Shown: piece by piece, positions 1-64,000 of the stretch
Layout: the number at the start of each line of letters is the position of its first letter
How positions within the stretch are numbered: position 1 is the stretch's first letter
Assembly: GCF_003268885.1 (NCBI RefSeq)
Contig: NZ_QLSX01000003.1
Coordinates: 248,001-312,000, forward strand
Source: Onishia taeanensis
GTDB taxonomy: Bacteria > Pseudomonadota > Gammaproteobacteria > Pseudomonadales > Halomonadaceae
Reading direction: 5' to 3'
Length of the DNA: 64,000 nt
Position numbers and translations under genes: made by a program
The notes under the pieces: model-generated
The model's database searches: none
What the model was told of the DNA's origin: nothing
What the model saw: only the letters and a program-made list of their open reading frames with translations

Positions 1-159
1 GGTTCAATGCCCCGCACCGAGGCTGACGGATGGGCGTCAAATAGAGACACACAAGAAGCATGAAATCGATGTTGCGGCGCAGCAAGTGCTTTGCTATGTT
101 GCAATGCAGCGAGGGGCAGGATGCCTCTCCATTCGAAACCGTTCGCTAAGAGGTGGACC

Positions 160-540
160 ATGAGCAGCACTAATTTTGATCAAGTCACCCAGCAGTTCGA
201 ATCCATGTTCTTCGGCCCGGCTCGCGCCTATGCCGCGATGAGCCTGGACTACTCCGAAAAGCTGATGGCCGCCCAGTTTGATGCCGCCAAGGCCTACAGC
301 GATCTCGGCCTCAGCCAAGCGCGCGCCGCCCTGAACGTCAAGGATGCCGAAGGCCTGCGCACCTACGTCGAAGGTCAGCAGAAAGTGGCCAAGGACGTCG
401 GTGAGCGCGTCAAGGCCGATGCAGAGAAGGTAGTCGCCATGAACCAGGAAGTGGTTCAGCAGGCACAGAAACTGACCGAAGAGAGCGTCAAGAGCGCCTC
501 CAAGGCCGCGACTACCGCGGCCAAGCCGGCTGCCAAGTAA
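160..540 (+). CDS. phaP: Phasin, PHA granule-associated protein
   Basis: A 126-residue protein of the phasin family, which coats polyhydroxyalkanoate granules in the cytoplasm and controls their size and number. The sequence is almost wholly helical and amphipathic, with the typical N-terminal FDQVTQQFESMFFGPARAYA-type segment and a long Ala/Lys/Glu-rich middle. It ends in a low-complexity tail of Ala, Lys and Pro (KAATTAAKPAAK). The frame is open further upstream, but the ATG at 160 is preceded by AGAGGTGG at good spacing, so that start was chosen. It is a single-gene unit: a strong hairpin follows, and the next gene points towards it. PHA synthase and depolymerase genes are not in the window. 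The family call is firm; which phasin paralogue this is cannot be told. Confidence 0.9.
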   Translation: MSSTNFDQVTQQFESMFFGPARAYAAMSLDYSEKLMAAQFDAAKAYSDLGLSQARAALNVKDAEGLRTYVEGQQKVAKDVGERVKADAEKVVAMNQEVVQQAQKLTEESVKSASKAATTAAKPAAK

Positions 541-606
541 CGGGAAAAGTAACGCCACTTGGCGGGTCGTCGGCAGGGCGTTTCCCTCGCCGACGAGCTA
601 GATTAG

Positions 607-642
607 CCAAACGCCGCTGCCCCTTGGGGCGGCGGCGTTTGG
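607..642. terminator. Bidirectional hairpin between phaP and the convergent PaiB-like gene
   Basis: The 36 bases form a near-perfect palindrome: arms start CCAAACGCCGC and end GCGGCGTTTGG, with one G-T wobble inside. The stem is about 17 bp with almost no loop. There is no long T-run on either side, so it is a factor-aided or bidirectional terminator rather than a classic intrinsic one. Confidence 0.65.
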
Positions 643-681
643 CGTTGGGGCATGGCTCTGGAGCATAGAGCTGGTGCGAGA

Positions 682-1296
682 TCAGGGGGCTTCCGTGCCT
701 CCTGCTTGGTCCTGCATATAGCGCCACAGGGCTCGGGCCTCGGGAGCGGCGCTGTCGCGCAGCCCGGCTGCGACTCCGGCCTGGTCGGCGGCGCTGCGCT
801 GCTGGCCGAGCTTGGCCTTGCCCTGGAGCGAGGCGATGGGGAGCCGGAAGCCGACGATGCCGGCCAGCAGCCGGTCGCGGAAGGCGTCGTCGAGCGTCAC
901 CTTGTCGTTGAGCAGGCCGGGTTCGAAATGGGCCAGGCTGCGCTTGATCAGCGCGGCGGTGGCGGCCCCGTCGAGTCGTTCGAACCGCCCCTCGGCGTGC
1001 ACGGCGGCATAGTTCCAGGTCGGTACGGCCGGGCGGGTGGCGTACCAGGTGGGCGACACATAGGCATGGGGACCGCTGAAGATCGCCAGCACTCGGCGAC
1101 CCTCCAATGCCTGCCAGTGCGGGTTGGCTCGGGCGAAGTGGCCGTAGAGAGTGCCGAATTCGCCTTCGTCGCGGCTCAGCTGCAACGGCAGGTGGGTTGC
1201 CTGCAGGTCGTCGCCAACCAGCACGCCGAAGGGATGCGCCTCGATCAAGGCCTGGGCCTTAGGCGTGGACATCCGCAGCGCGGGGGATACGTACAT
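682..1296 (-). CDS. FMN-binding PaiB-family protein
   Basis: A 204-residue protein of the PaiB family (FMN-binding split barrel, often labelled negative transcriptional regulator). The family start MYVSPALR, the segment LVGDDLQATHLPL, and the pieces FSGPHAYVSPTWYATRPAVPTWNY and LLNDKVTLDDAFRDRLLAGIVGF are its usual signatures. The ATG at 1296 has GAGGAG just upstream and matches the family start; the open frame runs 43 codons further but carries no family sequence there. In Bacillus, paiB sits beside paiA, which encodes a GNAT polyamine acetyltransferase. Here the gene is followed on the same strand by two GNAT genes, so a related pairing is possible. The flavin-binding fold is well supported; DNA-binding activity is not evident from the sequence. 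Confidence 0.85.
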   Translation of the reverse strand: MYVSPALRMSTPKAQALIEAHPFGVLVGDDLQATHLPLQLSRDEGEFGTLYGHFARANPHWQALEGRRVLAIFSGPHAYVSPTWYATRPAVPTWNYAAVHAEGRFERLDGAATAALIKRSLAHFEPGLLNDKVTLDDAFRDRLLAGIVGFRLPIASLQGKAKLGQQRSAADQAGVAAGLRDSAAPEARALWRYMQDQAGGTEAP

Positions 1297-1334
1297 CGAG
1301 TGACTCCTCGTCGTGACAGGGATCAGCCGTGTCT

Positions 1335-2078
1335 TTAGGTGGCCGCCAGCGCCGCCTCGGTCAGTTCGCGGAGGGAGCGGTGCTGGCGGCCCCGGGCGTC
1401 GAAGTTGTCGGGAGCGAGCCAGCACGCGAAGGCGCGCTCCAGTGCCGGCCAGTTACCGTCGAGCACCGAGAACCAGGCCGTGTCGCGGTTGTGGCCCTGC
1501 ACCACCCGGTGCTGGCGGAAGATGCCCTCGAAGCGAAAGCCCAGCCGTTCGGCGGCGCGCCGCGACGGCGCGTTGAGGGCGTCGCACTTCCATTCGTAGC
1601 GCCGATAGCCCAGCGCGAAGGCGTGTCCCATCATCAGCACCATCGCCTCGGTAGCGGCGGCGGTGCGCGCGAGGCGCGGCGAGAAGTGCAGGTGGCCGAC
1701 CTCTAGGCTGCCGTGTTCGGGCACGATATTCAGGTAGGCAGCGATGCCCAGCGCCTGGCCGCTGGCGGCGTCGACGATGGCGTAGAAGCATGGATCAGCA
1801 CTGGCCGCTCGGTCGGCCAGCCAGGCGTGACAGCCGGGGCCGTCGTCGAAGGGCCGCCCACCCAGATAAGTCCAGCGTGCCGCCAGGGCGTCGCGCGTTT
1901 CCGGTGCCGCGTTGGGCGCTTGCCAGGCCGTGAATAGGGCGTCGGCGTGGCGGTCGGCGTCGAGGGGCTCGACGCGCACCCTTTGGCCCGTCAGCGTGAT
2001 GGGGCTGAGGCTTGCAGCGCCCTGCCAACCCGGCACGGGCCGGCCCACCGGCTGGTTATAGGCATTGGTCGTCGTCAT
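1335..2078 (-). CDS. GNAT N-acetyltransferase, RimJ/RimL type
   Basis: A 247-residue acetyltransferase of the GNAT superfamily, RimJ/RimL-like branch, which moves an acetyl group from acetyl-CoA to an amine. The core runs from ITLTGQRVRVEPLDADRHADALF, through the strand GIAAYLNIVPEHGSLEVGHLHFSPRL, to the C-terminal ALNAPSRRAAERLGFRFEGIFRQHRVVQGHNRDTAWFSVLD motif typical of this branch. AGAGGA precedes the ATG. It lies 38 bp upstream of the PaiB-like gene on the same strand, so the two are probably co-transcribed. The substrate is unknown; it could be a small molecule or a protein N-terminus. Confidence 0.85.
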   Translation of the reverse strand: MTTTNAYNQPVGRPVPGWQGAASLSPITLTGQRVRVEPLDADRHADALFTAWQAPNAAPETRDALAARWTYLGGRPFDDGPGCHAWLADRAASADPCFYAIVDAASGQALGIAAYLNIVPEHGSLEVGHLHFSPRLARTAAATEAMVLMMGHAFALGYRRYEWKCDALNAPSRRAAERLGFRFEGIFRQHRVVQGHNRDTAWFSVLDGNWPALERAFACWLAPDNFDARGRQHRSLRELTEAALAAT

Positions 2079-2129
2079 TCGGTGATCCTCTCTTTAAGCG
2101 CCATCTCCAGGTGCTATACAGGTGCCATC

Positions 2130-2591
2130 TCAGCGAGCCGGGGCGGTCGGCAGCGACAGGACGTAGTGATCGAAGGCGTCGTCGCGGCGCCAGCCCAGCG
2201 AGGCGTAGAGCGCCTTGGCACTGTGGTTCTCCACCTGCGTCTGCAGCCGCAGCTGGGCGATGCCGTGAGATTCGGCCAGGCCGCGGGCGGCGTTCATCAG
2301 GGCCTTGGCGACGCCCTGGCGGCGCGCCTCGGGGGTCACGAAGAGATCGCCGAGGATCCAGCGCGGGGCCAATTGCACCGTCGACAGGGTCGGGTAGAGC
2401 TGCACGAAGCCCCGCAGCGTGCCGTCGGGGCCGGCCTCCACCAGCAGATGCGAATCGCCGAGCGCCAGGCGGCGCGCCGCGAAGTCGGTGGCGGCAGCGA
2501 GGTCCGCCGCCTGGCCGTAGAAGCGGCGGTAGCCGTCGAGTAGCTCGGCTAGGGCAGAAAGGTCATCGTGGGTCGCGGGACGCACGGGCAT
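2130..2591 (-). CDS. GNAT-family acetyltransferase
   Basis: A 153-residue single-domain GNAT protein. It begins MPVRPATHDDLSALAELL and carries the acetyl-CoA site in ILGDLFVTPEARRQGVAKALMNAA (the R-x-x-G-x-A loop), then LQTQVENHSAKALYASLGW near the end. The ATG at 2591 follows AGGAGA; the longer frame upstream has no GNAT sequence and would run into the regulatory region of the divergent MocR gene. It is probably the first gene of a three-gene leftward unit ending in the PaiB-like gene. Substrate not known. Confidence 0.85.
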   Translation of the reverse strand: MPVRPATHDDLSALAELLDGYRRFYGQAADLAAATDFAARRLALGDSHLLVEAGPDGTLRGFVQLYPTLSTVQLAPRWILGDLFVTPEARRQGVAKALMNAARGLAESHGIAQLRLQTQVENHSAKALYASLGWRRDDAFDHYVLSLPTAPAR

Positions 2592-2642
2592 GGCGGTTCT
2601 CCTGAGGTTTGGGGTGACCGAATGCCAGTCTGGCGGCATAGT

Positions 2643-2660
2643 GGTTCCAGAATAAGAACC
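2643..2660. promoter_or_regulatory. Inverted repeat in the MocR/GNAT divergent region
   Basis: GGTTC (2643-2647) and GAACC (2656-2660) form a perfect 5-bp dyad with an 8-base spacer. It lies between the start of the leftward GNAT gene (2591) and the MocR start (2677), 16 bases upstream of the latter. A regulator-binding site, most likely for the adjacent MocR protein, is an inference from position. Confidence 0.35.
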
Positions 2661-2676
2661 GGTTTTGGGGAAAATC

Positions 2677-4227
2677 ATGGAACCGCTTTCATCGCAGGCC
2701 GCGCTGGACTGGGTCATCGATGCCCTCGCCATGGAACTCGCCGAGGCCGCATCGGGGCCGCTCAGTCGGCGGCTCTATCTCGGGCTGCGCGAGCGCATCC
2801 AGGCGGGACGCCTGGCCCCGGGCAGCCTATTGCCGTCCTCGCGTCGCCTGGCCAGGGAGCTGTGCCTGGGGCGCAATACCGTGCTGGCCGCCCTCGAGCA
2901 GCTGGTCGCCGAGGGCTTCCTGGAGACGCGCCCCGGCGCCGGGACCTTCATCGCCGATCTGCCGCGACTGGCCGGGTCTTCGCCTGCATCAGGGCTGGCA
3001 TCGGCGCCGGCCTGTGCGGCCCCCGGGACGGCAACGGCCGTCGCGCTGTCGTCCCGGGGTACGCGTCTGCTTGGTTACAGCCCCGGTTCAAACGTGCGTC
3101 CCGGCGTCTTCACGCCCGGGTTGCCGGCGCTGGATCGCTTCCCCCAGGCGCTATGGCAGCGACTGATAAGACGGCATTTGCATCGGGCGCCCACTGACTG
3201 GCTGGGCTATCAGGCCCAGGGCGGCGTGCCGGCGCTGCGCGAGGCGCTGTGCGACTACCTGCGGCTGTCGCGCTCGGTGCGCTGCCGGCCCGAGCAGATC
3301 CTCATCGTCCAGGGCGCCCAGCAGGGGTTCGAGCTGATTGCGCGGCTGCTCACCGACCCTGGTGACCGGGTCTGGGTCGAGGAACCCGGCTACGGCGGCG
3401 CCAAGGCCTGCTTCGAGGCCGCCGGGCTCGAGCTATCCCCGGTGCCGGTGGATGACGAAGGCCTGCGAGTGGCAGCAGGTCTACCCGCGCCGCGGCTGAT
3501 TCAGGTCACGCCTTCGCATCAGTATCCCAGCGGGGTGACCATGACCCTGGGGCGGCGCCTGGCCCTGCTCGAGGCCGCCGAGCGGCATGGGGCCTGGATC
3601 GTCGAGGACGACTACGACAGCGAGTTTCGCTATGGCCAACGGCCCATCGCCGCGCTCCAGGGGCTCGATAACGGCGGGCGGGTGCTCTATGTAGGCACCT
3701 TCAGCAAGGTGCTCTACCCGGGGCTGCGGCTGGGCTATGTAGTGCTGCCCGAGCTCCTGGTGGACCCGTGTCGGCGGGCCAACGCCCGGCTGCATCGCGA
3801 GGGGCAGTACGTGGTGCAATCGGCGCTGGCCGAGTTCATCGCCGCTGGCCACTTCTCGCGCCATGTGCGGCGCATGCGCGACTGCTACCGCGACCGCCAG
3901 GCGCGGCTGCGAGAAGCCTTGGCGCCGGCGGTCAGTGGGGGGCTTGAGCTGTCGGAGGGGCAGGCCGGCATGCACCTGGTGGCCTGGCTCGACGACCACG
4001 CCACCGAGGCGGCGCTGGTGGCCCGCGGCGTCGACCAAGGCATCGGGCTGTCGCCGCTGTCCACGTATTACCTTACGCCACCCGGCCGGCCCGGCCTGGT
4101 GCTGGGCTACGCCGGAGCAAGCGAGGCGGAGATCGCTAGGGCCGGCGGCTGGCTGTGCCGGGAGTGGCTGGCGCTCAGGGAAGAACGAGGCGTTAGGGAC
4201 GCCAGCGGGCCGGGTGCTCGGGCTTGA
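2677..4227 (+). CDS. MocR-type GntR regulator with aminotransferase domain
   Basis: A 516-residue MocR/PdxR-family transcription factor. An N-terminal GntR winged helix (about residues 30-100: YLGLRERIQAGRLAPGS, then the recognition segment RLARELCLGRNTVLAALEQL) is joined by a linker to a fold-type I aminotransferase domain. The pyridoxal-phosphate lysine is in the segment TFSKVLYPGLRLGY and the cofactor aspartate in IVEDDYDSEFRYG. The ATG at 2677 has GGGG eight bases upstream; a TTG twelve bases earlier is less likely. It is divergent from the GNAT/PaiB-like unit, which is the usual arrangement for a MocR and its target. Its end overlaps the convergent quinone reductase gene by 35 bp. The effector could be PLP or an amino compound. 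Confidence 0.9.
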   Translation: MEPLSSQAALDWVIDALAMELAEAASGPLSRRLYLGLRERIQAGRLAPGSLLPSSRRLARELCLGRNTVLAALEQLVAEGFLETRPGAGTFIADLPRLAGSSPASGLASAPACAAPGTATAVALSSRGTRLLGYSPGSNVRPGVFTPGLPALDRFPQALWQRLIRRHLHRAPTDWLGYQAQGGVPALREALCDYLRLSRSVRCRPEQILIVQGAQQGFELIARLLTDPGDRVWVEEPGYGGAKACFEAAGLELSPVPVDDEGLRVAAGLPAPRLIQVTPSHQYPSGVTMTLGRRLALLEAAERHGAWIVEDDYDSEFRYGQRPIAALQGLDNGGRVLYVGTFSKVLYPGLRLGYVVLPELLVDPCRRANARLHREGQYVVQSALAEFIAAGHFSRHVRRMRDCYRDRQARLREALAPAVSGGLELSEGQAGMHLVAWLDDHATEAALVARGVDQGIGLSPLSTYYLTPPGRPGLVLGYAGASEAEIARAGGWLCREWLALREERGVRDASGPGARA

Positions 4228-4942
4228 GCACACCGTCCTCGTCCCAGTCGTCCCATCCCGCGAAGGCGATCGGGGTATCACCGTCAAGTGACTTAAGGCG
4301 ACTCACCCAGCGCGCCTTGTCGGCTTCCAGCTGGTCGCGAAAGGTGGCCTCGGACTGGTAGCTGAGCCCACCGCCCTGAATGCCGTAGTTGAGTTGGGGC
4401 GGCAGTACCTCGAGGCCAACGTAGTAGAGCGAGCAGTGGATGGGCCACATCAAGGCGGCGATATCCCCGCCGCGGCCATCCCGCGAGAATGCGGGCGCCG
4501 GCGAGCCGGTGGTCACCGAGCATAGGACCCGTTTGCCGCGCAGGCGGCCCCGATCGTAGCGCATGCGGCCGCTGTAGATTCCGCCGTAGACGAAGACGCG
4601 ATCGAACCAGCCCTTGAGCATCGCGGGCTGCGCATGCCACCACAGGGGGAACTGCAGGATCACCAGGTCCGCCCGTTCGAGGCGCGCGATCTCGCGTTGC
4701 ACATCTCGTGGCAGACCGCCGGTCTCAACGGCATGTCGCTGTTCGTCGAGAGGCGCGAACCGCTCATCGTCGCGCCGCGCGGCGAAGTGCTGGGGGCGTT
4801 CCACCGGATCGAAGCCCTCCGCGTAGAGGTCGGCGACTTCTACCTGGTGGCCGAGCCCCTCCAGGGTGTCGACGGCGATGTTGGTGAGGGCCGCGTTGAA
4901 GGAGCGGGGTTCGGGGTGGCAGTGGACGATCAATACCTGCAT
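4193..4942 (-). CDS. NAD(P)H-dependent quinone oxidoreductase, flavodoxin fold
   Basis: A 249-residue protein of the flavodoxin-like quinone reductase family (NQO1/MdaB-like), expected to use FAD or FMN for two-electron reduction of quinones in the cytosol. It opens with the flavin-phosphate segment MQVLIVHCHPEPRSFNAAL, followed by LVILQFPLWWHAQPAMLKGWFDRVF, which is the most diagnostic stretch of the family, and GKRVLCSVTTGSP. AGGAGA lies before the ATG. It is transcribed away from an adjacent LysR gene (start-to-start gap 91 bp), a typical regulator/target pair. Its last 35 bp overlap the end of the MocR gene on the other strand. Confidence 0.88.
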   Translation of the reverse strand: MQVLIVHCHPEPRSFNAALTNIAVDTLEGLGHQVEVADLYAEGFDPVERPQHFAARRDDERFAPLDEQRHAVETGGLPRDVQREIARLERADLVILQFPLWWHAQPAMLKGWFDRVFVYGGIYSGRMRYDRGRLRGKRVLCSVTTGSPAPAFSRDGRGGDIAALMWPIHCSLYYVGLEVLPPQLNYGIQGGGLSYQSEATFRDQLEADKARWVSRLKSLDGDTPIAFAGWDDWDEDGVLKPEHPARWRP

Positions 4943-5033
4943 GGCGTGTCTCCTGGGGTGACGTTAGGGTCAGGAGTAGCCTAGGCTTTGCACTGATGAA
5001 ACAACATTCTCCATAACTGATAGATAACTTTGC

Positions 5034-5936
5034 ATGGATGAACAGAACGTCCGCTGGGACGACCTGCGGGTCGTATTGGCCATCCACGCGGCGGGCTCCT
5101 TGTCTGGTGCCGCACGCCGCCTGGGACTCAGTCACGCCACGGTGTTTCGCCGCCTGGACGGCATCGAACGGCGTCTTGGCGTCAGCCTCTTCGTGCGCGG
5201 TCGCCGCGGCTACACGCCGACGCCGGCCGGCGAGGACATGGCCGCCACCGGCGCCCGTGTCGAGCGAGAGGTGCTGGGGGCCGAGCGCCGAGTCGCGGGG
5301 CGTGATTTGAGACTGTCCGGCACGCTGCGGGTGACGACCACGGATACCTTGCTCGCCGGTCTGTTGGCGCCGCTATTGGCGGACTTTCGCCGGATGCATC
5401 CGGATATCGTGCTAGAGGTCGCCGTCTCCAATCAGTTGTACAACCTGACCCGACGCGATGCGGATGTGGCGGTGCGGCCTTCGTCGACGCCGCCGGAGAT
5501 GCTGGTCGGGCGCCGTATTGGCGAAATTGCTCAGGCCGTATATGGCTCACGTGAGTGCCAAGCCAATAACGCCGCTGAGCAGGATTGGCATGGCTTGGAC
5601 TGGGTGGGGCCCGATGCCCAGTTGGGCTATTCGGCGCTGGAGGCCTGGATGGAGCACCAAGCGGTGGCGGCGACTTGTCGCTACCGACTCGACAGCATGC
5701 TGGGCATGTTCAGTGCCGTTCGCGAAGGCGCCGGTGTGGCGGTACTGCCTTGCTATCTCGCCGATGCCGATTCACGGCTGGTAAGGCTCAGCGAGCCATT
5801 GGCGGAGTTGAGTACCGATTTGTGGCTGTTGACGCACCCCGACTTGCGCCGGGTGGCCCGGATTCGCGCCTTCCTGGATTTCATCGCCGAAGCGGTGATT
5901 GAGCGCCAAGAACGGATGAGCGGAAAGAACGCTTGA
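5034..5936 (+). CDS. LysR-family transcriptional regulator
   Basis: A 300-residue LysR regulator. The N-terminal helix-turn-helix (residues about 7-65: WDDLRVVLAIHAAGSLSGAARRLGLSHATVFRRLDGIERRLG) is followed by a periplasmic-binding-like effector domain. It is divergent from the quinone reductase gene with 91 bp between starts, so that gene is the likely target. The gap holds a perfect palindrome, AGCCTAGGCT, at 4978-4987, which could be part of the operator. No strong ribosome-binding sequence precedes the ATG. This subgroup commonly responds to oxidised or electrophilic compounds, but the ligand here is unknown. Confidence 0.88.
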   Translation: MDEQNVRWDDLRVVLAIHAAGSLSGAARRLGLSHATVFRRLDGIERRLGVSLFVRGRRGYTPTPAGEDMAATGARVEREVLGAERRVAGRDLRLSGTLRVTTTDTLLAGLLAPLLADFRRMHPDIVLEVAVSNQLYNLTRRDADVAVRPSSTPPEMLVGRRIGEIAQAVYGSRECQANNAAEQDWHGLDWVGPDAQLGYSALEAWMEHQAVAATCRYRLDSMLGMFSAVREGAGVAVLPCYLADADSRLVRLSEPLAELSTDLWLLTHPDLRRVARIRAFLDFIAEAVIERQERMSGKNA

Positions 5937-6009
5937 TCGGAAAGCACGGTTGAGCGGGCAAAGCTAGTGCGCTGAACTGCTGCGCCGTCGGCCCGGCCAT
6001 TCAGCCAGC

Positions 6010-6813
6010 CTAGCCCTTGGGCGTGCTGAGTCGATCCAGTCGCAGCCGCTCGCGCTCATCGAACAGACGTCGGCTGGTGGCGGCAACGGCGGCCAGCGTG
6101 CCGAAGCCGGTGCCGGCGGTGATGATGAACATGACCAGGATCTGATATTTCACCGCCAGGGCCGGGGCACTGCCGGCGAGTATCTGGCCGGTCATCATGC
6201 CCGGCAGGCTGACGACGCCGGCGGCAGCCATGGCGTTGATGGTGGGGATCATGCCGCTGCGCATCGCCTCACGGCGCACGTCACCGATGGCTTCCTGCCA
6301 GGGCTGGCCCAGCATCAGCCGATTCTCGATCACGCTGCGCTGCTGCCAGACGTTCGTGGTGAGACGGTCCATCGCCAGCGACACGCCGGTCATGGTGTTG
6401 CCGAGCAGCATCCCTAGCAGCGGGATGGCGTACTGGGGCGCGTACCATGGCTCGGGCCCGACGATTACGGTCAGGGTCAGCACCGTGACGCTGAAGGAGG
6501 ACAGAAACATCGCCAGAGTGCTGATCCCGAAGGCCCAGCCGCCGCGCAGTCGCCGTCGTTGGCGCGTCATCACCTCGCGCCCGGCGATCAGCAGCATGGC
6601 CACAGCCATCATCGCCACCCACTGAAAGCGTGCCGAGGCGAACAGCGCCTCCAGCACCAGGCCGATCAGCGTCAGTTGCACCGCCGTGCGCGCCGCGGCG
6701 ATCAGCAATGGCCGGCCGATTTCCAGGCGTGCCAGCGTGGTGCAGGTCGCAAGGGCTACGACCATCAGCGCCGCTAGGCTCAACTGCCACCATTCCAGGG
6801 CGATCACGTTCAT
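6010..6813 (-). CDS. fetB: FetB-like ABC exporter permease
   Basis: A 267-residue inner-membrane permease of the UPF0014/FetB (YbbM) family. About seven hydrophobic helices are visible, with the family segment QYAIPLLGMLLGNTMTGVSLAMDRL and the later PTINAMAAAGVVSLPGMMTGQILAG. In E. coli, FetAB exports iron and protects against peroxide stress. The start ATG overlaps the stop of the ATPase gene by 4 bases, so the two are translationally coupled. The gene ends the unit; the end of a LysR gene faces it 73 bp away. Family assignment is firm; the iron specificity is inferred from the E. coli pair. Confidence 0.88.
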   Translation of the reverse strand: MNVIALEWWQLSLAALMVVALATCTTLARLEIGRPLLIAAARTAVQLTLIGLVLEALFASARFQWVAMMAVAMLLIAGREVMTRQRRRLRGGWAFGISTLAMFLSSFSVTVLTLTVIVGPEPWYAPQYAIPLLGMLLGNTMTGVSLAMDRLTTNVWQQRSVIENRLMLGQPWQEAIGDVRREAMRSGMIPTINAMAAAGVVSLPGMMTGQILAGSAPALAVKYQILVMFIITAGTGFGTLAAVAATSRRLFDERERLRLDRLSTPKG

Positions 6814-7496
6814 GGGGTCGTCTCCAGGCGGGAGCCTGTGATCCGGACATGATGCTGGGCGACTCGCTTGATCTGCTCCGGGTCATGGGCGACCCACAGC
6901 ATCGGCATGCCGAATTGGCGGGCCTGTTCGCCTAGCCAGGCCTCGCAGGAAAGGGTGGTGGCGTGATCCAGGTTGGCGGTGGGTTCATCCAGCAGGAGAG
7001 CACGAGGCCGTCGGGAGAGGGCACGCAGCAGGGCGAGCCGCTGCTTTTCGCCGGAAGAGAGCCGCGCTACCTGCCAGCCGAGGGTTTCCGGAGAAAGGCC
7101 TAGAGCCTCGAGACCTGCTTGGCAGTCGCGGTCGAAATGCGCCCCGACATCCTCTGCCCACCATTGGCTTTCCGCCGGCACCAGCATCACCGCCCGGCGC
7201 CAGGCGTGGCCGGGCAGCGTCGCCTGAGCTTGATCACCGAGTCGGATGTCGCCTTCGTGAGGTTCGAGGTCGGCAATGGCGCGCAGCAGGCGGCTCTTGC
7301 CACTCCCGCTGGGGCCGGACAGACAGGTGATTTCGCCCGGGGCGAGCTTAAGGGAAACATCTTCAAGGGCGCCAACGGCGACGGCCTCGAGGCTCAGGGA
7401 CGTCGCTGCCTGAGTGTCGGGTGGGGCTGGCATCCGGTAGGTACTCGCTGATGGTTGGACAAAGACGCGGCCCTCGATCGGCGGCATCCTGCGCAT
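6810..7496 (-). CDS. fetA: FetA-like ABC exporter ATP-binding protein
   Basis: A 228-residue ABC ATPase, partner of the overlapping FetB-like permease. Walker A is GPSGSGKS, the signature is LSSGEKQR (a variant of LSGGEKQR), Walker B is ALLLDEPTANLD, and the switch histidine is in WVAHD. Similarity to the family begins only around residue 33, and no clear ribosome-binding site precedes the ATG at 7496, so an internal ATG at 7433 is a possible alternative start. It is the first gene of the fetAB pair. Confidence 0.85.
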   Translation of the reverse strand: MRRMPPIEGRVFVQPSASTYRMPAPPDTQAATSLSLEAVAVGALEDVSLKLAPGEITCLSGPSGSGKSRLLRAIADLEPHEGDIRLGDQAQATLPGHAWRRAVMLVPAESQWWAEDVGAHFDRDCQAGLEALGLSPETLGWQVARLSSGEKQRLALLRALSRRPRALLLDEPTANLDHATTLSCEAWLGEQARQFGMPMLWVAHDPEQIKRVAQHHVRITGSRLETTP

Positions 7497-7573
7497 CGAT
7501 CAAGAGCCGTTCATGTCGTCCAAAGCGTCAAGCATAGCCGATGCAGCGTTGTGAACGCGTGACTGTCCGCAGG

Positions 7574-9163
<1,590 letters not shown>

Positions 9164-9264
9164 AGGGGGGTCCAGTCGAAAGGGCTCAGCGTGCGCCGAG
9201 CGTGGGAGTAAGCAACGTTTCGGGCGCGCATTGTAGCGCCTAGCTCGTTCCTTCCCAACCGCTG

Positions 9265-11016
9265 TCAGTGGCGTCGGCGCTCGATCAGCAGGTTATTGCC
9301 CGATACGCGCTTGGCATGACACTTGAGCTCGGAGAGTCGGTCGGCGATGGTCAAGGCGCTATTGAAACGACCGGGCTTCACCGGCAGTGCGGCCAGCGTC
9401 AGGCTGATGAAGGGAAAAAACTGGCGGTTACCCTGGCGGTCTTCGCCGCAGATGCCACCGGCCGCCTGGTCGGCGGGTCGGTAGAAGCCGGGTGCCATGG
9501 CCTCAAAACGGTTCAACACCTGCTCACAGTGGGCCTGCCAGTCGTCACCGCTCAACAGCAGCATAAAGTCGTCGCCGCCGATGTGGCCGACGAAATGACC
9601 ATGCTCAAGCAGGGTGTCCTGCAGCAGGTTCGCCACGGCGATAATGACCTCGTCGCCATGGGCATAGCCGTAATCGTCGTTGTAGGCCTTGAACTGGTCC
9701 AGATCGCAGTAGGCGGCGACGAAGTCGCGTCCCTCGGCAAGGTGAGAGGCCAGCGCGTCGTTGATCAGGGCATTGCCTGGCAGGCCGGTCAGGGGATTGG
9801 CATGGCGGGCCTGGCGCACTCGTTGAGAGGTGATTTCACGAAGCAAGTCGATGATATTGCCCATGCCCTGGTAAAGCCCGTCCTCATCAACAATCACGAA
9901 GTCTTCGTGACGGCCGCCATCGGCTTCCGTGACCCACTGGCTCAACTGTTCGAGGGAGGTGTTACTCCGTGCCACGATCATCTGCCGGTCGGCGAGCTCT
10001 TCCAGGCTGCTCTTGGCGTACAGGGAGTGAGCGAAGGGGTTGGCGAATAGCGTCAGGAAGTCGTTGCGACGAATGACGCCGACCGGGCGGCCTTCACTCA
10101 CCAAGGCCACGCAACGCAGCCCGAGATCATGCTTGAACCGATCGAGTAGCGTTGGCAGCTTGCACTTGGTATCGATAGCGGCAATGGGATGGCTGATCGA
10201 GGCGGCGATGTGGCTTGCCGCGGGCTGGCGCTGCGGAGTGTACCTGAGGTTGTCAATGTCATGCGGGGGCGTTTCGCTGGGGCGTGCGAAATGATAGCCC
10301 TGCAGGTAGGTCAATTGCATTTCCCAGAGGGCGTGATATTCCTCGCGGGTCTCGATACCCTCTGCGATCAACTGGCAGCCCAGGTTACGAGAAACGTCGA
10401 TGATCGAGCGCAGAAACTGCTGCTTGAGGCAGTCCGTGTCGATGCTCTCGATGAAGTGGCGGTCGATCTTGACGAAGTCCGGGCGCAGCTCGGCCCAGTG
10501 GCGTAGCCCGGAGTAGCCTGCGCCAAGATCGTCCAGCGCCACCTTGAAGCCCATGTTGCGATAGTGGCTAACCGCTTTACGCATCAGTTCGTAATCATGG
10601 ATCGGCGCGTGCTCGGTCAGCTCGATTACCACCCGGTCTGGCGAGAGGCCTGCGTGTTTCAGATACTCGATGGTGGCTCCTTCGCGGAAGTCCCATTCGA
10701 GGATGGTGGCCGGCATCACGTTGAGAAACAGGCGCGCCGGCAGCGCTAGTTCAGCGAAGCGCTGGATTGCCAGCCGACGACATAGCAGATCGAGTTCGAC
10801 TAAGCGTCCTTCGTGCTCGGCACTGCCAAATAGCTTCAGAGGAGAATGTAGCGGGGAGTCTGAAGGGCCACGGACCAACGCCTCATAGCCAAAGATCAGC
10901 TGGCTTTCGCCATCGACAATGGGTTGAAAAAGCACTGTCAGGGCGTTGGCCTTGATGATCTCATCAAGCCACTGGGCATCGCTTTGCTGCATCAGGGTCT
11001 GCGTGGAGAGCGGCAT
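9265..11016 (-). CDS. EAL-CBS-GGDEF cyclic-di-GMP signalling protein
   Basis: A 583-residue cytosolic protein with domains in the order EAL (about 20-260), paired CBS (about 290-405) and GGDEF (about 425-580). The EAL domain keeps YEALVRG, the ELTEH glutamate, [16 protein letters not shown] and AEGIETREE, so it is probably an active phosphodiesterase. The GGDEF site reads GGDDF, a conservative change that may weaken diguanylate cyclase activity. The start was set at the ATG at 11016, where clear similarity begins shortly after. The frame stays open another 68 codons, into the end of the adjacent insertion sequence, and an ATG at 11076 is a possible alternative. The insertion sits 167 bp upstream and may have changed its promoter. 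Confidence 0.88.
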
Positions 11017-11087
11017 TGTGTGAAAATCAGCCTCGTCGGGGATGGCGCCATACCATTTAGACTGAATCAGTATCATTGCACTGATGT

Positions 11088-11103
11088 GACATCTTGGCAT
11101 GTC
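11088..11103. promoter_or_regulatory. Dyad upstream of the EAL-CBS-GGDEF gene
   Basis: GACAT (11088-11092) and ATGTC (11099-11103) form a perfect dyad with a 6-base spacer, 72 bp upstream of the EAL gene start. Before the insertion sequence arrived, this lay in the shared divergent region of the EAL gene and modA. It does not resemble a ModE box. Confidence 0.25.
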
Positions 11104-11175
11104 GCCGGGATAGGAGGCCGCCTGCTGCGTTGCCGGCCCAGGTAAGCGGTGATGATATGCCCCTCCTGCACCTTT

Positions 11176-11183
11176 GATTTTTT
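11176..11183. repeat. Target-site duplication, left copy
   Basis: GATTTTTT directly abuts the left inverted repeat; the identical octamer stands at 14556-14563. Confidence 0.93.
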
Positions 11184-11207
11184 GGGTATACGGATTTAAT
11201 GGTTGAT
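11184..11207. repeat. Left terminal inverted repeat of the ISL3 element
   Basis: Begins GGGTATACGG and ends GGTTGAT. It matches the reverse complement of 14532-14555 at 21 of 24 positions. Confidence 0.93.
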
Positions 11208-11241
11208 GGGGCACCTTCACCCCATCAATCTGATACCACCC

Positions 11242-12531
11242 TCAGATGGTTGATAGATCGACTCCGTAGTTGAGTTCCTCTGCGAAGTCCGGCAGTCCGT
11301 AACCGATGGTTTTCTTGTAGAAAGGAGAGACCTTCGCAGTCGGTGCCTTCTTCTTGTGCTTCGTGGTGTAGAGCATTCGTGCCCGCATCACCTCGAAGGA
11401 GTAACCGCGCCCTTCACGGTTCTTGTCCTTGGCCAGTCGGTTGATGGACTCCGTGTAAGCGTTGGTGACGGGCATGTCCGTCTCGAAGTAGGTCATGGTC
11501 TCTTCGCGCCAGTTTCCCACTGCCCTGACCAGATCGCTCCAGACTTCCTTTTGGCCCTTCGGGATGGTGGCTATCCACTCGTCCAGGGCGGCTTCTGCCT
11601 GGAGCCGTGTGGTGGCGTCCCAGATGCCGTAGAAGCGCTCCTTGTGCTCGTAGGCGGCCAGCAGTTGCGGGAACGCGCCTGTCCAGGTCTCCATGATGAG
11701 GCGCTCCCGGTCTGAGACTTCGTGAGCGCGTTTCAGCAGGATTTTCCGGTCTCCCTTGAGAGTCCGGCTCTGGGACGGTTTCAGCTCCTTTCTGAGGCCC
11801 TTGCGCACTCTCTCTAGGGCATCGTTGGCCATGCGCACCACATGGAACTTATCGACCACGATACGGGCCTGGGGCAGCACAGCCTTGACCGCTGCCCGGT
11901 AGGGGTTCCACATGTCCATGCTGACGATCTCGACCTTCTGCCGGTCTTTCAGCTTCATCAGGTAGTTGGTCACCACGTCCTGGCGGCGGGTGGCCAGCAG
12001 GTCGAGCAGGGTTCGCTCCTCAATGTTGGTCAGAATGCAGCGGTAGCGCTTGTTCAGGTATAGCTCGTCAATGCCCAGGATGCGGGGCGTCTCGAAGCGG
12101 TGCCAGCGCCCCAGGAACTCGGCGCGGGCGTTGAAGATGTCGCGCACCGTCTTCTCGTCCAGGCCGGTCTGTGCCGCCACAAAGGTGTAGGGGTGGTTGA
12201 AGGATTCCTTCTCCACGTACTCATGCAGCCGCAGTGTCATACGGAATCCGTCCACCATCTCCGGTAGCTGGGGCCTGAATGTTGTCTTGCAGGCCCGGCA
12301 GGTGTATCGGCGGCGGACCACCCAGAGAGTGACCCGCTTGCCGTGGATGGGCAGATCACGATAGGGAACGTCACGCTTGCCGAACCGTACGAACTCACCC
12401 TGCACGCCGCATTCCTCGCAGGCGATGGGATCGGGCACGTCCACCTGGAAGTGCATTTCGTCGTCGGTTGATTTGCAGCCCAGTACTTGGTATTGCGGCA
12501 GGTGAAGGATGTTGTCGGGAAGTTCGGTCAT
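11242..12531 (-). CDS. tnpA: ISL3-family transposase
   Basis: A 429-residue DDE transposase of the ISL3 family. The N-terminal zinc-ribbon cysteines are in CEEC (about residue 38) and CRAC (about residue 78). The catalytic core shows ILGIDELYL for the first Asp, IVVDKFHVVRMAND for the second Asp, and TNAYTESINRLAKDKNREGRGYSF for the Glu, the last being the most typical stretch of the family. The gene is full length with no stop or frameshift, so it is probably functional. It reads outward towards the left repeat, and no clear terminator was seen before the EAL gene, so read-through is possible. Confidence 0.95.
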   Translation of the reverse strand: MTELPDNILHLPQYQVLGCKSTDDEMHFQVDVPDPIACEECGVQGEFVRFGKRDVPYRDLPIHGKRVTLWVVRRRYTCRACKTTFRPQLPEMVDGFRMTLRLHEYVEKESFNHPYTFVAAQTGLDEKTVRDIFNARAEFLGRWHRFETPRILGIDELYLNKRYRCILTNIEERTLLDLLATRRQDVVTNYLMKLKDRQKVEIVSMDMWNPYRAAVKAVLPQARIVVDKFHVVRMANDALERVRKGLRKELKPSQSRTLKGDRKILLKRAHEVSDRERLIMETWTGAFPQLLAAYEHKERFYGIWDATTRLQAEAALDEWIATIPKGQKEVWSDLVRAVGNWREETMTYFETDMPVTNAYTESINRLAKDKNREGRGYSFEVMRARMLYTTKHKKKAPTAKVSPFYKKTIGYGLPDFAEELNYGVDLSTI

Positions 12532-12552
12532 GGTGTTGTATAGGCGTAGGTG

Positions 12553-13065
12553 TCAGTCAGATCCATCCGGCTCGGCATTGGTGTTTGCTTTTTTACCCAA
12601 CAAGCTGCTGGAAACGAAAAGTAAGGCACCGAGGACAATTGCAATATCAGCCAGGTTGAAGGCCGGCCAATGCCAGTCTCGCCAATAGAAATCAAAGGAA
12701 TCCACAACATAGCCGCGAAAGACCCGGTCAATCAGGTTGCCCATGGCGCCACCGAGGATAAGACTGTAAGCGATGGCTTCTCCTTTATGACGATTTTCAA
12801 GGATCAGCTTGATCAGAAAAATCGAGACCACTACCGCGATTCCGATAAAAAAGTAGCGCTGCCAGCCTCCACCATTCGCAAAAAGACTGAATGCGGCACC
12901 GGTGTTCCATAGGTGCACCCAGTTAAAGAACGGGGTCACCGAAACATACTCGCCATAGGCCATTGATTGCTGCACCAGCCACTTTACAGCCTGATCAGAC
13001 GCTGCCAGCAGGCCCGATATGGACAATAGGGCATACGGCGAGAGCTTTTTGCCAATAATGAGCAT
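12553..13065 (-). CDS. lspA: Lipoprotein signal peptidase (signal peptidase II), IS-borne copy
   Basis: A 170-residue, four-helix membrane aspartic protease that removes signal peptides from diacylglyceryl prolipoproteins. The family boxes are present: SDQAVKWL, WNTGAAFSLF, GGAMGNLIDRVFRGYVVDSFDFYW with the first catalytic Asp, and PAFNLADIAIVLG with the second. It lies between tnpA and the efflux gene; only three bases separate its start from the efflux gene's stop, so it belongs to the leftward cargo operon. As mobile-element cargo it is presumably an extra copy beside a chromosomal housekeeping lspA, which is not in the window. Confidence 0.93.
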   Translation of the reverse strand: MLIIGKKLSPYALLSISGLLAASDQAVKWLVQQSMAYGEYVSVTPFFNWVHLWNTGAAFSLFANGGGWQRYFFIGIAVVVSIFLIKLILENRHKGEAIAYSLILGGAMGNLIDRVFRGYVVDSFDFYWRDWHWPAFNLADIAIVLGALLFVSSSLLGKKANTNAEPDGSD

Positions 13066-13068
13066 TAT

Positions 13069-13965
13069 TTAACCCTTCAACGCCAAAATGCGTCTGGCAC
13101 CGTTAAGTACAATGCCCCCCGCGATGGTGCCGATAATCAGATCCGGATAATTGGAACCGGTCCACGCGACCAGGGCGCCGGCGGTGATGACCCCCAGGTT
13201 GATCACCACGTCGTTGGCCGAGAATATCCAGCTTGCCTTCATGTGCGCCCCGCCTTCCCGATGTTTGGATATGAGCAGCAGACAACTGGTATTGGCAATC
13301 AATGCGACGAATGCGATAGCCATCATCACCAGCGATTCAGGCTCACTACCGAATACAAAGCGTCTCACCACCTCTACGAGCACGCCCACAGCCAAGATCA
13401 GTTGCAGTACACCAGCAAGATGCGCGGCACGTACCTGCATTTTCACGCTATGTCCAACCGCATAAAGGGCAAGCCCGTACACCGCCGCATCGGCAAAATT
13501 GTCCAGGGATTCTCCAATCAGGCCGGTGGACTGGGCGATCAGACCGGCAGTCATTTCCACCACGAACAGAAGTGCATTGATGCCGAGCAACCAGCGCAGG
13601 GTCCCGGATTCTTGCTTAGCAGAAGCTGCCGAAAACTCGGCGGCCTTGATGGTCTCCGGATTTGCAGCGACGGTTTCCTGAAGCGAGGCGCCTAGCCCCA
13701 AGGTCTTCAGTTTCGAGGTGACGGGCTCGACCTCACCGTCATGCACGACCTTCAGCCGGCGGTTCGACAAGTCGAAGGACAGCGCCCGAATCTCCTCAAA
13801 GCCGTTCAGGGCTAGGCGAATCATTCGTTCTTCTGATGGACAGTCCATCTTCGGCACGGCATAAACACTGACCCATCTCCCTGGCGCCTCGGAGGAGGCC
13901 TGTATATCGGTATCCGCTGCGGACGTTGCATCACCGCCACAGGCGCCACCACAGGATTTGCTCAT
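13069..13965 (-). CDS. Cation diffusion facilitator-type metal efflux protein with Cys-rich N-terminus
   Basis: A 298-residue inner-membrane transporter of the cation diffusion facilitator type. The N-terminus carries a cysteine cluster (CGGACGGD) and an HMA-like segment with VPKMDCPSEE, suggesting a cytosolic metal-binding domain over about residues 30-90. Six membrane segments follow, with metal-site aspartates plausible in ESLDNFADAAVYG and in IFSANDVVINLG. The ATG at 13965 has GGAG upstream; a start seven codons earlier is possible. It is divergently transcribed from merR across a promoter with MerR-type spacing, so export of Pb, Cd or Zn under MerR control is likely. Confidence 0.85.
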   Translation of the reverse strand: MSKSCGGACGGDATSAADTDIQASSEAPGRWVSVYAVPKMDCPSEERMIRLALNGFEEIRALSFDLSNRRLKVVHDGEVEPVTSKLKTLGLGASLQETVAANPETIKAAEFSAASAKQESGTLRWLLGINALLFVVEMTAGLIAQSTGLIGESLDNFADAAVYGLALYAVGHSVKMQVRAAHLAGVLQLILAVGVLVEVVRRFVFGSEPESLVMMAIAFVALIANTSCLLLISKHREGGAHMKASWIFSANDVVINLGVITAGALVAWTGSNYPDLIIGTIAGGIVLNGARRILALKG

Positions 13966-13998
13966 GATACGACTCCACTTGAACAATGTTGTGGTACC

Positions 13999-14029
13999 AT
14001 TTAAAACTATAAAGCTACTATAAGGTCAA
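13999..14029 (-). promoter_or_regulatory. MerR-type promoter of the efflux gene
   Basis: On the minus strand TTGACC (plus 14024-14029) and TTAAAT (plus 13999-14004) are separated by 19 bp, the over-long spacing typical of MerR-activated promoters. The spacer holds repeats of ACTATAA, partly dyad-symmetric, where the regulator would bind. It lies between the efflux gene start (13965) and the merR start (14061). Confidence 0.65.
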
Positions 14030-14060
14030 TAGAGTAAAGAATCCGTTGGGGAGGAGGCTG

Positions 14061-14468
14061 ATGCGCATTGGTCAGTTGGCGCAGTTGGTAGGGGTCGAAA
14101 CACAGACGATCCGCTTCTATGAACAGCAGGGCTTGTTGCCGCCGCCTGATCGGCAGGACAACGGTTACCGTGTCTATACCGAGAAGCATGGTGAGGGGCT
14201 GGCCTTCATCCGTCGCTGCAGAATCCTGGGCCTGTCACTGGCTGAGATTCACGAACTACAGAGCTATCAGGACGACCCTCATCAGCCTTGTACCGCCGTC
14301 AACGCCTTGCTCGATGATCACATCTCTCATGTGCGGTCGCAGATAACCGCTCTGCAAGCGCTTGAGAAACAACTCGTTTCACTGAGAGCGAGTTGCAACG
14401 ATGACCGGGAAGTTGAGGCGTGTGGGGTTCTTGCTGGAATTAGCGAAGGAAACATGCACCAGCAGTAG
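14061..14468 (+). CDS. MerR-family metal-responsive regulator (CadR/PbrR-like)
   Basis: A 135-residue MerR regulator. The winged helix covers MRIGQLAQLVGVETQTIRFYEQQGLLPPP, followed by a long dimer helix. Cysteines at 77, 112 and 121 fit the three-cysteine metal site of the CadR/PbrR group, pointing to cadmium, lead or zinc. GAGGAGG precedes the ATG at 14061. It would twist the 19-bp-spaced promoter in the gap to switch on the efflux/lspA genes. It is transcribed towards the right end of the element, and modA begins 124 bp after its stop on the same strand with no clear terminator between. Confidence 0.9.
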   Translation: MRIGQLAQLVGVETQTIRFYEQQGLLPPPDRQDNGYRVYTEKHGEGLAFIRRCRILGLSLAEIHELQSYQDDPHQPCTAVNALLDDHISHVRSQITALQALEKQLVSLRASCNDDREVEACGVLAGISEGNMHQQ

Positions 14469-14531
14469 GTGAAGCATCAACCAGATAATCCGATGAGATG
14501 CCGGTCTGTCTCACTCTCATGCAAAGGTAAG

Positions 14532-14555
14532 ATCAACCATTTAATCCGCTTACCC
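14532..14555. repeat. Right terminal inverted repeat of the ISL3 element
   Basis: Begins ATCAACCATT and ends TTACCC; it is the mirror of the left repeat with three mismatches. Confidence 0.93.
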
Positions 14556-14563
14556 GATTTTTT
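14556..14563. repeat. Target-site duplication, right copy
   Basis: GATTTTTT, identical to 11176-11183. The modA start codon is only 29 bases further on. Confidence 0.93.
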
Positions 14564-14592
14564 GATCTCTATTTTCAGACAAGGATTTCGCT

Positions 14593-15444
14593 ATGCGAGT
14601 GTTGTCTCGCCAGCTTGCCCAGTGGCTGCTGGTCCTAGGCCTGGCTGTCGCGCCAGCCGTCATGGCCGCTGACGTGCCCCGCATTGCCGTGGCGTCGAGC
14701 CTGCAGTTCGCCCTGACCGAGATCGCCAAGGATTTTCATAACGCCAGCGGCCGTCAGGTCATCCTCAATATGGGCTCGTCCGGCAACTTCCGTCGTCAAA
14801 TCGACCAGGGCGCGCCCTTCGAGCTGTTTCTCTCGGCCAATGAGGGCTATGTGCAGGCGCTACATGAGGCCGGCAAGACCCGTGATGCCGGGGTGCGCTA
14901 CGCCCGGGGGCGGCTGGTCTGGCTGCAGCGCAAAGGCTTAGAAGAAGGAAGGGAAGGCGAGGAACGTCCGGACAGCCAGATGAAAGAGCAGTCCTCCTCT
15001 AATGCGCCGCTGGCCGCCGTGAAGGCGGCTGTGCAGGCCTGGCAGGCCGATGGCAGCCGGGCTCGCTTCGCCTTGGCGAACCCCGAACATGCGCCTTATG
15101 GCGTGGCGGCGCGCCAGGCACTGGCGCATGAAGGCCTGTGGGACACCAGCCAGCCCCTGCAGGTGCAGGGTGAAAACGTCGCCCAGGCGGCTCGTTTCGC
15201 GCTGTCTGCCGATACTCGCGGCGGCCTGGTCGCTTATTCACTGGCATGCTCACCGTCGCTTGCAGGGAAAAGCCGCTATGTGCTGATTCCCGAGGCCTGG
15301 CACGCGCCGCTCCACCAGCGCATGGCCTTACTGCCGGGCGCCGGGGAAACGGCTGAGGCCTTCTATGCCTACCTGCAGAGCCCGCCTGCGCGGCAGGTGT
15401 TTCGCGACTATGGCTTTGCCGTGCCGGCTTCGGACGCGCCCTGA
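14593..15444 (+). CDS. modA: Periplasmic molybdate-binding protein
   Basis: A 283-residue substrate-binding protein of the molybdate ABC importer. A signal peptide ends near AVMAAD (about residue 26). The oxyanion-binding segments are visible in VASSLQFALTEIAKDF, MGSSGNFRRQIDQGAPFELFLSAN and ANPEHAPYGVAARQAL. AAGGA stands before the ATG. The stop overlaps the modB start by one base. An odd Glu/Gln/Ser-rich insertion lies around residues 115-138. The natural promoter region is interrupted: the insertion sequence ends 29 bases before the ATG, so expression may now depend on read-through from merR or on element-borne sequence. Confidence 0.93.
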   Translation: MRVLSRQLAQWLLVLGLAVAPAVMAADVPRIAVASSLQFALTEIAKDFHNASGRQVILNMGSSGNFRRQIDQGAPFELFLSANEGYVQALHEAGKTRDAGVRYARGRLVWLQRKGLEEGREGEERPDSQMKEQSSSNAPLAAVKAAVQAWQADGSRARFALANPEHAPYGVAARQALAHEGLWDTSQPLQVQGENVAQAARFALSADTRGGLVAYSLACSPSLAGKSRYVLIPEAWHAPLHQRMALLPGAGETAEAFYAYLQSPPARQVFRDYGFAVPASDAP

Positions 15445-16109
15445 TGGACTGGAGCGCCCTGTTCGTTTCGCTGCGACTGGCGTTCGGCACCTGCCTGATC
15501 CTGCTGCCGGTGGGGCTTTGGCTGGGGCGGCGCCTGGCCCGGATGCAACGGCGTCGGGCGCTTGTCGAAGCCCTGGTGGCGCTGCCACTGGTGATGCCAC
15601 CCACGGTGCTGGGCTTCTATCTGATGCTGGCCTTCGCCGGGGACGGTCCCGTGGGAGGCTTCTGGGCCTCGTTGACCGGTACCAGCCTGAACTTTTCCTT
15701 CACCGGCATCTTGCTCGCCTCGCTGGTGGTCAACCTGCCCTTCGCCGTCCAGCCGATTCAGCGTGCCTTCGAGGCGGTGCCAGAGACCCTGCGCGAGGCG
15801 GCCTGGTGTAGTGGCTTGTCGACTCGTCAGACCTTCTGGCGCATCGAGCTGCCGCTGGTACGCTCGGGCGTGGTGTCGGCGTTGGCGCTGACCTTTGCTC
15901 ATACCCTTGGCGAGTTCGGGGTCATTCTGATGGTGGGCGGCGCTATCGACGGCGAGACCCGCACTCTGGCGATTGCGATCTATGACCGCGTGCAGGCTTT
16001 CGACGAAGCCGGCGCCGGCCGCATGTCGGCGCTGCTGTTGGGCATCTCGTTTCTGACCATCGGTGTGGTCTATGGCCTCTCCAGGCGAGGAGGGCGCCGC
16101 CATGGTTGA
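15444..16109 (+). CDS. modB: Molybdate ABC transporter permease
   Basis: A 221-residue inner-membrane permease of the molybdate importer with about five to six helices. The EAA loop contacting the ATPase is in PETLREAAWCSGLSTRQTFWRIELPLVRSGV. The segment LPLVMPPTVLGFYLM near residue 50 and AHTLGEFGVILMVGG near residue 155 are typical of ModB. Its start overlaps the modA stop and its end overlaps the modC start by 8 bases, so the operon is tightly coupled. Confidence 0.94.
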   Translation: MDWSALFVSLRLAFGTCLILLPVGLWLGRRLARMQRRRALVEALVALPLVMPPTVLGFYLMLAFAGDGPVGGFWASLTGTSLNFSFTGILLASLVVNLPFAVQPIQRAFEAVPETLREAAWCSGLSTRQTFWRIELPLVRSGVVSALALTFAHTLGEFGVILMVGGAIDGETRTLAIAIYDRVQAFDEAGAGRMSALLLGISFLTIGVVYGLSRRGGRRHG

Positions 16110-17259
16110 GCATGGACACGTCGGTTTCCCCGACCAAGGGCTGGATGCACAGGCGCGTGACGCCGAAGGGCTGAGCGTCTCGCTGCATCAGGCCGGGCCG
16201 ATTCCGCTGGCGGCTGACTTTGCCTGCGCGCCCGGTGAGCTTCTGGGCCTGGTCGGCCCCTCCGGCAGCGGCAAGACCACGCTGCTCCGGGCGATAGCGG
16301 GCCTGACTCGGGTGGCCAGCGGGTATATTCGCTGTGGCGGACAGAGCTGGTTCGATGCCGCGCGCGGGCACTCGCTCAGCGTCCAGGCCCGGCGCATCGG
16401 CTTCGTCTTTCAGGACTACGCCCTGTTTCCTCACCTCAGCGCTCGGGACAACGTGCTGCTGGCGGTGGAAGGTGAGAGCGGGGAGGAGCGGCGCACCACG
16501 GCGGAGGCCTGGCTGTCGCGGGTGCGTCTCGAAGGGCTCGAGGAGCGTCTGCCTCATCAGCTCTCGGGCGGCCAGCGTCAGCGGGTGGCGGTGGCTCGTG
16601 CGCTGGCGCGCAAGCCCCAGGTGTTGCTGCTCGACGAGCCTTTCTCGGCGGTGGATCAGGTCACCCGTCGGCGCCTGCAACGCGAGTTGGCGCTATTGCG
16701 CGAAACGCTGACCATTCCCATGGTGCTGGTCACTCATGACCTGGAAGAGGCCAGTGCCCTGGCCGATCGGCTGTGCGTGCTGCATGGCGGCAAGACCCTG
16801 CAGAGCGGCACGCCGGAGACCCTGTTTCGCACCCCCGATACGCCACAGATTGCCCGGTTGCTGGATCGGCATAATGTCTTCAGCGGTGAGGTGGTCGCAG
16901 CGCATGGCGAACGGCGGCTGGCCTGGGGGCCCTATCGACTGGAGGTCGGACAAGGGCTTGCGGCATTCGCACCCGGTCAGTCGCTGCGTTGGTATCTGCC
17001 GCCCTCCGATGTGGTGCTGCACCGGCGTGGCAGGCCGTCGAATGGCGAACGCGAAAATCCGGTCGAAGGCCGGGTGCGGGAAATGGTGGCCATGGGCGGT
17101 GTGACCCAGATCACGCTGGCCTTCGATCATGGTACGGAGACGCTACGCTTCGAGATCACCACCCACGCCGCCCGTCGCAATGCGCTGGCGCGAGGGGAGG
17201 TCGTACAGGTCTCGCTGCTGGCCGACGCCATTCATCTGATGCCAGGCGCATCCTCATGA
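16102..17259 (+). CDS. modC: Molybdate ABC transporter ATP-binding protein
   Basis: A 385-residue ATPase of the molybdate importer. Walker A is GPSGSGKTT, signature LSGGQRQRVAVARAL, Walker B LLLDEPFSAVD, switch histidine LVTHDLEEA. A C-terminal MOP/TOBE-type domain follows from about residue 255 (WYLPPSDVVLHRR, then VEGRVREMVAMGGVTQITLAF), where molybdate can feed back on transport. The ATG at 16102 has AGGAGG upstream and overlaps the end of modB. The frame is open further upstream without family similarity. Confidence 0.94.
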   Translation: MVEHGHVGFPDQGLDAQARDAEGLSVSLHQAGPIPLAADFACAPGELLGLVGPSGSGKTTLLRAIAGLTRVASGYIRCGGQSWFDAARGHSLSVQARRIGFVFQDYALFPHLSARDNVLLAVEGESGEERRTTAEAWLSRVRLEGLEERLPHQLSGGQRQRVAVARALARKPQVLLLDEPFSAVDQVTRRRLQRELALLRETLTIPMVLVTHDLEEASALADRLCVLHGGKTLQSGTPETLFRTPDTPQIARLLDRHNVFSGEVVAAHGERRLAWGPYRLEVGQGLAAFAPGQSLRWYLPPSDVVLHRRGRPSNGERENPVEGRVREMVAMGGVTQITLAFDHGTETLRFEITTHAARRNALARGEVVQVSLLADAIHLMPGASS

Positions 17260-17275
17260 CTCGAGAGGTTTACCC

Positions 17276-17836
17276 ATGAAGACTCCCCTAAGTCTGAGCC
17301 GCCGTCGTGTTCTTTCAGGCCTGGCCGCCGTCGGCAGTGTCGCAGGCGCCATTGCCTGGCTGCCGTTGGCCGCTTGGCCGGCAAGCACAGCCCGCGCAGC
17401 CAAGCTTCACTTCGCGTCCGCGACCCTGGCCATTCATGGCGATCAGGGGCCATCGCGTCTGGAGGTGGAACTGGCCGAGAGCCCTCAACAGCGCGCGACC
17501 GGGCTGATGGGGCGCGAACAACTGGGGGCGGAGGCCGGCATGCTGTTCGTGTATCAGCGGCCTCAGTCGCCGGACAGCGGCTTCTGGATGTATCGCACCC
17601 TAATCCCGCTGGATATCGCCTTTATCGACCGCAACGGGCGCATTGCTGCCATCCGGCAGATGACGCCCTGTGGCTCTGATGTATCAGCGGATTGCCGCGC
17701 CTATAGAGCCGGTGTCGCCTATATCGCGGCACTGGAGGTCAATGCCGGGTATTTCGCCGCACGCGGCATTGAAGTGGGTGACTGCGTGAGCCTGCCCGGT
17801 TCGGTAGCCCCGCAGAGGGGGCAGTGCGCGCCGTGA
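17276..17836 (+). CDS. DUF192 family protein with twin-arginine signal
   Basis: A 186-residue exported protein of the DUF192 family, whose function is not established. The N-terminus has a twin-arginine-like signal (SRRRVLSGLAAVG) and a hydrophobic stretch ending near TARAAKLHF. The DUF192 core shows the usual VELAESPQQRATGLMGREQL, GMLFVY, FWMYRTLIPLDIAFID and AALEVNAGYFAARGIEVGD. Two cysteines in TPCGSDVSADC could form a disulphide. It starts 16 bp after modC with GAGAGG upstream, so it is probably the last gene of the mod transcript. Confidence 0.82.
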   Translation: MKTPLSLSRRRVLSGLAAVGSVAGAIAWLPLAAWPASTARAAKLHFASATLAIHGDQGPSRLEVELAESPQQRATGLMGREQLGAEAGMLFVYQRPQSPDSGFWMYRTLIPLDIAFIDRNGRIAAIRQMTPCGSDVSADCRAYRAGVAYIAALEVNAGYFAARGIEVGDCVSLPGSVAPQRGQCAP

Positions 17837-17840
17837 TGCG

Positions 17841-19031
17841 TTACTGGTATGTGGCCTGAGTGGCGCGGGTAGCGGCCAGGCGGTGCTCATCCAGCTCAAA
17901 ACCAAGACCAGGTGCCTCGGACAGGGTCAGCCAACCCTCGCCATCCGCCAGCAAGGGCGTCGTCAGCGGGAAATCGCGCTTTTCGGGCGTCCATTCGGGC
18001 GGGTCGAACGGGTATTCCAGATAGGGGGCGCCGGTCGGCCCGACCGCGCCCGCAGTCAGGTGCAGGTTGGCGATCACGCCGATGCCGTTGCCCCAGGTGT
18101 GAGGCGTGAAGAGTTTGCCGGCGGCGACGATCTCGCGGGCCAGTCGGGCCAAGCCCAGCATGCCCACCGAACAGACGGCATCGGGCTGGTAGACATCGAG
18201 GCAGCCCTGACGCAGCATTTCTCTGAACTCGTAGGGCTCGCGCGTCATTTCGCCGCCAGCGATCCGCACTTCAGTCTCCTCAGCGAGCTTAGCCATGCCG
18301 GCGTAGTCGCCGCGATATAGCGGCTCCTCCATCCAGTAGACATCCTGGCGCTCGAGTTCCCGGACCACCTCCAGTGCATGGGCATACTGCCAGGGTGTCT
18401 TGACATCCCAGGGCATCCGCCAGCCCTGGTTGCAGTCGACCATCAGCTCGAGTCGATGACCGACGGCCTGGCGGACGGCACCCAGTACAGCCAGGTCATC
18501 TTCCAGGCGCGGGCGCCCGAAGCGCAGTTTCAAGGCCGGGATGCCGGCATCTTGTACCTGCCTGGCCAGGGCCACCACCTCCTCCAGAGGGCGATGGGTG
18601 CCACTGGAAGCATAGGCGCGCAGGCGGTTCGATACGCCGCCCATCAAGCGCCACACCGGGGTATCGAGGATCTTGCCGGCTAGATCCCAAAGGGCCACCT
18701 CCAGCGGCCAGCAGCGCCCGGCATGAAAGCCGATGTTGTCGATGACACCGGCATGGCGCTCCAGGTCCAGCGGGTCTTTGCCGATGAAGAGGTGACGGAA
18801 GTCATCAAAGCCGTACATCACGTCGCCCGAGCCAACACCCTCGCGTCCTTCGCTGTCGATCACCCGGACCAGTGTCGCGGGGAACTGTCGGCGCGGCTGG
18901 CTATCCCAGGCGGCGGGGAAGGGCGGATCGAGCTCGAATTGATGATGGCTGATCTCGATGCGGGCGATGTGGCTCGCTTGGCCGGGATCTGAGAACAGCG
19001 GGGTACGTTCGTCGTTCAACGGTGCCGTCAT
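17841..19031 (-). CDS. Enolase-superfamily (mandelate racemase/muconate lactonizing) enzyme
   Basis: A 396-residue enzyme of the mandelate-racemase branch of the enolase superfamily, acting on a carboxylate through a metal-stabilised enolate. Metal ligands are D199 (MVDCNQGW), E235 (MEEPL) and E261 (GGEMTRE). The catalytic base pair D284 (QPDAV) and H311 (PHTWGNG) is present, and the lysine motif reads K168-L-R170 where many members have KxK. A sugar-acid dehydratase or epimerase role is likely; the substrate is unknown. The start overlaps the stop of the Fe-alcohol dehydrogenase gene by 4 bases, so it is the third gene of a leftward catabolic operon. Confidence 0.85.
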
Positions 19032-20230
19032 GCCATTGCCCTCTCTTGCGTGGTTGACCCGGCTCGCAGGCCTGCCTGGCGATGCTGGAAGGTGGCCACG
19101 GTGAGCTCCGCCAGATGTTGCCAGTCGTCTCCCTCGGGGATGCGGGCGGCATTGTTGGCCATCGGGGCGTTCTCTTCGGCCTGCATCACTTCGGCTAGGG
19201 CCGTGGCGTCCATCTCCAGGTTGGCGAACGGCGCCAGGGCCTGGTCGAAGGCGCTGGCATCTGCAAGCTCGGTGACCAATTCAGGGAGCGCTTTCGCCTC
19301 GCTGCCGGCCATCAGGGCATGGGCGCTGGCGGCGAAGGTGGCCTCATGGCCTTCGATCGACCAGGCCAGCGAGGCCTCGACGGCGATCGCCACGGCCACG
19401 CCGTGCGGCAGGTGGTAGAGGCTGCCGAGGGCATGGCCGATGTTGTGAGCGATACCGGTGCCGCCGTTATCGATGGCCATGCCGGCCAGGCAGGCGGCTT
19501 CCTGCAGCTGTTGGCGAGCCTCGAGGTTATTCGGTGTCTGGACCGCCTCGGGCAGGGCCGCGCCAACCAGGCGAATCGCCGCCAGTGCCTGGCTCTCGAT
19601 CAGCCGGTTGCGATTGCGTCCGGTGGTGGCCTCCAGGGCATGCACGAAGGCATCAAGCCCGGTGGCGGCGGTCAGTGGTGCCGGCAGCGAGCGAGTGAGT
19701 CGCGAGTCCAGCAGAACAGCCTCGGGCAGGAGTTCATCACCCCAGGCCCATAGCTTGCGACCCGTCTCATCGGCGAGGATTGAGGTCCGGGTGACCTCGC
19801 TGCCGGTGCCCGATGTGGTCGGGATCATCACGGCGGGTGCCTTGCCGACCCAGGGGGTGCGTGCCAGCAGGTAGGCCTCCATCGGACCCGGGCTTTCGGC
19901 CAGCGCCGCCACTAGCTTGGCGATGTCCAGAGCGGTGCCGCCGCCGATGCCAAGCACCAGCGGGGCTTGCAGTTCGCGGACCACCTGCGCTGCCTGGTCG
20001 ACGGTTGCCACGCTGGGTTCGCCGGCGGGGGCAATGAAAGGGACGATGTCGGCATCCTGCTCCAGTTCGGCCAAGTATGGCTTAAGCAGGCCGCTGGCCT
20101 CGAGGCCGGCATCAGTGATCAACAGGTAGCGTTCGGCGCCGTGCTGCCGGCGCAACTCCGGCAGGCGCGCCAGGCAGCCTGGGCCGGCAATGACGGGGGC
20201 CTGGCGGCCAGTCTGGTAGTCCTGGTGCAT
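19028..20230 (-). CDS. Iron-containing alcohol dehydrogenase
   Basis: A 400-residue group III (iron-dependent) alcohol dehydrogenase using NAD(P)H. The dinucleotide loop is [12 protein letters not shown], the conserved [11 protein letters not shown] follows, and the metal ligands are in [10 protein letters not shown] (Asp, His), [16 protein letters not shown] (two His). GAGGAG precedes the ATG at 20230; the upstream open frame belongs to the aldehyde dehydrogenase gene region. It lies 10 bp after the aldehyde dehydrogenase and overlaps the next gene. In the operon it would interconvert an alcohol and the aldehyde handled by its neighbour. Confidence 0.9.
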
Positions 20231-20240
20231 GCTTGGCTCC

Positions 20241-21734
20241 TCAGATTTCGATCCAGGTCGTCTTGAGTTCGGTGTACTTGTCGAAGGCATGCAAAGACTT
20301 GTCGCGGCCCTGGCCGGATTGCTTGAAGCCGCCGAAGGGGGCATTGATGGAGGTGTGGTCGTAGCAGTTGACCCAGACAGTGCCAGCCCGTAGCGCCCGA
20401 GCGGCACGGTGACCATCGCTCAGGTTCCGGGTCCAGATGGCAGCGCCGAGGCCGTAATCGGTGTCGTTGGCGATGGCGAGTGCCTCGTCCACCTCGTCAT
20501 GGGTGAGTACCACCAGCACCGGACCGAAGATCTCCTCGCGGGCGACACGCATGTCGTTGGTGACCTCATCAAGTATTGCTGGGGTCATGTAGTAGCCACC
20601 GCTCTCGTGGCGGGCACGCTCGCCGCCAAAACGCAGCCGTGCGCCTTCGCGCTGCCCGTCGGCCAGGTATTCACGAACCTTCTCCAACTGAGGCTCTTCG
20701 ATCATCGCGCCGATCTGGGAATCCGGGGCAAGAGGGTCGCCGGGTTGGAGCTTTTCCGCCCAAATTTCCAGACGTTCCAGCAGCGCTTCCTTGATCTGGC
20801 GGTCGACAATCAGGCGGGTACCGGCATGGCAGGTCTGACCCTGGTTGTACCAGACGCCATAGGCCACGTTCATGGCGATTTTGTCCAAGTCCTCGACGTC
20901 GCGGGTGACGATATGCGGGCTCTTGCCGCCACACTCCAGGCCGATACGCTTCATGTTGGATTCCGCCGAATAAGCGAGGAAGCGCTTGCCGATCTCGGTG
21001 GAGCCGGTAAAGCCCACGGCGTCGATGTCCATGTGCCGGCCCAGCGCTTCGCCAGCCTGGTGGCCGAGCCCGGTGACCACCTGGAAGGCCCCCTCGGGAA
21101 TGCCGGCTTCACGGGCCAGGGCGGCGACTCTCAGGGTGGCCAGGCTCGACTGTTCGGCGGGCTTGATGATCAGCGAGTTGCCGGCGCCGAGTGCCGGACC
21201 GATCTTCCAGCCAGCAATGATCAGCGGGTAGTTCCAGGGCACTACGGCGGCGACGACGCCGACCGGTTCGCGGTCGATCATGCACACGCTGTCGGGACCA
21301 TTGGGTGCCGTTTCGCCGTAGAGCTTGTCCAGCGCTTCGGCATAGAACCGCAGGCCGCCGATCAGTCCTGGCACGTCGATGCTGGTGGTCTGAGAAATGG
21401 GCTTGCCGGTCTCGAGGGTCTCGAGCAGAGCGATCTCGTCCAGGTGGTCTTCGATAAGCGCAGCCCAGTCGAGCATGCGCGCCTTACGCTCTGTGGGTGC
21501 CAGGTCGCGCCAGGTGCCGGCGTTGAAGGTGCGGCGGGCCAGGGCCACGGCGCGATCGACATCCTCGGCCTGGCAGGCAGCAATATGCGTCAGCACTTCG
21601 CCGGTTGCCGGGTTCTCTGCGGCGAAGGTCGCGCCGCTGGCGGCGTCGCAGAATTCACCGTTGAGGTAGGCCTGGTGCGGCAGTGTCAGGTTGGCGGCGT
21701 ACTGCTGCCAGTCGGATAGAGTGCGATCTGTCAT
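20241..21734 (-). CDS. NAD(P)-dependent aldehyde dehydrogenase, PuuC-like
   Basis: A 497-residue aldehyde dehydrogenase. The catalytic cysteine is in YNQGQTCHAGTR, the general-base glutamate in GLECGGKSPH, the cofactor segment is GFTGSTEIGK, and EEIFGPVL is intact. Overall it is closest to PuuC-type enzymes (gamma-glutamyl-aminobutyraldehyde dehydrogenase), including the ending DKSLHAFDKYTELKTTWI. The usual Puu partners are absent, so the true substrate is open. The ATG at 21734 has GGAGA upstream. It is the first gene of the leftward operon, divergent from a LysR gene. Confidence 0.88.
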   Translation of the reverse strand: MTDRTLSDWQQYAANLTLPHQAYLNGEFCDAASGATFAAENPATGEVLTHIAACQAEDVDRAVALARRTFNAGTWRDLAPTERKARMLDWAALIEDHLDEIALLETLETGKPISQTTSIDVPGLIGGLRFYAEALDKLYGETAPNGPDSVCMIDREPVGVVAAVVPWNYPLIIAGWKIGPALGAGNSLIIKPAEQSSLATLRVAALAREAGIPEGAFQVVTGLGHQAGEALGRHMDIDAVGFTGSTEIGKRFLAYSAESNMKRIGLECGGKSPHIVTRDVEDLDKIAMNVAYGVWYNQGQTCHAGTRLIVDRQIKEALLERLEIWAEKLQPGDPLAPDSQIGAMIEEPQLEKVREYLADGQREGARLRFGGERARHESGGYYMTPAILDEVTNDMRVAREEIFGPVLVVLTHDEVDEALAIANDTDYGLGAAIWTRNLSDGHRAARALRAGTVWVNCYDHTSINAPFGGFKQSGQGRDKSLHAFDKYTELKTTWIEI

Positions 21735-21870
21735 GAGGTCAGTCTCCGGTAATGGGCACCAATTTGCGCAAAGCCTAGGGCGGACCGGGACGCGACAACA
21801 AACGAGGATTATGCACCTGTGGTATTCGTAAAAGTCATGCGGCATGCTGCCTTGGCAGGCTAGAACCGGC

Positions 21871-21885
21871 GTATTGCCCCAATAC
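21871..21885. promoter_or_regulatory. Palindromic LysR box
   Basis: GTATTGCCCCAATAC is a perfect dyad with 6-bp arms around CCC and satisfies the T-N11-A rule for LysR proteins. It stands 27 bp before the LysR start and 136 bp before the aldehyde dehydrogenase start. Further half-sites GTGGTATT (21819-21826) and AATACCAC (21881-21888) form a second, widely spaced inverted pair, as expected for recognition and activation sites. Confidence 0.6.
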
Positions 21886-21912
21886 CACGATATTTTCTAC
21901 TTGAGAGATTCG

Positions 21913-22812
21913 ATGCCACGTTCATTGCCTCCACTCAATGCGCTCAAGGCCTTCGAGGCTGCTGCAAACTGTGAGAGCTTTACCCTGGCCGCGGAGCGGC
22001 TCTGCGTGACGCAAAGCGCAGTGAGTCGCCAGGTCAAGCTGCTCGAAGAGCAGCTCGGCGTCACCCTCTTCGAGCGTGGCGCCGGCCGGTTGCGACTGAC
22101 CGATGCCGGACGGCGCCTGCAGCCGGTGTTGCGTCAGTCCTTCGACCGGATCGCCTGGACCGTGGGCGGGCTTCGAGATCATGAGGCCTTTCCCCGCTTG
22201 ACCATCAATGTCCCGCCCACATTTGCCAGTCGCTGGCTTGTGCCACGGTTGGGGCGACTCAATGCCCTATACCCGGATCTCGAGCTCACCGTCACTACTC
22301 GCGCCGAGGATGACCTGACTGCCTACAGCGACCTGGACTGCGCGATACGTTTCGGGGACGGGGAGTGGCCCGAAGTCGAGGCCACTCTGTTGATGCAAGA
22401 GAGTCATGTGGCCGTCTGCGCCCCGCAGTTGCTGGCGGGGCGGCGTGGGCGCGAGGTGGATTTGACCCGTCATACCCTGCTGCATGTGCTGCGCGGCGAA
22501 GACCGTTTCCATACCTGGGAGCACTGGCTGTCGGCGGCCGGTCTCGAGGGGGTGGAGACCCGTGGTGGCATGGAGTTCGATGTGCTGGAGCTGGCCATTC
22601 AGGCTGCGATCAATGCGGTGGGCGTGACTATCGCCGATCGTCAGATGATCCAGCGGGAGCTGTTCCGCGGTGACCTGGTTCAACTGCTCGACGTGGAAGT
22701 CACCGGCCATCAGTCCTATTGGCTGGTGACGAGGCCGGGTCAGACCGAGTCGGCGAACCTTGGCTTGTTTCGCCGTTGGCTGACGCAGGAGATCAATGAC
22801 CCGCCCGGCTAG
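21913..22812 (+). CDS. LysR-family regulator, GcvA-like
   Basis: A 299-residue LysR regulator of the GcvA-like group: MPRSLPPLNALKAFEAAAN, SFTLAAERLCVTQSAVSRQVKLLEEQLG, then the effector domain with LTINVPPTFASRWLVPRL. The ATG at 21913 follows GAGAGA and matches the standard family start. It is divergent from the aldehyde dehydrogenase/Fe-alcohol dehydrogenase/enolase-superfamily operon, with a palindromic LysR box in the gap, so it is probably that operon's regulator. Its end overlaps the end of the convergent LysR gene by 4 bases. Confidence 0.9.
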   Translation: MPRSLPPLNALKAFEAAANCESFTLAAERLCVTQSAVSRQVKLLEEQLGVTLFERGAGRLRLTDAGRRLQPVLRQSFDRIAWTVGGLRDHEAFPRLTINVPPTFASRWLVPRLGRLNALYPDLELTVTTRAEDDLTAYSDLDCAIRFGDGEWPEVEATLLMQESHVAVCAPQLLAGRRGREVDLTRHTLLHVLRGEDRFHTWEHWLSAAGLEGVETRGGMEFDVLELAIQAAINAVGVTIADRQMIQRELFRGDLVQLLDVEVTGHQSYWLVTRPGQTESANLGLFRRWLTQEINDPPG

Positions 22813-23717
22813 TCCGCGTCGGTCGCTTCGGACTCGGCTACGATCAGCTCACCCAGCAGGGTGATCAGGTCGTCCCCGGCTGGGTGCTGAAAGCTGGGTG
22901 AGCGATGCAGTTCCAGTTGAGCCGGTGGCAAGGGGGGCAGGCCGTCTGCCTCACCCAGGATCCGCCAGTCGGCGGGCAACGTGCGGCGATCGGCGACGGT
23001 CACCGCATTGCGCTGATTGACCGCCATGCGCAGGCCGGTGGGGCTCTGGCTGGTGTACTGCAGTGACCACTGACGGCCTTGGCGGGTCAGGCTATCCAGG
23101 GCGCGTTGACGGTAGGGGCAGTGGTCGGGAAACAGGGCCAGGGGCAGCGCTACCTTTGGATCCTGGCAGAAATCGCGATGGGCGGCCCAGACCAGCGTCT
23201 CGGCTCCCAAGGGCTCGCCATTGCCATGGTTGGTGTGGCGCACCGTCATCGCCAGGTCGAGCTCACCGCCTTCCAGTGCCTCGATCAGCTCACTGGACAT
23301 CCGGCAGTGAATATGAGGCCGAATGCGCGGATGAAGCCGTGCGAAGCGATCGAGCAGGCGGGGTAGCCAGGCTTCAGCATAGTTTTCCGGCAGTCCAAAA
23401 CGAATCACCCCCTCCCGGTCGCCATTTCCCAGTGCGCTGATCGCTTCCCGCTGCAGTTGAAGCAGACGACGCGCGTAGACAAGGAAGGTCTCTCCATCCG
23501 CCGTCAGGCTCACTTGGCGGCTGGTGCGATGCAGCAGTGACACCTCGACCCGCTCCTCCAGCGTGCGGATGCGCTGGCTGATCGTCGACTGCGTCTTGTG
23601 CAGTTGGCGGGCCGCTGCCGTGAACCCGCCGTTTTCTATGACCGCGACGAATGCGCTGAGCAGTTCGGTGTCGAGGATCGGCAAGTTAGTGCAATCGGGT
23701 TTGTCGATGGAATTCAT
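22809..23717 (-). CDS. LysR-family transcriptional regulator
   Basis: A 302-residue LysR regulator. The helix-turn-helix lies in LLSAFVAVIENGGFTAAARQLHKTQSTISQRIRTLEERV (about residues 18-56). The effector domain follows with VIRFGLPENYAEAWLPRLLDRF. The ATG at 23717 was preferred to one 17 codons upstream because nothing conserved lies between, though its ribosome-binding sequence is weak. It is divergent from the 2OG-oxygenase gene with 110 bp between starts and a perfect dyad in the gap, making that cluster its likely target. The ligand is unknown. Confidence 0.88.
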   Translation of the reverse strand: MNSIDKPDCTNLPILDTELLSAFVAVIENGGFTAAARQLHKTQSTISQRIRTLEERVEVSLLHRTSRQVSLTADGETFLVYARRLLQLQREAISALGNGDREGVIRFGLPENYAEAWLPRLLDRFARLHPRIRPHIHCRMSSELIEALEGGELDLAMTVRHTNHGNGEPLGAETLVWAAHRDFCQDPKVALPLALFPDHCPYRQRALDSLTRQGRQWSLQYTSQSPTGLRMAVNQRNAVTVADRRTLPADWRILGEADGLPPLPPAQLELHRSPSFQHPAGDDLITLLGELIVAESEATDAD

Positions 23718-23778
23718 CGGAACGAATCGTTTCCTCGATGCTTCAGGGTTCTCCACTATGCCGCCCATTACGAGACGA

Positions 23779-23796
23779 GACCAGCATTGGCTGGTC
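23779..23796. promoter_or_regulatory. Inverted repeat before the 2OG-oxygenase gene
   Basis: GACCAG (23779-23784) and CTGGTC (23791-23796) form a perfect 6-bp dyad with a 6-base spacer, 31 bases before the oxygenase ATG and between it and the divergent LysR gene. It may be the regulator's operator. Confidence 0.4.
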
Positions 23797-23827
23797 GACG
23801 CCGTTCCGTGCCGACTGAGGAGTTCCT

Positions 23828-24718
23828 ATGTTGACTGCCATGCAACTTGCCGATGCCGAGCGTCATGACCTTTCCGGCTTGGTGGATACCGAGCGTTATC
23901 CGCTTGACCGGCCCGATGATTCAACACTGCTGGCGACGATTGAGCAGGCCCGAGCCGATCTGGATCGGGAAGGCTGTGCAGTGTTGCGTGGTTTCCTGCG
24001 CGAGGATCGCCTGACCCAGCTGCGAGAAGAGTGTCAGGAACTGGCGAACAAAAGCTTCTTCAACACCCGAGAGGTCAACGCCTATTTCACTGCAGATAAC
24101 CCCGCCTTGCCCGAAGACGATCCGCGTCGTCTGTTCATGACTCGCACCAGTGGTTTCGTGACCCGCGACATGATCACTGCCGACCGCATCATGCAGCGGC
24201 TGTATGTCTCGCCGGCCATGAAGTCGCTGGTGGCTCGCTGCCTGGGTGAGAACCAGGTCTACGAATATGCGGACCCTTACGCTGGGCTAGTGCTCAACGT
24301 GCTACCCGAAGGCACCGAGCAACCCTGGCACTACGACACCAACGAATTCATCGTCACCATGATGACTCAGGACGCTGAAGAGGGCGGGAGCTTCGAGTAT
24401 TGCCCCGATATCCGCACTCCCCAGGACGAGAACTACGCAGGCGTCGGGGCGGTGCTGCGTGATCAGGACCGCGACCGTGTTCGTCACCTCAGCCTTCGTC
24501 CCGGCGATCTGCAACTGTTCAAAGGCCGTTTCAGTCTGCACCGGGTGACCCGTGTTAAGGGCGATACTCCCCGCTTGACCGCCATCTTCGCCTACTCCCA
24601 GACCCCGGGTGTGGTAGGGCGACTGGAGCGCACGCGTCAGCTCTATGGGCGGGTATCCGAGCAGCACATCCAGGCCGAGGAAGGGCGGGCAGAGCGCGCC
24701 GATGGCCTGATCGACTGA
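23828..24718 (+). CDS. Fe(II)/2-oxoglutarate-dependent oxygenase of the BesD/HalD-like group
   Basis: A 296-residue non-haem iron oxygenase. The iron triad is H168 and D170 (QPWHYDTNEF) plus H238 (RFSLHRVT), and R249 (TPRLTAIF) should bind 2-oxoglutarate. The stretch from QPWHYD through EEGGSFEYCP is recalled from the group that includes the amino-acid halogenases BesD and HalD. Those have Gly in place of the Asp; with Asp here, hydroxylation rather than halogenation is expected. GAGGAG precedes the ATG. It is followed 39 bp later by a DddP-like M24 enzyme and then a betaine-type binding protein, so its substrate may be a zwitterionic amino compound. That last point is inference. Confidence 0.78.
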   Translation: MLTAMQLADAERHDLSGLVDTERYPLDRPDDSTLLATIEQARADLDREGCAVLRGFLREDRLTQLREECQELANKSFFNTREVNAYFTADNPALPEDDPRRLFMTRTSGFVTRDMITADRIMQRLYVSPAMKSLVARCLGENQVYEYADPYAGLVLNVLPEGTEQPWHYDTNEFIVTMMTQDAEEGGSFEYCPDIRTPQDENYAGVGAVLRDQDRDRVRHLSLRPGDLQLFKGRFSLHRVTRVKGDTPRLTAIFAYSQTPGVVGRLERTRQLYGRVSEQHIQAEEGRAERADGLID

Positions 24719-24757
24719 GGCTTGAACCTGCCAATTTACCGATACGGAGAACCCCTG

Positions 24758-26008
24758 ATGAACATGGATCTGGACGCGCTGGGCATCCTGGCCCCGACCC
24801 ATCGCCCCGAAGACTGCGAGCCCACAAACGCCGAGATCGAGCAGGTCCTTTGCGACCGGCTGGCCCGCGTGCGCGCCGAACTCAGAAAACGCGACATCTC
24901 TGCCGCCGTGCTATTCGACCCGGCACACGTGCGCTATGCCACCGGCTCGCGCAACATGCAGGTCTACAGCTCCCGCAACCCGGCGCGTTATGCCTTCGTG
25001 CCGGCCGAGGGACCGGTGGTGTTGTTCGAGTTTTCCGGGTGCGAACACCTGGCCGCGCATCTGCCGACCATCGACGAGATCCGACCGGCCAAAGCCATCT
25101 CGTACTACTTCAACGAACGAAACACCCATGCCGTGACGGAGGCCTGGGCCGACGAAATCGACGATTTAATCCAGCGGCAGTGCGGTGGTGGCGCCAAGGT
25201 GGCACTGGAGAGCGCCACTCCTCAGGCGGCCTTAGTCCTGCAGGAGCGCGGCTATCAGGTACTGGATGCTCAGGAGCCGGTGGAGCAGGCCCGGGCCTAC
25301 AAAGTTGACAACGAAATCAAGATGATCCGTTCCTCGCTGCGCGCCGTCGAGAATGGCGTTCACAAGCTGGAGGCCGCCATCGTCCCGGGCGTGACCGAGA
25401 ATGCTGCCTGGTCACGGCTTCATCAGCACATCATCGAAACCGATGCAGATTTCGTCGAGACGCGCCTCATGAATTCTGGGCCGCGTACCAACCCCTGGTT
25501 CCAGGAGTGCTCCGACCGTTGCATTCAAGCCGGGGAGCTTGTGGCACTAGATACCGATGTCGTCGGGCGCTATGGCTACTATGCCGATTTCTCACGCACC
25601 TTCCTGTGCGGTCGAGACGAGCCCACCCGGACCCAGAAGGACCTGTATCGCATGGCCTACGACCAGATCCGCACCAACATGGAGAACCTCAAGCCTGGCG
25701 TGAGCTTCAAGGAGTATGCCGAGCGCGCCTGGCAGATTCCGCCTGCTTACAAGTCGCGCCGCTACTTTGCTCTGGCCCATGGGGTGGGGATGAACGGTGA
25801 GTATCCCTATATCGTTCACCGCGAAGACATCGACGACAAGGGCTACGACGGGATCATCGCGCCGGGCATGACGTTCTGCGTGGAGAGTTTCATCGGTCAT
25901 GAGTCCGGTGGCGAAGGTGTCAAGCTCGAGGAACAGCTCTATGTTCGCGATGACGGTCAGGTCGAGCTGCTGTCCGATTATCCTTTTGATGCCCGGCTCC
26001 TCGGTTAG
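24758..26008 (+). CDS. M24-family metalloenzyme, DddP-like
   Basis: A 416-residue enzyme with the pita-bread fold of the M24 family (prolidase, creatinase, DddP). Overall it resembles the DMSP lyase DddP, notably RYATGSRNMQ, ETRLMNSGPRTNPWFQEC and TNMENLKPGV. The metal ligands are kept: D265 or D267, D277, H341, E376 and E391. Two positions recalled as important for DMSP cleavage differ: the catalytic Asp after HGVGLC is Gly347 here, and the substrate Trp in NMQLW is Tyr70, while Tyr336 is kept. It is therefore probably a hydrolase or lyase on a related compound, not an assured DddP. The ATG at 24758 has GGAGA upstream. It is co-oriented with the oxygenase. Confidence 0.8.
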   Translation: MNMDLDALGILAPTHRPEDCEPTNAEIEQVLCDRLARVRAELRKRDISAAVLFDPAHVRYATGSRNMQVYSSRNPARYAFVPAEGPVVLFEFSGCEHLAAHLPTIDEIRPAKAISYYFNERNTHAVTEAWADEIDDLIQRQCGGGAKVALESATPQAALVLQERGYQVLDAQEPVEQARAYKVDNEIKMIRSSLRAVENGVHKLEAAIVPGVTENAAWSRLHQHIIETDADFVETRLMNSGPRTNPWFQECSDRCIQAGELVALDTDVVGRYGYYADFSRTFLCGRDEPTRTQKDLYRMAYDQIRTNMENLKPGVSFKEYAERAWQIPPAYKSRRYFALAHGVGMNGEYPYIVHREDIDDKGYDGIIAPGMTFCVESFIGHESGGEGVKLEEQLYVRDDGQVELLSDYPFDARLLG

Positions 26009-26193
26009 GCGATTCTGCGCCATCGCAGGGGAGCAGATATAGGGTGACGGGGATCGTTCGTCAGCTTTGCCTCGCCACCTAGGTATTCTTTTATCTCATG
26101 TCGTGCATGAGAAATGGTGGCCAAAAACCGGCGAAGGGTCATGCTAGGCTGACCTTTCTGAATTGCGCGAATAAAAACTCAGGGAGATTGACC

Positions 26194-27057
26194 ATGAAGA
26201 CTTTACCCTCAGTGCTGCTGGCGACGGGCTTGATTACCGTGGGCGGCCTGGCGCAGGCCCAGGACAAATCATTGGTCGTCGGGACCAATAACTGGGCCGA
26301 GAATATCGCTGTTGCCAATATGTGGAAGATCCTGCTCGAAGAAGAACACGGCTATGACATCGAGCTTTCCAATATTGGCAAGAGCGTGCTCTACAGCGGC
26401 CTGTCCAACGGCGACTTCGACCTGTCGTTCGAGATATGGTTGCCCACCACCGATGCGCCCTTCCTCGAGCCGCACCGTGACGAGATTGACGTGCATGATG
26501 TCTGGTACGACGGCACCGGCCTTGGCCTGGTGGTTCCAAGCTATGCCGACATCGACAGCATCGACGAGCTGCGCGATCAGGCCGGGCGCTATGAGTATCA
26601 GGGGCGTCCGTCGATTCTGGGCATCGACTCCGGTTCGGCGATTGCTGGGTTGACTGAGGATGCCATCGAGGCCTATGAGCTGCCGCTCAATCAGGTCAAC
26701 AGCTCAGGCCCGGCAATGATGGCGGCACTGGACAGTGCCTATCAGCGTGAAGAGCCTATCGTCGTGACCCTGTGGAGCCCCCACTGGGCCTTCGCCGAGT
26801 ATGACCTCAAATACCTCGAAGACCCGCAGGGCGTCTATGGCGAAAACGAGAGCATTCACTGGATGTCGCGTAAGGGACTGGCCAATGAAGACCCCTGGCT
26901 TGCCAGCGTCCTGGATGCCTGGAAGATGGACGACGACAGTCTCGGAGGCCTGATGGCGCGGATCGAGAAAGTCGGTGATCCGGTCGAGGGGGCCAAGGCC
27001 TGGATCGAAGATAACCGCACACTGATCGATAGCTGGTTCGACGCGGCCGAGAGCTAA
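26194..27057 (+). CDS. Periplasmic betaine-type substrate-binding protein (OpuAC/ProX family)
   Basis: A 287-residue binding protein of the OpuAC family, which captures glycine betaine, choline, carnitine or DMSP-like zwitterions through a cage of aromatic residues. A signal peptide ends at AQAQ (about residue 22). Tryptophans at NNWAEN, FEIWLP, HDVWYDG, LWSPHWAF and SIHWMSRKG are cage candidates. GGGAGA precedes the ATG. The 185-bp gap after the M24 gene suggests it may have its own promoter. No permease or ATPase is adjacent, so it must use components encoded elsewhere. The hairpin after it ends the cluster. Confidence 0.85.
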   Translation: MKTLPSVLLATGLITVGGLAQAQDKSLVVGTNNWAENIAVANMWKILLEEEHGYDIELSNIGKSVLYSGLSNGDFDLSFEIWLPTTDAPFLEPHRDEIDVHDVWYDGTGLGLVVPSYADIDSIDELRDQAGRYEYQGRPSILGIDSGSAIAGLTEDAIEAYELPLNQVNSSGPAMMAALDSAYQREEPIVVTLWSPHWAFAEYDLKYLEDPQGVYGENESIHWMSRKGLANEDPWLASVLDAWKMDDDSLGGLMARIEKVGDPVEGAKAWIEDNRTLIDSWFDAAES

Positions 27058-27100
27058 GGCGATTTACGCCAAATCACGTCAAGGCAAACCAAGTCCTGTT

Positions 27101-27136
27101 GCGGGGCGCGATCTTATTGATAAGGTCGCGCCCCGC
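27101..27136. terminator. Strong bidirectional hairpin
   Basis: GCGGGGCGCGA and TCGCGCCCCGC form an 11-bp GC-rich stem extended by TTA/TAA around a TTGA loop. It separates the binding-protein gene from the convergent EamA gene; there is no T-run on the plus strand. Confidence 0.75.
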
Positions 27137-27148
27137 GGCGTTCTGGCC

Positions 27149-28009
27149 TCAGGTGCCTGCCTGCTGGCGGGGCGGCTGAAGAATGATCAGTGCGAGCCCA
27201 GCCAGTACCAGCCCGCCGCCGGCCAGTTTGTAAATGTTCAGGCTATCGCCGAGCAGCCAGGCGCCAAGCAGCACCGCGCCCACCGGCATCAACAGCGTCA
27301 GCGGTGTGACGCGGCTCACCGGATGGCGGCGTAGCAGGCCGTACCAGATGCCGTAGGCGACGATCGATGACATCACTGCTGTGTAAACCACCGCGCCCCA
27401 GCCCGCCCAACCGGCGTTCTTGAGCGCCGCGAGATGATCCGTCTCGAACCACCATGAGCCCAGCGCCACCTGAGGCACCGAGAACAGCGCGATCCAACCG
27501 GCCAGTGCCAGTGGTGGAATCTTGGGGCCGCGCTTGATCAAGAGCTGCGAGATGGCCCAGCCCAGAGCGCTGAGCAGCAGCAGCGCCAGTGGCAGCGGCG
27601 CGGGCAGGGTAGGGCCGCCAGCCAGGACCATCACGCCACCGAACGACAGCAGCAGGCCGATCAGGCGTCTGGCGTCCAGATGTTCTCTCAGGAATATGAC
27701 CGCCAGCACCGTGGCGAAGGGAGTGCCCATCTGCACTAGCAGGGCGCCGGTGCCGGCCTCCGCCTGGCCGAGGCCGATGAACAGCAGGGCAAAGTGCAGG
27801 CTGCCAAAGGTCAGCGATAGCAGGAGCAGGAAAGGCAGCTGGTGTCGATGAACCGGATGAAAGGGCACCAGCAGGACGGCCACCAGTGCAAAGCGCAGGG
27901 TGGTCAGCAGCAGCGGCGGCAGGTCGGCTACCCCAAGCTTGATAACGATGATGTTCAGCGCCCAGATGGCGATGACAAAGAGGCCCAGTAGCAGGTCGCG
28001 AAGTGGCAC
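27149..28009 (-). CDS. EamA-family (DMT superfamily) membrane transporter
   Basis: A 286-residue inner-membrane protein with ten hydrophobic segments in two repeated halves, the drug/metabolite exporter pattern. Typical pieces are LFVIAIWALNIIVIKLG, LLLTTLRFALVA and, in the second half, GWGAVVYTAVMSSIVAYGIWYGLLRRHPVSRVTPLTLLMPVGAVLLG. The chosen start is a GTG at 28009 with AAGGACGAG upstream, which gives the usual family N-terminus (VPLRDLLLGL). The ATG starts upstream lack ribosome-binding sequence. The substrate is unknown; amino acids or other metabolites are typical of the family. Confidence 0.85.
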   Translation of the reverse strand: MPLRDLLLGLFVIAIWALNIIVIKLGVADLPPLLLTTLRFALVAVLLVPFHPVHRHQLPFLLLLSLTFGSLHFALLFIGLGQAEAGTGALLVQMGTPFATVLAVIFLREHLDARRLIGLLLSFGGVMVLAGGPTLPAPLPLALLLLSALGWAISQLLIKRGPKIPPLALAGWIALFSVPQVALGSWWFETDHLAALKNAGWAGWGAVVYTAVMSSIVAYGIWYGLLRRHPVSRVTPLTLLMPVGAVLLGAWLLGDSLNIYKLAGGGLVLAGLALIILQPPRQQAGT

Positions 28010-28305
28010 GGCTCGTCCTTCAGGTTGGTCGATGGGCGAAAAGGTTAGCAGCATAGCAGTTTGTTGGTGCGATGATCCCGCCGATAGGCTGGCGCGATGC
28101 TTCCGCATGCAGATAGGGATGTCACAGCCGCCCCACTCATACCTTGGTTTGGCATCATTTACGTTGTGTTCTCATTACACTGCTACAGGATCTGCTGATT
28201 GATCGATTGCCATATCCACATCGATAGCCCTAGCCATACCAATAACGAAGGCCTAGCCCCTTGGACTGACCATCGGGTGATATAGCGCCTCAACAAGGAC
28301 ACGCA

Positions 28306-29313
28306 ATGATGACGTTTCGTTTTTCCCGTTTGACGACGATTCTGGCCGGAACCGCCCTCCTGTGCACGGCACTGTCAGCACAGGCTCGCGAGCTTTCGGT
28401 CTCGACGGTGCTGTCGGATGCCTTCCCCTGGGGCCAGGCGGCGGAGAAATGGGCCGAGCTGGTTGAGGCCCGCTCCGATGGCCGCCTGACGCTGCGGGTC
28501 TACCCCAATGCCCAGTTGGTAGCTGGCGATCAGACCCGTGAGTTCTCGGCCATGCGCTCGGGGCTGATCGACCTGGCGGTGGGGTCGACCATCAACTGGT
28601 CGCCGCAAGTGCCGGAACTCAACCTCTTTTCGCTGCCGTTCTTCATGCCCGATTATGCAGCCGTCGATGCGGTGACTGGCGGAGCGGCTGGTGAGCAAGT
28701 CTTCGCAGCCATCGAGGCGGGCGGTGTGGTGCCGCTAGCATGGGGGGAGAATGGCTTTCGCCAGCTTTCCAACTCCAAGGGGCCCATCGATGAACCGAGC
28801 GACCTGGAGGGGTTGAAAATCCGTGTGGTGGGCTCGCCCTTGTTTCAGGACACCTTCGAGGCCCTGGGGGCCAACCCGACCCAGATGAGCTGGGCGGATG
28901 CCAAGCCGGCGCTGACCACTGGCGCCGTCGATGGCCAGGAGAATCCCCTCTCGGTCTTCGACGTGGCGCGCATCGATCAAGTTGGTCAGACGAACCTGAC
29001 GCTGTGGAACTACATGAACGATCCCTTGGTGTTTGCGGCCAACCAGCGTGTCTGGGGCTCGCTGTCTGCTGAGGATCAAGACCTGCTGCGCCAGGCCGCC
29101 GTCGACGCCGGCGAGTGGGAGATCGCCATGACCCGCGATGAAGAAGGCAAGCGCCGCGCGGCCATCAAGGAACGCGGTGTCGATATCGTGGAGCTGACCG
29201 AGGCGCAGCATATGGCTTTTGTGCAAGCCACTCAGAGCGTCTACGCGACCTGGGTCGATAAGATCGGCGAGTCGTTGGTGAAGGCTGCCCGAGATGATAT
29301 GGCGGCTGACTGA
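28306..29313 (+). CDS. TRAP transporter periplasmic binding protein, DctP type
   Basis: A 335-residue DctP-family binding protein of a tripartite ATP-independent transporter, feeding a carboxylate to the membrane subunits. The signal peptide ends near AQARELS. Family segments include GRLTLRVYPNAQLVAGDQTREFSAMRSGLIDLAVG, FRQLSNSKGPIDEPSDLEGLKIRV (with the substrate-binding arginine in KIRV) and DGQENPLSVF. It begins an operon with the small and large membrane subunits. A hairpin after it probably lowers expression of the membrane genes relative to the binding protein. A dicarboxylate, sugar acid or other organic acid is expected. Confidence 0.92.
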   Translation: MMTFRFSRLTTILAGTALLCTALSAQARELSVSTVLSDAFPWGQAAEKWAELVEARSDGRLTLRVYPNAQLVAGDQTREFSAMRSGLIDLAVGSTINWSPQVPELNLFSLPFFMPDYAAVDAVTGGAAGEQVFAAIEAGGVVPLAWGENGFRQLSNSKGPIDEPSDLEGLKIRVVGSPLFQDTFEALGANPTQMSWADAKPALTTGAVDGQENPLSVFDVARIDQVGQTNLTLWNYMNDPLVFAANQRVWGSLSAEDQDLLRQAAVDAGEWEIAMTRDEEGKRRAAIKERGVDIVELTEAQHMAFVQATQSVYATWVDKIGESLVKAARDDMAAD

Positions 29314-29389
29314 GTATAAATCCCTGTCAGCTGAAGCAGCGAACGCCTGTGTGACGAAAGCTTGTGTAAATTGTGCTGGTACTGATTGA

Positions 29390-29413
29390 CCGGCCCTAAA
29401 GGGGCCGGCTTTT
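29390..29413 (+). terminator. Hairpin with T-run between dctP and dctQ
   Basis: CCGGCCC and GGGCCGG pair around a short loop and are followed by CTTTT. Lying inside the operon, it is most likely a partial terminator or mRNA-stabilising hairpin that keeps the binding protein in excess. Confidence 0.65.
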
Positions 29414-29429
29414 GACGTTTGAGGACTCC

Positions 29430-29909
29430 ATGAAGAGCCAACCCGATGCCAGACCCGAGCGGGTGCTGGCGACCCTTTCGCTGGTAATCATCGCGTTGAT
29501 CAGCCTGGCGAATGTCGTCGTGCGCTACATCACTGATGCTTCCTTCGCCTTTACCGAGGAGTTTTCGGTCTTCCTGCTGGTGGTGCTGACCTTTGCCGGT
29601 GCCTCGGTGGCGCTGCGCCGCAATGGGCATATCCGTATCAGCCTGCTGGAGCGTGCCTTGCCGGCAGGGCTGCGGCGCATATTGATCGTTTTTCAATGGC
29701 TCTGCGGTGCCACGGTGCTGAGCCTGGTCATATGGTTTGGTGGCAAGCTGGCCTGGGAGGAATATCAATGGCAGTCGCTGTCGCCGGGGCTTGGCCTGCC
29801 CCAGTGGTGGTACATCGCTTGGCTGCCGGTGCTCGCTGCGTTGATGCTGTTGCGCCTGAGCCAGCAGTGCCTTGATCGCCTGCGCGGGGGCCTTTCCGAT
29901 GAGCCCTGA
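29430..29909 (+). CDS. TRAP transporter small permease, DctQ type
   Basis: A 159-residue membrane protein with four helices, the small TRAP subunit. Typical pieces are NVVVRYITDASFAFTEEFSVFLLVVLTFAGASVALRRNGHIRI and QSLSPGLGLPQWWYIAWLPV. GAGGA precedes the ATG at 29430. Its end overlaps the start of the large subunit by 11 bases, indicating coupled translation. Confidence 0.9.
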   Translation: MKSQPDARPERVLATLSLVIIALISLANVVVRYITDASFAFTEEFSVFLLVVLTFAGASVALRRNGHIRISLLERALPAGLRRILIVFQWLCGATVLSLVIWFGGKLAWEEYQWQSLSPGLGLPQWWYIAWLPVLAALMLLRLSQQCLDRLRGGLSDEP

Positions 29910-31194
29910 TGTGTGGATGATTCTGGCCTTTGCGGGGCTGTTGATCGCCGGTGTACCGGTGGCGTTTTCGCTGGGGCTCTCTGGGGCGGTGGGGATCGTG
30001 ATGGGCCTGCCGGCGACGATGCTGGCGACCCTGGGCACCAACACCTACAACAGCGTCGCCAAGTATCCACTTATCGCCATTCCGCTATTCATCCTGACCG
30101 GGCTGATCTTCGAGCGTGCGGGGGTTGCGGCTCGGCTGGTGCGTTTCGCCCAGGCGCTGATCGGGCCTCGCCATGGCGGGCTTGCGCTGGTCGCAGTGCT
30201 GGTCTGCATGATCATGGGCGGGATGAGTGGTTCGGGTCCAGCAGATGCGGCGGCGGTGGCCATGGTGATGCTGCCGAGCATGACCCGTGCCGGCTACCCG
30301 AAGCCTTTTTCGGCAACCTTGATCGCGGCATCTGCCTCCACGGCGATCCTGATTCCGCCGTCGGTGGCGCTGATTCTGTACTCGATCGTGGTGCCCGGGG
30401 TCGATCTACGTGCGCTGTTTGCCGCCGGGCTTTTTCCGGGCATGCTCGCCGGCGCGGCCCTGCTGGTGCCCGCCTGGTGGCTGTCACGGCGCTACGGCTG
30501 GGAGTCGCCGCAGAGCGTACCGCGCCCGGCGCTGGGAGAGAGCTTCCGTCAGGCGCTGCCAGCACTCTTCGCGCCGGTGCTGATCCTGGGTGGACTGCGC
30601 TCGGGATTGTTCACGCCCACCGAGGCGGCCGTGGCGGCGGTCACCTACGGAGTCATCGTGGGGATCTTTCTCACCCGTGAGCTGAACTGGCGGGAGCTGT
30701 GGCGATTGTTCGGCGAGGCGGCGGTGATCACCGGGGTGGTGATGCTGATCATCGCGCTGGCGGGGATCTTTGCCTGGGCCGGCACCATGCTGGGCACTTT
30801 TCGGCATCTGGCCGAATGGATCATCGGCCTGTCCGACAGCGGCGCATTGCTGCTGTTGCTGATCATGCTGGCGGTGCTGCTGGCGGGGATGGTGCTGGAC
30901 GCGATTTCGATCTATCTGATCATGATGCCGATTCTGATCCCGGTCATGGACCATTTTGGTTGGCATCCGGTGTGGTTTGGCATTCTGCTGGCCATGAATA
31001 TCGCCATCGGCCAATTTACCCCGCCGGTGGCGGTGAACCTGATGGTCACCACGGAAGTGGCGAAGATTCGTCTCGAGCAGACCGTGGGGTGGGCACTGGT
31101 CTTCGTGGTGGCCATGGCCGCTGCCCTGGCGCTGGTGGCGATCTTTCCGTCGATCGCCCTTTGGTTGCCGGGCCTACTGGGCTATAACGTCTAG
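29899..31194 (+). CDS. TRAP transporter large permease, DctM type
   Basis: A 431-residue, roughly 12-helix membrane protein, the sodium-coupled transport subunit. It begins MSPDVWMILAFAGLLIAGVPVAFSLGLSGAVG and includes the DctM hallmark MGGMSGSGPADAAAVAMVMLPSM, then SASTAILIPPSVALILYS and IAIGQFTPPVAVNLMV. The start lies inside the end of dctQ. It closes the three-gene TRAP operon. Confidence 0.93.
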   Translation: MSPDVWMILAFAGLLIAGVPVAFSLGLSGAVGIVMGLPATMLATLGTNTYNSVAKYPLIAIPLFILTGLIFERAGVAARLVRFAQALIGPRHGGLALVAVLVCMIMGGMSGSGPADAAAVAMVMLPSMTRAGYPKPFSATLIAASASTAILIPPSVALILYSIVVPGVDLRALFAAGLFPGMLAGAALLVPAWWLSRRYGWESPQSVPRPALGESFRQALPALFAPVLILGGLRSGLFTPTEAAVAAVTYGVIVGIFLTRELNWRELWRLFGEAAVITGVVMLIIALAGIFAWAGTMLGTFRHLAEWIIGLSDSGALLLLLIMLAVLLAGMVLDAISIYLIMMPILIPVMDHFGWHPVWFGILLAMNIAIGQFTPPVAVNLMVTTEVAKIRLEQTVGWALVFVVAMAAALALVAIFPSIALWLPGLLGYNV

Positions 31195-31327
31195 CCAAAC
31201 GAACAGGCATGGTTCTAGGGAACACGGTCTGGGAAATAGCCGCTAGGAAATAGGGCCAGGTAATAGACGGCAGTAATTTCCCGCAAGACAGCCGTCGAAT
31301 ATCAGCAACCACAGGGAAGTGGCTTGG

Positions 31328-31789
31328 ATGAACGTAGTGAAACCAGCGGCGTATCTGCGCCATGCAACGAAGCAGTATGCGGTCCTGAACCGCCTGGGGG
31401 TGTGCCTGGTGCTGGCCGGTTGGGCAGTGGCCGCTCAGGCAGAGATCTATTCCTGGCAGGATGAGACGGGCCAGTGGCATTTCGCCGATCACTCTCCCGA
31501 GGGTGGCGGCGGCGAGCCACGCACCCCCGATGAGCTGTCGGATATCAATAGCATGCGACCGCCGGGGGCCTCTCCCTATCGCCCCTTGCCGTCGGCGCGA
31601 TCTTCGCGTTCCAGTGGCAACGTACAGCGCAATGCGAGTGGGTCGAACCCGCGTTGCAATAGGCTCGAGCAGCGCCTCGAGTCCATTCAGCAGCAGTTAA
31701 GGGCGGGATACGAAGAGCCTCGTGGCAATCGGCTACGCGCCGCTCGGCGGGAGCTTACCGCGGCCTATCGCCGCGAGTGCCGAAACTAG
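31328..31789 (+). CDS. Exported DUF4124-domain protein
   Basis: A 153-residue protein with a signal sequence ending at AQAEIYSWQ and a short DUF4124 domain (IYSWQDETGQWHFADHSP, about residues 39-58). A Ser/Arg/Pro-rich middle and a C-terminal coiled-coil-like segment (CNRLEQRLESIQQQL) follow. Function is unknown; such proteins are common envelope proteins in gammaproteobacteria. The ATG at 31328 follows AGGGAAG; an upstream in-frame GTG is less likely. It stands alone between the TRAP operon and the convergent deacetylase gene. Confidence 0.75.
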   Translation: MNVVKPAAYLRHATKQYAVLNRLGVCLVLAGWAVAAQAEIYSWQDETGQWHFADHSPEGGGGEPRTPDELSDINSMRPPGASPYRPLPSARSSRSSGNVQRNASGSNPRCNRLEQRLESIQQQLRAGYEEPRGNRLRAARRELTAAYRRECRN

Positions 31790-31904
31790 ATGCGGGTTTA
31801 CTGAGTCGGCTTCCTTCAGGCCGCTATCGGGTTCATCAGTCTGTCGGGGTGCGGTCTAGCGCCGGCTGGTTGAATTCGGTGACCGCAACCGTGAAGCGGC
31901 TAGA

Positions 31905-32825
31905 TTAGATCAGTTGGCTGGCGGCACGATGCAACTGGGCGTGGCGCTGGGCCAGCGCCTCGAGATCCCGGTCGTAGCCGCCGCCGATCACCGCTGCCAC
32001 CGGAATCTGGGCGTCGCGACAGGTTGTCAGCACATAGTGGTCCCGGGCGAACAGTCCGTTATCCGTCAATTCCAGGTGGCCCAAGCGATCATCGGCATGC
32101 ACGTCGACGCCTGCGTCATAGAGCACCAGGTCAGGGGCGAACTGCACCAGCAATGGCGGCAGGCTAGCCATGAGCTGATAAAGGTAGGCGGCATCGTCCG
32201 TGCCCCGGGGCAGGGCGATATCCAGATCGCTATGCTGCTTGCGGGCCGGGAAGTTCGCTGCGCCGTGCATCGAGAAGGTGAATACCCGCTGATCGTGGCG
32301 AAAGAGGCGTGCGGTGCCGTCGCCCTGATGTACGTCCAGGTCGAGGATCAGAATGCGATCGGCCCAGCCGTGGGCCAGGGCATGAGCCGCGGCCACCGCC
32401 AGGTCATTGATCAGGCAGTAGCCGCTGGCGGCATCCGCATGAGCATGGTGGGTGCCGCCGGCGGTGTTGCAGGCAAGCCCGGTGGCCAGCGCCGCTTCGA
32501 CGGTCTCAAGCGTGCCGCCGACCTCGAGCAGGGTGCGCGCGACCAGCGCCTCGGACCAGCGGAAACCACTACGTCGTTGGGCCGCCTCACTCAAAGAGCC
32601 GCCGAGAAAGGCCCGCAGGTACGCTGGTGTATGGATGCGAGCCAGGCTTGTCTCGTTGGCCGGTTGCGGGGTGATCCACTCAGCACTAATCCCGGTCTCT
32701 TCGACGGCCAGGATGTTGCGCAGCACGCGAAACTTGGCCATCGGGAAGGGGTGGCGTGGGGGCAGTGCGATGGTGTAACCGGGATGGTGGATCAGCGGCA
32801 GCGGCATGGCGGGCGTTAGGGTCAT
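31905..32825 (-). CDS. Histone-deacetylase-family enzyme
   Basis: A 306-residue protein of the arginase/deacetylase superfamily (HDAC, AcuC, acetylpolyamine amidohydrolase). The active site is intact: TAGGTHHAHADAASGYCLIND with the tandem histidines, LILDLDVHQGDGT with zinc ligands Asp and His, YDAGVDVHADDRLG with the third ligand, and GGGYD at the end. It is therefore expected to remove acetyl groups from lysine residues or small amides in the cytosol. It follows the macrodomain gene by 64 bp on the same strand, suggesting one transcript. The start at 32825 is uncertain; an ATG six codons later is also possible. Confidence 0.9.
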   Translation of the reverse strand: MTLTPAMPLPLIHHPGYTIALPPRHPFPMAKFRVLRNILAVEETGISAEWITPQPANETSLARIHTPAYLRAFLGGSLSEAAQRRSGFRWSEALVARTLLEVGGTLETVEAALATGLACNTAGGTHHAHADAASGYCLINDLAVAAAHALAHGWADRILILDLDVHQGDGTARLFRHDQRVFTFSMHGAANFPARKQHSDLDIALPRGTDDAAYLYQLMASLPPLLVQFAPDLVLYDAGVDVHADDRLGHLELTDNGLFARDHYVLTTCRDAQIPVAAVIGGGYDRDLEALAQRHAQLHRAASQLI

Positions 32826-32889
32826 GAGCTGTGGGTGAGAAAGGCCTCACTCTACCCGCCGGCTGGGCCCGCGGCCACCGCAGACCGAC

Positions 32890-33426
32890 TCAGGGCGATG
32901 CCGCGTTCTCGAGCAAGGTCAGGGTCTGACGATAGAGCGTCAGGCTCGCGGCATCGTGGAGGACGAAACGTACCCGGCGCAGGTGGCGGCAGTGCGGGAC
33001 CTCCGTCAGTACCGTGGTCAGGGCCACCCGGGTGGCTTCGTTCATGGGGTAGCAGAAAGCGCCGGTGGACAGAGCGGGAAAGGCGAGAGAGGCGAGCCCG
33101 TGACCCTCGGCAAGGGCGATGGCCTCTCGGTAGCAGGTGGCAAGCAGCATATCCGATGGCTCGTCGCGCCCATAGACCGGCCCCAGGCAGTGAATCACGT
33201 GTCGGTTGGGAAGCCCATGGGCGCCGGTTATCACCGCCTGGCCGGGGCGAATCGGCGCCAGCCGGTGACACTCCTCGGCGAGGCTTGGGCCGGCGGCTTG
33301 GTGCAGGGCGCCGGCGACCCCGCCACCCGGCATCAGCTGCGCATTGGCAGCGTTGACCACAGCGTCCATGTCGGGTTGATGGGCGATATCGCCCTGACGG
33401 CATTCGATCTCGACGGTGGGTGTCAT
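32890..33426 (-). CDS. Macrodomain protein (ADP-ribose or O-acetyl-ADP-ribose binding)
   Basis: A 178-residue stand-alone macrodomain of the YmdB/MacroD type. The hallmark ligand loops are present: CRQGDIAHQPDMDAVVNAANAQLMPGGGVAGALHQAAG, VIHCLGPVYG and AFPALSTGAFCYPMNEA. Family members hydrolyse O-acetyl-ADP-ribose or remove ADP-ribose from proteins. GGAGGA precedes the ATG. It is the first gene of a probable two-gene unit with the HDAC-like enzyme, and divergent from the TAXI TRAP operon across a 379-bp gap. Confidence 0.9.
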   Translation of the reverse strand: MTPTVEIECRQGDIAHQPDMDAVVNAANAQLMPGGGVAGALHQAAGPSLAEECHRLAPIRPGQAVITGAHGLPNRHVIHCLGPVYGRDEPSDMLLATCYREAIALAEGHGLASLAFPALSTGAFCYPMNEATRVALTTVLTEVPHCRHLRRVRFVLHDAASLTLYRQTLTLLENAASP

Positions 33427-33805
33427 GTGGTCCTCCGCTCGCTGGGTCCCTTCCTTTCAAGTCTATCCGCGATGCTCGTAGATATCAGGCTTCGTCGGTA
33501 CATGTTGACCGATGCCAACATGTTTCAACGGCAAAGAGGACTAAGATGTTGGTCGTAAATAGCTGAATCGTACAGTTGTTTTGATCTAAAGTAGTGCATA
33601 ATCATATGCTGTAGGAGTCAGTGGAACTGAACGCTGAAAGCGCAACGTCGCCAGACCCGCACAGGCAAGCTATACCTGATACATCGAATGCGATGATCAA
33701 AAAGGGTACATCGTCATTCTGGGTATGCGCGCCGACGCAAGACGGGCGACGATGTCGCAGAGGTGGCAATGCCACCCAACATCAACAATACCAAGAGGTG
33801 TCTGA
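33427..33805. other. Divergent intergenic region between the macrodomain gene and the TAXI operon
   Basis: No gene is credible here. The stretch is noticeably more AT-rich than its surroundings near 33540-33620 and should hold the TAXI operon promoter. It carries a long dyad at 33500-33523 and a short one, GCATA/TATGC, at 33596-33609. Small open frames in it lack ribosome-binding sites and family similarity. Confidence 0.6.
33500..33523. promoter_or_regulatory. Operator-like dyad upstream of the TAXI operon
   Basis: ACATGTTG (33500-33507) and CAACATGT (33516-33523) are a perfect 8-bp inverted repeat with an 8-base spacer. It lies 283 bp upstream of the TAXI gene start and 74 bp upstream of the macrodomain gene start. 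The regulator is not identifiable. Confidence 0.45.
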
Positions 33806-34780
33806 ATGAAACGCCATGCAATCACTGCTGCAGCCGTCTCCGGCATGCTGATGGGTGCCGCCATGTTCTCCTCGCCGGTCGTGGCGCAGGAGCGCTTCAT
33901 CACTATCGGTACTGGCGGTCAGACCGGCGTCTATTATGTCGTCGGTCAGTCGATCTGCCGTCTCGTGAACCGTCTCGAAGACTCAGATATCAAGTGTAAC
34001 GCGCCGTCCACCGGCGGTTCTGTGGCCAACATCAACGGCATCAAGTCCGGCGAGCTGGACATGGGTGTGGCTCAGTCCGACGTGCAGTACCAAGCCTATA
34101 ACGGTACCGGCAACTTTGCAGGCGACGCCTATCCCGAGCTGCGTGCGGTCTTCCGCGTGCACGGCGAGCCGCTGACGCTGCTGGCTCGCGCCGACTCCGG
34201 CATCGAAACTCTCGATGATCTGGAAGGCAAGCGCGTCAACATCGGTAACCCGGGTTCCGGCCAGCGCAACACCATGGAACAGGTCATGGAAGCCAAGGGT
34301 TGGACCGAGGACACCTTCTCGCTGGCGTCTCAGCTTGATGCCGCAGAGCAGGCTGCCGCCCTGGCCGACAACAACATCGACGCGATGGTCTATGTGGTGG
34401 GCCACCCCAACGGTTCCATCCAGGAAGCCACCACAACCGTGGATGCCAAGCTGATTCCGCTGGATGGCCCGGCTATCGACGGCCTGGTCGAAGAGTATCC
34501 GTATTACTCCAAGGTGTTGATCCCGGGTGGTCTCTACAAGGGTAACGACGAGGACGTGACCACCTTCGGCGTGGCAGCGACCTTCGTGACCAAGGCCTCC
34601 GTGGATGAGGACATCATCTACCAGACCGTCAAGGCGGTGTTCGACAACTTCGATCGCTTCAAGCGTCTGCACCCTGCATTCGCTAACCTGAAAGAGGAAG
34701 AAATGGTCACCCAGGGGCTGTCGGCTCCGCTGCATCCGGGTGCGGCTCGCTACTATCGCGAGCGTGGCTGGATCGAGTGA
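33806..34780 (+). CDS. TAXI-family TRAP transporter binding protein
   Basis: A 324-residue periplasmic binding protein of the TRAP-associated extracytoplasmic immunogenic (TAXI) type. A signal peptide ends at VVAQERF. The hallmark FITIGTGGQTGVYYVVGQSICRLVN starts the mature protein. NAPSTGGSVANINGIKSGELDMGVAQSDV and GKRVNIGNPGSGQRNTMEQVMEA follow, also typical. It is the first gene of a three-gene unit with a fused membrane subunit and a UspA protein. Glutamate and other organic acids are known TAXI substrates; which one applies here is open. Confidence 0.93.
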   Translation: MKRHAITAAAVSGMLMGAAMFSSPVVAQERFITIGTGGQTGVYYVVGQSICRLVNRLEDSDIKCNAPSTGGSVANINGIKSGELDMGVAQSDVQYQAYNGTGNFAGDAYPELRAVFRVHGEPLTLLARADSGIETLDDLEGKRVNIGNPGSGQRNTMEQVMEAKGWTEDTFSLASQLDAAEQAAALADNNIDAMVYVVGHPNGSIQEATTTVDAKLIPLDGPAIDGLVEEYPYYSKVLIPGGLYKGNDEDVTTFGVAATFVTKASVDEDIIYQTVKAVFDNFDRFKRLHPAFANLKEEEMVTQGLSAPLHPGAARYYRERGWIE

Positions 34781-34815
34781 TCCCGGTCTAAACGGAGTTC
34801 AAGGCTCCTGACTCG

Positions 34816-34848
34816 ATGCGCGGCCGTTCCAGTAGGAAGGTCGCGCAT
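34816..34848 (+). other. Hairpin between the TAXI gene and its permease
   Basis: ATGCGCG (34816-34822) and CGCGCAT (34842-34848) pair, extended inward by imperfect CC-TTCC/GGAAGG pairing around AGTA. There is no T-run after it, so it is more likely an mRNA-stabilising or processing hairpin than an intrinsic terminator. Confidence 0.5.
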
Positions 34849-34922
34849 TATGGTTTCTAGCCCCGGGGTATGGCCCGGGAGCCCAGGCTTTTCCGGCGAT
34901 GGATGGCAAGCAGGATGATTTC

Positions 34923-37517
34923 ATGAGCGAAGACAAAACAAGGACCTCAGCCTCGAGCGTCGATCTCGAGGACATGGTGGCGTCCTCGGACTCCGGGGCG
35001 CGAAAGCCGCCCGGACTGCCTGGCAAGGTGCTGGTGATTACGGCAGCGGTCTGGTCGTTGTTCCAGCTGTGGATCGCTTCACCGCTACCCTTCGTGCTCG
35101 AGTTCGGGGTGTTCAATGCCACCGAGTCGCGCTCGATTCACCTGGCATTTGCCCTGTTTCTGGCCTACATGGCCTATCCGGCTACCAAGAACTCCCCGCG
35201 GGACCGTATCCCCATCCAGGACTGGGTGCTTGGCCTGCTGGCGGCACTTGCCGGTGCCTACATGTTCATTTTCTACGAGCAGCTGGCCCAGCGCCCGGGG
35301 GCACCGATCATGCAGGATGTGATCGTCGGCGTCATCGGCATTCTGCTGCTGCTCGAGGCCACGCGCCGGGCGCTTGGCCCGCCGCTGATGATTGTGGCTC
35401 TGGTCTTTATCGGCTATTCGCTGGCCGGGCCCTATATGCCGGGCATTCTGTCCCATCGGGGGGTCAGCGTCTCGGGCTTGATCAACCACCAGTGGCTGAC
35501 CACTCAGGGGGTGTTCGGCATCGCGCTGGGGGTATCGACCAGCTTCGTGTTTCTGTTCGTGTTGTTTGGTGCGCTGCTCGATAAGGCTGGCGCCGGTAAC
35601 TATTTCATCAAGGTGGCTTTCTCGCTGCTCGGCCACTACAAGGGCGGTCCGGCCAAGGCGGCGGTGGTTGCTTCAGGCATGACTGGGCTGATTTCTGGCT
35701 CCTCTATCGCCAATGTGGTGACCACCGGTACCTTCACCATTCCGATGATGAAGCGGGTCGGCTTCTCCGCCGAGAAAGCGGGGGCCGTTGAGGTCGCCTC
35801 ATCGGTGAACGGTCAGATCATGCCGCCGGTGATGGGCGCTGCGGCCTTCCTGATGGTCGAGTACGTGGGCATCTCCTATGTGGAAGTCATCAAGCATGCC
35901 TTCCTGCCGGCGCTGATTTCCTACATCGCACTGGTCTATATCGTCCACCTCGAGGCCCTCAAGGCCAATATGCAGGGGCTTGAGAGCAGCAACCCGCCGA
36001 AGCCGCTGGTACGCAAGGTCATTGGCTTCCTGGGCGGTCTCTTGCTGATGATGATCACCGCCCTGGTGGTCTATTACGGCTTGGGCTGGCTCAAACCGGT
36101 ACTGGGCGAGGCAACCCCCTGGGTGGTGGCTGCGGGGCTGTCGGTAATCTACATCGCCTTGCTCAAGGTTGGCTCCAGCTACCCTGAGCTCGAGACCGAT
36201 GATCCCAATGCACCGGTGGTCAAGCTGCCCCAGACGCGCCCGACCGTGATGGTGGGTCTGCAGTTCATCCTGCCAGTGGTGGTGCTGGTCTGGTGCCTGA
36301 TGGTCGAGCGACTGTCGCCAGGGCTGTCGGCCTTCTGGGCCACGGTGTTCATGACCTTCATCATTGTCACCCAGCGCCCGATCATGGCGATCTTCCGCGG
36401 TCAGAGCGATTTTACCGCAGACATCAAGGCAGGCTTCCTCGACCTGTGGGATGGCCTGGTCACCGGTGCCCGCAACATGATCGGCATCGGTATCGCCACT
36501 GCCACTGCCGGCATCATTGTCGGGGCCGTATCGCAGACCGGCGTCGGCCTGGTGCTCGCCGACGTGGTCGAGATCCTGTCGATGGGCAACCTGATGCTGA
36601 TCCTGATGCTCACCGCGGTGCTGAGCCTGATCCTCGGCATGGGCCTGCCGACTACCGCCAACTACATCGTGGTCTCGGCGCTGCTGGCGCCGGTCATCGT
36701 GACCTTGGGTGAGCAGAATGGCCTGCTGGTGCCACTGATCGCCGTGCATCTGTTCGTGTTCTATTTCGGCATCATGGCCGACGTTACGCCACCCGTGGGG
36801 TTGGCATCCTTTGCTGCCGCTGCCGTATCGGGGGGGGACCCGCTGCGTACCGGTTTCCAGGCGTTCTACTACAGCCTGCGGACTGCTGCGTTGCCTTTCC
36901 TGTTCATCTTCAATACTGACCTGTTGTTGATCGACGTGACCTTCCTGCAGGGCATTCTGGTCTTCGTGGTGGCGACAATCGCCATGCTGATCTTTGCCGC
37001 GGCGACCCAGGGCTTCATGCTCACCCGCAACCGCTGGTACGAAAGTATCCTGCTGCTGCTGGTGGCCTTCACGCTGTTCCGTCCGGGCTTCTGGATGGAC
37101 ATGATCCACGATCCCTACCAGTCGATACCGCCGAGCCAGTTCGTCCAGGCCTTGGGTGAGATGGATGATGACAGCACGCTGCGTGTGCAGGTGGCGGGTA
37201 AGGACGCCTATGGTGATCCACTGACCACCTACATGACACTGCCGGTGCCGGAAGGCGAGACGGGGGAAGAGCGCCTGTCCAACTTCGGCCTGGAGCTACT
37301 GGTCAAGGATGAAAGCCTGGTCGTCGATATGGTCGCCTTCGGCAGTCAGGCCGAGAAACTTGGCTTCGACTTCGATCAGAAGATCATCGAGGTGCTGGCG
37401 CCTGTGGATCGCTGGTCCAAGGAGTGGATGTGGATTCCGGCCCTCGGGGTCTTTGCGTTGATCGTGCTTATGCAGCGGCGTCGCCGCGATGGCTCGGCCA
37501 AACCGGCGTCCGCCTAA
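34923..37517 (+). CDS. TRAP transporter fused permease (4TM/12TM)
   Basis: An 864-residue membrane protein fusing the small and large TRAP permease subunits, the form that pairs with TAXI binding proteins. The N-terminal part (about 30-180) has four helices. The large part starts around residue 190 and includes SGMTGLISGSSIANVVTTGTFTIPMMKRVGFSAEKAGAVEVASSVNGQIMPPVMGAAAFLM and LSLILGMGLPTTANYIVVSALLAPVI. A soluble C-terminal region of about 130 residues ends in one last helix. The ATG at 34923 has AGGATG upstream. Substrate and ion coupling are inferred from the family. Confidence 0.93.
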   Translation: MSEDKTRTSASSVDLEDMVASSDSGARKPPGLPGKVLVITAAVWSLFQLWIASPLPFVLEFGVFNATESRSIHLAFALFLAYMAYPATKNSPRDRIPIQDWVLGLLAALAGAYMFIFYEQLAQRPGAPIMQDVIVGVIGILLLLEATRRALGPPLMIVALVFIGYSLAGPYMPGILSHRGVSVSGLINHQWLTTQGVFGIALGVSTSFVFLFVLFGALLDKAGAGNYFIKVAFSLLGHYKGGPAKAAVVASGMTGLISGSSIANVVTTGTFTIPMMKRVGFSAEKAGAVEVASSVNGQIMPPVMGAAAFLMVEYVGISYVEVIKHAFLPALISYIALVYIVHLEALKANMQGLESSNPPKPLVRKVIGFLGGLLLMMITALVVYYGLGWLKPVLGEATPWVVAAGLSVIYIALLKVGSSYPELETDDPNAPVVKLPQTRPTVMVGLQFILPVVVLVWCLMVERLSPGLSAFWATVFMTFIIVTQRPIMAIFRGQSDFTADIKAGFLDLWDGLVTGARNMIGIGIATATAGIIVGAVSQTGVGLVLADVVEILSMGNLMLILMLTAVLSLILGMGLPTTANYIVVSALLAPVIVTLGEQNGLLVPLIAVHLFVFYFGIMADVTPPVGLASFAAAAVSGGDPLRTGFQAFYYSLRTAALPFLFIFNTDLLLIDVTFLQGILVFVVATIAMLIFAAATQGFMLTRNRWYESILLLLVAFTLFRPGFWMDMIHDPYQSIPPSQFVQALGEMDDDSTLRVQVAGKDAYGDPLTTYMTLPVPEGETGEERLSNFGLELLVKDESLVVDMVAFGSQAEKLGFDFDQKIIEVLAPVDRWSKEWMWIPALGVFALIVLMQRRRRDGSAKPASA

Positions 37518-37531
37518 CAGAGGGTTAGACC

Positions 37532-37960
37532 ATGTATCAGAAAATCCTGCTGCCGCTGGATCTCAACGAGGAGGCGTCCTGGGAAAGGGCGCTGCCCACC
37601 GCCTTGGCCTTGTGTCACACCTTCGGCGCCTCGCTGCACCTGGTGACCGTGCTGCCTGACTATCGCATGCCGCTGGTCGGGTCCTATTTCCCCGCTGACT
37701 TCAGTGAGAAGGCACACAAGGCGCTAACCGATGCTCAGCACGCGTTCGTGCAGCAGCACATACCCAGCGATATCAACGTGCAATGTGCTATCGCCGAGGG
37801 CTCGCCCTGGGAAGCGATCATCGAGACCGCCAAGAAGCTCGATATCGATCTGGTGGTCATGGCCTCGCACAACAAGCGCAAGTTCGCCGACTACGTACTC
37901 GGCCCCAATGCCGAACATGTGGTGCATCACAGCAAGATGTCGGTGATGGTCGTGCGCTGA
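37532..37960 (+). CDS. UspA-family protein linked to the TRAP transporter (TeaD-like)
   Basis: A 142-residue universal stress protein. The N-terminal MYQKILLPLDLNE and the C-terminal IDLVVMASHNKRKFADYVLGPNAEHVVHHSKMSVMVVR are typical of the nucleotide-binding Usp fold. Halomonas elongata TeaD, an ATP-binding Usp that modulates the ectoine TRAP transporter TeaABC, has the same genomic position after TRAP genes. Here it starts 14 bp after the fused permease, so a regulatory link is likely. The strong hairpin that follows ends the operon. Confidence 0.88.
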   Translation: MYQKILLPLDLNEEASWERALPTALALCHTFGASLHLVTVLPDYRMPLVGSYFPADFSEKAHKALTDAQHAFVQQHIPSDINVQCAIAEGSPWEAIIETAKKLDIDLVVMASHNKRKFADYVLGPNAEHVVHHSKMSVMVVR

Positions 37961-37990
37961 TTCATCGACGGACACGCCGCTAAGCAAGTC

Positions 37991-38027
37991 GCCAACCCCC
38001 GAACGGTTCTGCCGTTCGGGGGTTGGC
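37991..38027. terminator. Strong hairpin after uspA
   Basis: GCCAACCCCCGAACGG and CCGTTCGGGGGTTGGC are perfectly complementary over 16 bp around TTCTG, then GTTTCT follows. This is the clearest terminator hairpin in the window. Confidence 0.85.
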
Positions 38028-38248
38028 GTTTCTGGGACCTGCCAGGCACCCGTGGGTCGACCCTGATCGAGGATAAGCGCCGGTAGGGGCAACTCTTCAC
38101 CCCCTCGTCTACATTGAAAAAAGCACTATTGAAAAAACGTTAGGAGATCTTGCCTTGCAGGCCAGTGCGCTCCCGTGGACGTCGCCGGGTGCGGCGCCCG
38201 GATAAGGCTTGAGGGTGACCATCTTCGCGACCGGTTGAGGGGTATGCC

Positions 38249-39064
38249 ATGAATGCAGCTGCCACGAAGGGCCCCAAGCCTTCCGACTACAGCGTCAAGA
38301 TCAGCATCAATCCGGTGGGCATGGATAGACCTAGAGCCTGGCTGGTTTCCGGTTTTCAGGACTTTCGCGATGCCACGGTCGTCAGCTTGGCCTATGGCAT
38401 GTTCTGGGTGGGCCTTAGCCTGGCGACGACCCTGGCGGCGTTTACCCTCGACCTCTGGCACTGGCTGCTGCCGTTGGTGGCCGGCTTCATGTTCCTTGGC
38501 CCCCTGGTGGCGGTAGGTGCCTACGGGATCAGTCGTGCCCTCGAGGAACACCGGACACCGACCATGGGCGATGCCTTCGGTGCCTGGAGCGCCCATACTG
38601 GGCAACTGGCGATGATGGGCCTGATGATGATGATCTTCTTCCTCGCCTGGATTCGGCTGGCGACGCTGCTGTTCGCGCTTTTCTTTGGTTTCGAAGTGCC
38701 AAGCCCCGATACGCTCTACACCTCCTTGCTGACCACCTCAGAAGGGCTGAGCATGCTGCTGGTCGGCACGGCGGCGGGTGCGGTACTGGCCTTCGGAGCA
38801 TTCTCGATCAGTGTCGTCGCCATTCCGACACTGATGGATCAGGACCTGACCTTCATGGAGGGCATCGAGGCCAGCCTCAAGGCCGTGGCGCAGAATTTCC
38901 GTCCCATGCTGCTATGGGCGGCGATTCTTACTGGCAGCGTACTGCTTGGCGTGGTGACCTTCTACATAGGCCTGGCCGTGATCCTGCCGGTGCTGGGTCA
39001 TGCCAGTTGGCATGCCTACGAAGACCTGGTAAAGGTCGAGATCATCGAGCCTCCGACCCCCTGA
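38249..39064 (+). CDS. DUF2189 family membrane protein
   Basis: A 271-residue inner-membrane protein of the DUF2189 family (cytochrome c oxidase-like annotation in some databases), function unknown. About six hydrophobic segments are visible, and the family pieces WLVSGFQDFRDATVVSLAYGMFW and FMFLGPLVAVGAYGISRALEEHRTPTMGDAF are present. GAGGGG precedes the ATG. Upstream lies an AT-rich stretch with a direct repeat of ATTGAAAAAA (38113-38122, 38128-38137), probably part of its promoter. It appears to be a single gene. Confidence 0.85.
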   Translation: MNAAATKGPKPSDYSVKISINPVGMDRPRAWLVSGFQDFRDATVVSLAYGMFWVGLSLATTLAAFTLDLWHWLLPLVAGFMFLGPLVAVGAYGISRALEEHRTPTMGDAFGAWSAHTGQLAMMGLMMMIFFLAWIRLATLLFALFFGFEVPSPDTLYTSLLTTSEGLSMLLVGTAAGAVLAFGAFSISVVAIPTLMDQDLTFMEGIEASLKAVAQNFRPMLLWAAILTGSVLLGVVTFYIGLAVILPVLGHASWHAYEDLVKVEIIEPPTP

Positions 39065-39197
39065 GTGTTTAGGCAACTGGCCCAACATTGGCGGTCTTCG
39101 GTAAGCTATGCAGGCGAATCTCGTTGACGATGTCGTGTGGCGTCGAGCGTAGAGCGCTCCACGCCATGCTTACTCCTGCCAGCAAGGACTGCTTGCC

Positions 39198-40025
39198 ATG
39201 ACCACCTCTTCCCTGCGTTTGTCTGCTCTTTATCGCTATCCGCTCAAGTCTTGTGCTGGAGAGGCGCTCGAACGTGCCCAGGTGCATCAGGAAGGAATTG
39301 TTGGGGATCGGCGCCTGATGTTGGCTCGGCCCGATGGGCGCTTCATCACGGCACGGACGCATCCCCGACTGGAGCTGATGCAGGTTCGGCTAGGTGAAAG
39401 AACAGTGGTGCTGCGTTTCCCCGGGCATCAGGATATCGAGCTGGTCCGGGCGGATTTCGCTCTGGCACCATTTGCGACCGAGGTATGGGGTGACCGCTTC
39501 GAAGCGCTGACGACCTCGCAAGAAGCCGATGCCTGGTGCAGTGAGGTATTGGGTGAGGCGGTCCAGCTGCTATGTATCGGCGAGCGTTCACCGCGCTATC
39601 GCCAATCGATCGACCAGCGGGTCGGGTTCGCCGACGGCTACCCGCTGCTTCTGATCGGTCAAGGGTCACTTGCCGACCTTAATGCCCGCCTGGCTCATTC
39701 ACAGGGAACGTCAGAGGGTAAGCCTCACATCATGGCCCAGTTTCGTCCCAACCTGGTGGTGGCAGGTAGCGATGCCTTTGCCGAGGATGGCTGGCAGCGG
39801 CTGCGTATTGGGGAGGTAGAGCTTGGCGTTGCAGAACCCTGCTCGCGTTGCGCGATGATTACCGTCGATCCGGCCACTGGGACCTTTTTGCCTGGCAAGG
39901 AACCGCTCAAGACGCTGGCGACCTATCGACGAGGTGAGAAGGGAAAAGTGCTGTTTGGTCAAAATCTGGTGGTGCTGAAAGAAGGCCGTTTGGCGCTCGG
40001 TGACGAGGTCGAAATCCTGGCATGA
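39198..40025 (+). CDS. MOSC-domain protein, YcbX-like without ferredoxin domain
   Basis: A 275-residue MOSC-domain protein. The N-terminal beta-barrel domain (LSALYRYPLKSCAGEALERAQV, GDRRLMLARPDGRFITARTHPRLELM) is followed by the MOSC core with FRPNLVVAGSDAFAEDGW and the conserved cysteine segment VAEPCSRCAMITVD. This resembles E. coli YcbX, a molybdenum-cofactor enzyme reducing N-hydroxylated compounds, but lacks YcbX's C-terminal ferredoxin domain. An electron partner must therefore come from elsewhere. It is followed 71 bp later by a small molybdopterin-fold protein, which supports a shared theme. Confidence 0.87.
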   Translation: MTTSSLRLSALYRYPLKSCAGEALERAQVHQEGIVGDRRLMLARPDGRFITARTHPRLELMQVRLGERTVVLRFPGHQDIELVRADFALAPFATEVWGDRFEALTTSQEADAWCSEVLGEAVQLLCIGERSPRYRQSIDQRVGFADGYPLLLIGQGSLADLNARLAHSQGTSEGKPHIMAQFRPNLVVAGSDAFAEDGWQRLRIGEVELGVAEPCSRCAMITVDPATGTFLPGKEPLKTLATYRRGEKGKVLFGQNLVVLKEGRLALGDEVEILA

Positions 40026-40096
40026 TTCGGCCCCTGACCCGCGTGCAACGATCGCGTAGGGTGGGAGCATGCATTCTGGACCGTCGGAGGTTTTGT

Positions 40097-40612
40097 ATGA
40101 ATCCGATCGCCCACTCCCTGGCCTGGTGCCTGCTTGCAGGCCTTAGCGTTCTCCCCGCTCACGCCGATCCACTGTCCTTGCCCAAACCTGAAGGAAAGGT
40201 GCTGCTCGAAATCAGCGGCGACATTCGCTACACCAACGCCGGCGACAAGGCCCGCTTCGATCGAGAGATGCTTCGTGCGCTGCCTAATCGGGTCGTGAGT
40301 ACCCACACACCCTGGACCGACCAAGAACGGAAATTCCGTGGCCCGCTGATTCGGGATCTGTTGTCCCGTATAGGCGCTCACGGCGACCAGCTGCGAGTCG
40401 AAGCCCTGAACCATTTCTCGGGACAGATACCGGTCAGTGATGTTCAGGATTACGCTGTGATCCTGGCCATGACCATGGACGGTGAGCCATTGGCGATTCG
40501 CGACTTCGGGCCACTCTTCGTGTTATACCCCTTCGATGAGAACCCTGAGCTCAATACCGAGAATATCCGCTATCGAAGTGTATGGCAGGTTGCCAAGATC
40601 CATGTCCACTGA
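40097..40612 (+). CDS. Small periplasmic protein with molybdopterin-oxidoreductase-like fold, no cysteine ligand
   Basis: A 171-residue exported protein. The signal peptide ends near AHADPLS. The rest resembles a short oxidoreductase molybdopterin-binding (sulfite-oxidase-type) domain: GKVLLEISGDI, TPWTDQERKFRGPLIRDLLSRIGA and AVILAMTMDGEPLAIRDFGPLFVLYP. The only cysteine is in the signal peptide, so the usual molybdenum-ligating Cys is absent. A binding or sensory role is more likely than catalysis. It precedes the hybrid kinase by 39 bp. GGAGG stands before the ATG at 40097. Confidence 0.7.
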   Translation: MNPIAHSLAWCLLAGLSVLPAHADPLSLPKPEGKVLLEISGDIRYTNAGDKARFDREMLRALPNRVVSTHTPWTDQERKFRGPLIRDLLSRIGAHGDQLRVEALNHFSGQIPVSDVQDYAVILAMTMDGEPLAIRDFGPLFVLYPFDENPELNTENIRYRSVWQVAKIHVH

Positions 40613-40651
40613 GCAGTATCGATACCCTCCATCCCAACGGCATTCGGCGTC

Positions 40652-42928
40652 ATGCTTCGCTACCCGCTACGCCTGAAACTCGGCGCCGCCGCGGTGCTGG
40701 TATTCTTCATGGCCGCGGTGGTCGTTGCCGGCATGGTCGTATGGCGACAGGAAGGCCTGGCCGCCAGCGTAGGCGGGGATGCGACCTGGGCAGCCTACAA
40801 GCTGGACCGGGATGCTATCCAGCTACGCGATCGGCTCAACGAAGCCGAGGATCTCGAGTCGTTACACGTCAAGTTCGAGCTGCTCTATAGCCGGCTCAAC
40901 CTTCTGCAACGCGGTGAGATTAGTGAGCTTTTTAGGCGTATCGACGACCAGGCGGGCCTGGTACCTGCCATCGCAACCCAGATGGATATTCTGGACCTGC
41001 AGTTTGGCGGTCTAGAGCGCCTGGACGAAGCGTCGCGTCGGTCGCTGCAGGCAGCGCTTGATCCCTTGATCGATCTCAGCCAGCAGCTGGTAATTACGAC
41101 CAACACCTATCTGGCTGACGCCAAGCAGCAAGAGCGAAAAGCCCTGCAGCTGCTTCACTGGGTGCTGCTTGTCATGCTGGGGTTGATGAGCCTTTCGATC
41201 CTGATGGTGACGCGGTTTCTCTTTCGCGAGGCCCGGGAGAATGCGGCGTCTCGGCGCGACCAGGAAGTGCTGAGACGCCGTCTCGAGGAGGCGGCGCAAA
41301 AGTCTCAGGCTGCTAATGAAGCCAAATCCGAGTTCCTGGCCACCGTCAGTCACGAGATTCGCACGCCGCTCAATGGCGTGATCGGCATGAGCGAGATGCT
41401 GCGCGGCCGACCACTGGATCCTTCCTCGCGACGCTATGCCGAGATCATCCATGACAGCGCTGACAAGCTTCTCGTATTGATCAATGACATTCTCGACTTC
41501 TCCCGCATCGAATCCGGTCGGCTCGAGCTCGAGCAGGTCGATTTTTCGCTGCAGGAGCTGATCGATTCAGCCGTTCGCCTCTTCGAGCCGCGGGCCACCT
41601 ACAAGAACATCATCCTGACGGCTCGGCTTGCCGAGGACGTGCCCGAGCGGCTGAAGGGCGACCCAGGTCGGCTTCGGCAAGTGCTCCTCAACCTGCTTTC
41701 CAATGCTATCAAGTTCACTGAGCAGGGCGAGGTCTCGGTGCTGGTGGCCTACTCGTCTTTGCAAGAACGACTGCATGTATCGGTCAGCGATAGTGGCCCA
41801 GGGATTCCCAGCAGCCAGCAGCATCGCCTGTTCGAGCCCTTTCGGCAGGGCGATGCCTCCACCGCGCGCCGCTTCGGGGGCAGCGGTTTGGGGCTGGTGA
41901 TCTGCAGGCGCCTGGTGAGCGCCATGGACGGAGAAATAGACTTCGTCAGCCGAATTGGCGAGGGTAGCTGCTTCTGGTTCAAGGTGCCATTGCCGCGCGT
42001 CCCTGTGCCTGAGGGTGCGAGGGAAAAAGACACCCAGGAGGTTTTGCCCGCCTTGCCACCTGGCCAGCGGCTGCTAGTCGTCGAAGATAACGAAATCAAT
42101 CAGCAGGTGGCGCATATCATGCTGTCGCGTCTGGGGTGTCAGGTCGATATTGCCTCGTCGGGTGATGAGGCGCTCAGAATGACCCAGGCCGAGCCCTATG
42201 CCTTGATTTTTATGGATGTGCAGATGCCGCTGATGGACGGGCTTGAAGTGACGCGACAGTTGCGCAAGCGCCGCGACTGGTGTGCCGAGGTGCCGATCGT
42301 TGCCATGACGGCCGGCACCTTTGGTGACGAGCGGTCGCGCTGTCTGGAGGCGGGCATGAACGACTATATGGTCAAGCCGCTTGCCAGTGCTCAACTGCTC
42401 AAGACGCTGCATCTCTATATTGGCCAGTCAGCCGAGCCCGCGACGGGGCAGGCGGATATTGAGGATGCCAGCGAACAGCCTGTCAACGAAGCGGCTGATC
42501 CAATTGATGCTAACGCAGAAGGCCATCATTGGCTGGCACTGGAGGCACTCGATGAACTGCTCGAGCACATCGAGATAGAGGGCGCCAGACAGTTGGTGGG
42601 CATCTATCGTCGCCAGTTGCCGGATCGCCGGGAGGCCCTGTTGACGGCTGTCGGCGATGGACAGGCCGAGCAAGTCATGCAGCTTGCGCACTTGATGAAG
42701 GGCGAAGCGCTCAGCCTTGGCCTGGTGCAGGTCGGGGAGCGGGCCAGGGCGCTTGAAGCCGCGGCAAAGGAATCACGGCACGTTGAGATGCCAACGTTAC
42801 TGCTCGCGCTTGATCACTGCCTGGCTCCTTCGCTCGCCGCCTTGGATGCCTGGCTTGACGGCATCGACAGCCGCCAGTCGTCAACCAGCCAGACCAGTTC
42901 GCCGAGGGGCGGTAATGAACCGACCTGA
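40652..42928 (+). CDS. Tripartite hybrid sensor histidine kinase
   Basis: A 758-residue membrane-bound kinase. Two transmembrane helices (about 11-31 and 169-190) frame a periplasmic helical sensor domain. The cytosolic part has the phospho-acceptor H234 (SHEIRTPLNG), the ATPase boxes around N351 (LLSNAIKFT) and GGSGLGL, a receiver domain with D522 (FMDVQMP), and a C-terminal Hpt domain with H680 (AHLMKGEALSLG). This is the BarA/TorS-type phosphorelay design. No response regulator is adjacent, so the output partner lies elsewhere. The neighbouring exported protein could deliver the signal in the periplasm. The ribosome-binding site is weak. Confidence 0.9.
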   Translation: MLRYPLRLKLGAAAVLVFFMAAVVVAGMVVWRQEGLAASVGGDATWAAYKLDRDAIQLRDRLNEAEDLESLHVKFELLYSRLNLLQRGEISELFRRIDDQAGLVPAIATQMDILDLQFGGLERLDEASRRSLQAALDPLIDLSQQLVITTNTYLADAKQQERKALQLLHWVLLVMLGLMSLSILMVTRFLFREARENAASRRDQEVLRRRLEEAAQKSQAANEAKSEFLATVSHEIRTPLNGVIGMSEMLRGRPLDPSSRRYAEIIHDSADKLLVLINDILDFSRIESGRLELEQVDFSLQELIDSAVRLFEPRATYKNIILTARLAEDVPERLKGDPGRLRQVLLNLLSNAIKFTEQGEVSVLVAYSSLQERLHVSVSDSGPGIPSSQQHRLFEPFRQGDASTARRFGGSGLGLVICRRLVSAMDGEIDFVSRIGEGSCFWFKVPLPRVPVPEGAREKDTQEVLPALPPGQRLLVVEDNEINQQVAHIMLSRLGCQVDIASSGDEALRMTQAEPYALIFMDVQMPLMDGLEVTRQLRKRRDWCAEVPIVAMTAGTFGDERSRCLEAGMNDYMVKPLASAQLLKTLHLYIGQSAEPATGQADIEDASEQPVNEAADPIDANAEGHHWLALEALDELLEHIEIEGARQLVGIYRRQLPDRREALLTAVGDGQAEQVMQLAHLMKGEALSLGLVQVGERARALEAAAKESRHVEMPTLLLALDHCLAPSLAALDAWLDGIDSRQSSTSQTSSPRGGNEPT

Positions 42929-42987
42929 AGTCGGAAGTCTGAAGCGGGAAATGTCACCAGCATTGGCCTGAAGGGCGTTCGTGTCGC

Positions 42988-43977
42988 TCACCCGCCGGGC
43001 GGCAGCCGCCGGCGCAGGGCGCGTTCCACCACCACCTGGCCGGGGTGATAGTCGCCATGGGCGGCGGCGATGGCGCGATCGAGCGTCAGTTCGGCGATCC
43101 GGTCATGCTGCTGAGGCAGCGAGTTAACCGGCAGCGGCAGGAAATCCAGCAGTCGATCATCGCCGAAGGTGGCCAGGCGCAGCGACGGCGGCAGGCCACC
43201 GCTCTCCAGAAGCTCATCCAGCACGCCATCGAGCAGCGTATAGGAGGCGGTGACCAGCGCGTCCGGCATGCCCTCCTTGAGCAGCTCGCGCATCAGCCGC
43301 GCGCCTTCCTGGCGGTCATAGCGGACCGCGCTGCGGGTCATGGCCTGGCAGTGGTGGCCCTCTAGGGCCTCGTGGAAGCCCGCCAGTCGCTCGGTGCTGA
43401 TCGATAGTTGAGGTACGGCGTCGAACCAGGCAACTCGCTCGAGCTCCGGGGTGAGAACCGAGCGGGTCAGCGCCTTGGCAGCCGACTGGTTGTTGCTGAC
43501 CACGCTGACGAAGCGTTGCGGATCCAGCGCACGATCGACGGCGATGACCGGCAGGCCGCCGTCCATCAGCTCAGCATAGAAGGGGTCGTCCATCGCCAGG
43601 CAACTGGCCACTATCAGCACCTCGCAACGCTGGGCACGCAGGGCGCGAGCCAGCTCGCGTTCGCTTTCCGGATTATCTTCGGAGCCGGCGATCAGCAGCT
43701 GATAGCCCCGGCGTCGCGCCCCTTGTTCTAGGCGCTTGGCGAGCAGGGCGTAGCTCGCATTCTCCAGGTCGGGAATGATCAGCCCAATGGTGCGACTGGC
43801 GCCGCGGCGCAGCGCCGCGGCCTGGGCATCGATTCGGTAGTGGTGCTGCTCGACCACCGCCATGACCCGGTCGACGGTCTCCTGACTGATGCGTCGTTCC
43901 TTGGCCTTGCCGTTGATGACATAGCTTGCCGTGGTCCGGGAAACGCCGGACAGGCGAGCGATTTCTGCGAGCGTCAT
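42988..43977 (-). CDS. cra: Catabolite repressor/activator Cra (FruR)
   Basis: A 329-residue LacI-family regulator closely resembling Cra/FruR. The N-terminus MTLAEIARLSGVSRTTASYVINGKAKERRIS is the FruR helix-turn-helix and hinge, and DLENASYALLAKRLEQGARRRGYQLLIAGSEDNPESE is typical of its sugar-binding domain. It is expected to be released from DNA by fructose-1-phosphate. It is divergent from fruBKA, and two Cra-like operators lie in the gap. AAGGGAT precedes the ATG. Confidence 0.93.
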   Translation of the reverse strand: MTLAEIARLSGVSRTTASYVINGKAKERRISQETVDRVMAVVEQHHYRIDAQAAALRRGASRTIGLIIPDLENASYALLAKRLEQGARRRGYQLLIAGSEDNPESERELARALRAQRCEVLIVASCLAMDDPFYAELMDGGLPVIAVDRALDPQRFVSVVSNNQSAAKALTRSVLTPELERVAWFDAVPQLSISTERLAGFHEALEGHHCQAMTRSAVRYDRQEGARLMRELLKEGMPDALVTASYTLLDGVLDELLESGGLPPSLRLATFGDDRLLDFLPLPVNSLPQQHDRIAELTLDRAIAAAHGDYHPGQVVVERALRRRLPPGG

Positions 43978-44071
43978 GGTGATCCCTTGTGTGCGATGCG
44001 GCTCATTCTACTCCAGCCCTTGGCATCACCGGCTACGCCCAAGGTCGTAGCCGATCCTGCTTGATAAATGG

Positions 44072-44087
44072 CCTGACTCGATCCAGC
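44072..44087. promoter_or_regulatory. Cra operator, weaker site
   Basis: CCTGACTCGATCCAGC matches the E. coli Cra consensus GCTGAAACGATTCAGC at 12 of 16 positions. It lies 125 bp before fruB. Confidence 0.5.
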
Positions 44088-44103
44088 ATTGTACGAAACC
44101 TTA

Positions 44104-44119
44104 GGTGACACGATTCAGC
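44104..44119. promoter_or_regulatory. Cra operator, stronger site
   Basis: GGTGACACGATTCAGC matches the Cra consensus at 14 of 16 positions. It sits 93 bp before fruB and 32 bp from the first site, giving a tandem pair for repression of fruBKA. Confidence 0.7.
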
Positions 44120-44211
44120 CATGGGAAAGCAAGGTTGGCAAGGCCAGGTGCACCGGCCGCCAGCCAGCGGCCGGCACTCTCGCTGCCCGCCCCCAGGCAC
44201 AGGAGGCTAGT

Positions 44212-47100
44212 ATGTTGACACTCGGACAGGACGATATCCTGCTCGACCGCAAGGCCGATGACTGGCGCGCGGCTCTCGATCAGGCGTCTTCGGCGCTGGT
44301 TGAGGCCGGCCTGGTGGCGCCGGGCTATCGCGATGGCCTGCATGCCCGCGAGGCGCAGTCATCCACCTTTCTCGGCAACGCCATCGCCATTCCCCATGGC
44401 ACGCCTGAAAGCCGTACTCACGTCAAGCGCACCGGCGTGCGGGTGCTGCAGTTCCCCAAGGGCATCGACTGGCACGACGGCAACCGGGTGCATGTGCTGG
44501 TGACCATCGCGGCTCAGAATGATGAGCACCTGGACATCCTGCGCCAGTTGACCCACGTGCTGGACCGCGAGGGCGTGTCCGAGCGACTGGCCGCCGCCGG
44601 CTCCCGCGCCGAGGTGGCCGGGCTGTTGTCGAAGGCCGTCGTCGAAGCGCGCCTCGATGACGATACCCTCTGCCTCAATTTCCCCGCCCGAGACCGGCTC
44701 GAGCTTGCCCTGGCCGCTGCCGCTCGACTGCGCCAGGCGGGCTGCGTCGGGAATGACTTCGTTTCCGACATCGCCTCTCAGTCGCCGCTGTCGCTGGGCC
44801 AGGGGCTCTGGTTCGCGACCAGCGCGAAAGATGTGAAGGCCCCGGCGCTGTCGCTGGCCACCCCGGAGGTCGTCATCGGCCAGGGCGATAGCGCGGTCAG
44901 CGGCGTCTTTTGTCTGGCTGCCCAGGGCGATGCGCATCGCAGCCTGCTGGAACGGTTAACGGCCCTGCTCGAACGCGGTGAGGGCCATGATCTGCATCAG
45001 CTGTCTGCCGAGAACGTGCTGGCGCGCCTTTCCGGCGAGTCGGCCAGTGCCCAGACCGCACGTGCCCGAGTGCTAAACGCCCACGGCCTGCATGCGCGTC
45101 CGGCCAAGCAGCTGATTCAGGTAGCGCGTCGTCAGAGCGTCGCGGTCCGGGTGCGCCTGGCCGATGGCAGTGGCGAGGCCGTGTCTGCGGCCAGTCTGAC
45201 CAAGGTTATTGGTCTTGGCGCCCGGCGTGGCCAGCAATTGGTGTTCTCGGCAGAAGGCGAGGGTGCCAGCCAGGCTCTGGACGCCATGTGTGAGGCCATG
45301 CTGGACGGCCTGGGTGAAGTGGTCCAGCCCTTCGAGGAAGGCCGTGAGCACGTGGCCAGCACGCCTCCCGAGGGCGCCAAGCCGCCGGAGCCGCTGCCGG
45401 CCGATACCGCCTATCAGGCGGTTGCCGCCTCCCCGGGCATGGCCATCGCGCCGCTGTTCGTAATGCGCGCGCCGCGCTTCGAGTACCCCGAGCGGGCCGG
45501 CGATGCCGGTGAACAGAAGCGCCGTCTGGATGCGGCCATTCGTGAAGGCGCCGAGCAGCTTGAGGCGCTGGTGCAAAGTGCCCAGGGTGGCGAGGTCGCC
45601 GAGATCCTGTCGATGCACGAGGAAATGCTCGACGACCCGGAGCTGCACCAGGCCGCCCGCGAAGGCATCCAGGAAGGCTATTCCGCCGAAGCGGCCTGGT
45701 GGACCGCTATCGAGACCGCCGCCCGGGCCCAGGAAATGCTTGCCGATCGCCTGCTTGCCGAACGCGCGGCCGACCTGCGAGACGTGGGCCGGCGGGTGTT
45801 GGGGATCCTGTGCGACATCAGCCTGCCCACGCCGCCGGATCATCCCTACATCCTGGTCATGGACGACGTCGGCCCCTCCGATGTGGCCCGTCTCGATACC
45901 AGCCGCGTCCGCGGCCTGCTGACCGCCAGAGGCGGTGCGACGGCCCACAGCGCGATTCTGGCCCGTGCGCTGGGCATCCCTGCCGTCGTGGGGGCCGGCG
46001 AGCGAGTGCTGACGCTTGAAGATGGCGTTGAGATGATCCTCGACGGCGAGCGCGGGCGCATCACGCCTGCGCCGTCTACCGAGCGCCGCCAGCGCGCCGA
46101 ACTGAGTCTCAAGGAGCATGAGCGCCTGGAGCGTGAAGCCTGGGCGGCACGCTTCGAGGAAGGCCGTACCCGCGACGGTCATCGCGTCGAGGTCGCCGCC
46201 AACCTGGGCAACACTGCCCACACCGCGGACGCCGTCGAACGTGGTGCCGAGGGCGTGGGCCTGCTGCGTACCGAATTCATCTTCATGGCGCATTCCGAGG
46301 CGCCTGACCTCAAGACCCAGATCGGCGAATACAAGGAGGCCATGGATGCCCTCGATGGTCGTCCGCTGGTCGCTCGTACCCTGGATGTGGGCGGTGACAA
46401 GCCACTGCCCTACTGGCCGGTGCCTCAGGAAGACAATCCCTTCCTCGGCCTGCGCGGGATTCGTCTGGCCCTGACCCAGCCCGAGGTGCTCGAGACCCAG
46501 CTGCGCGCTCTGCTGATGGCCGCTGCGGGTGGCGACAATACATCGGGTCGGCCGCTGCGCATCATGCTGCCGATGGTCAAGGATATCGCCGAGTTCCGGG
46601 CCGCCAAGGCGATTTACGATCGTTTGCTCGAGGAGATCCCGGCCGAAGAGCGCGCCACCGACGTGCAGCTCGGCGTGATGATCGAGGTGCCCTCCTGTGC
46701 GCTGCTGGCGCCGACGCTTGCCGCCGAGGTCGACTTCTTCTCGGTGGGCACCAACGATCTGACCCAGTACACCCTGGCCATCGACCGCGGCCACCCGGCG
46801 CTGTCCGCTCAGTCCGACGGCCTGCACCCGGCGGTGCTGCGCCTGATCCAGATGACCGTTGACGCCGCCCATGCCCAAGGCAAGTGGGTCGGGGTATGCG
46901 GCGAGCTGGCCTCGGACGCCCAGGCGGTGCCGGTGCTCGTTGGCCTCGGTGTCGATGAACTCTCGGTCAGTGCCCGCCAGGTGCCGATGGTCAAGGCGCG
47001 GCTGCGCGATTTCGATCTCGCCGAAGCCAAGGCCCAGGCCGCGCTGGCACTGGCCCAGGCGACCAGCGATGACGTAAGAAACGCGCTGGAGGTGCGCTGA
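44212..47100 (+). CDS. fruB: Fructose PTS multiphosphoryl protein (EIIA-HPr-EI)
   Basis: A 962-residue cytosolic fusion that carries phosphate from PEP to the fructose permease. The EIIA domain (1-150) has phospho-His H62 (IAIPHGT). A middle segment leads to the HPr domain with H294 (NAHGLHARPAKQ). The enzyme I part (about 390-960) has H579 (GGATAHSAILARALGIPAVVG), RTLDVGGDKPLPYW and GIRLALTQPEV. The ATG at 44212 has AGGAGG upstream; the frame is open earlier without similarity. The stop overlaps the fruK start. Because it carries its own EI and HPr, the system can work without general PTS proteins. Confidence 0.95.
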   Translation: MLTLGQDDILLDRKADDWRAALDQASSALVEAGLVAPGYRDGLHAREAQSSTFLGNAIAIPHGTPESRTHVKRTGVRVLQFPKGIDWHDGNRVHVLVTIAAQNDEHLDILRQLTHVLDREGVSERLAAAGSRAEVAGLLSKAVVEARLDDDTLCLNFPARDRLELALAAAARLRQAGCVGNDFVSDIASQSPLSLGQGLWFATSAKDVKAPALSLATPEVVIGQGDSAVSGVFCLAAQGDAHRSLLERLTALLERGEGHDLHQLSAENVLARLSGESASAQTARARVLNAHGLHARPAKQLIQVARRQSVAVRVRLADGSGEAVSAASLTKVIGLGARRGQQLVFSAEGEGASQALDAMCEAMLDGLGEVVQPFEEGREHVASTPPEGAKPPEPLPADTAYQAVAASPGMAIAPLFVMRAPRFEYPERAGDAGEQKRRLDAAIREGAEQLEALVQSAQGGEVAEILSMHEEMLDDPELHQAAREGIQEGYSAEAAWWTAIETAARAQEMLADRLLAERAADLRDVGRRVLGILCDISLPTPPDHPYILVMDDVGPSDVARLDTSRVRGLLTARGGATAHSAILARALGIPAVVGAGERVLTLEDGVEMILDGERGRITPAPSTERRQRAELSLKEHERLEREAWAARFEEGRTRDGHRVEVAANLGNTAHTADAVERGAEGVGLLRTEFIFMAHSEAPDLKTQIGEYKEAMDALDGRPLVARTLDVGGDKPLPYWPVPQEDNPFLGLRGIRLALTQPEVLETQLRALLMAAAGGDNTSGRPLRIMLPMVKDIAEFRAAKAIYDRLLEEIPAEERATDVQLGVMIEVPSCALLAPTLAAEVDFFSVGTNDLTQYTLAIDRGHPALSAQSDGLHPAVLRLIQMTVDAAHAQGKWVGVCGELASDAQAVPVLVGLGVDELSVSARQVPMVKARLRDFDLAEAKAQAALALAQATSDDVRNALEVR

Positions 47101-48074
47101 TGGCCAGGGTGCTGACGATCAGTCTCAATCCGGCGCTGGATCTGGCGATCGGCCTGCCGACGCTGACCCTTGGCGAGGTCAACCGGACCGATGCCACGCA
47201 GCTGAGCGCCGCCGGCAAGGGCGTGAACGTTGCCCGGGTGCTGGCGGCACTGGGGCATGAGGTCGTGGTCTCCGGGTTTCTGGGGGCAGACAATGATGGC
47301 CCCTTCCGGCGCGCCTTCGAGGACATGGGCGTCGAGGATGGCTTCCGACGCGTGCCCGGCGAGACCCGCATCAATGCCAAGCTCGCCGAGCACAGTGGCC
47401 GCGTCACCGACGTCAACGGTCCTGGCTTGGTCATCGATGCTGCCACCTTCAAAGACCTTCTGGATGATCTGGAGGCGCTGGCGGCCGACCCCAGCCGACG
47501 TCCCGATGCGGTGGTGATCGCCGGCAGCCTGCCGCCGGGCATCGACGCCGACGATCAGGCCGCGCTGATCACGCGCCTCAAAGCGCATGGCCTGCCGGTA
47601 TGGGTCGATACCAGCGGTCCGGCGCTGACCCGCGCCATTGCGTCTTCCCCAGCGGCGGTCAAGCCCAACGAGCTGGAACTGGCCGAGTGGGCCGGCGAGG
47701 CCCTGGACAGCGACGCTCGCCGGCTGGCGGCGGGGCTTCGCCTGCATCAGGCCGGCATCCAGGAGGCGCTGATCTCTGCCGGTGCCGACGGCGTGCTGTG
47801 GGTCAGCCATCGCGGGGCCTGGCACGCCACGCCGCCGAAGATGACGGTCGCCAGTACCGTGGGTGCTGGCGATACCCTGCTCGCCGGTATGTTGCACGGC
47901 GTCCTCGAGGGCCATGCCCCCGATGCGGCGCTGCGCTTCGCGACGGCCTTGTCCGCCGAAGCCGTACGCCATGTTGGCGTGGGCAATCCCCACGCCGATG
48001 ACTTCCCTCACCTCCAACAACAGACCCGCGTGCGTCGCCTGAACGACGTGGACGCAGGGGGAGCGCTCGCATGA
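47100..48074 (+). CDS. fruK: 1-Phosphofructokinase
   Basis: A 324-residue PfkB-family kinase that converts fructose-1-phosphate to fructose-1,6-bisphosphate. The substrate segment AAGKGVNVARVLAALG and the catalytic ATP-site GAGDTLLAGM are intact, and the start TISLNPALDLAIG is typical. It overlaps fruB by one base and fruA by 4 bases, so the three genes are translationally coupled. Confidence 0.95.
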   Translation: MARVLTISLNPALDLAIGLPTLTLGEVNRTDATQLSAAGKGVNVARVLAALGHEVVVSGFLGADNDGPFRRAFEDMGVEDGFRRVPGETRINAKLAEHSGRVTDVNGPGLVIDAATFKDLLDDLEALAADPSRRPDAVVIAGSLPPGIDADDQAALITRLKAHGLPVWVDTSGPALTRAIASSPAAVKPNELELAEWAGEALDSDARRLAAGLRLHQAGIQEALISAGADGVLWVSHRGAWHATPPKMTVASTVGAGDTLLAGMLHGVLEGHAPDAALRFATALSAEAVRHVGVGNPHADDFPHLQQQTRVRRLNDVDAGGALA

Positions 48075-49816
48075 ATGTGATCCTGATTACTGCCTGCCCG
48101 AGTGGCATGGCCACCACCTTCCTCGCCGCGCGGCGCCTTGAGCAGGCGGCCAGCCGGCTGGGCTGGTCCACCACGGTAGAGATGCACGGTGAACTGGCGC
48201 CGGTGGAACCGGCTTCTGCCGAGTCCATCGCCGCGGCTGATCTGGTGGTGGTGGCCGCCGATGCGGTGCCCAGTCCACAACGCTTTGCCGGAAAGTCGCT
48301 TTACCAGGCCCCGATCGCCCAGGCACTGCCCGATCCCGCCGGCTTTCTCGAGCGGGCTCAGGCTCAGGCAGCCGCCTATACGCCGCCTGCCGATGATGCC
48401 AAGCCGGCGGTAGCCGATACGGCCGGCGCCAAGCGAATCGTCGCCGTGACCGCCTGTCCGACCGGGGTGGCACACACCTTCATGGCTGCCGAGGCCTTGA
48501 GTGAAGCCGGGCGGGCGTTGGGTCACCAGATCCGCGTCGAGACCCAGGGCTCGGTGGGCGCCCAGGACAAGCTGACCGAAGAAGAGATCGCTGCCGCCGA
48601 CGTGGTGCTGCTGGCCTGCGACATCGAGGTCGACCCGACCCGCTTCGCCGGCAAGCGCATCTATCGCACCTCCACCGGCAATGCGCTGAAGAAGCCTCGT
48701 CAGGCCATCGAGGCTGCCCTTGCGGAGGCCGATGTGGAATCGGCCGGCAGTGCTGCCAGTGGCGGCGAGGCCAAGAAGAGCGTCAAGGACAAGGGCGTCT
48801 ACAAGCACCTGCTGACCGGGGTGTCCTTCATGCTGCCGATGGTGGTGGCCGGGGGCCTGTTGATCGCCTTGTCCTTCGTGTTCGGCATCGAGGCCTTCAA
48901 GGAAGAGGGCACCTTCGCCGCAGCACTGATGCAGATTGGCGGTGGGACCGCCTTCGCGCTGATGGTGCCGGTACTGGCCGGCTATATCGCCTATTCGATC
49001 GCCGACCGGCCGGGCATCGCCCCGGGTATGATCGGCGGCATGCTGGCCTCGAACATCGGCGCCGGTTTCATCGGCGGTATCCTCGCCGGTTTCCTTGCCG
49101 GTTACGTCGCCAAGGCGGTCGCCCAGTACGTCAAGCTGCCCTCGAGCATCGAATCGCTCAAGCCGATTCTGATCATCCCGCTGGTGGCGAGCCTGATCAC
49201 CGGTCTGACCATGATCTATGTGGTCGGCGAGCCGGTCGCCGCCGTACTTTCTGCGATGACCAACTTCCTCGAGAACATGGGCTCTGCCAACGCCGTGCTG
49301 CTGGGTATCCTGCTTGGGGCCATGATGTGCTTCGACATGGGCGGGCCGGTCAACAAGGCGGCCTACACCTTCGGCGTGGGCCTGCTGGCCTCCGAGACCT
49401 ATGCGCCGATGGCTGCCGTCATGGCCTCAGGCATGGTGCCGGCGATCGGCATGGGTATCGCCAGCTTCGTTGCCAAGTCGAAGTTCTCCGAGCCTGAGCG
49501 GGAAGCCGGCAAGGCGTCCTTCGTGCTCGGCCTGTGCTTCATCAGTGAAGGGGCGATTCCGTTTGCCGCCAAGGATCCGCTGCGCGTGATTCCCGCCTGC
49601 ATGGTCGGCGGGGCGATCACCGGTGCCATCTCGATGCTGGTGGGTGCCAAGCTGATGGCGCCGCACGGCGGCATCTTCGTGCTACTGATTCCCAACGCCA
49701 TCACGCCGGTGTTCCTGTACCTTGCCGCCATCGTCATCGGTTCGCTGGTCACCGGTCTTGGCTACGCGCTGATCAAGCGTGGCAGTCAGGAAGTGTCGGT
49801 GGCCGCTAACGCGTGA
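48071..49816 (+). CDS. fruA: Fructose PTS permease EIIB'BC
   Basis: A 581-residue membrane permease that imports fructose as fructose-1-phosphate. Two EIIB-type domains precede the EIIC domain. The functional B domain has C129 (VTACPTGVAHTF), and the N-terminal B' domain also keeps a P-loop cysteine, C9 (ITACPSGMATTF), which the E. coli B' domain lacks. EIIC (from about 240) shows LLTGVSFMLPMVVAGGLLIALSF, MGGPVNKAAYTFG and FISEGAIPFAAKDP. It is the last gene of fruBKA; a strong hairpin follows. Confidence 0.95.
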   Translation: MNVILITACPSGMATTFLAARRLEQAASRLGWSTTVEMHGELAPVEPASAESIAAADLVVVAADAVPSPQRFAGKSLYQAPIAQALPDPAGFLERAQAQAAAYTPPADDAKPAVADTAGAKRIVAVTACPTGVAHTFMAAEALSEAGRALGHQIRVETQGSVGAQDKLTEEEIAAADVVLLACDIEVDPTRFAGKRIYRTSTGNALKKPRQAIEAALAEADVESAGSAASGGEAKKSVKDKGVYKHLLTGVSFMLPMVVAGGLLIALSFVFGIEAFKEEGTFAAALMQIGGGTAFALMVPVLAGYIAYSIADRPGIAPGMIGGMLASNIGAGFIGGILAGFLAGYVAKAVAQYVKLPSSIESLKPILIIPLVASLITGLTMIYVVGEPVAAVLSAMTNFLENMGSANAVLLGILLGAMMCFDMGGPVNKAAYTFGVGLLASETYAPMAAVMASGMVPAIGMGIASFVAKSKFSEPEREAGKASFVLGLCFISEGAIPFAAKDPLRVIPACMVGGAITGAISMLVGAKLMAPHGGIFVLLIPNAITPVFLYLAAIVIGSLVTGLGYALIKRGSQEVSVAANA

Positions 49817-49840
49817 TCGCCGACGGCTGACCCGTCGCCA

Positions 49841-49876
49841 AAAAGCCCCGGTATCCTCGCGGATATCGGGGCTTTT
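49841..49876. terminator. Rho-independent terminator after fruA
   Basis: AAAAGCCCCGGTATCC and GGATATCGGGGCTTTT pair across TCGC with one wobble; the A/T ends make it work on either strand. It also faces the end of the convergent betA gene. Confidence 0.85.
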
Positions 49877-50018
49877 GCATGTGGGCGAGTGTGGCCGGGT
49901 AAAAACGCCGTGGAAGTTGAAAGATGCCCTTGAGATGCGACCTGGAGTAGCAGGTTAGCGAAATGAGTAAGCGAAACGCATTAGAGAATCGAGTTAGAGC
50001 GACGAGTTAGAGACAAGC

Positions 50019-51713
50019 CTATGAGGCTTGCCTTTCGGGCTCTCCCTCACGCTGGCGCTGCGGGTCCTTGATCCTGAAAACGGCGGCTTCTGACGGCGCC
50101 AGAAGCGCTCGTCTTAGGATATGATCGGCGGCTTTCTCGGCGATCATGATGGTCGGGGCATTGATATTGCCGTTGGTCACGGTGGGCATGATCGAGGAGT
50201 CGACCACCCGCAGTCGTTCGATGCCACGAACGCGGCACTCGGGGTCGACCACCGCCATATCGTCAGTGCCCATGCGACAGCTGCCGCAGGGGTGATAGGC
50301 GGTTTCGGCGCTGTTGGCGACCCACTCATCGACCTGCTCGTCGCTGACGACGTCTTTCCCGGGCGATAGCTCATCGCCGCGATAGGCATCTAGGGCCGGC
50401 TGGGCGAAGATTTCACGAGTCAGGCGCAGGCCGTCCCGATAGGCCTGCTTGTCTTCTTCCTCGTGCAGGTAGTTGAAGAAGATCTTCGGCGGTGCGGCGG
50501 GGTCGGAGGAGGCAAGCTTTACCCAGCCGCGACTCTTGGGCTTGTTGGCGCCCAGGTGTACCTGGAAGCCGTGCCCCTCGGCGGCGCTGGAGCCATCGTA
50601 GGCGATGGCACCGGCCAGGAAGTGATACTGCAGGTCGGGCCATTCAAGGCCCGGGCGGCTGCGGATATAGCCGTTGGACTCGAAGTGGTTGGTGGCACCG
50701 AGGCCTGACTTGAATGCCAGCCAACGCAGGCCGATCAGCGCCTGGCCGATAGGGTTGAGCCAGCCGTTGAGGGTGATCTTCTGCTTGCAGCTTTGCTGCA
50801 CCCAGACCTCGAGGTGATCGTGCAGGTTCTGGCCGACTCCGGGCAGGTCGTGGACGACCTCGATGCCGTGTTCCTTGAGGTGCTCGGCAGGACCGATGCC
50901 GGAGAGCATCAAGAGCTTGGGTGAGTTGAAGGCGCTGGCCGAAAGGATGACTTCACGACGGGCCTGGACCCTAAAGGTCTTGCCACTCTGTGTGTATTCA
51001 ACGCCGACGGCCCGCTTGCCCTCGAACAGAATCCGCGTGGTCAGAGCATGCATTTCCAGCTGCAGGTTGTCGCGGCTGAGGGCGGGTTTCAGGTAGGCAT
51101 TGGCGGTCGAGCAGCGCACCCCGTCACGCACCGTCATGTCCATGCGGCAGAACCCTTCCTGGCGATAGCCGTTGTAGTCCTGAGTCTCGCCGTAGCCTGC
51201 CTGGCGGCCTGCCTCGATGAAGGCCTTGTACAGCGGGTTCTGCATGTTATTGCCGTTGCACACGCCAAGCAGGCCGTTGCCGGAGCGGTAGTCATCATCG
51301 CCATACAGGCAGCCTTCGGCACGCTTGAAGTAGGGCAGTACGTCGGCATAGTTCCAGCCGACGGCGCCGAGTTCGGCCCATTCCTCGTAATCGCCGGCGC
51401 AGCCCCGCACATAGGCCATGCCGTTGATCGAGGATGAACCGCCGATCACCTTGCCTCGCGCCTGGTGAAGGCTGCGCTCGTTTAGGCCCGGCTCCGGCTC
51501 GGTGTGAAGCCCCCAATCGAAGCGTGGCTTGTTCAGCGGGATCGAGAAGGCGGTCGGCATCTGGATGAAGATGGAGTTGTCCTTGCCGCCGAACTCCAGT
51601 ACTAGCACCTCCAGGTCGCTCTCCGCGCTGAGGCGGTTGGCCAGCACCGAACCCGCTGAGCCGGCGCCGACGACCACGTAGTCAACGCTGCGGTCGAAGG
51701 ATTGTTCACTCAT
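50019..51713 (-). CDS. betA: Choline dehydrogenase-like GMC oxidoreductase
   Basis: A 564-residue FAD-dependent enzyme of the glucose-methanol-choline family, very like BetA, which oxidises choline to betaine aldehyde and on to glycine betaine. The FAD loop is VVVGAGSAGSVLANRLS, the GMC signatures are GGSSSINGMAYVRG and ILSASAFNSPKLLMLSGIG, and the active-site segment is AETAYHPCGSCRMG. AGGAG precedes the ATG at 51713. It lies 90 bp after the BCCT transporter gene on the same strand. The betI and betB genes that usually accompany betA are not here, so a paralogue with a related alcohol substrate remains possible. Confidence 0.82.
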   Translation of the reverse strand: MSEQSFDRSVDYVVVGAGSAGSVLANRLSAESDLEVLVLEFGGKDNSIFIQMPTAFSIPLNKPRFDWGLHTEPEPGLNERSLHQARGKVIGGSSSINGMAYVRGCAGDYEEWAELGAVGWNYADVLPYFKRAEGCLYGDDDYRSGNGLLGVCNGNNMQNPLYKAFIEAGRQAGYGETQDYNGYRQEGFCRMDMTVRDGVRCSTANAYLKPALSRDNLQLEMHALTTRILFEGKRAVGVEYTQSGKTFRVQARREVILSASAFNSPKLLMLSGIGPAEHLKEHGIEVVHDLPGVGQNLHDHLEVWVQQSCKQKITLNGWLNPIGQALIGLRWLAFKSGLGATNHFESNGYIRSRPGLEWPDLQYHFLAGAIAYDGSSAAEGHGFQVHLGANKPKSRGWVKLASSDPAAPPKIFFNYLHEEEDKQAYRDGLRLTREIFAQPALDAYRGDELSPGKDVVSDEQVDEWVANSAETAYHPCGSCRMGTDDMAVVDPECRVRGIERLRVVDSSIMPTVTNGNINAPTIMIAEKAADHILRRALLAPSEAAVFRIKDPQRQREGEPERQAS

Positions 51714-51803
51714 TTCATCGCTCCTAGGGCATAAGGCCTTTAGTGGCGTGATACTTAGTGCCGAGATCATTGATGTCGCGATCAGTGATGTCGGGCGTGA
51801 CGG

Positions 51804-53876
51804 TCAGCGTCCTGCGGAAGCCGGGTCGTCGGGCATCTCGGTGTGGGTGCCGGGCTGCTCGCGCTGAATATGCAGGAACAGCAGGTGGCGCTCGTACTGA
51901 TCGAGAATATCGGCGATCAGCTGCTCCTGGGTGTAACCATAGATGTCATAGCCCTGGCCCCCTTCGATGATGTGAACCTCCAGCCGATAGTAACGGGTGC
52001 CGGCGTGGGTGTCGCGAATCGAGAAGGCCGGCATGGCGCACTGGCGGGGCCAGACCTGATAGGTAAAGTCCTGTTCGCTGCCAAGGCCCACGTTCAGCGC
52101 CAGGTGCTCATCTGCCTTTTCACCCTCGACGATCTCCACGGGGTAGCCCTGCTCGCTCAAGACGCTGCAGATCTCTTCCATGGCCGGTTTGACGACGTCA
52201 CCGAGGAAGTGACTCACCTGCTCACGCTTGGGGAAGCTCACGGCGCGGGACAGCCGCTGACGCCAGTTGCGATTCGCGCTCTCGCCGGGCAGGGTGCGCC
52301 CCGAAAGATGGCCCGCCATGCTGCGTTGCAGGCTGTCTTCCTTGAGGCCCTCTACTTCCAATGCCTTGTAGAGCCCCAGCATCATCAGAAACAGCACGAA
52401 GGCGAAGGGCAGGCCCGTGATCACTACCGCGCTCTGTAGCGCTCCCAGGCCACCGGCCATCAGCAGCGCCAGGGTCAGCACGCCGATGATCGCGGCCCAC
52501 AGCACTCGCATCCAGGCCGGGGCATCATGGTTGGGATCGCGCAGAATCGAGGTCAGGTTGGACAGCACCAGCGAGCCCGAGTCGCCCGAGGTCACGAAGA
52601 AGACGATCGCCAGCAGGGTCACGACCACCGTGGTCAGGCCGACCCAGGGCAGGCTCTGAAGGAACAGGTAGATCGCCGAACCGGGGTTATTCATGGCCTG
52701 CTCACCGAAATCGGCCACTCCGGTACCGTTCATCACCATGTCGATGGCGCTGTTACCCATGATCGACATCCACGCCATCATGAAAGCCAGGGGCAGGATC
52801 AGGGTGCCGGCGACGAACTGGCGGATGGTGCGCCCACGCGAGATGCGTGCCAGGAAAAGCCCCACGAAGGGCCCCCAGGCGATCCACCAGGCCCAGAAGA
52901 ACACCGTCCAGCCGTTCAGCCAGTCGGTGGGCGGGTCGAAGGCATAGGTGTTCATCGACAGAGAGACGAAATGGGTCAGGTAATCGCCTACGTTCATCAC
53001 CAACGCATTAAGCAGGAACACGGTCTTGCTGGTGAACAGCACGAACAGCAACAGCAACAGGGCCAGCAGCATGTTGAACTCGGAGAGCCTGCGGATGCCC
53101 TTGTCGACCCCGGTTACTGCGGAAATCGCGGAAAAGATCACGATCAGCACAGCCAGCACCGCCTGGGTGGTCGTGTTCTCCGGCAGGCCGAACATGTAGC
53201 TCAGACCGAAGTTGAGCTGGATAATGCCGATGCCGAGGCTGGTGGCGATGCCGAACAGGGTGCCCAGGACGGCGGCGATGTCCACGCTATGGCCGATGGC
53301 GCCATGGATGCGTTTACCAAAGATGGGGTAAAGCGCGCTGCGAATGGTCAGCGGCAGGCCGTGGCGATAGCTGAAGAAGGCCAGTGACATGCCCACCAGC
53401 GTGTAGACGCCCCAGCCGGAGAGTCCCCAATGCAGGAAGGTCAGTTCCATGGCGCGACGTGCCGCCGCGACGGTAGAGGGATCGCCGTCGGGTGGCGCCA
53501 GGAATTGGGTCACCGGCTCGGCGATGCAGAAGAAGATCAGATCGATGCCGATCCCTGCGGAAAACAGCATGGCGGCCCAAGTCACGACGTTGAAATCCGG
53601 CGTGGAGTGCGCCGGGCCGAGTCGCAGCTTGCCCAAGCGAGAGGTGGCGATGGCGATCACGAATACCAGGTAGGCCACCACCGCGACGAAGTAGAACCAG
53701 CCGAAGGTATCCGAGATCCAGCCCAGCACGGCATTGATCGCCGCGCTGGCGGAGTCGGTGAAGACCATCGTCCATAGCGCAAAGGCCACGATACCGATGG
53801 CCGAGCCATAGAAAACGACGGGATTGATGCGGTCCTTGTGCAGATCTGTCTGCAAGTCATCCTGGGCGGTTGCCAT
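51804..53876 (-). CDS. betT: BCCT-family choline/betaine transporter BetT
   Basis: A 690-residue secondary transporter with twelve helices and a long cytosolic C-terminal tail of about 180 residues, as in BetT. The tryptophan-rich substrate segment WTVFFWAWWIAWGPFVGLFLARISRGRTIR is intact, and the second helix shows MLFSAGIGIDLIFFCIAEP. A choline importer is most likely because a BetA-like gene follows. AGGAG lies before the ATG at 53876. The C-terminal tail is the part implicated in osmotic regulation in BetT proteins. Confidence 0.9.
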   Translation of the reverse strand: MATAQDDLQTDLHKDRINPVVFYGSAIGIVAFALWTMVFTDSASAAINAVLGWISDTFGWFYFVAVVAYLVFVIAIATSRLGKLRLGPAHSTPDFNVVTWAAMLFSAGIGIDLIFFCIAEPVTQFLAPPDGDPSTVAAARRAMELTFLHWGLSGWGVYTLVGMSLAFFSYRHGLPLTIRSALYPIFGKRIHGAIGHSVDIAAVLGTLFGIATSLGIGIIQLNFGLSYMFGLPENTTTQAVLAVLIVIFSAISAVTGVDKGIRRLSEFNMLLALLLLLFVLFTSKTVFLLNALVMNVGDYLTHFVSLSMNTYAFDPPTDWLNGWTVFFWAWWIAWGPFVGLFLARISRGRTIRQFVAGTLILPLAFMMAWMSIMGNSAIDMVMNGTGVADFGEQAMNNPGSAIYLFLQSLPWVGLTTVVVTLLAIVFFVTSGDSGSLVLSNLTSILRDPNHDAPAWMRVLWAAIIGVLTLALLMAGGLGALQSAVVITGLPFAFVLFLMMLGLYKALEVEGLKEDSLQRSMAGHLSGRTLPGESANRNWRQRLSRAVSFPKREQVSHFLGDVVKPAMEEICSVLSEQGYPVEIVEGEKADEHLALNVGLGSEQDFTYQVWPRQCAMPAFSIRDTHAGTRYYRLEVHIIEGGQGYDIYGYTQEQLIADILDQYERHLLFLHIQREQPGTHTEMPDDPASAGR

Positions 53877-54273
53877 GCTCAACTCCTGGTTGAAGAGGGA
53901 ACGCCTTTCAATAGCGGCGGCAGTGCAGCATCAGTAACGGTTCAGTACCGGTTAACAAGCCTTGTTGCGGCAGGGGTGGCGGGAGAGATGGCCGATGAAC
54001 GCAACGCGTGCATCACCAAAACGGTGATGATCCTTGCAGCAGTGGTCGCTATGTCTCCAAGACATCGGGACGTTATGAGGTATAGATGTTTGCGAGTAAG
54101 TACGTACAAACGCTGTCACCCTGGTGTTTCAACGTTACTCGCAGGTGCCTTTCATCGGCAGGGCCGTGCCTCCTTTGCGTGTCGCGACCCAATGTGGACG
54201 ATGCCTGACGGTGTGCTGTGGTGATGCCGTATCATGCTCAAACCTCAGGAACCTCGGCAGACAAGGGAGCGTC
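53877..54273. other. Divergent intergenic region between betT and the ZIP-like gene
   Basis: No credible gene was seen. It should hold both promoters. Notable sequence: CATCACC/GGTGATG, a perfect dyad at 54011-54029, and a doublet AACGGTT/ACCGGTT near 53937-53950. The region 54060-54110 is AT-richer. No BetI-type site was recognised with confidence. Confidence 0.5.
54011..54029. promoter_or_regulatory. Short perfect dyad in the betT upstream region
   Basis: CATCACC and GGTGATG flank AAAAC. It could be an operator or a small hairpin; it lies 134 bp before the betT start. Confidence 0.3.
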
Positions 54274-54987
54274 ATGATTGATTTGTTGCTTTTGGTGGTG
54301 GTCACCTTGATGGCGGGCCTGGCCATGCCGTTGGGGGCCTACTTCGCCCGCATCGAACATATCCACTCAAGTTGGCTGGAGCAGGAGCTTCGCCATAGCG
54401 TGCTGGCCTTCGGCGGCGGAACGCTGCTTTCCGCGGTAGCGCTGGTACTGGTGCCCGATGGCATTGAGATCACGTCGCTGCCGATGGCTGCGCTATACCT
54501 GTTGCTGGGCGGGGGGATATTCATGCTCGTCGACATGGCGATGGTGCGCTGGCAACTGCCGGCCAGTCAGTTCCTGGCCATGCTGTTGGACTTTATCCCG
54601 GAGTCCATCGTCGTCGGCGCTATCTTCGCCATCCGGCCCGAAGAGGCCATGCTGATTGCCGCGCTGATCGCCTTGCAGAACGTTCCCGAAGCGTTCAATG
54701 CCTATCGGGAGTTCCTGCAGTCAGGGCACTTCGGTGCCAGTCGGGTCATCATGAGCTTTTCTCTGATGGCGTTGCTGGGCCCGCTGGCGGGTCTTTCCAG
54801 CCACCTGTGGCTTCGGGACGATGAGGGCATCGTGAGCGCCATCATGCTGGTGGCCTCGGGCGGCATTCTCTATTCCATCTTTCAGGACATCGCCCCAGGG
54901 GTGAGGCTGGAAAAACACTGGGCGCCGCCGATGGGCGCGGTGCTAGGCTTCGTGTTCGGGGTGGTCGGGCTGATGGTGATCGGCTGA
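54274..54987 (+). CDS. ZIP-like divalent metal transporter family protein
   Basis: A 237-residue, roughly eight-helix membrane protein related to ZIP transporters (ZupT-like). The helix-IV and helix-V equivalents are LDFIPESIVVGAIFA and LIALQNVPEAFNAYREF. The usual histidines of the metal-binding centre are replaced (Asp in DFIPES, Gln-Asn in LQNVPEA), so metal specificity or even transport is uncertain. AAGGGAG precedes the ATG at 54274. It is followed by trkH 92 bp downstream. Confidence 0.7.
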   Translation: MIDLLLLVVVTLMAGLAMPLGAYFARIEHIHSSWLEQELRHSVLAFGGGTLLSAVALVLVPDGIEITSLPMAALYLLLGGGIFMLVDMAMVRWQLPASQFLAMLLDFIPESIVVGAIFAIRPEEAMLIAALIALQNVPEAFNAYREFLQSGHFGASRVIMSFSLMALLGPLAGLSSHLWLRDDEGIVSAIMLVASGGILYSIFQDIAPGVRLEKHWAPPMGAVLGFVFGVVGLMVIG

Positions 54988-55079
54988 ATCTACTGGGCAT
55001 GACGGGCGCTTTTGGGCGGGCATTCCATGGGCTGACATATTTATATCGCCCGGTGATTCATAAGGAGGTGAAAAACGTC

Positions 55080-56570
55080 ATGTCCATGATGGCGAGCGTG
55101 ACCGAAAGGATTCGCCAGTGGGGGCGGGGTTGGGCGCCGGTATTTAAGGTCATGGCGGTGCTGTGGCTGGTGTTGGCCGCCTTCATGACGGTGCCTTGGG
55201 TGGTGCTGCTGTTCGAGCAGGACCCTGACGCCGAGGCCTTTGCGCTGTCGATCGGCATCGTGCTTGCCATTGTGGCGGTGACGGGCCTGGCGACCCGGCA
55301 CACCCAGGTGGCTCTCAAGACCTGGCAGATGTTCGTGGTGACGACCCTGAGCTGGGCCTCTATCAGCGGTCTGGCGAGTCTGCCGCTGGTGCTGGGGGCG
55401 CCACAGCTGAGCTTTACCAACGCGGTCTTCGAGTCGGTCTCGGCCATCACCACCACGGGCTCGACGGTGCTGGTGGGTATCGAGGGGCTCTCCGATGGTC
55501 TCAAGCTGTGGCGCGGCATCATGCAGTGGCTTGGTGGCATCGGCATCATCGTGATGGGCATCGCCATCCTGCCTTTCCTCAAGGTCGGTGGTATGCGGCT
55601 GTTTCACACCGAGTCTTCCGACTGGTCGGAGAAAGTCATGCCGCGCACCGGTGGCATCGCCAAGGCGACGCTGGGTATCTACTGCGGTTTTACCCTGCTG
55701 GCCGTGGTCAGTTACTGGCTGGGGGGCATGTTGCCGGTGGATGCGGTGGTCCATGCCATGTCGTCGATGTCCACCGGCGGCTTTGCTAACTCCGATGCGT
55801 CCTTCGGAGCCTATGCCGACCAACCGCTGCTGCTGTGGATGGGAAGCCTGTTCATGCTGTGCGGGGCGCTGCCGTTCGTGCTCTATATTCGCGCCTTGCG
55901 TGGCATGCCCATGGCGATGTGGCGGGATCAGCAGGTGCGAGGCCTGCTGGGCTTTCTGGCCATCGTCATCCTGATGCTGACCGCCTGGCGAGTGTGGGTG
56001 GGCGCGCCGCTCTTCGAATCCCTGACCCAGGTAGCCTTCAACGTGATTTCGGTGGTCACTACCACCGGCTATGCCTCGGATGATTATACCCAGTGGGGGC
56101 CGCTCGCCGTGGTGGCCTTCTTCTACCTGACCTTCGTCGGCGGCTGCAGCGGCTCGACCAGCGGCGGGCTCAAGATCTTTCGCTTTCAGGTGGCAAGCGT
56201 GATGCTGCGCAACCAGCTGCGCTTCCTGACCCATGCCAGCGGCGTCTTCGGCTCCCGCTACAATGGCCAGGTGCTGACCGATGACATCACCCGCGGCGTG
56301 GTCGCCTTCTCGTTCTTCTTCTTCCTGACTATCGCCGGGCTGGCGCTGGGGCTTTCCCTGCTGGGCCTGGATCTGGTGACGGCGCTCTCCGGGGCGGCGA
56401 CGGCGGTGGCCAACGTCGGGCCGGGGCTTGGCGACATCATCGGCCCATCGGGTAACTTCGCGTCCCTGCCGGATACCGCCAAATGGCTGCTGTGCCTGGG
56501 TATGCTGATGGGGCGCCTGGAAATCCTTACCGTACTGGTGCTGCTGACGCCGCTGTTCTGGCGTGGCTGA
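55080..56570 (+). CDS. trkH: TrkH-family potassium uptake channel
   Basis: A 496-residue potassium channel subunit of the TrkH/KtrB type. The four selectivity-filter loops are visible: ITTTGSTVL, MSTGGFANS, TTTGYASDD and VANVGPGLG. GGCSGSTSGGLKIFRF is the conserved segment of the third repeat. AGGAGGTG precedes the ATG at 55080; nearby in-frame ATGs are alternatives. TrkA, the cytosolic partner, is not in the window. Halomonas relies on such channels for K+ uptake during osmotic upshift. It could equally be the TrkI paralogue. Confidence 0.9.
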   Translation: MSMMASVTERIRQWGRGWAPVFKVMAVLWLVLAAFMTVPWVVLLFEQDPDAEAFALSIGIVLAIVAVTGLATRHTQVALKTWQMFVVTTLSWASISGLASLPLVLGAPQLSFTNAVFESVSAITTTGSTVLVGIEGLSDGLKLWRGIMQWLGGIGIIVMGIAILPFLKVGGMRLFHTESSDWSEKVMPRTGGIAKATLGIYCGFTLLAVVSYWLGGMLPVDAVVHAMSSMSTGGFANSDASFGAYADQPLLLWMGSLFMLCGALPFVLYIRALRGMPMAMWRDQQVRGLLGFLAIVILMLTAWRVWVGAPLFESLTQVAFNVISVVTTTGYASDDYTQWGPLAVVAFFYLTFVGGCSGSTSGGLKIFRFQVASVMLRNQLRFLTHASGVFGSRYNGQVLTDDITRGVVAFSFFFFLTIAGLALGLSLLGLDLVTALSGAATAVANVGPGLGDIIGPSGNFASLPDTAKWLLCLGMLMGRLEILTVLVLLTPLFWRG

Positions 56571-56742
56571 CCTGGTAGACCTAGTAGAAAGCCTGACGGA
56601 AAACGGGACGAATGCGTCCGGGCCCGTGGCAGTGCTTGGCATTCGGGTATACCTTTTGCATCTTCAAGGGCGTAGGGCCTTACCGGGCCCGAGCTCATGT
56701 CGGCATACCCTACCCGGGCAGCCGCGTATCAGGAGATAACCC

Positions 56743-57321
56743 ATGTCTACCGAACCCGTCACCCTGATGGTGGCGCGCCGCGTGGCTCGCGGCCGTTACC
56801 GTGATTTCACCGCCTGGCTCGACGAGGGCCGCGAACTGGCCTGCGATTACCCAGGCTACCTGGGCTCCGGGGTGCTGGCGCCTCCCCATGGCGACGATGA
56901 ATATCAGATCATCTTCCGATTCGAGGATGCCGAGACCATGCGCGCTTGGGAGCATTCTGCATCGCGCCGCGCCTGGCTTGGCCGTGGTGAGGGGCTCTAT
57001 GAAGCGCCCCAGGAATACCGGGCCACCGGGATTGATCGCTGGTTCCAGGATGCTCAGGGCAATACCCCGCCGCGCTGGAAGCAGGCGGTGGCGATCTGGC
57101 TGGCTTTCTTCCCGGTCTCGCTGATGTTTCAGCTGTTGTTTGGGCAATTGCTGGCCGGTCTGCCGCTGGTGCCGCGGGTGCTGGTCAGTACCCTGATACT
57201 GACTCCGGTGATGGTGTTCCTCTTCATTCCGCTCTCCACGCGCTTGCTGGCCCCCTGGCTGCACGGTGAGGTGACCATAATGGCGCGGCTGGCCCGCCTG
57301 TTGCCCCATCACCGTGCATGA
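56743..57321 (+). CDS. ABM-domain protein with two membrane helices
   Basis: A 192-residue protein. An antibiotic-biosynthesis-monooxygenase-type domain (about 5-100: VTLMVARRVARGRYRDFTAWLDEG, then FEDAETMRAWEHSASRRAWLGRGEGL) is followed by two hydrophobic helices (about 115-135 and 148-168). Proteins of this layout are common but uncharacterised. AGGAG lies before the ATG. It is probably transcribed alone, just upstream of the FIST gene. Confidence 0.8.
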   Translation: MSTEPVTLMVARRVARGRYRDFTAWLDEGRELACDYPGYLGSGVLAPPHGDDEYQIIFRFEDAETMRAWEHSASRRAWLGRGEGLYEAPQEYRATGIDRWFQDAQGNTPPRWKQAVAIWLAFFPVSLMFQLLFGQLLAGLPLVPRVLVSTLILTPVMVFLFIPLSTRLLAPWLHGEVTIMARLARLLPHHRA

Positions 57322-57409
57322 GGCGCGCCATGCTGGGCGAGTTTTCGCGTTGTGAGCCTGGCCAGGCGCGGCATACACTCGGTGTATTATTGACCGACGA
57401 GTGCCTGCC

Positions 57410-58609
57410 ATGTCCGAAGTGCCTAGCTCTGTTGCCGAGGCGCGCCCCCGGCCCGCCAAAGATGAACCTCTGCGGGTCGCCTACAGTGAGGCCGATGATC
57501 CGTGTGCCGTCGCCGGGGAACTGGCGGCGGCCCTCTGTCATCCGCAACTGGGTTGCGTGCTGTTCTTTTGCAGCGCGGAGTATGATCTCGGCGCTCTGGG
57601 GCGGGCACTGGATGAGGCCTTCGGCGCGGTGGCCATGGTCGGCTGTACCACCGCCGGTGAGATCACACCTCTGGGCTACGGGCGGGGCTGCATCGTGGCG
57701 ATCGGCTTCGATCAGCGCCATTTTTCGGTATCGCAGGCGCTGATCAGCGACCTCGAAGGCTTCGACCTGATTGGCGCCCAGCGCTTGACGGCTAATTTGC
57801 TGGATGACTGCCGGCGCCAGGCCTTGGCGCCAGTCGGCGGGCACTGCTTTGCGCTGACGCTGCTCGATGGGCTGTCCAGCAGCGAGGAGCAGGTGCTGGC
57901 GAGCCTGGACGCAGCGCTGGGCAGTATCCCGAGCTTTGGCGGCTCCGCTGGGGACGACAATCGCCTGGCGCATACCTACGTCTTCTACCAAGGGCAATTC
58001 CACAGTCAGGCGGCAGTGGTGGTAATGATCAACACCAGGCTGCCGTTCGAAGTCTTCACCACCCACCATCTTCGGCCGCGACGCGAGAAGCTGGTGGTGA
58101 CCCGCGCCGATCATGAGCGTCGTCAGGTCATGGAGCTCAATGCCGCCCCGGCCGCCGAGGAATACGCACGATTAGTCGGGTGTGCCGTCGAGGCTCTCGA
58201 CGAGCAGGTTTTCGCCCGCGTGCCCTTGGCGGTCCGGATCGGCGATGCCCACTACGTACGCTCGATCCAGCGGGTCAACGCCGACGGCAGCCTGACCTTC
58301 TACTGCGCGGTGGAACACGGCATCGTGCTCACCGCCATGCAGCCGGCGCCGATTCTCGAGGACCTGGATGCGGTGTTTGCCGCCTTGCAGGAGCGCTTGG
58401 GTAAGCCGCAGTTGATCATCGGTTGCGACTGCTTCCTGCGTCGGCTCGAGATCGAAATGCTCGACCAGACCGCCTTGGCCTCGCAAAGGCTGCGTGAACA
58501 GCGGGTGATTGGCTTCAATACCTACGGGGAGCAGCACCATGGCATGCACGTCAACCAGACCTTCACGGGGGTTGTCATTGGGCGACCCGGAGGAGCCCGA
58601 GGCGCTTGA
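57410..58609 (+). CDS. FIST-domain sensory protein
   Basis: A 399-residue cytosolic protein with FIST N and FIST C domains (about 25-215 and 220-375), a ligand-sensing unit of signalling proteins. Hallmarks are VGCTTAGEITPLGYGRG, LLDGLSSSEEQVL, GSIPSFGGSAGDDNRLAHTYVF and, late, GFNTYGEQHHGMHVNQTFTGVVIG. There are no membrane segments. Its end overlaps the following kinase gene by up to 71 bp, so the two are coupled and probably work together: the kinase has no sensor domain of its own. The ATG at 57410 was chosen; a GTG nine bases earlier is possible. Confidence 0.88.
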   Translation: MSEVPSSVAEARPRPAKDEPLRVAYSEADDPCAVAGELAAALCHPQLGCVLFFCSAEYDLGALGRALDEAFGAVAMVGCTTAGEITPLGYGRGCIVAIGFDQRHFSVSQALISDLEGFDLIGAQRLTANLLDDCRRQALAPVGGHCFALTLLDGLSSSEEQVLASLDAALGSIPSFGGSAGDDNRLAHTYVFYQGQFHSQAAVVVMINTRLPFEVFTTHHLRPRREKLVVTRADHERRQVMELNAAPAAEEYARLVGCAVEALDEQVFARVPLAVRIGDAHYVRSIQRVNADGSLTFYCAVEHGIVLTAMQPAPILEDLDAVFAALQERLGKPQLIIGCDCFLRRLEIEMLDQTALASQRLREQRVIGFNTYGEQHHGMHVNQTFTGVVIGRPGGARGA

Positions 58610-60014
58610 GGCCGCCACGCCGCGTGAGCGGGCGCTAGCCGAGGAGAATGCGCGCCTGCGCAAGGTCTGTAGCGCGCTGATCGAGCGGGTGGAGTCCAGC
58701 GGGGCCGCCGGTGGCGCGCCCTATGCCGCCTTCGAGCATGCGGTGCTACTGGCCGAGCAGGTGCGTGAACGCACCGAAACCCTGCACCGCACTCTAGATG
58801 AGTTGGGCCAGGTCAATCTCCAGCTGCGCGACGAGATTGCGGTGCGGGTCGAGGCCGAGCAGCGCTTGCGCGAGTCCAAGCGTGAGGCGGAAGCGGCGAA
58901 TCTCTCCAAGACCAAGTTCCTCGCGGCGGTCAGCCATGATCTCATGCAGCCGCTGAATGCCGCGCGTCTATTCACCAGTGCCCTTGGCGAGCAGGCGGTG
59001 CCAGAGGCCTCCCAGCGGCTGGTGGGCAATATCGGCCGTTCGCTGCAGGACGTCGAGGCCCTGTTGGGCACCCTGGTCGACATCTCACGGTTAGATGCCG
59101 GAGTGCTGAAGCCGGATGTCGCCGCCTTCCGCGCCGCCGATCTGCTTGACGTGATGGCCGAGGAGTACCGTCAGATCGCCGCGTCACGGGGGCTGACGCT
59201 GCATTACGTCGGCACCAGCGCTGTCATCGAGTCGGATTTGGCGTTGCTGGCACGAGTGGTGCGCAACTTCCTGACCAATGCGATTCGCTACACCCGCCAG
59301 GGCCATCTGCTGCTGGGCTGTAGGCGCCGCCCGGAAGGGTTGGAGATCCTGGTGGGCGATACCGGAGCCGGTATCGCCGAGTCACAACGCGAGGCGATCT
59401 TCGTCGAATTCCAGCGTGCCGAGAGTGGACACGATGCCCAGGATCGCGGGCTGGGTCTGGGGTTGGCTATCGTCGATCGGATCGCCTCCATGCTGGATCA
59501 TCCGCTACGACTGGCCTCTCAGCCGGGGCGCGGTTCGCTCTTCTCGGTGCGGGTGCCCTATGGGCGGCTACCGGCGTCACCGACGCGCCCCTCGACCGCG
59601 GCGTCTTCCTCGCAGAGTGACGTCCTGTCGGGCATGCGGGTATGGGTCATCGACAATGACCCCGGAATCTGCGAGGGAATGGCGGCGCTGCTGGAAGGGT
59701 GGGGGTGCCGGGTAAGGACCGCGATCTCCCTGGCTGCCCTGGAGGCCGACCTGGACACTCAGGCGGCCATTGAGACCGCAGACGTGCTGTTGGTCGACTA
59801 TCACCTGGACGCGTCGAACCCCGATGGACTGGCCGTGGCCGCGCACCTTCGGCGTCGCCAGCCCGGCTTGCCCGTGGTGATGATCACCGCCAATCACGAC
59901 GCGGCGATCAAGAGCTTGGCCCGCCAGCTGGGCTACGGATGTCTGCTCAAACCCCTGAAACCGCTGCGGTTGCGCATGCAGCTGGTCGGCTTGTTGGGCG
60001 ACGGCTCAACGTGA
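58539..60014 (+). CDS. Soluble hybrid histidine kinase (NahK/ErcS'-like)
   Basis: A 491-residue cytosolic kinase. A coiled-coil N-terminal part (EENARLRKVCSALIERVE, then ERTETLHRTLDELGQVNLQLRDEI) leads to the phospho-acceptor helix AAVSHDLMQPLNAARLFTSAL. The ATPase boxes include NFLTNAIRYT, GDTGAGIAE and DRGLGLGLAIVDRI. A C-terminal receiver has its Asp in VLLVDYHLDASNPDG. This resembles the Pseudomonas NahK/ErcS' kinases tied to ethanol oxidation and denitrification control. The start is uncertain: ATG 58539 has GGGGAG upstream, but a TTG around 58572 would also fit. Its end overlaps the convergent response regulator gene by 9 bases. Confidence 0.87.
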   Translation: MACTSTRPSRGLSLGDPEEPEALEAATPRERALAEENARLRKVCSALIERVESSGAAGGAPYAAFEHAVLLAEQVRERTETLHRTLDELGQVNLQLRDEIAVRVEAEQRLRESKREAEAANLSKTKFLAAVSHDLMQPLNAARLFTSALGEQAVPEASQRLVGNIGRSLQDVEALLGTLVDISRLDAGVLKPDVAAFRAADLLDVMAEEYRQIAASRGLTLHYVGTSAVIESDLALLARVVRNFLTNAIRYTRQGHLLLGCRRRPEGLEILVGDTGAGIAESQREAIFVEFQRAESGHDAQDRGLGLGLAIVDRIASMLDHPLRLASQPGRGSLFSVRVPYGRLPASPTRPSTAASSSQSDVLSGMRVWVIDNDPGICEGMAALLEGWGCRVRTAISLAALEADLDTQAAIETADVLLVDYHLDASNPDGLAVAAHLRRRQPGLPVVMITANHDAAIKSLARQLGYGCLLKPLKPLRLRMQLVGLLGDGST

Positions 60015-60686
60015 GGGTTCGTGCCGCTCGGTCAGCAGGGCGTCGAGGTCAACCGAGCCGGCGGCGAGGATCGCCTGGACCCGCCCAGTCACTCCGAGCT
60101 TGCGCAGAATCGCCGAGACATGGGTCTTCACCGTGGTCTCGGCAATATCCAGTTCACGGGCGATCACCTTGTTGGAGGCGCCGTGGGTCAGGCGGATCAG
60201 CACCTCCAGTTGCTTGCCGGTGAGCTCGGAGAGGCGCCGCCTGATGTCCTCGTCTACAGGCGGTGTCCGCTGAGCCTCGGACGGGGGACGACGCATGATG
60301 TCTGGGGGCAGGTAAAGCTGCCCCTCCAGAATGCGTGTCAGGGCGGCAAGCAGGTCTGGGCGCGGCGTCGATTTGGTGATGTAGCCCACCGCGCCCAGGT
60401 CCAGGGCGTCGAGGATGGTGCGTCGGTCCTGATCGGCGGAGATAATCGCGACCGGCAAGTCGGGGCGCCGCTCGCGTATTTGCCTTAGACCCGAGAGCCC
60501 TTCGGCGTCTGGTAGGCCAAGATCAAGCAGAACCAAGTCGACTTCCTCGTGTTCCTCCGCCTTTAGCAGGGCGCCTTCCAGGCTATCGGCCTCCAGCAGC
60601 AAGCTGTCGGGTAGTCCGGAGGCGATCACCGCGCCGATGGCCTCGCGAAAAAGCGGATGGTCATCGGCGACCATCAGGGTGTACAT
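60006..60686 (-). CDS. LuxR/NarL-family response regulator (AgmR/ErbR-like)
   Basis: A 226-residue response regulator. The receiver domain (1-120) has the acidic pair in MVADDHPLF and the phosphorylated Asp in LVLLDLGLPDAEG. The LuxR helix-turn-helix near the end reads LTGKQLEVLIRLTHGASNKVIARELDIAETTVKTHVSAILRKLGV. It resembles AgmR/ErbR, which controls alcohol oxidation in Pseudomonas. It is divergent from the alcohol dehydrogenase gene, and the 49-bp shared element lies 24 bp from its start, so it is the prime candidate to bind that element. ATG 60686 is preferred over a TTG two codons earlier. Confidence 0.9.
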   Translation of the reverse strand: MYTLMVADDHPLFREAIGAVIASGLPDSLLLEADSLEGALLKAEEHEEVDLVLLDLGLPDAEGLSGLRQIRERRPDLPVAIISADQDRRTILDALDLGAVGYITKSTPRPDLLAALTRILEGQLYLPPDIMRRPPSEAQRTPPVDEDIRRRLSELTGKQLEVLIRLTHGASNKVIARELDIAETTVKTHVSAILRKLGVTGRVQAILAAGSVDLDALLTERHEPSR

Positions 60687-60710
60687 GGGCAATACCTCGT
60701 GGAATCGTCT

Positions 60711-60759
60711 CGTCTCCTACCGAAGAAGGAGGTCGTCTCCTGCTATCAGAGTATGTCGC
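60711..60759. promoter_or_regulatory. Shared 49-bp element, copy 1 (upstream of adhP)
   Basis: Contains CTCCTACCGAAG, AGGAGG, CGTCTCCTGC and GTATGTCGC in order. It is identical to 61965-62013 at 42 of 49 positions without gaps. CTCCT and AGGAG form a dyad, and TCTCCT recurs 12 bases on. It lies between the response regulator gene and adhP, 81 bp before the latter, and fits a binding site plus promoter for the regulator. Confidence 0.75.
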
Positions 60760-60840
60760 AGAAGGTCTCGCTGACCAAGACTGGAGAGTGCGCCGCTACA
60801 ACGACATCACTCTCGCGGCCGATAAAAAAGGAGATTCGAC

Positions 60841-61869
60841 ATGGAAGCAACGATGAGAGCCGCCGTGGTACGCCAGTTTGGCGAACCGCTGACCATCGAG
60901 GAGGTCCAGACGCCTCGGCCCAAACGGGGAGAAATCCTGGTCAAGGTGGCGGCGTCGGGTGTCTGCCATACCGATCTGCACGCCGCTCATGGTGACTGGC
61001 CGGTCAAGCCTGAGCCCCCCTTCATTCCCGGTCACGAGGGCGTGGGCCATGTTGTGGCGGTGGGCGAGGGGGTCACGCACGTCAAGGAAGGGGACCGTGT
61101 TGGGGTGCCTTGGCTGTACTCCGCCTGCGGTTGTTGCGAGCACTGCCTGGGCGGCTGGGAAACGCTATGTGAATCGCAGCAGAATACCGGCTACTCGGTC
61201 AACGGCGGTTTTGCCGACTACACCCTGGCGGATGCTGGCTATGTCGGACGCCTACCCGATAACATTGGCTTTATCGAGATCGCCCCGGTGCTGTGCGCCG
61301 GCGTCACGGTCTACAAGGGGCTGAAGATGACCGACACACGCCCCGGCCAGTGGGTGGTGATCTCCGGGATCGGCGGTCTGGGTCATATGGCCGTGCAATA
61401 TGCCAAGGCCATGGGACTCAACGTGGCGGCCGTCGATATCGATGACGGCAAGCTGGCATTGGCGCAGCGGCTGGGTGCCACGGTAACGGTCAATGCGCTG
61501 CAAACCGACCCGGCCGCTTTCCTCAAACGCGAGATTGGCGGTGCCCATGGCGCGCTGGTGACGGCGGTTTCACCCAAGGCCTTCGGTCAGGCCCAGGGCA
61601 TGCTGAGGCGCGGCGGCACGCTGGTGCTGAATGGATTGCCGCCAGGGGATTTCCCACTGCCCATCTTCGATACCGTGCTCAATGGCATCACCATTCGGGG
61701 CTCTATCGTCGGCAGTCGTCTGGATCTTCAGGAGTCGCTGGACTTCGCCGGTGACGGCAAGGTCAAGGCGACGGTGAGCACCGACAAACTGGAGAACATC
61801 AACGATGTCTTCCAGCGCATGATCGAGGGCCAGATAGAGGGTCGCGTGGTACTCGACATGACGACCTGA
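60841..61869 (+). CDS. adhP: Zinc-dependent alcohol dehydrogenase, AdhP type
   Basis: A 342-residue NAD-dependent alcohol dehydrogenase of the zinc medium-chain family. The catalytic zinc cysteine is in [21 protein letters not shown] supplies the zinc histidine region, the structural zinc cysteines are in [17 protein letters not shown], and the NAD loop is [22 protein letters not shown] precedes the ATG at 60841. It sits in the alcohol module with its aldehyde dehydrogenase 242 bp downstream; an intrinsic terminator between them means the second gene uses its own promoter. Ethanol is the likely main substrate. Confidence 0.92.
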
Positions 61870-61890
61870 GCCGCCCGCTAGACCACGGCA

Positions 61891-61918
61891 AGGCGCGATG
61901 CGAATCGCGCCTTTTTTT
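61891..61918 (+). terminator. Intrinsic terminator after adhP
   Basis: AGGCGCGAT and ATCGCGCCT pair around GCGA, followed directly by a T-run to 61918. Confidence 0.9.
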
Positions 61919-61964
61919 ATGCGGGTTAGGGGGAGTGTTACTCGCGTTCTTGGCGGTAGCGCCT

Positions 61965-62013
61965 CGCCTCCTACCGAAGGAGGAGGGCGTCTCCTGCCAT
62001 CGATGTATGTCGC
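61965..62013. promoter_or_regulatory. Shared 49-bp element, copy 2 (upstream of the aldehyde dehydrogenase)
   Basis: Second copy of the element at 60711-60759, with CTCCTACCGAAGGAGGAG, then CGTCTCCTGC and GTATGTCGC. Weaker similarity continues for about 30 more bases. It ends 98 bp before the aldehyde dehydrogenase ATG. Confidence 0.75.
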
Positions 62014-62111
62014 GCCCGGCATAACTGGCCAACACTGAGAGTACGGTATTCACGATCCGTCCATAACGATGATTCGTCCATAACGATAATAGTCAATTCA
62101 GGAGTCACGCC

Positions 62112-63632
62112 ATGATCTATGCCAACCCCGGTAGCGCCGATGCGCTGGTATCGTTTGCCGAGCGCTACGGCAACTTCATCGACGGCGAGTTCGTTGCCCC
62201 TATCAAGGGGCAGTATTTCGATAATGTCAGCCCGGTGAATGGCGAGGTGTTCTGCCAGATCCCGCGCTCCACGGCCGAGGACATCGATCTGGCGCTGGAT
62301 GCCGCTCACCGTGCGGCCCCGGCCTGGGGGCGTAGCTCGGCGGCCGAGCGAAGCAACATTCTTCTGAAGATCGCTGATCGCATCGAGCAGAATCTAGAGG
62401 CTCTGGCCGTGGCCGAGACCTGGGACAACGGCAAGGCGGTGCGCGAGACCCTCAACGCCGATTTGCCGCTGGCGGTGGATCACTTCCGCTACTTCGCTGG
62501 CTGCATCCGCGCCCAGGAAGGCACCGCTGCGGATATCGACAACAACACCGTTTCCTACCATTTCCACGAGCCGCTGGGGGTGGTGGGGCAGATCATTCCC
62601 TGGAACTTCCCGATCCTGATGGCCACCTGGAAGCTGGCTCCGGCGCTGGCCGCCGGTAATTGCGTGGTGCTCAAATCGGCCGAACAGACGCCGGCCTCGA
62701 TCCTCAAGGTGATGGAGTTGATCCACGACCTGTTGCCGCCAGGCGTGGTCAATGTCGTCAACGGCTACGGCGCCGAGGCCGGTCAGGCGCTGGCCAGCAG
62801 CAAGCGCATCGCCAAGATCGCCTTTACCGGCTCCACTCCGGTTGGCTCGCATATCCTAAAGTGCGCCGCCGAGAACATCATTCCCTCCACCGTTGAGCTC
62901 GGCGGCAAGTCGCCGAACATCTACTTTGCCGACATCATGAATGCCGAACCCGCCTTTATCGACAAGGCGGTGGAAGGGCTGGTGCTGGCCTTCTTCAATC
63001 AGGGCGAGGTCTGCACCTGCCCCTCTCGGGCGCTGATTCAGGAGAGCATGTACGACGACTTCATGGCGAAGGTCATGGAACGTACCCTATCCATCAAGCG
63101 CGGTAACCCGCTGGACACCGAGGTTCAGGTGGGCGCTCAGGCCTCCAAGGAACAGTTCGACAAGATCCTCTCCTACATGGAGGTGGCCCGCGAAGAAGGC
63201 GCCGAGTTCCTGACCGGTGGCCATGTGGAGCATGTCGAAGCGGCGTTCGACAAGGGCTTCTACATCCAACCGACCCTGCTCAAGGGCCACAACAAGATGC
63301 GGGTCTTCCAGGAGGAGATCTTTGGCCCGGTGGTGGCAGTGACCACTTTCAAGGACGAAGAAGAGGCGCTGGCGATCGCCAACGACACCGAGTTTGGCCT
63401 TGGCGCCGGGGTGTGGAGCCGCGACATGAATGTGGCCTTCCGCATGGGCCGCGGCATTCAGGCCGGGCGGGTGTGGACCAACTGCTATCACCAGTACCCG
63501 GCCCATGCCGCCTTCGGTGGCTACAAGAAGTCCGGTGTCGGCCGTGAGACTCACAAGATGGCGCTCGAGCACTATCAGCAGACCAAGAACCTGCTGGTCA
63601 GCTACGATATCAACCCGCTGGGCTTCTTCTGA
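62112..63632 (+). CDS. Aldehyde dehydrogenase, AldB/ExaC type
   Basis: A 506-residue NAD(P)-dependent aldehyde dehydrogenase, expected to oxidise acetaldehyde to acetate. The catalytic cysteine is in [13 protein letters not shown], the glutamate in VELGGKSPN, and the ending [26 protein letters not shown] is the mark of the AldB/ExaC branch. AGGAG lies before the ATG. It shares the 49-bp upstream element with adhP, so alcohol and aldehyde steps should be induced together. A strong terminator follows. Confidence 0.92.
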
Positions 63633-63938
63633 GGCCATGCGCCGGGCCAGGAGACCCGGCTGCCCTCGTTGCCGATCTTGGCGCACAGGTGCAGCTAAAG
63701 AGAAAGGGGCGCGACATCGGTCGCGCCCCTTTTTCTGTGGCTGAACCATATGTCTGGCAAGTGCTGCTACAGACGGTCAGGGTCGTCAGGCCACCTACGC
63801 CTCCTTCTCAGGCCAAGCCTTGATGCACGTCATGGCTGCGTTAGGCAGCGCGGCTATCCTTGTAGTAGCGGGCGCATCATGGGGCCCATTCGAGCGGTGA
63901 CAGCCGGGCCACGTCTTGGGCCCGCAGGAGAGGCGATC
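63633..63938. other. Intergenic region after the aldehyde dehydrogenase
   Basis: Apart from the terminator at 63706-63734, no gene or clear repeat was seen. The stretch from 63740 should contain the promoter of the gene starting at 63939. Confidence 0.6.
63706..63734 (+). terminator. Intrinsic terminator after the aldehyde dehydrogenase
   Basis: GGGGCGCGAC and GTCGCGCCCC form a perfect 10-bp stem around ATCG, followed by TTTTT. Confidence 0.92.
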
Positions 63939-64000
63939 ATGAAACGACAAGAGCGGCGCCGCTGGACGCCCTGCCTGCTGGCACTTGCATCAGCACCAGT
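63939..64000 (+). CDS. Start of an exported protein, cut by the window end
   Basis: The ATG at 63939 has AGGAGAGG upstream. The first 20 residues are basic and then hydrophobic (MKRQERRRWTPCLLALASAP), as in a signal peptide, with a Cys at 12. The gene runs off the window, so its identity cannot be told. Confidence 0.6.
   Translation, partial: MKRQERRRWTPCLLALASAP

Follow-up and report, generated by a model that had tools for sequence, protein, structure and literature searches.

The window analysed here, a stretch of 64,000 nucleotides from Onishia taeanensis, carries side by side the genes of a LysR-type regulator, an Fe(II)/2-oxoglutarate (2OG) oxygenase, a DddP-like M24 metalloenzyme and an OpuAC periplasmic binding protein, and raises the question of whether these genes act in one pathway and on which compound. 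All four genes were present at the places and in the orientations given in the initial annotation, and their families were borne out by Pfam. The LysR-type regulator (22809–23768, reverse strand; PF00126/PF03466), whose start could be either 23768 or a site near 23717, is divergent from the oxygenase-M24 unit. The HalD-family oxygenase (23828–24718, forward strand; PF23169 plus PhyH) contains the residues H168-x-D170...H238 and R249, and the M24 enzyme (24758–26008, forward strand; PF00557 plus Creatinase_N) has Tyr70, Arg73 and Gly347 at the Trp, His and Asp377 positions of DddP. The two enzyme genes are separated by 39 bp, as had been noted (stop at 24718, ATG at 24758). The OpuAC gene (26194–27057, forward strand; PF04069, 215.6 bits) was also present, but in its open reading frame, which is open from 26098, the start is more likely 26194 than 26098, with the signal peptide judged by eye. 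Neither a permease nor an ATPase gene adjoins it in the window.

The conservation of this arrangement was examined in the best 80 of 170 oxygenase loci, to which all group counts given here refer; 48 of them formed group A (oxygenase at least 56% identical) and 32 formed group B. The M24 gene was found directly downstream of the oxygenase gene in 48/48 group-A loci, and the LysR gene was divergent from it in 45 of these. Furthermore, 32 of 201 Halomonadaceae genomes had the oxygenase gene, and the M24 gene occurred in exactly those 32. Conserved synteny across this family, which the initial annotation had proposed looking for, was found rather than the lack of a conserved neighbourhood. Chance proximity was ruled out by the synteny, the co-occurrence in genomes and the association with transporters relative to controls, and the LysR/oxygenase/M24 set is well supported as a conserved module across salt and soil bacteria. 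No description of the oxygenase/M24/binding-protein trio was found among the matches listed in the literature searches, and the module is apparently new to the literature.

The cluster had originally been delimited at 22809–27057. These limits do contain the four genes, but the unit in the subclade of the window (A1) extends left to 17841. It takes in a second LysR-type regulator, GcvA-like (21844–22812, forward strand; PRK11139, 289.6 bits against a cut-off of 288), and three genes on the reverse strand: a PuuC/BADH-like aldehyde dehydrogenase (ALDH; 20241–21734, reading frame open to 21845; PF00171, 540 bits), an iron-containing alcohol dehydrogenase (Fe-ADH; 19028–20230, open to 20416; PF00465) and an MR_MLE protein of the enolase superfamily, acid-sugar dehydratase-like (17841–19031; PF13378, 167.5 bits). 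The MR_MLE gene was detected in 15/15 subclade-A1 genomes, less than 6 kb from the oxygenase gene on the same contig, and in only one further Halomonadaceae genome (G104) out of 186 (E 1e-120). Fe-ADH was present in 18 of the 48 group-A loci. In the NCBIfam comparison, Fe-ADH scored best with SarD (197 of 700 bits) and also matched the choline dehydrogenase GbsB (160 of 550), and ALDH reached 602.8 of 850 bits for PuuC and 466.2 of 668.6 for BADH. On the right side, the EamA exporter gene (27149–28108) was rejected as a member, recurring only in L032, of the same species, as were the TRAP genes that begin at 28306, whose products never clustered across more than two loci. The initial annotation had also overlooked the wider family and the presence of a paralogous cluster in this genome.

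The dyad described upstream of the oxygenase gene is present at 23779–23796 (GACCAGC-ATTG-GCTGGTC, 7-bp arms) and is a candidate LysR operator. By our estimate, such a dyad within 161 bp is only mildly unusual. Among 13 aligned orthologues, the CCAG...CTGG form was kept in three (L034, L035 and L036); L033 has an altered version, and the others showed none.

Indications of the compound class came from transport. Betaine-transport genes of several types were located within 1.5 kb of 48/55 M24 genes of this module (46/53 without two repeats) and of 1/29 DddP or DddP-like control M24 genes, the controls being of different taxonomic origin and the queries for transporters having been drawn from loci of the oxygenase-M24 family itself. 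A betaine-transporter part was present in the examined flank of 44 of the 48 group-A loci, and OpuAC- or ProX-type genes in 43. As a yardstick for chance, the 11 OpuAC genes in the 3.74-Mb genome itself predict about 4% per 12.9-kb locus; the same genome has seven BCCT genes. In OpuAC-type binding proteins, a prism of three Trp residues around the quaternary ammonium has been described (PMC2861598), and Trp34, Trp82 and Trp194 occupied the prism positions in 42/42 OpuAC proteins encoded downstream of M24 genes (40/40 without two repeats). In other loci, BCCT, ProXWV or OsmF-type genes take the place of OpuAC. Therefore, of the compounds originally suggested, a betaine is favoured, and the view of capture protein, Fe/2OG enzyme and M24 enzyme as one conserved unit holds. 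The association was less frequent among more distant relatives: a betaine-transport gene lay within 1.5 kb in 12/44 cases with M24 identity below 66%, and in the examined flank of 10/32 group-B loci. Given this low number and the Liv-type ABC genes in two group-B loci (judged by sequence start), the substrate of group B may not be a betaine.

The oxygenase scored 53.9 bits with PF23169 (HalD; gathering cut-off 26). Its predicted model (pLDDT 90.9) gave HalD and HalB as best PDB matches (Foldseek E ~1e-14, TM 0.6), structures that were solved with ornithine/lysine. A single-sequence PDB search gave no match, and neither did NCBIfam at E 0.001, TIGR02409 and TIGR02410 included. H168, D170, H238 and R249 were invariant in 44/44 aligned sequences. 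Since all carry HxD instead of the HxG that leaves a chloride site, a halogenase was rejected and the enzyme was assigned as a hydroxylase. In BesD, three acids hold the substrate amines (PMC13244439). The equivalents of two of them, Glu123 and Asp143, were without an acid in all 44 sequences (Y/L/F/I and T, respectively), in a weak profile alignment (E 3e-5) with Asp239 outside the mapping. Furthermore, the homologues in the family of Nocardia are followed by genes for a methyltransferase-like protein (13/14) and a carnitine/choline acyltransferase (14/14 loci); in both genomes that were checked, the latter was the sole PF00755 match. This constant acyltransferase neighbour suggests that the product of the oxygenase is a hydroxylated quaternary amine.

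These observations led us to a tentative proposal in which the unit would serve the catabolism of a betaine-type (quaternary ammonium) carboxylate by import, hydroxylation, retro-aldol cleavage and use of the aldehyde. The compound would be taken up by the OpuAC protein, or by ProXWV or BCCT in relatives. The HalD-family oxygenase, with O2 and 2-oxoglutarate, would then convert the betaine to a carnitine-like hydroxybetaine. The M24 enzyme would hold the carboxylate at its di-metal site and cut beside the new hydroxyl by a metal-dependent retro-aldol reaction, releasing an aldehyde and a smaller betaine, which would be glycine betaine if the ammonium is on C-alpha. A pyridoxal phosphate (PLP) aldolase should be unable to cleave at a fully methylated nitrogen. 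The aldehyde would finally be taken up by lineage-specific enzymes: ALDH and Fe-ADH in the window, a HIBADH-like protein and an ALDH in a Cobetia-type locus, and MmsA in the paralogous group. In the Burkholderia-type loci, no conserved aldehyde enzyme was seen. The parts of this proposal differ in strength. A betaine is quite probably the substrate and hydroxylation likely precedes the M24 step, while a retro-aldol cut is a doubtful choice of bond; we know of no M24 retro-aldolase. Three loci hinted at glycine betaine, as single cases of which two are MAGs: L043 (DMGDH-like protein, MttB-family protein, SoxBA), L078 (choline-dehydrogenase-like protein) and L142. In L142, the BBOX-like, carnitine-dehydrogenase-like and GbdR-like scores were below curated cut-offs and a transposase-like frame lies between OpuAC and M24.

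An improbable variant keeps the same module and makes the M24 enzyme a DddP-like lyase, which would eliminate either an amine such as trimethylamine or a water molecule from the hydroxybetaine. The closest solved relatives are indeed DddP lyases: the M24 enzyme is 32% identical to RdDddP with a whole-length fold match, and its predicted model (pLDDT 90.8) lies at an rmsd of 1.8 Å from 4b28. The metal ligands of DddP are Asp295, Asp297, Asp307, His371, Glu406 and Glu421, and Asp377 is its favoured base (PMC4108388). The six ligands (D265, D267, D277, H341, E376 and E391 in the window) were invariant in 38/38 sequences, and DddP Tyr366 was kept as Tyr336 in nearly all. However, Asp377, kept in 16/16 DddP sequences over the cut-off (one of 17 such loci was lost in filtering), was Gly or Asn in every oxygenase-linked sequence, being Gly347 in the window, and the His located three positions beyond the DddP Trp was Arg in 103/106. 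At the Trp/His/Asp377 positions, these 106 sequences read YRG (102), YHN (3) and FRG (1), after addition of L090 (YHN), which the filters had missed. The count used 145 of 176 sequences, L001–L031 being left out because their flanks were short and many repeat named loci; it still holds the repeats L034/L136, L051/L137, L097/L123/L138 and L126/L139, and L114, a trimmed locus carrying the M24 gene of the window itself, was falsely counted as having no oxygenase. Thinning at 86% identity left 49 sequences: 21 YRG, 20 WHD, five FRG, two YHN and one WRD.

The M24 enzyme of the window and DddP fell on separate sides of the tree (100/99), and a single origin of the YHN copies with the YRG/FRG side was not rejected (p-AU 0.37). 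Eight copies with no adjoining oxygenase gene, of which seven have a betaine-transport gene nearby, were all FRG; hence Arg73 and Gly347 do not mark partnership with the oxygenase alone. The link between Tyr70 and the oxygenase is confounded with clade, as independent-pair tests had only two to three pairs.

A hydrolytic M24 step within the same module was judged unlikely as well. Here the oxygenase would hydroxylate the carbon beside the nitrogen of an amide, amidine or urea, and the M24 enzyme would act as a creatinase/DoeA-like hydrolase or a carbinolamide lyase, giving a semialdehyde and an amide. DoeA and creatinase, relatives that hydrolyse C-N bonds, were among the fold matches, and the MmsA (18/32) and CN_hydrolase (4/32) genes of group B would be consistent with malonate semialdehyde and an amide as products. 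Nevertheless, CN_hydrolase was found in 0/48 group-A loci, the best sequence and fold matches were to DddP, and the DoeA models remained far below cut-off (45.0 of 575 bits for NF038259 and 27.6 of 613 for TIGR02993), which also discards ectoine hydrolysis as the sole explanation.

Still less probable is that the oxygenase represents a second type of hydroxylase for gamma-butyrobetaine or trimethyllysine, with the M24 enzyme acting on carnitine or a precursor. The acyltransferase partner in the family of Nocardia would agree with this, as would L142, where BBOX-like, carnitine-dehydrogenase-like, BKACE and thioesterase genes adjoin. However, L142 was the only locus in which carnitine genes were seen, and it already owns a BBOX/TmpA-like oxygenase. 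Moreover, of three acyltransferase positions that we take to be carnitine-binding, one was kept and two differed (in 13 and 14 sequences).

Finally, a DddP DMSP lyase beside an unrelated oxygenase is all but refuted: despite the 32% identity and whole-length fold match, the enzyme scored 316.5 bits with the DddP model (NF043017, cut-off 600), all three signature residues are replaced, the tree separates it from DddP, and oxygenase and M24 genes are adjacent throughout group A. The DMSP-type sulfonium lyase step once considered for this locus is not supported, because the favoured base of DddP is missing.

Returning to the retro-aldol proposal, its extension beyond the window is speculative: the pair might represent a general C-C cleavage of betaines by beta-hydroxylation and a PLP-free di-metal retro-aldol reaction, with an aldehyde half varying by lineage, and the pathway of the Nocardia family (oxygenase, methyltransferase, carnitine/choline-type acyltransferase) might make acylated hydroxybetaines. 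To our knowledge, such chemistry is not known for the M24 'pita-bread' fold, of which a new activity could be revealed. Betaines make up abundant stores of nitrogen and carbon in plants, soils and saline waters, and the routes other than those of glycine betaine, carnitine and choline have been poorly charted. A HalD-type HxD oxygenase together with a Y/R/G M24 signature would make betaine use recognizable in many genomes, and could stop halomonad and burkholderia M24 genes being called DddP and counted as sources of DMS.

Compared with known systems, the M24 enzyme shares fold, metal ligands and Tyr366 with DddP, but differs in its Tyr/Arg/Gly signature, its score below the family cut-off and its partnership with oxygenase and betaine-transport genes. 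The ectoine hydrolase DoeA/EutD is likewise an M24 enzyme and acts on a compatible solute in Halomonas, although the window enzyme does not approach its models; no oxygenase partner is known for it. The oxygenase resembles the HalD/BesD family (HalB, HalD, BesD and 'Hydrox') in fold, core and Pfam match, including an arginine that is invariant at the place expected for 2OG binding, but has HxD where the halogenases have HxG, is 14–18% identical and appears to lack the two mapped amine-binding acids. In the bacterial catabolism of carnitine and gamma-butyrobetaine (BBOX, CDH, BKACE), betaine uptake is also followed by 2OG hydroxylation, and such genes adjoin one relative, L142; BBOX, however, is TauD-like whereas the window oxygenase is HalD-like, and no M24 step is known in that route. 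The same logic is found in the phosphonate pathways TmpA/TmpB and PhnY/PhnZ, in which an analogue of a (trimethyl)amino acid is hydroxylated by a 2OG enzyme and then cleaved by a di-metal enzyme, the second enzyme being an HD-domain oxygenase acting on a phosphonate where the window has an M24 enzyme.

All four genes of the arrangement proposed in the initial annotation were found: a LysR gene (22809-23768, minus strand), an Fe/2OG oxygenase gene (23828-24718, plus strand), an M24 enzyme gene (24758-26008, plus strand), starting 39 bp after the oxygenase as claimed, and an OpuAC gene (26194-27057, plus strand; ORF open from 26098). The oxygenase and M24 proteins were 100% identical to their counterparts in O. 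taeanensis As1101 (L032). Of 201 Halomonadaceae genomes, 32 carried the close form of the oxygenase (at least 66% identity); G059, a genome listed as the same species, lacked it, and the oxygenase-M24 cluster is accessory within the species. Elsewhere in the window, the own-genome search located a BCCT-family betaine transporter (52356-53816). A DctM protein bearing a DUF3394 domain, preceded by an NMT1-like (TAXI-type) solute-binding protein (33806-37517), a histone-deacetylase-domain protein, perhaps an acetylpolyamine amidohydrolase (31905-32825), and, to the left of the cluster, an ISL3-family transposase (11242-12531) were also observed.

The best 80 of 170 loci were compared and split by oxygenase identity to that of the window into group A (at least 56%, n=48), which covers Halomonas, Vreelandella, Billgrantia, Cobetia, Paraburkholderia, Caballeronia, Burkholderia and isolated loci from elsewhere, and group B (42-51%, n=32). 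Among these 80 loci, M24 lay directly 3' of the oxygenase in 48/48 members of group A, with a divergent LysR in 45/48 and a betaine-transport component in the flank examined in 44/48 (OpuAC 25, ProX-type 18, BCCT 1). The corresponding group-B counts were 29/32 for M24, 24/32 for LysR and 10/32 for a betaine-transport component, and MmsA was found in 18/32. Moreover, M24 at 77% identity or above occurred in exactly the same 32 Halomonadaceae genomes as the close oxygenase form. The neighborhood is conserved beyond its own genome; its absence elsewhere is what the initial annotation had named as a refutation. No description of the oxygenase/M24/OpuAC-type trio was found among the matches listed in the full-text literature, subscription papers being mostly outside its scope.

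As a yardstick, the 11 OpuAC genes of the 3.74-Mb own genome correspond to a chance of about 4% per 12.9-kb locus. A betaine-transport gene lay within 1.5 kb of M24 in 48/55 rows with M24 identity of at least 66%, in 12/44 oxygenase-linked rows below 66% and in 1/29 DddP/DddP-like control loci from a phylum-wide draw, a contrast that serves as a guide and not as a strict test because the module's own loci supplied the queries and the controls were drawn from other taxa. Since few group-B members have a nearby betaine-transport gene and two (L108 and L111) carry a Liv-type ABC, judged by sequence start, the substrate of group B may differ from that of group A.

Subclade A1, comprising 15 genomes with oxygenase identity of at least 76%, the window among them, carried extra MR_MLE, Fe-ADH, ALDH and second LysR genes. 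MR_MLE, the only one of these searched genome-wide, lay no more than 6 kb from the oxygenase in 15/15 A1 genomes and, outside A1, turned up in G104 alone, there together with Fe-ADH and ALDH between BCCT genes. An ALDH/Fe-ADH/MR_MLE module between BCCT genes, with neither oxygenase nor M24, was seen in L143 (1903-11299). In subclade A2 (L129, L131, L133 and L135, from several genera; judging by the size of the gap, L130 and L132 probably belong here too), a second, IPNS-like 2OG oxygenase gene lay between M24 and OpuAC (L129:6803-7804), assigned by a PF03171 match in L129 and by sequence start in L131, L133 and L135. Two BCCT genes stood on one side of the Cobetia locus L050 and of L134, the latter with a HIBADH-like protein and an ALDH on the opposite side. 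Most Paraburkholderia/Caballeronia loci contained ProX, ProW and ProV, often with a porin, and some Burkholderia-type loci had OpuAC (40-44%) in their place.

The own genome also held a group-B copy of LysR, oxygenase (44%) and M24 (45%) at C1:223302-225499 (L002), around C1:224651. An MmsA gene, 94-95% to Chromohalobacter MmsA, followed this paralogous cluster in its O. taeanensis counterparts (L102, L103) and in L162; the cluster is possibly a malonate-semialdehyde-forming branch. Additionally, a Rieske oxygenase and an ALDH, another case of an oxygenase close to the M24 family, were observed near M24 and BCCT in L155 (4863-12480, also with a P5C-reductase-like protein) and L096 (118-9963). 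Distant HalD-like oxygenases among the plasmid matches (H6-H40, among 40 of 92 records) came mostly from Pantoea and Klebsiella plasmids, and for many of them the annotation at the matched site named a DUF2817/M14 metallopeptidase as well, pairing oxygenase and hydrolase once more, with a hydrolase of another fold.

The oxygenase belonged to the HalD family by Pfam, and the best solved fold matches of its model (pLDDT 90.9) were HalD and HalB, both solved with ornithine or lysine. His168-x-Asp170, His238 and Arg249 were invariant in 44/44 rows, which marks it as a predicted hydroxylase. According to excerpts of a BesD simulation (PMC13244439), Glu123, Asp143 and Asp239 hold the substrate amines, and Arg77, His137 and Trp241 the carboxylate. 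In a weak alignment (E 3e-5), read over an ungapped stretch around the motif that leaves out Asp239, Glu123 corresponded to position 151 (Y, L, F or I in 44/44), Asp143 to 171 (T in 44/44) and His137 to 165 (Q 26, H 14, L 4). The apparent loss of two amine-binding acids fits a quaternary nitrogen in the substrate, as support and not proof because of the weak alignment.

Two Nocardia oxygenase loci (L079:6013-9490 and L084:6001-9520) lacked M24; there, the oxygenase was followed by a methyltransferase-like protein, so called by eye and without a Pfam match, and by a choline/carnitine O-acyltransferase (PF00755, 519 bits in L084), the only PF00755 match in each genome. A wider draw gave an oxygenase match at E 1e-60 in 13/151 genomes of the family to which Nocardia belongs. 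Counting 12 newly added loci (L208-L219) with the two known ones, an acyltransferase homologue (53-80% like) stood beside the oxygenase in 14/14 and the methyltransferase-like protein in 13/14. Since choline/carnitine acyltransferase family enzymes put an acyl group on the hydroxyl of a quaternary amine, the oxygenase is most naturally read as installing such a hydroxyl. Two of three acyltransferase positions that we take to be carnitine-specific differed in these rows, so the acceptor may be other than carnitine itself, and the operon suggests a so far undescribed acylated-hydroxybetaine pathway. Another actinobacterial match, L090 from an Acidimicrobiaceae MAG, had M24 instead of the acyltransferase arrangement.

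Trp34, Trp82 and Trp194 of OpuAC aligned with Trp330, Trp377 and Trp484 of Lactococcus OpuA (numbers by our own count), for which excerpts of PMC2861598 name a Trp-prism with Trp377 and Trp484. All three were kept in 42/42 rows 3' of M24, and Asp87, after the second Trp, was present in 43/43.

Because the two enzymes travel together, the simplest order would be import, hydroxylation by the oxygenase and cleavage by M24. A retro-aldol cut is tentatively favored, since the proposed DddP mechanism has a carboxylate at the metals and an adjoining carbanion, the residue favored for alpha-proton removal is gone from M24, no PLP Schiff base can form on a fully methylated nitrogen, and enzymes that act on aldehydes turn up repeatedly (ALDH/Fe-ADH, HIBADH-like plus ALDH, MmsA). 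Elimination or hydrolysis by M24 is possible instead. Under the retro-aldol reading, an alpha-betaine substrate would yield glycine betaine. Two single cases fit this product: in L043 the genes on either side of the oxygenase-M24 pair include soxBA, one that is DMGDH-like and one of the MttB family (273 of 525 bits), and L142 adjoins BBOX-like, carnitine-dehydrogenase-like (both scoring below their cut-offs), BKACE and thioesterase genes.

By sequence (32% identity) as well as by fold (1.8 A to 4b28), M24 was nearest to DddP. Signature residues were read in 145 M24 rows at DddP Trp95, His98 and Asp377 (window 70, 73 and 347), the first two numbered by our own count from the RlDddP alignment row and the last favored as the catalytic base in excerpts of PMC4108388. 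DddP rows above the cut-off were WHD in 16/16 and DddP-like rows WHD in 12/13 (WRD 1), and no oxygenase lay within the 1.5-kb flanks of these 29 loci. Oxygenase-adjacent rows were YRG (102), YHN (2) and FRG (1), with L090 (YHN) added; rows without an adjacent oxygenase were FRG in eight cases, seven of which had a betaine-transport gene nearby, and WHD in two (L154, L155). We speculate that substrates of the FRG copies may already carry the hydroxyl. In a tree of the 49 rows left after thinning at 86% identity, the YRG/FRG side was separated from the WHD side (support 100/99); the tree test did not reject one common origin for YRG, YHN and FRG, and the signature change therefore cannot be called convergent. 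Compared with DddP itself, the window M24 retains all six metal ligands and scores 316 bits against a DddP cut-off of 600 bits.
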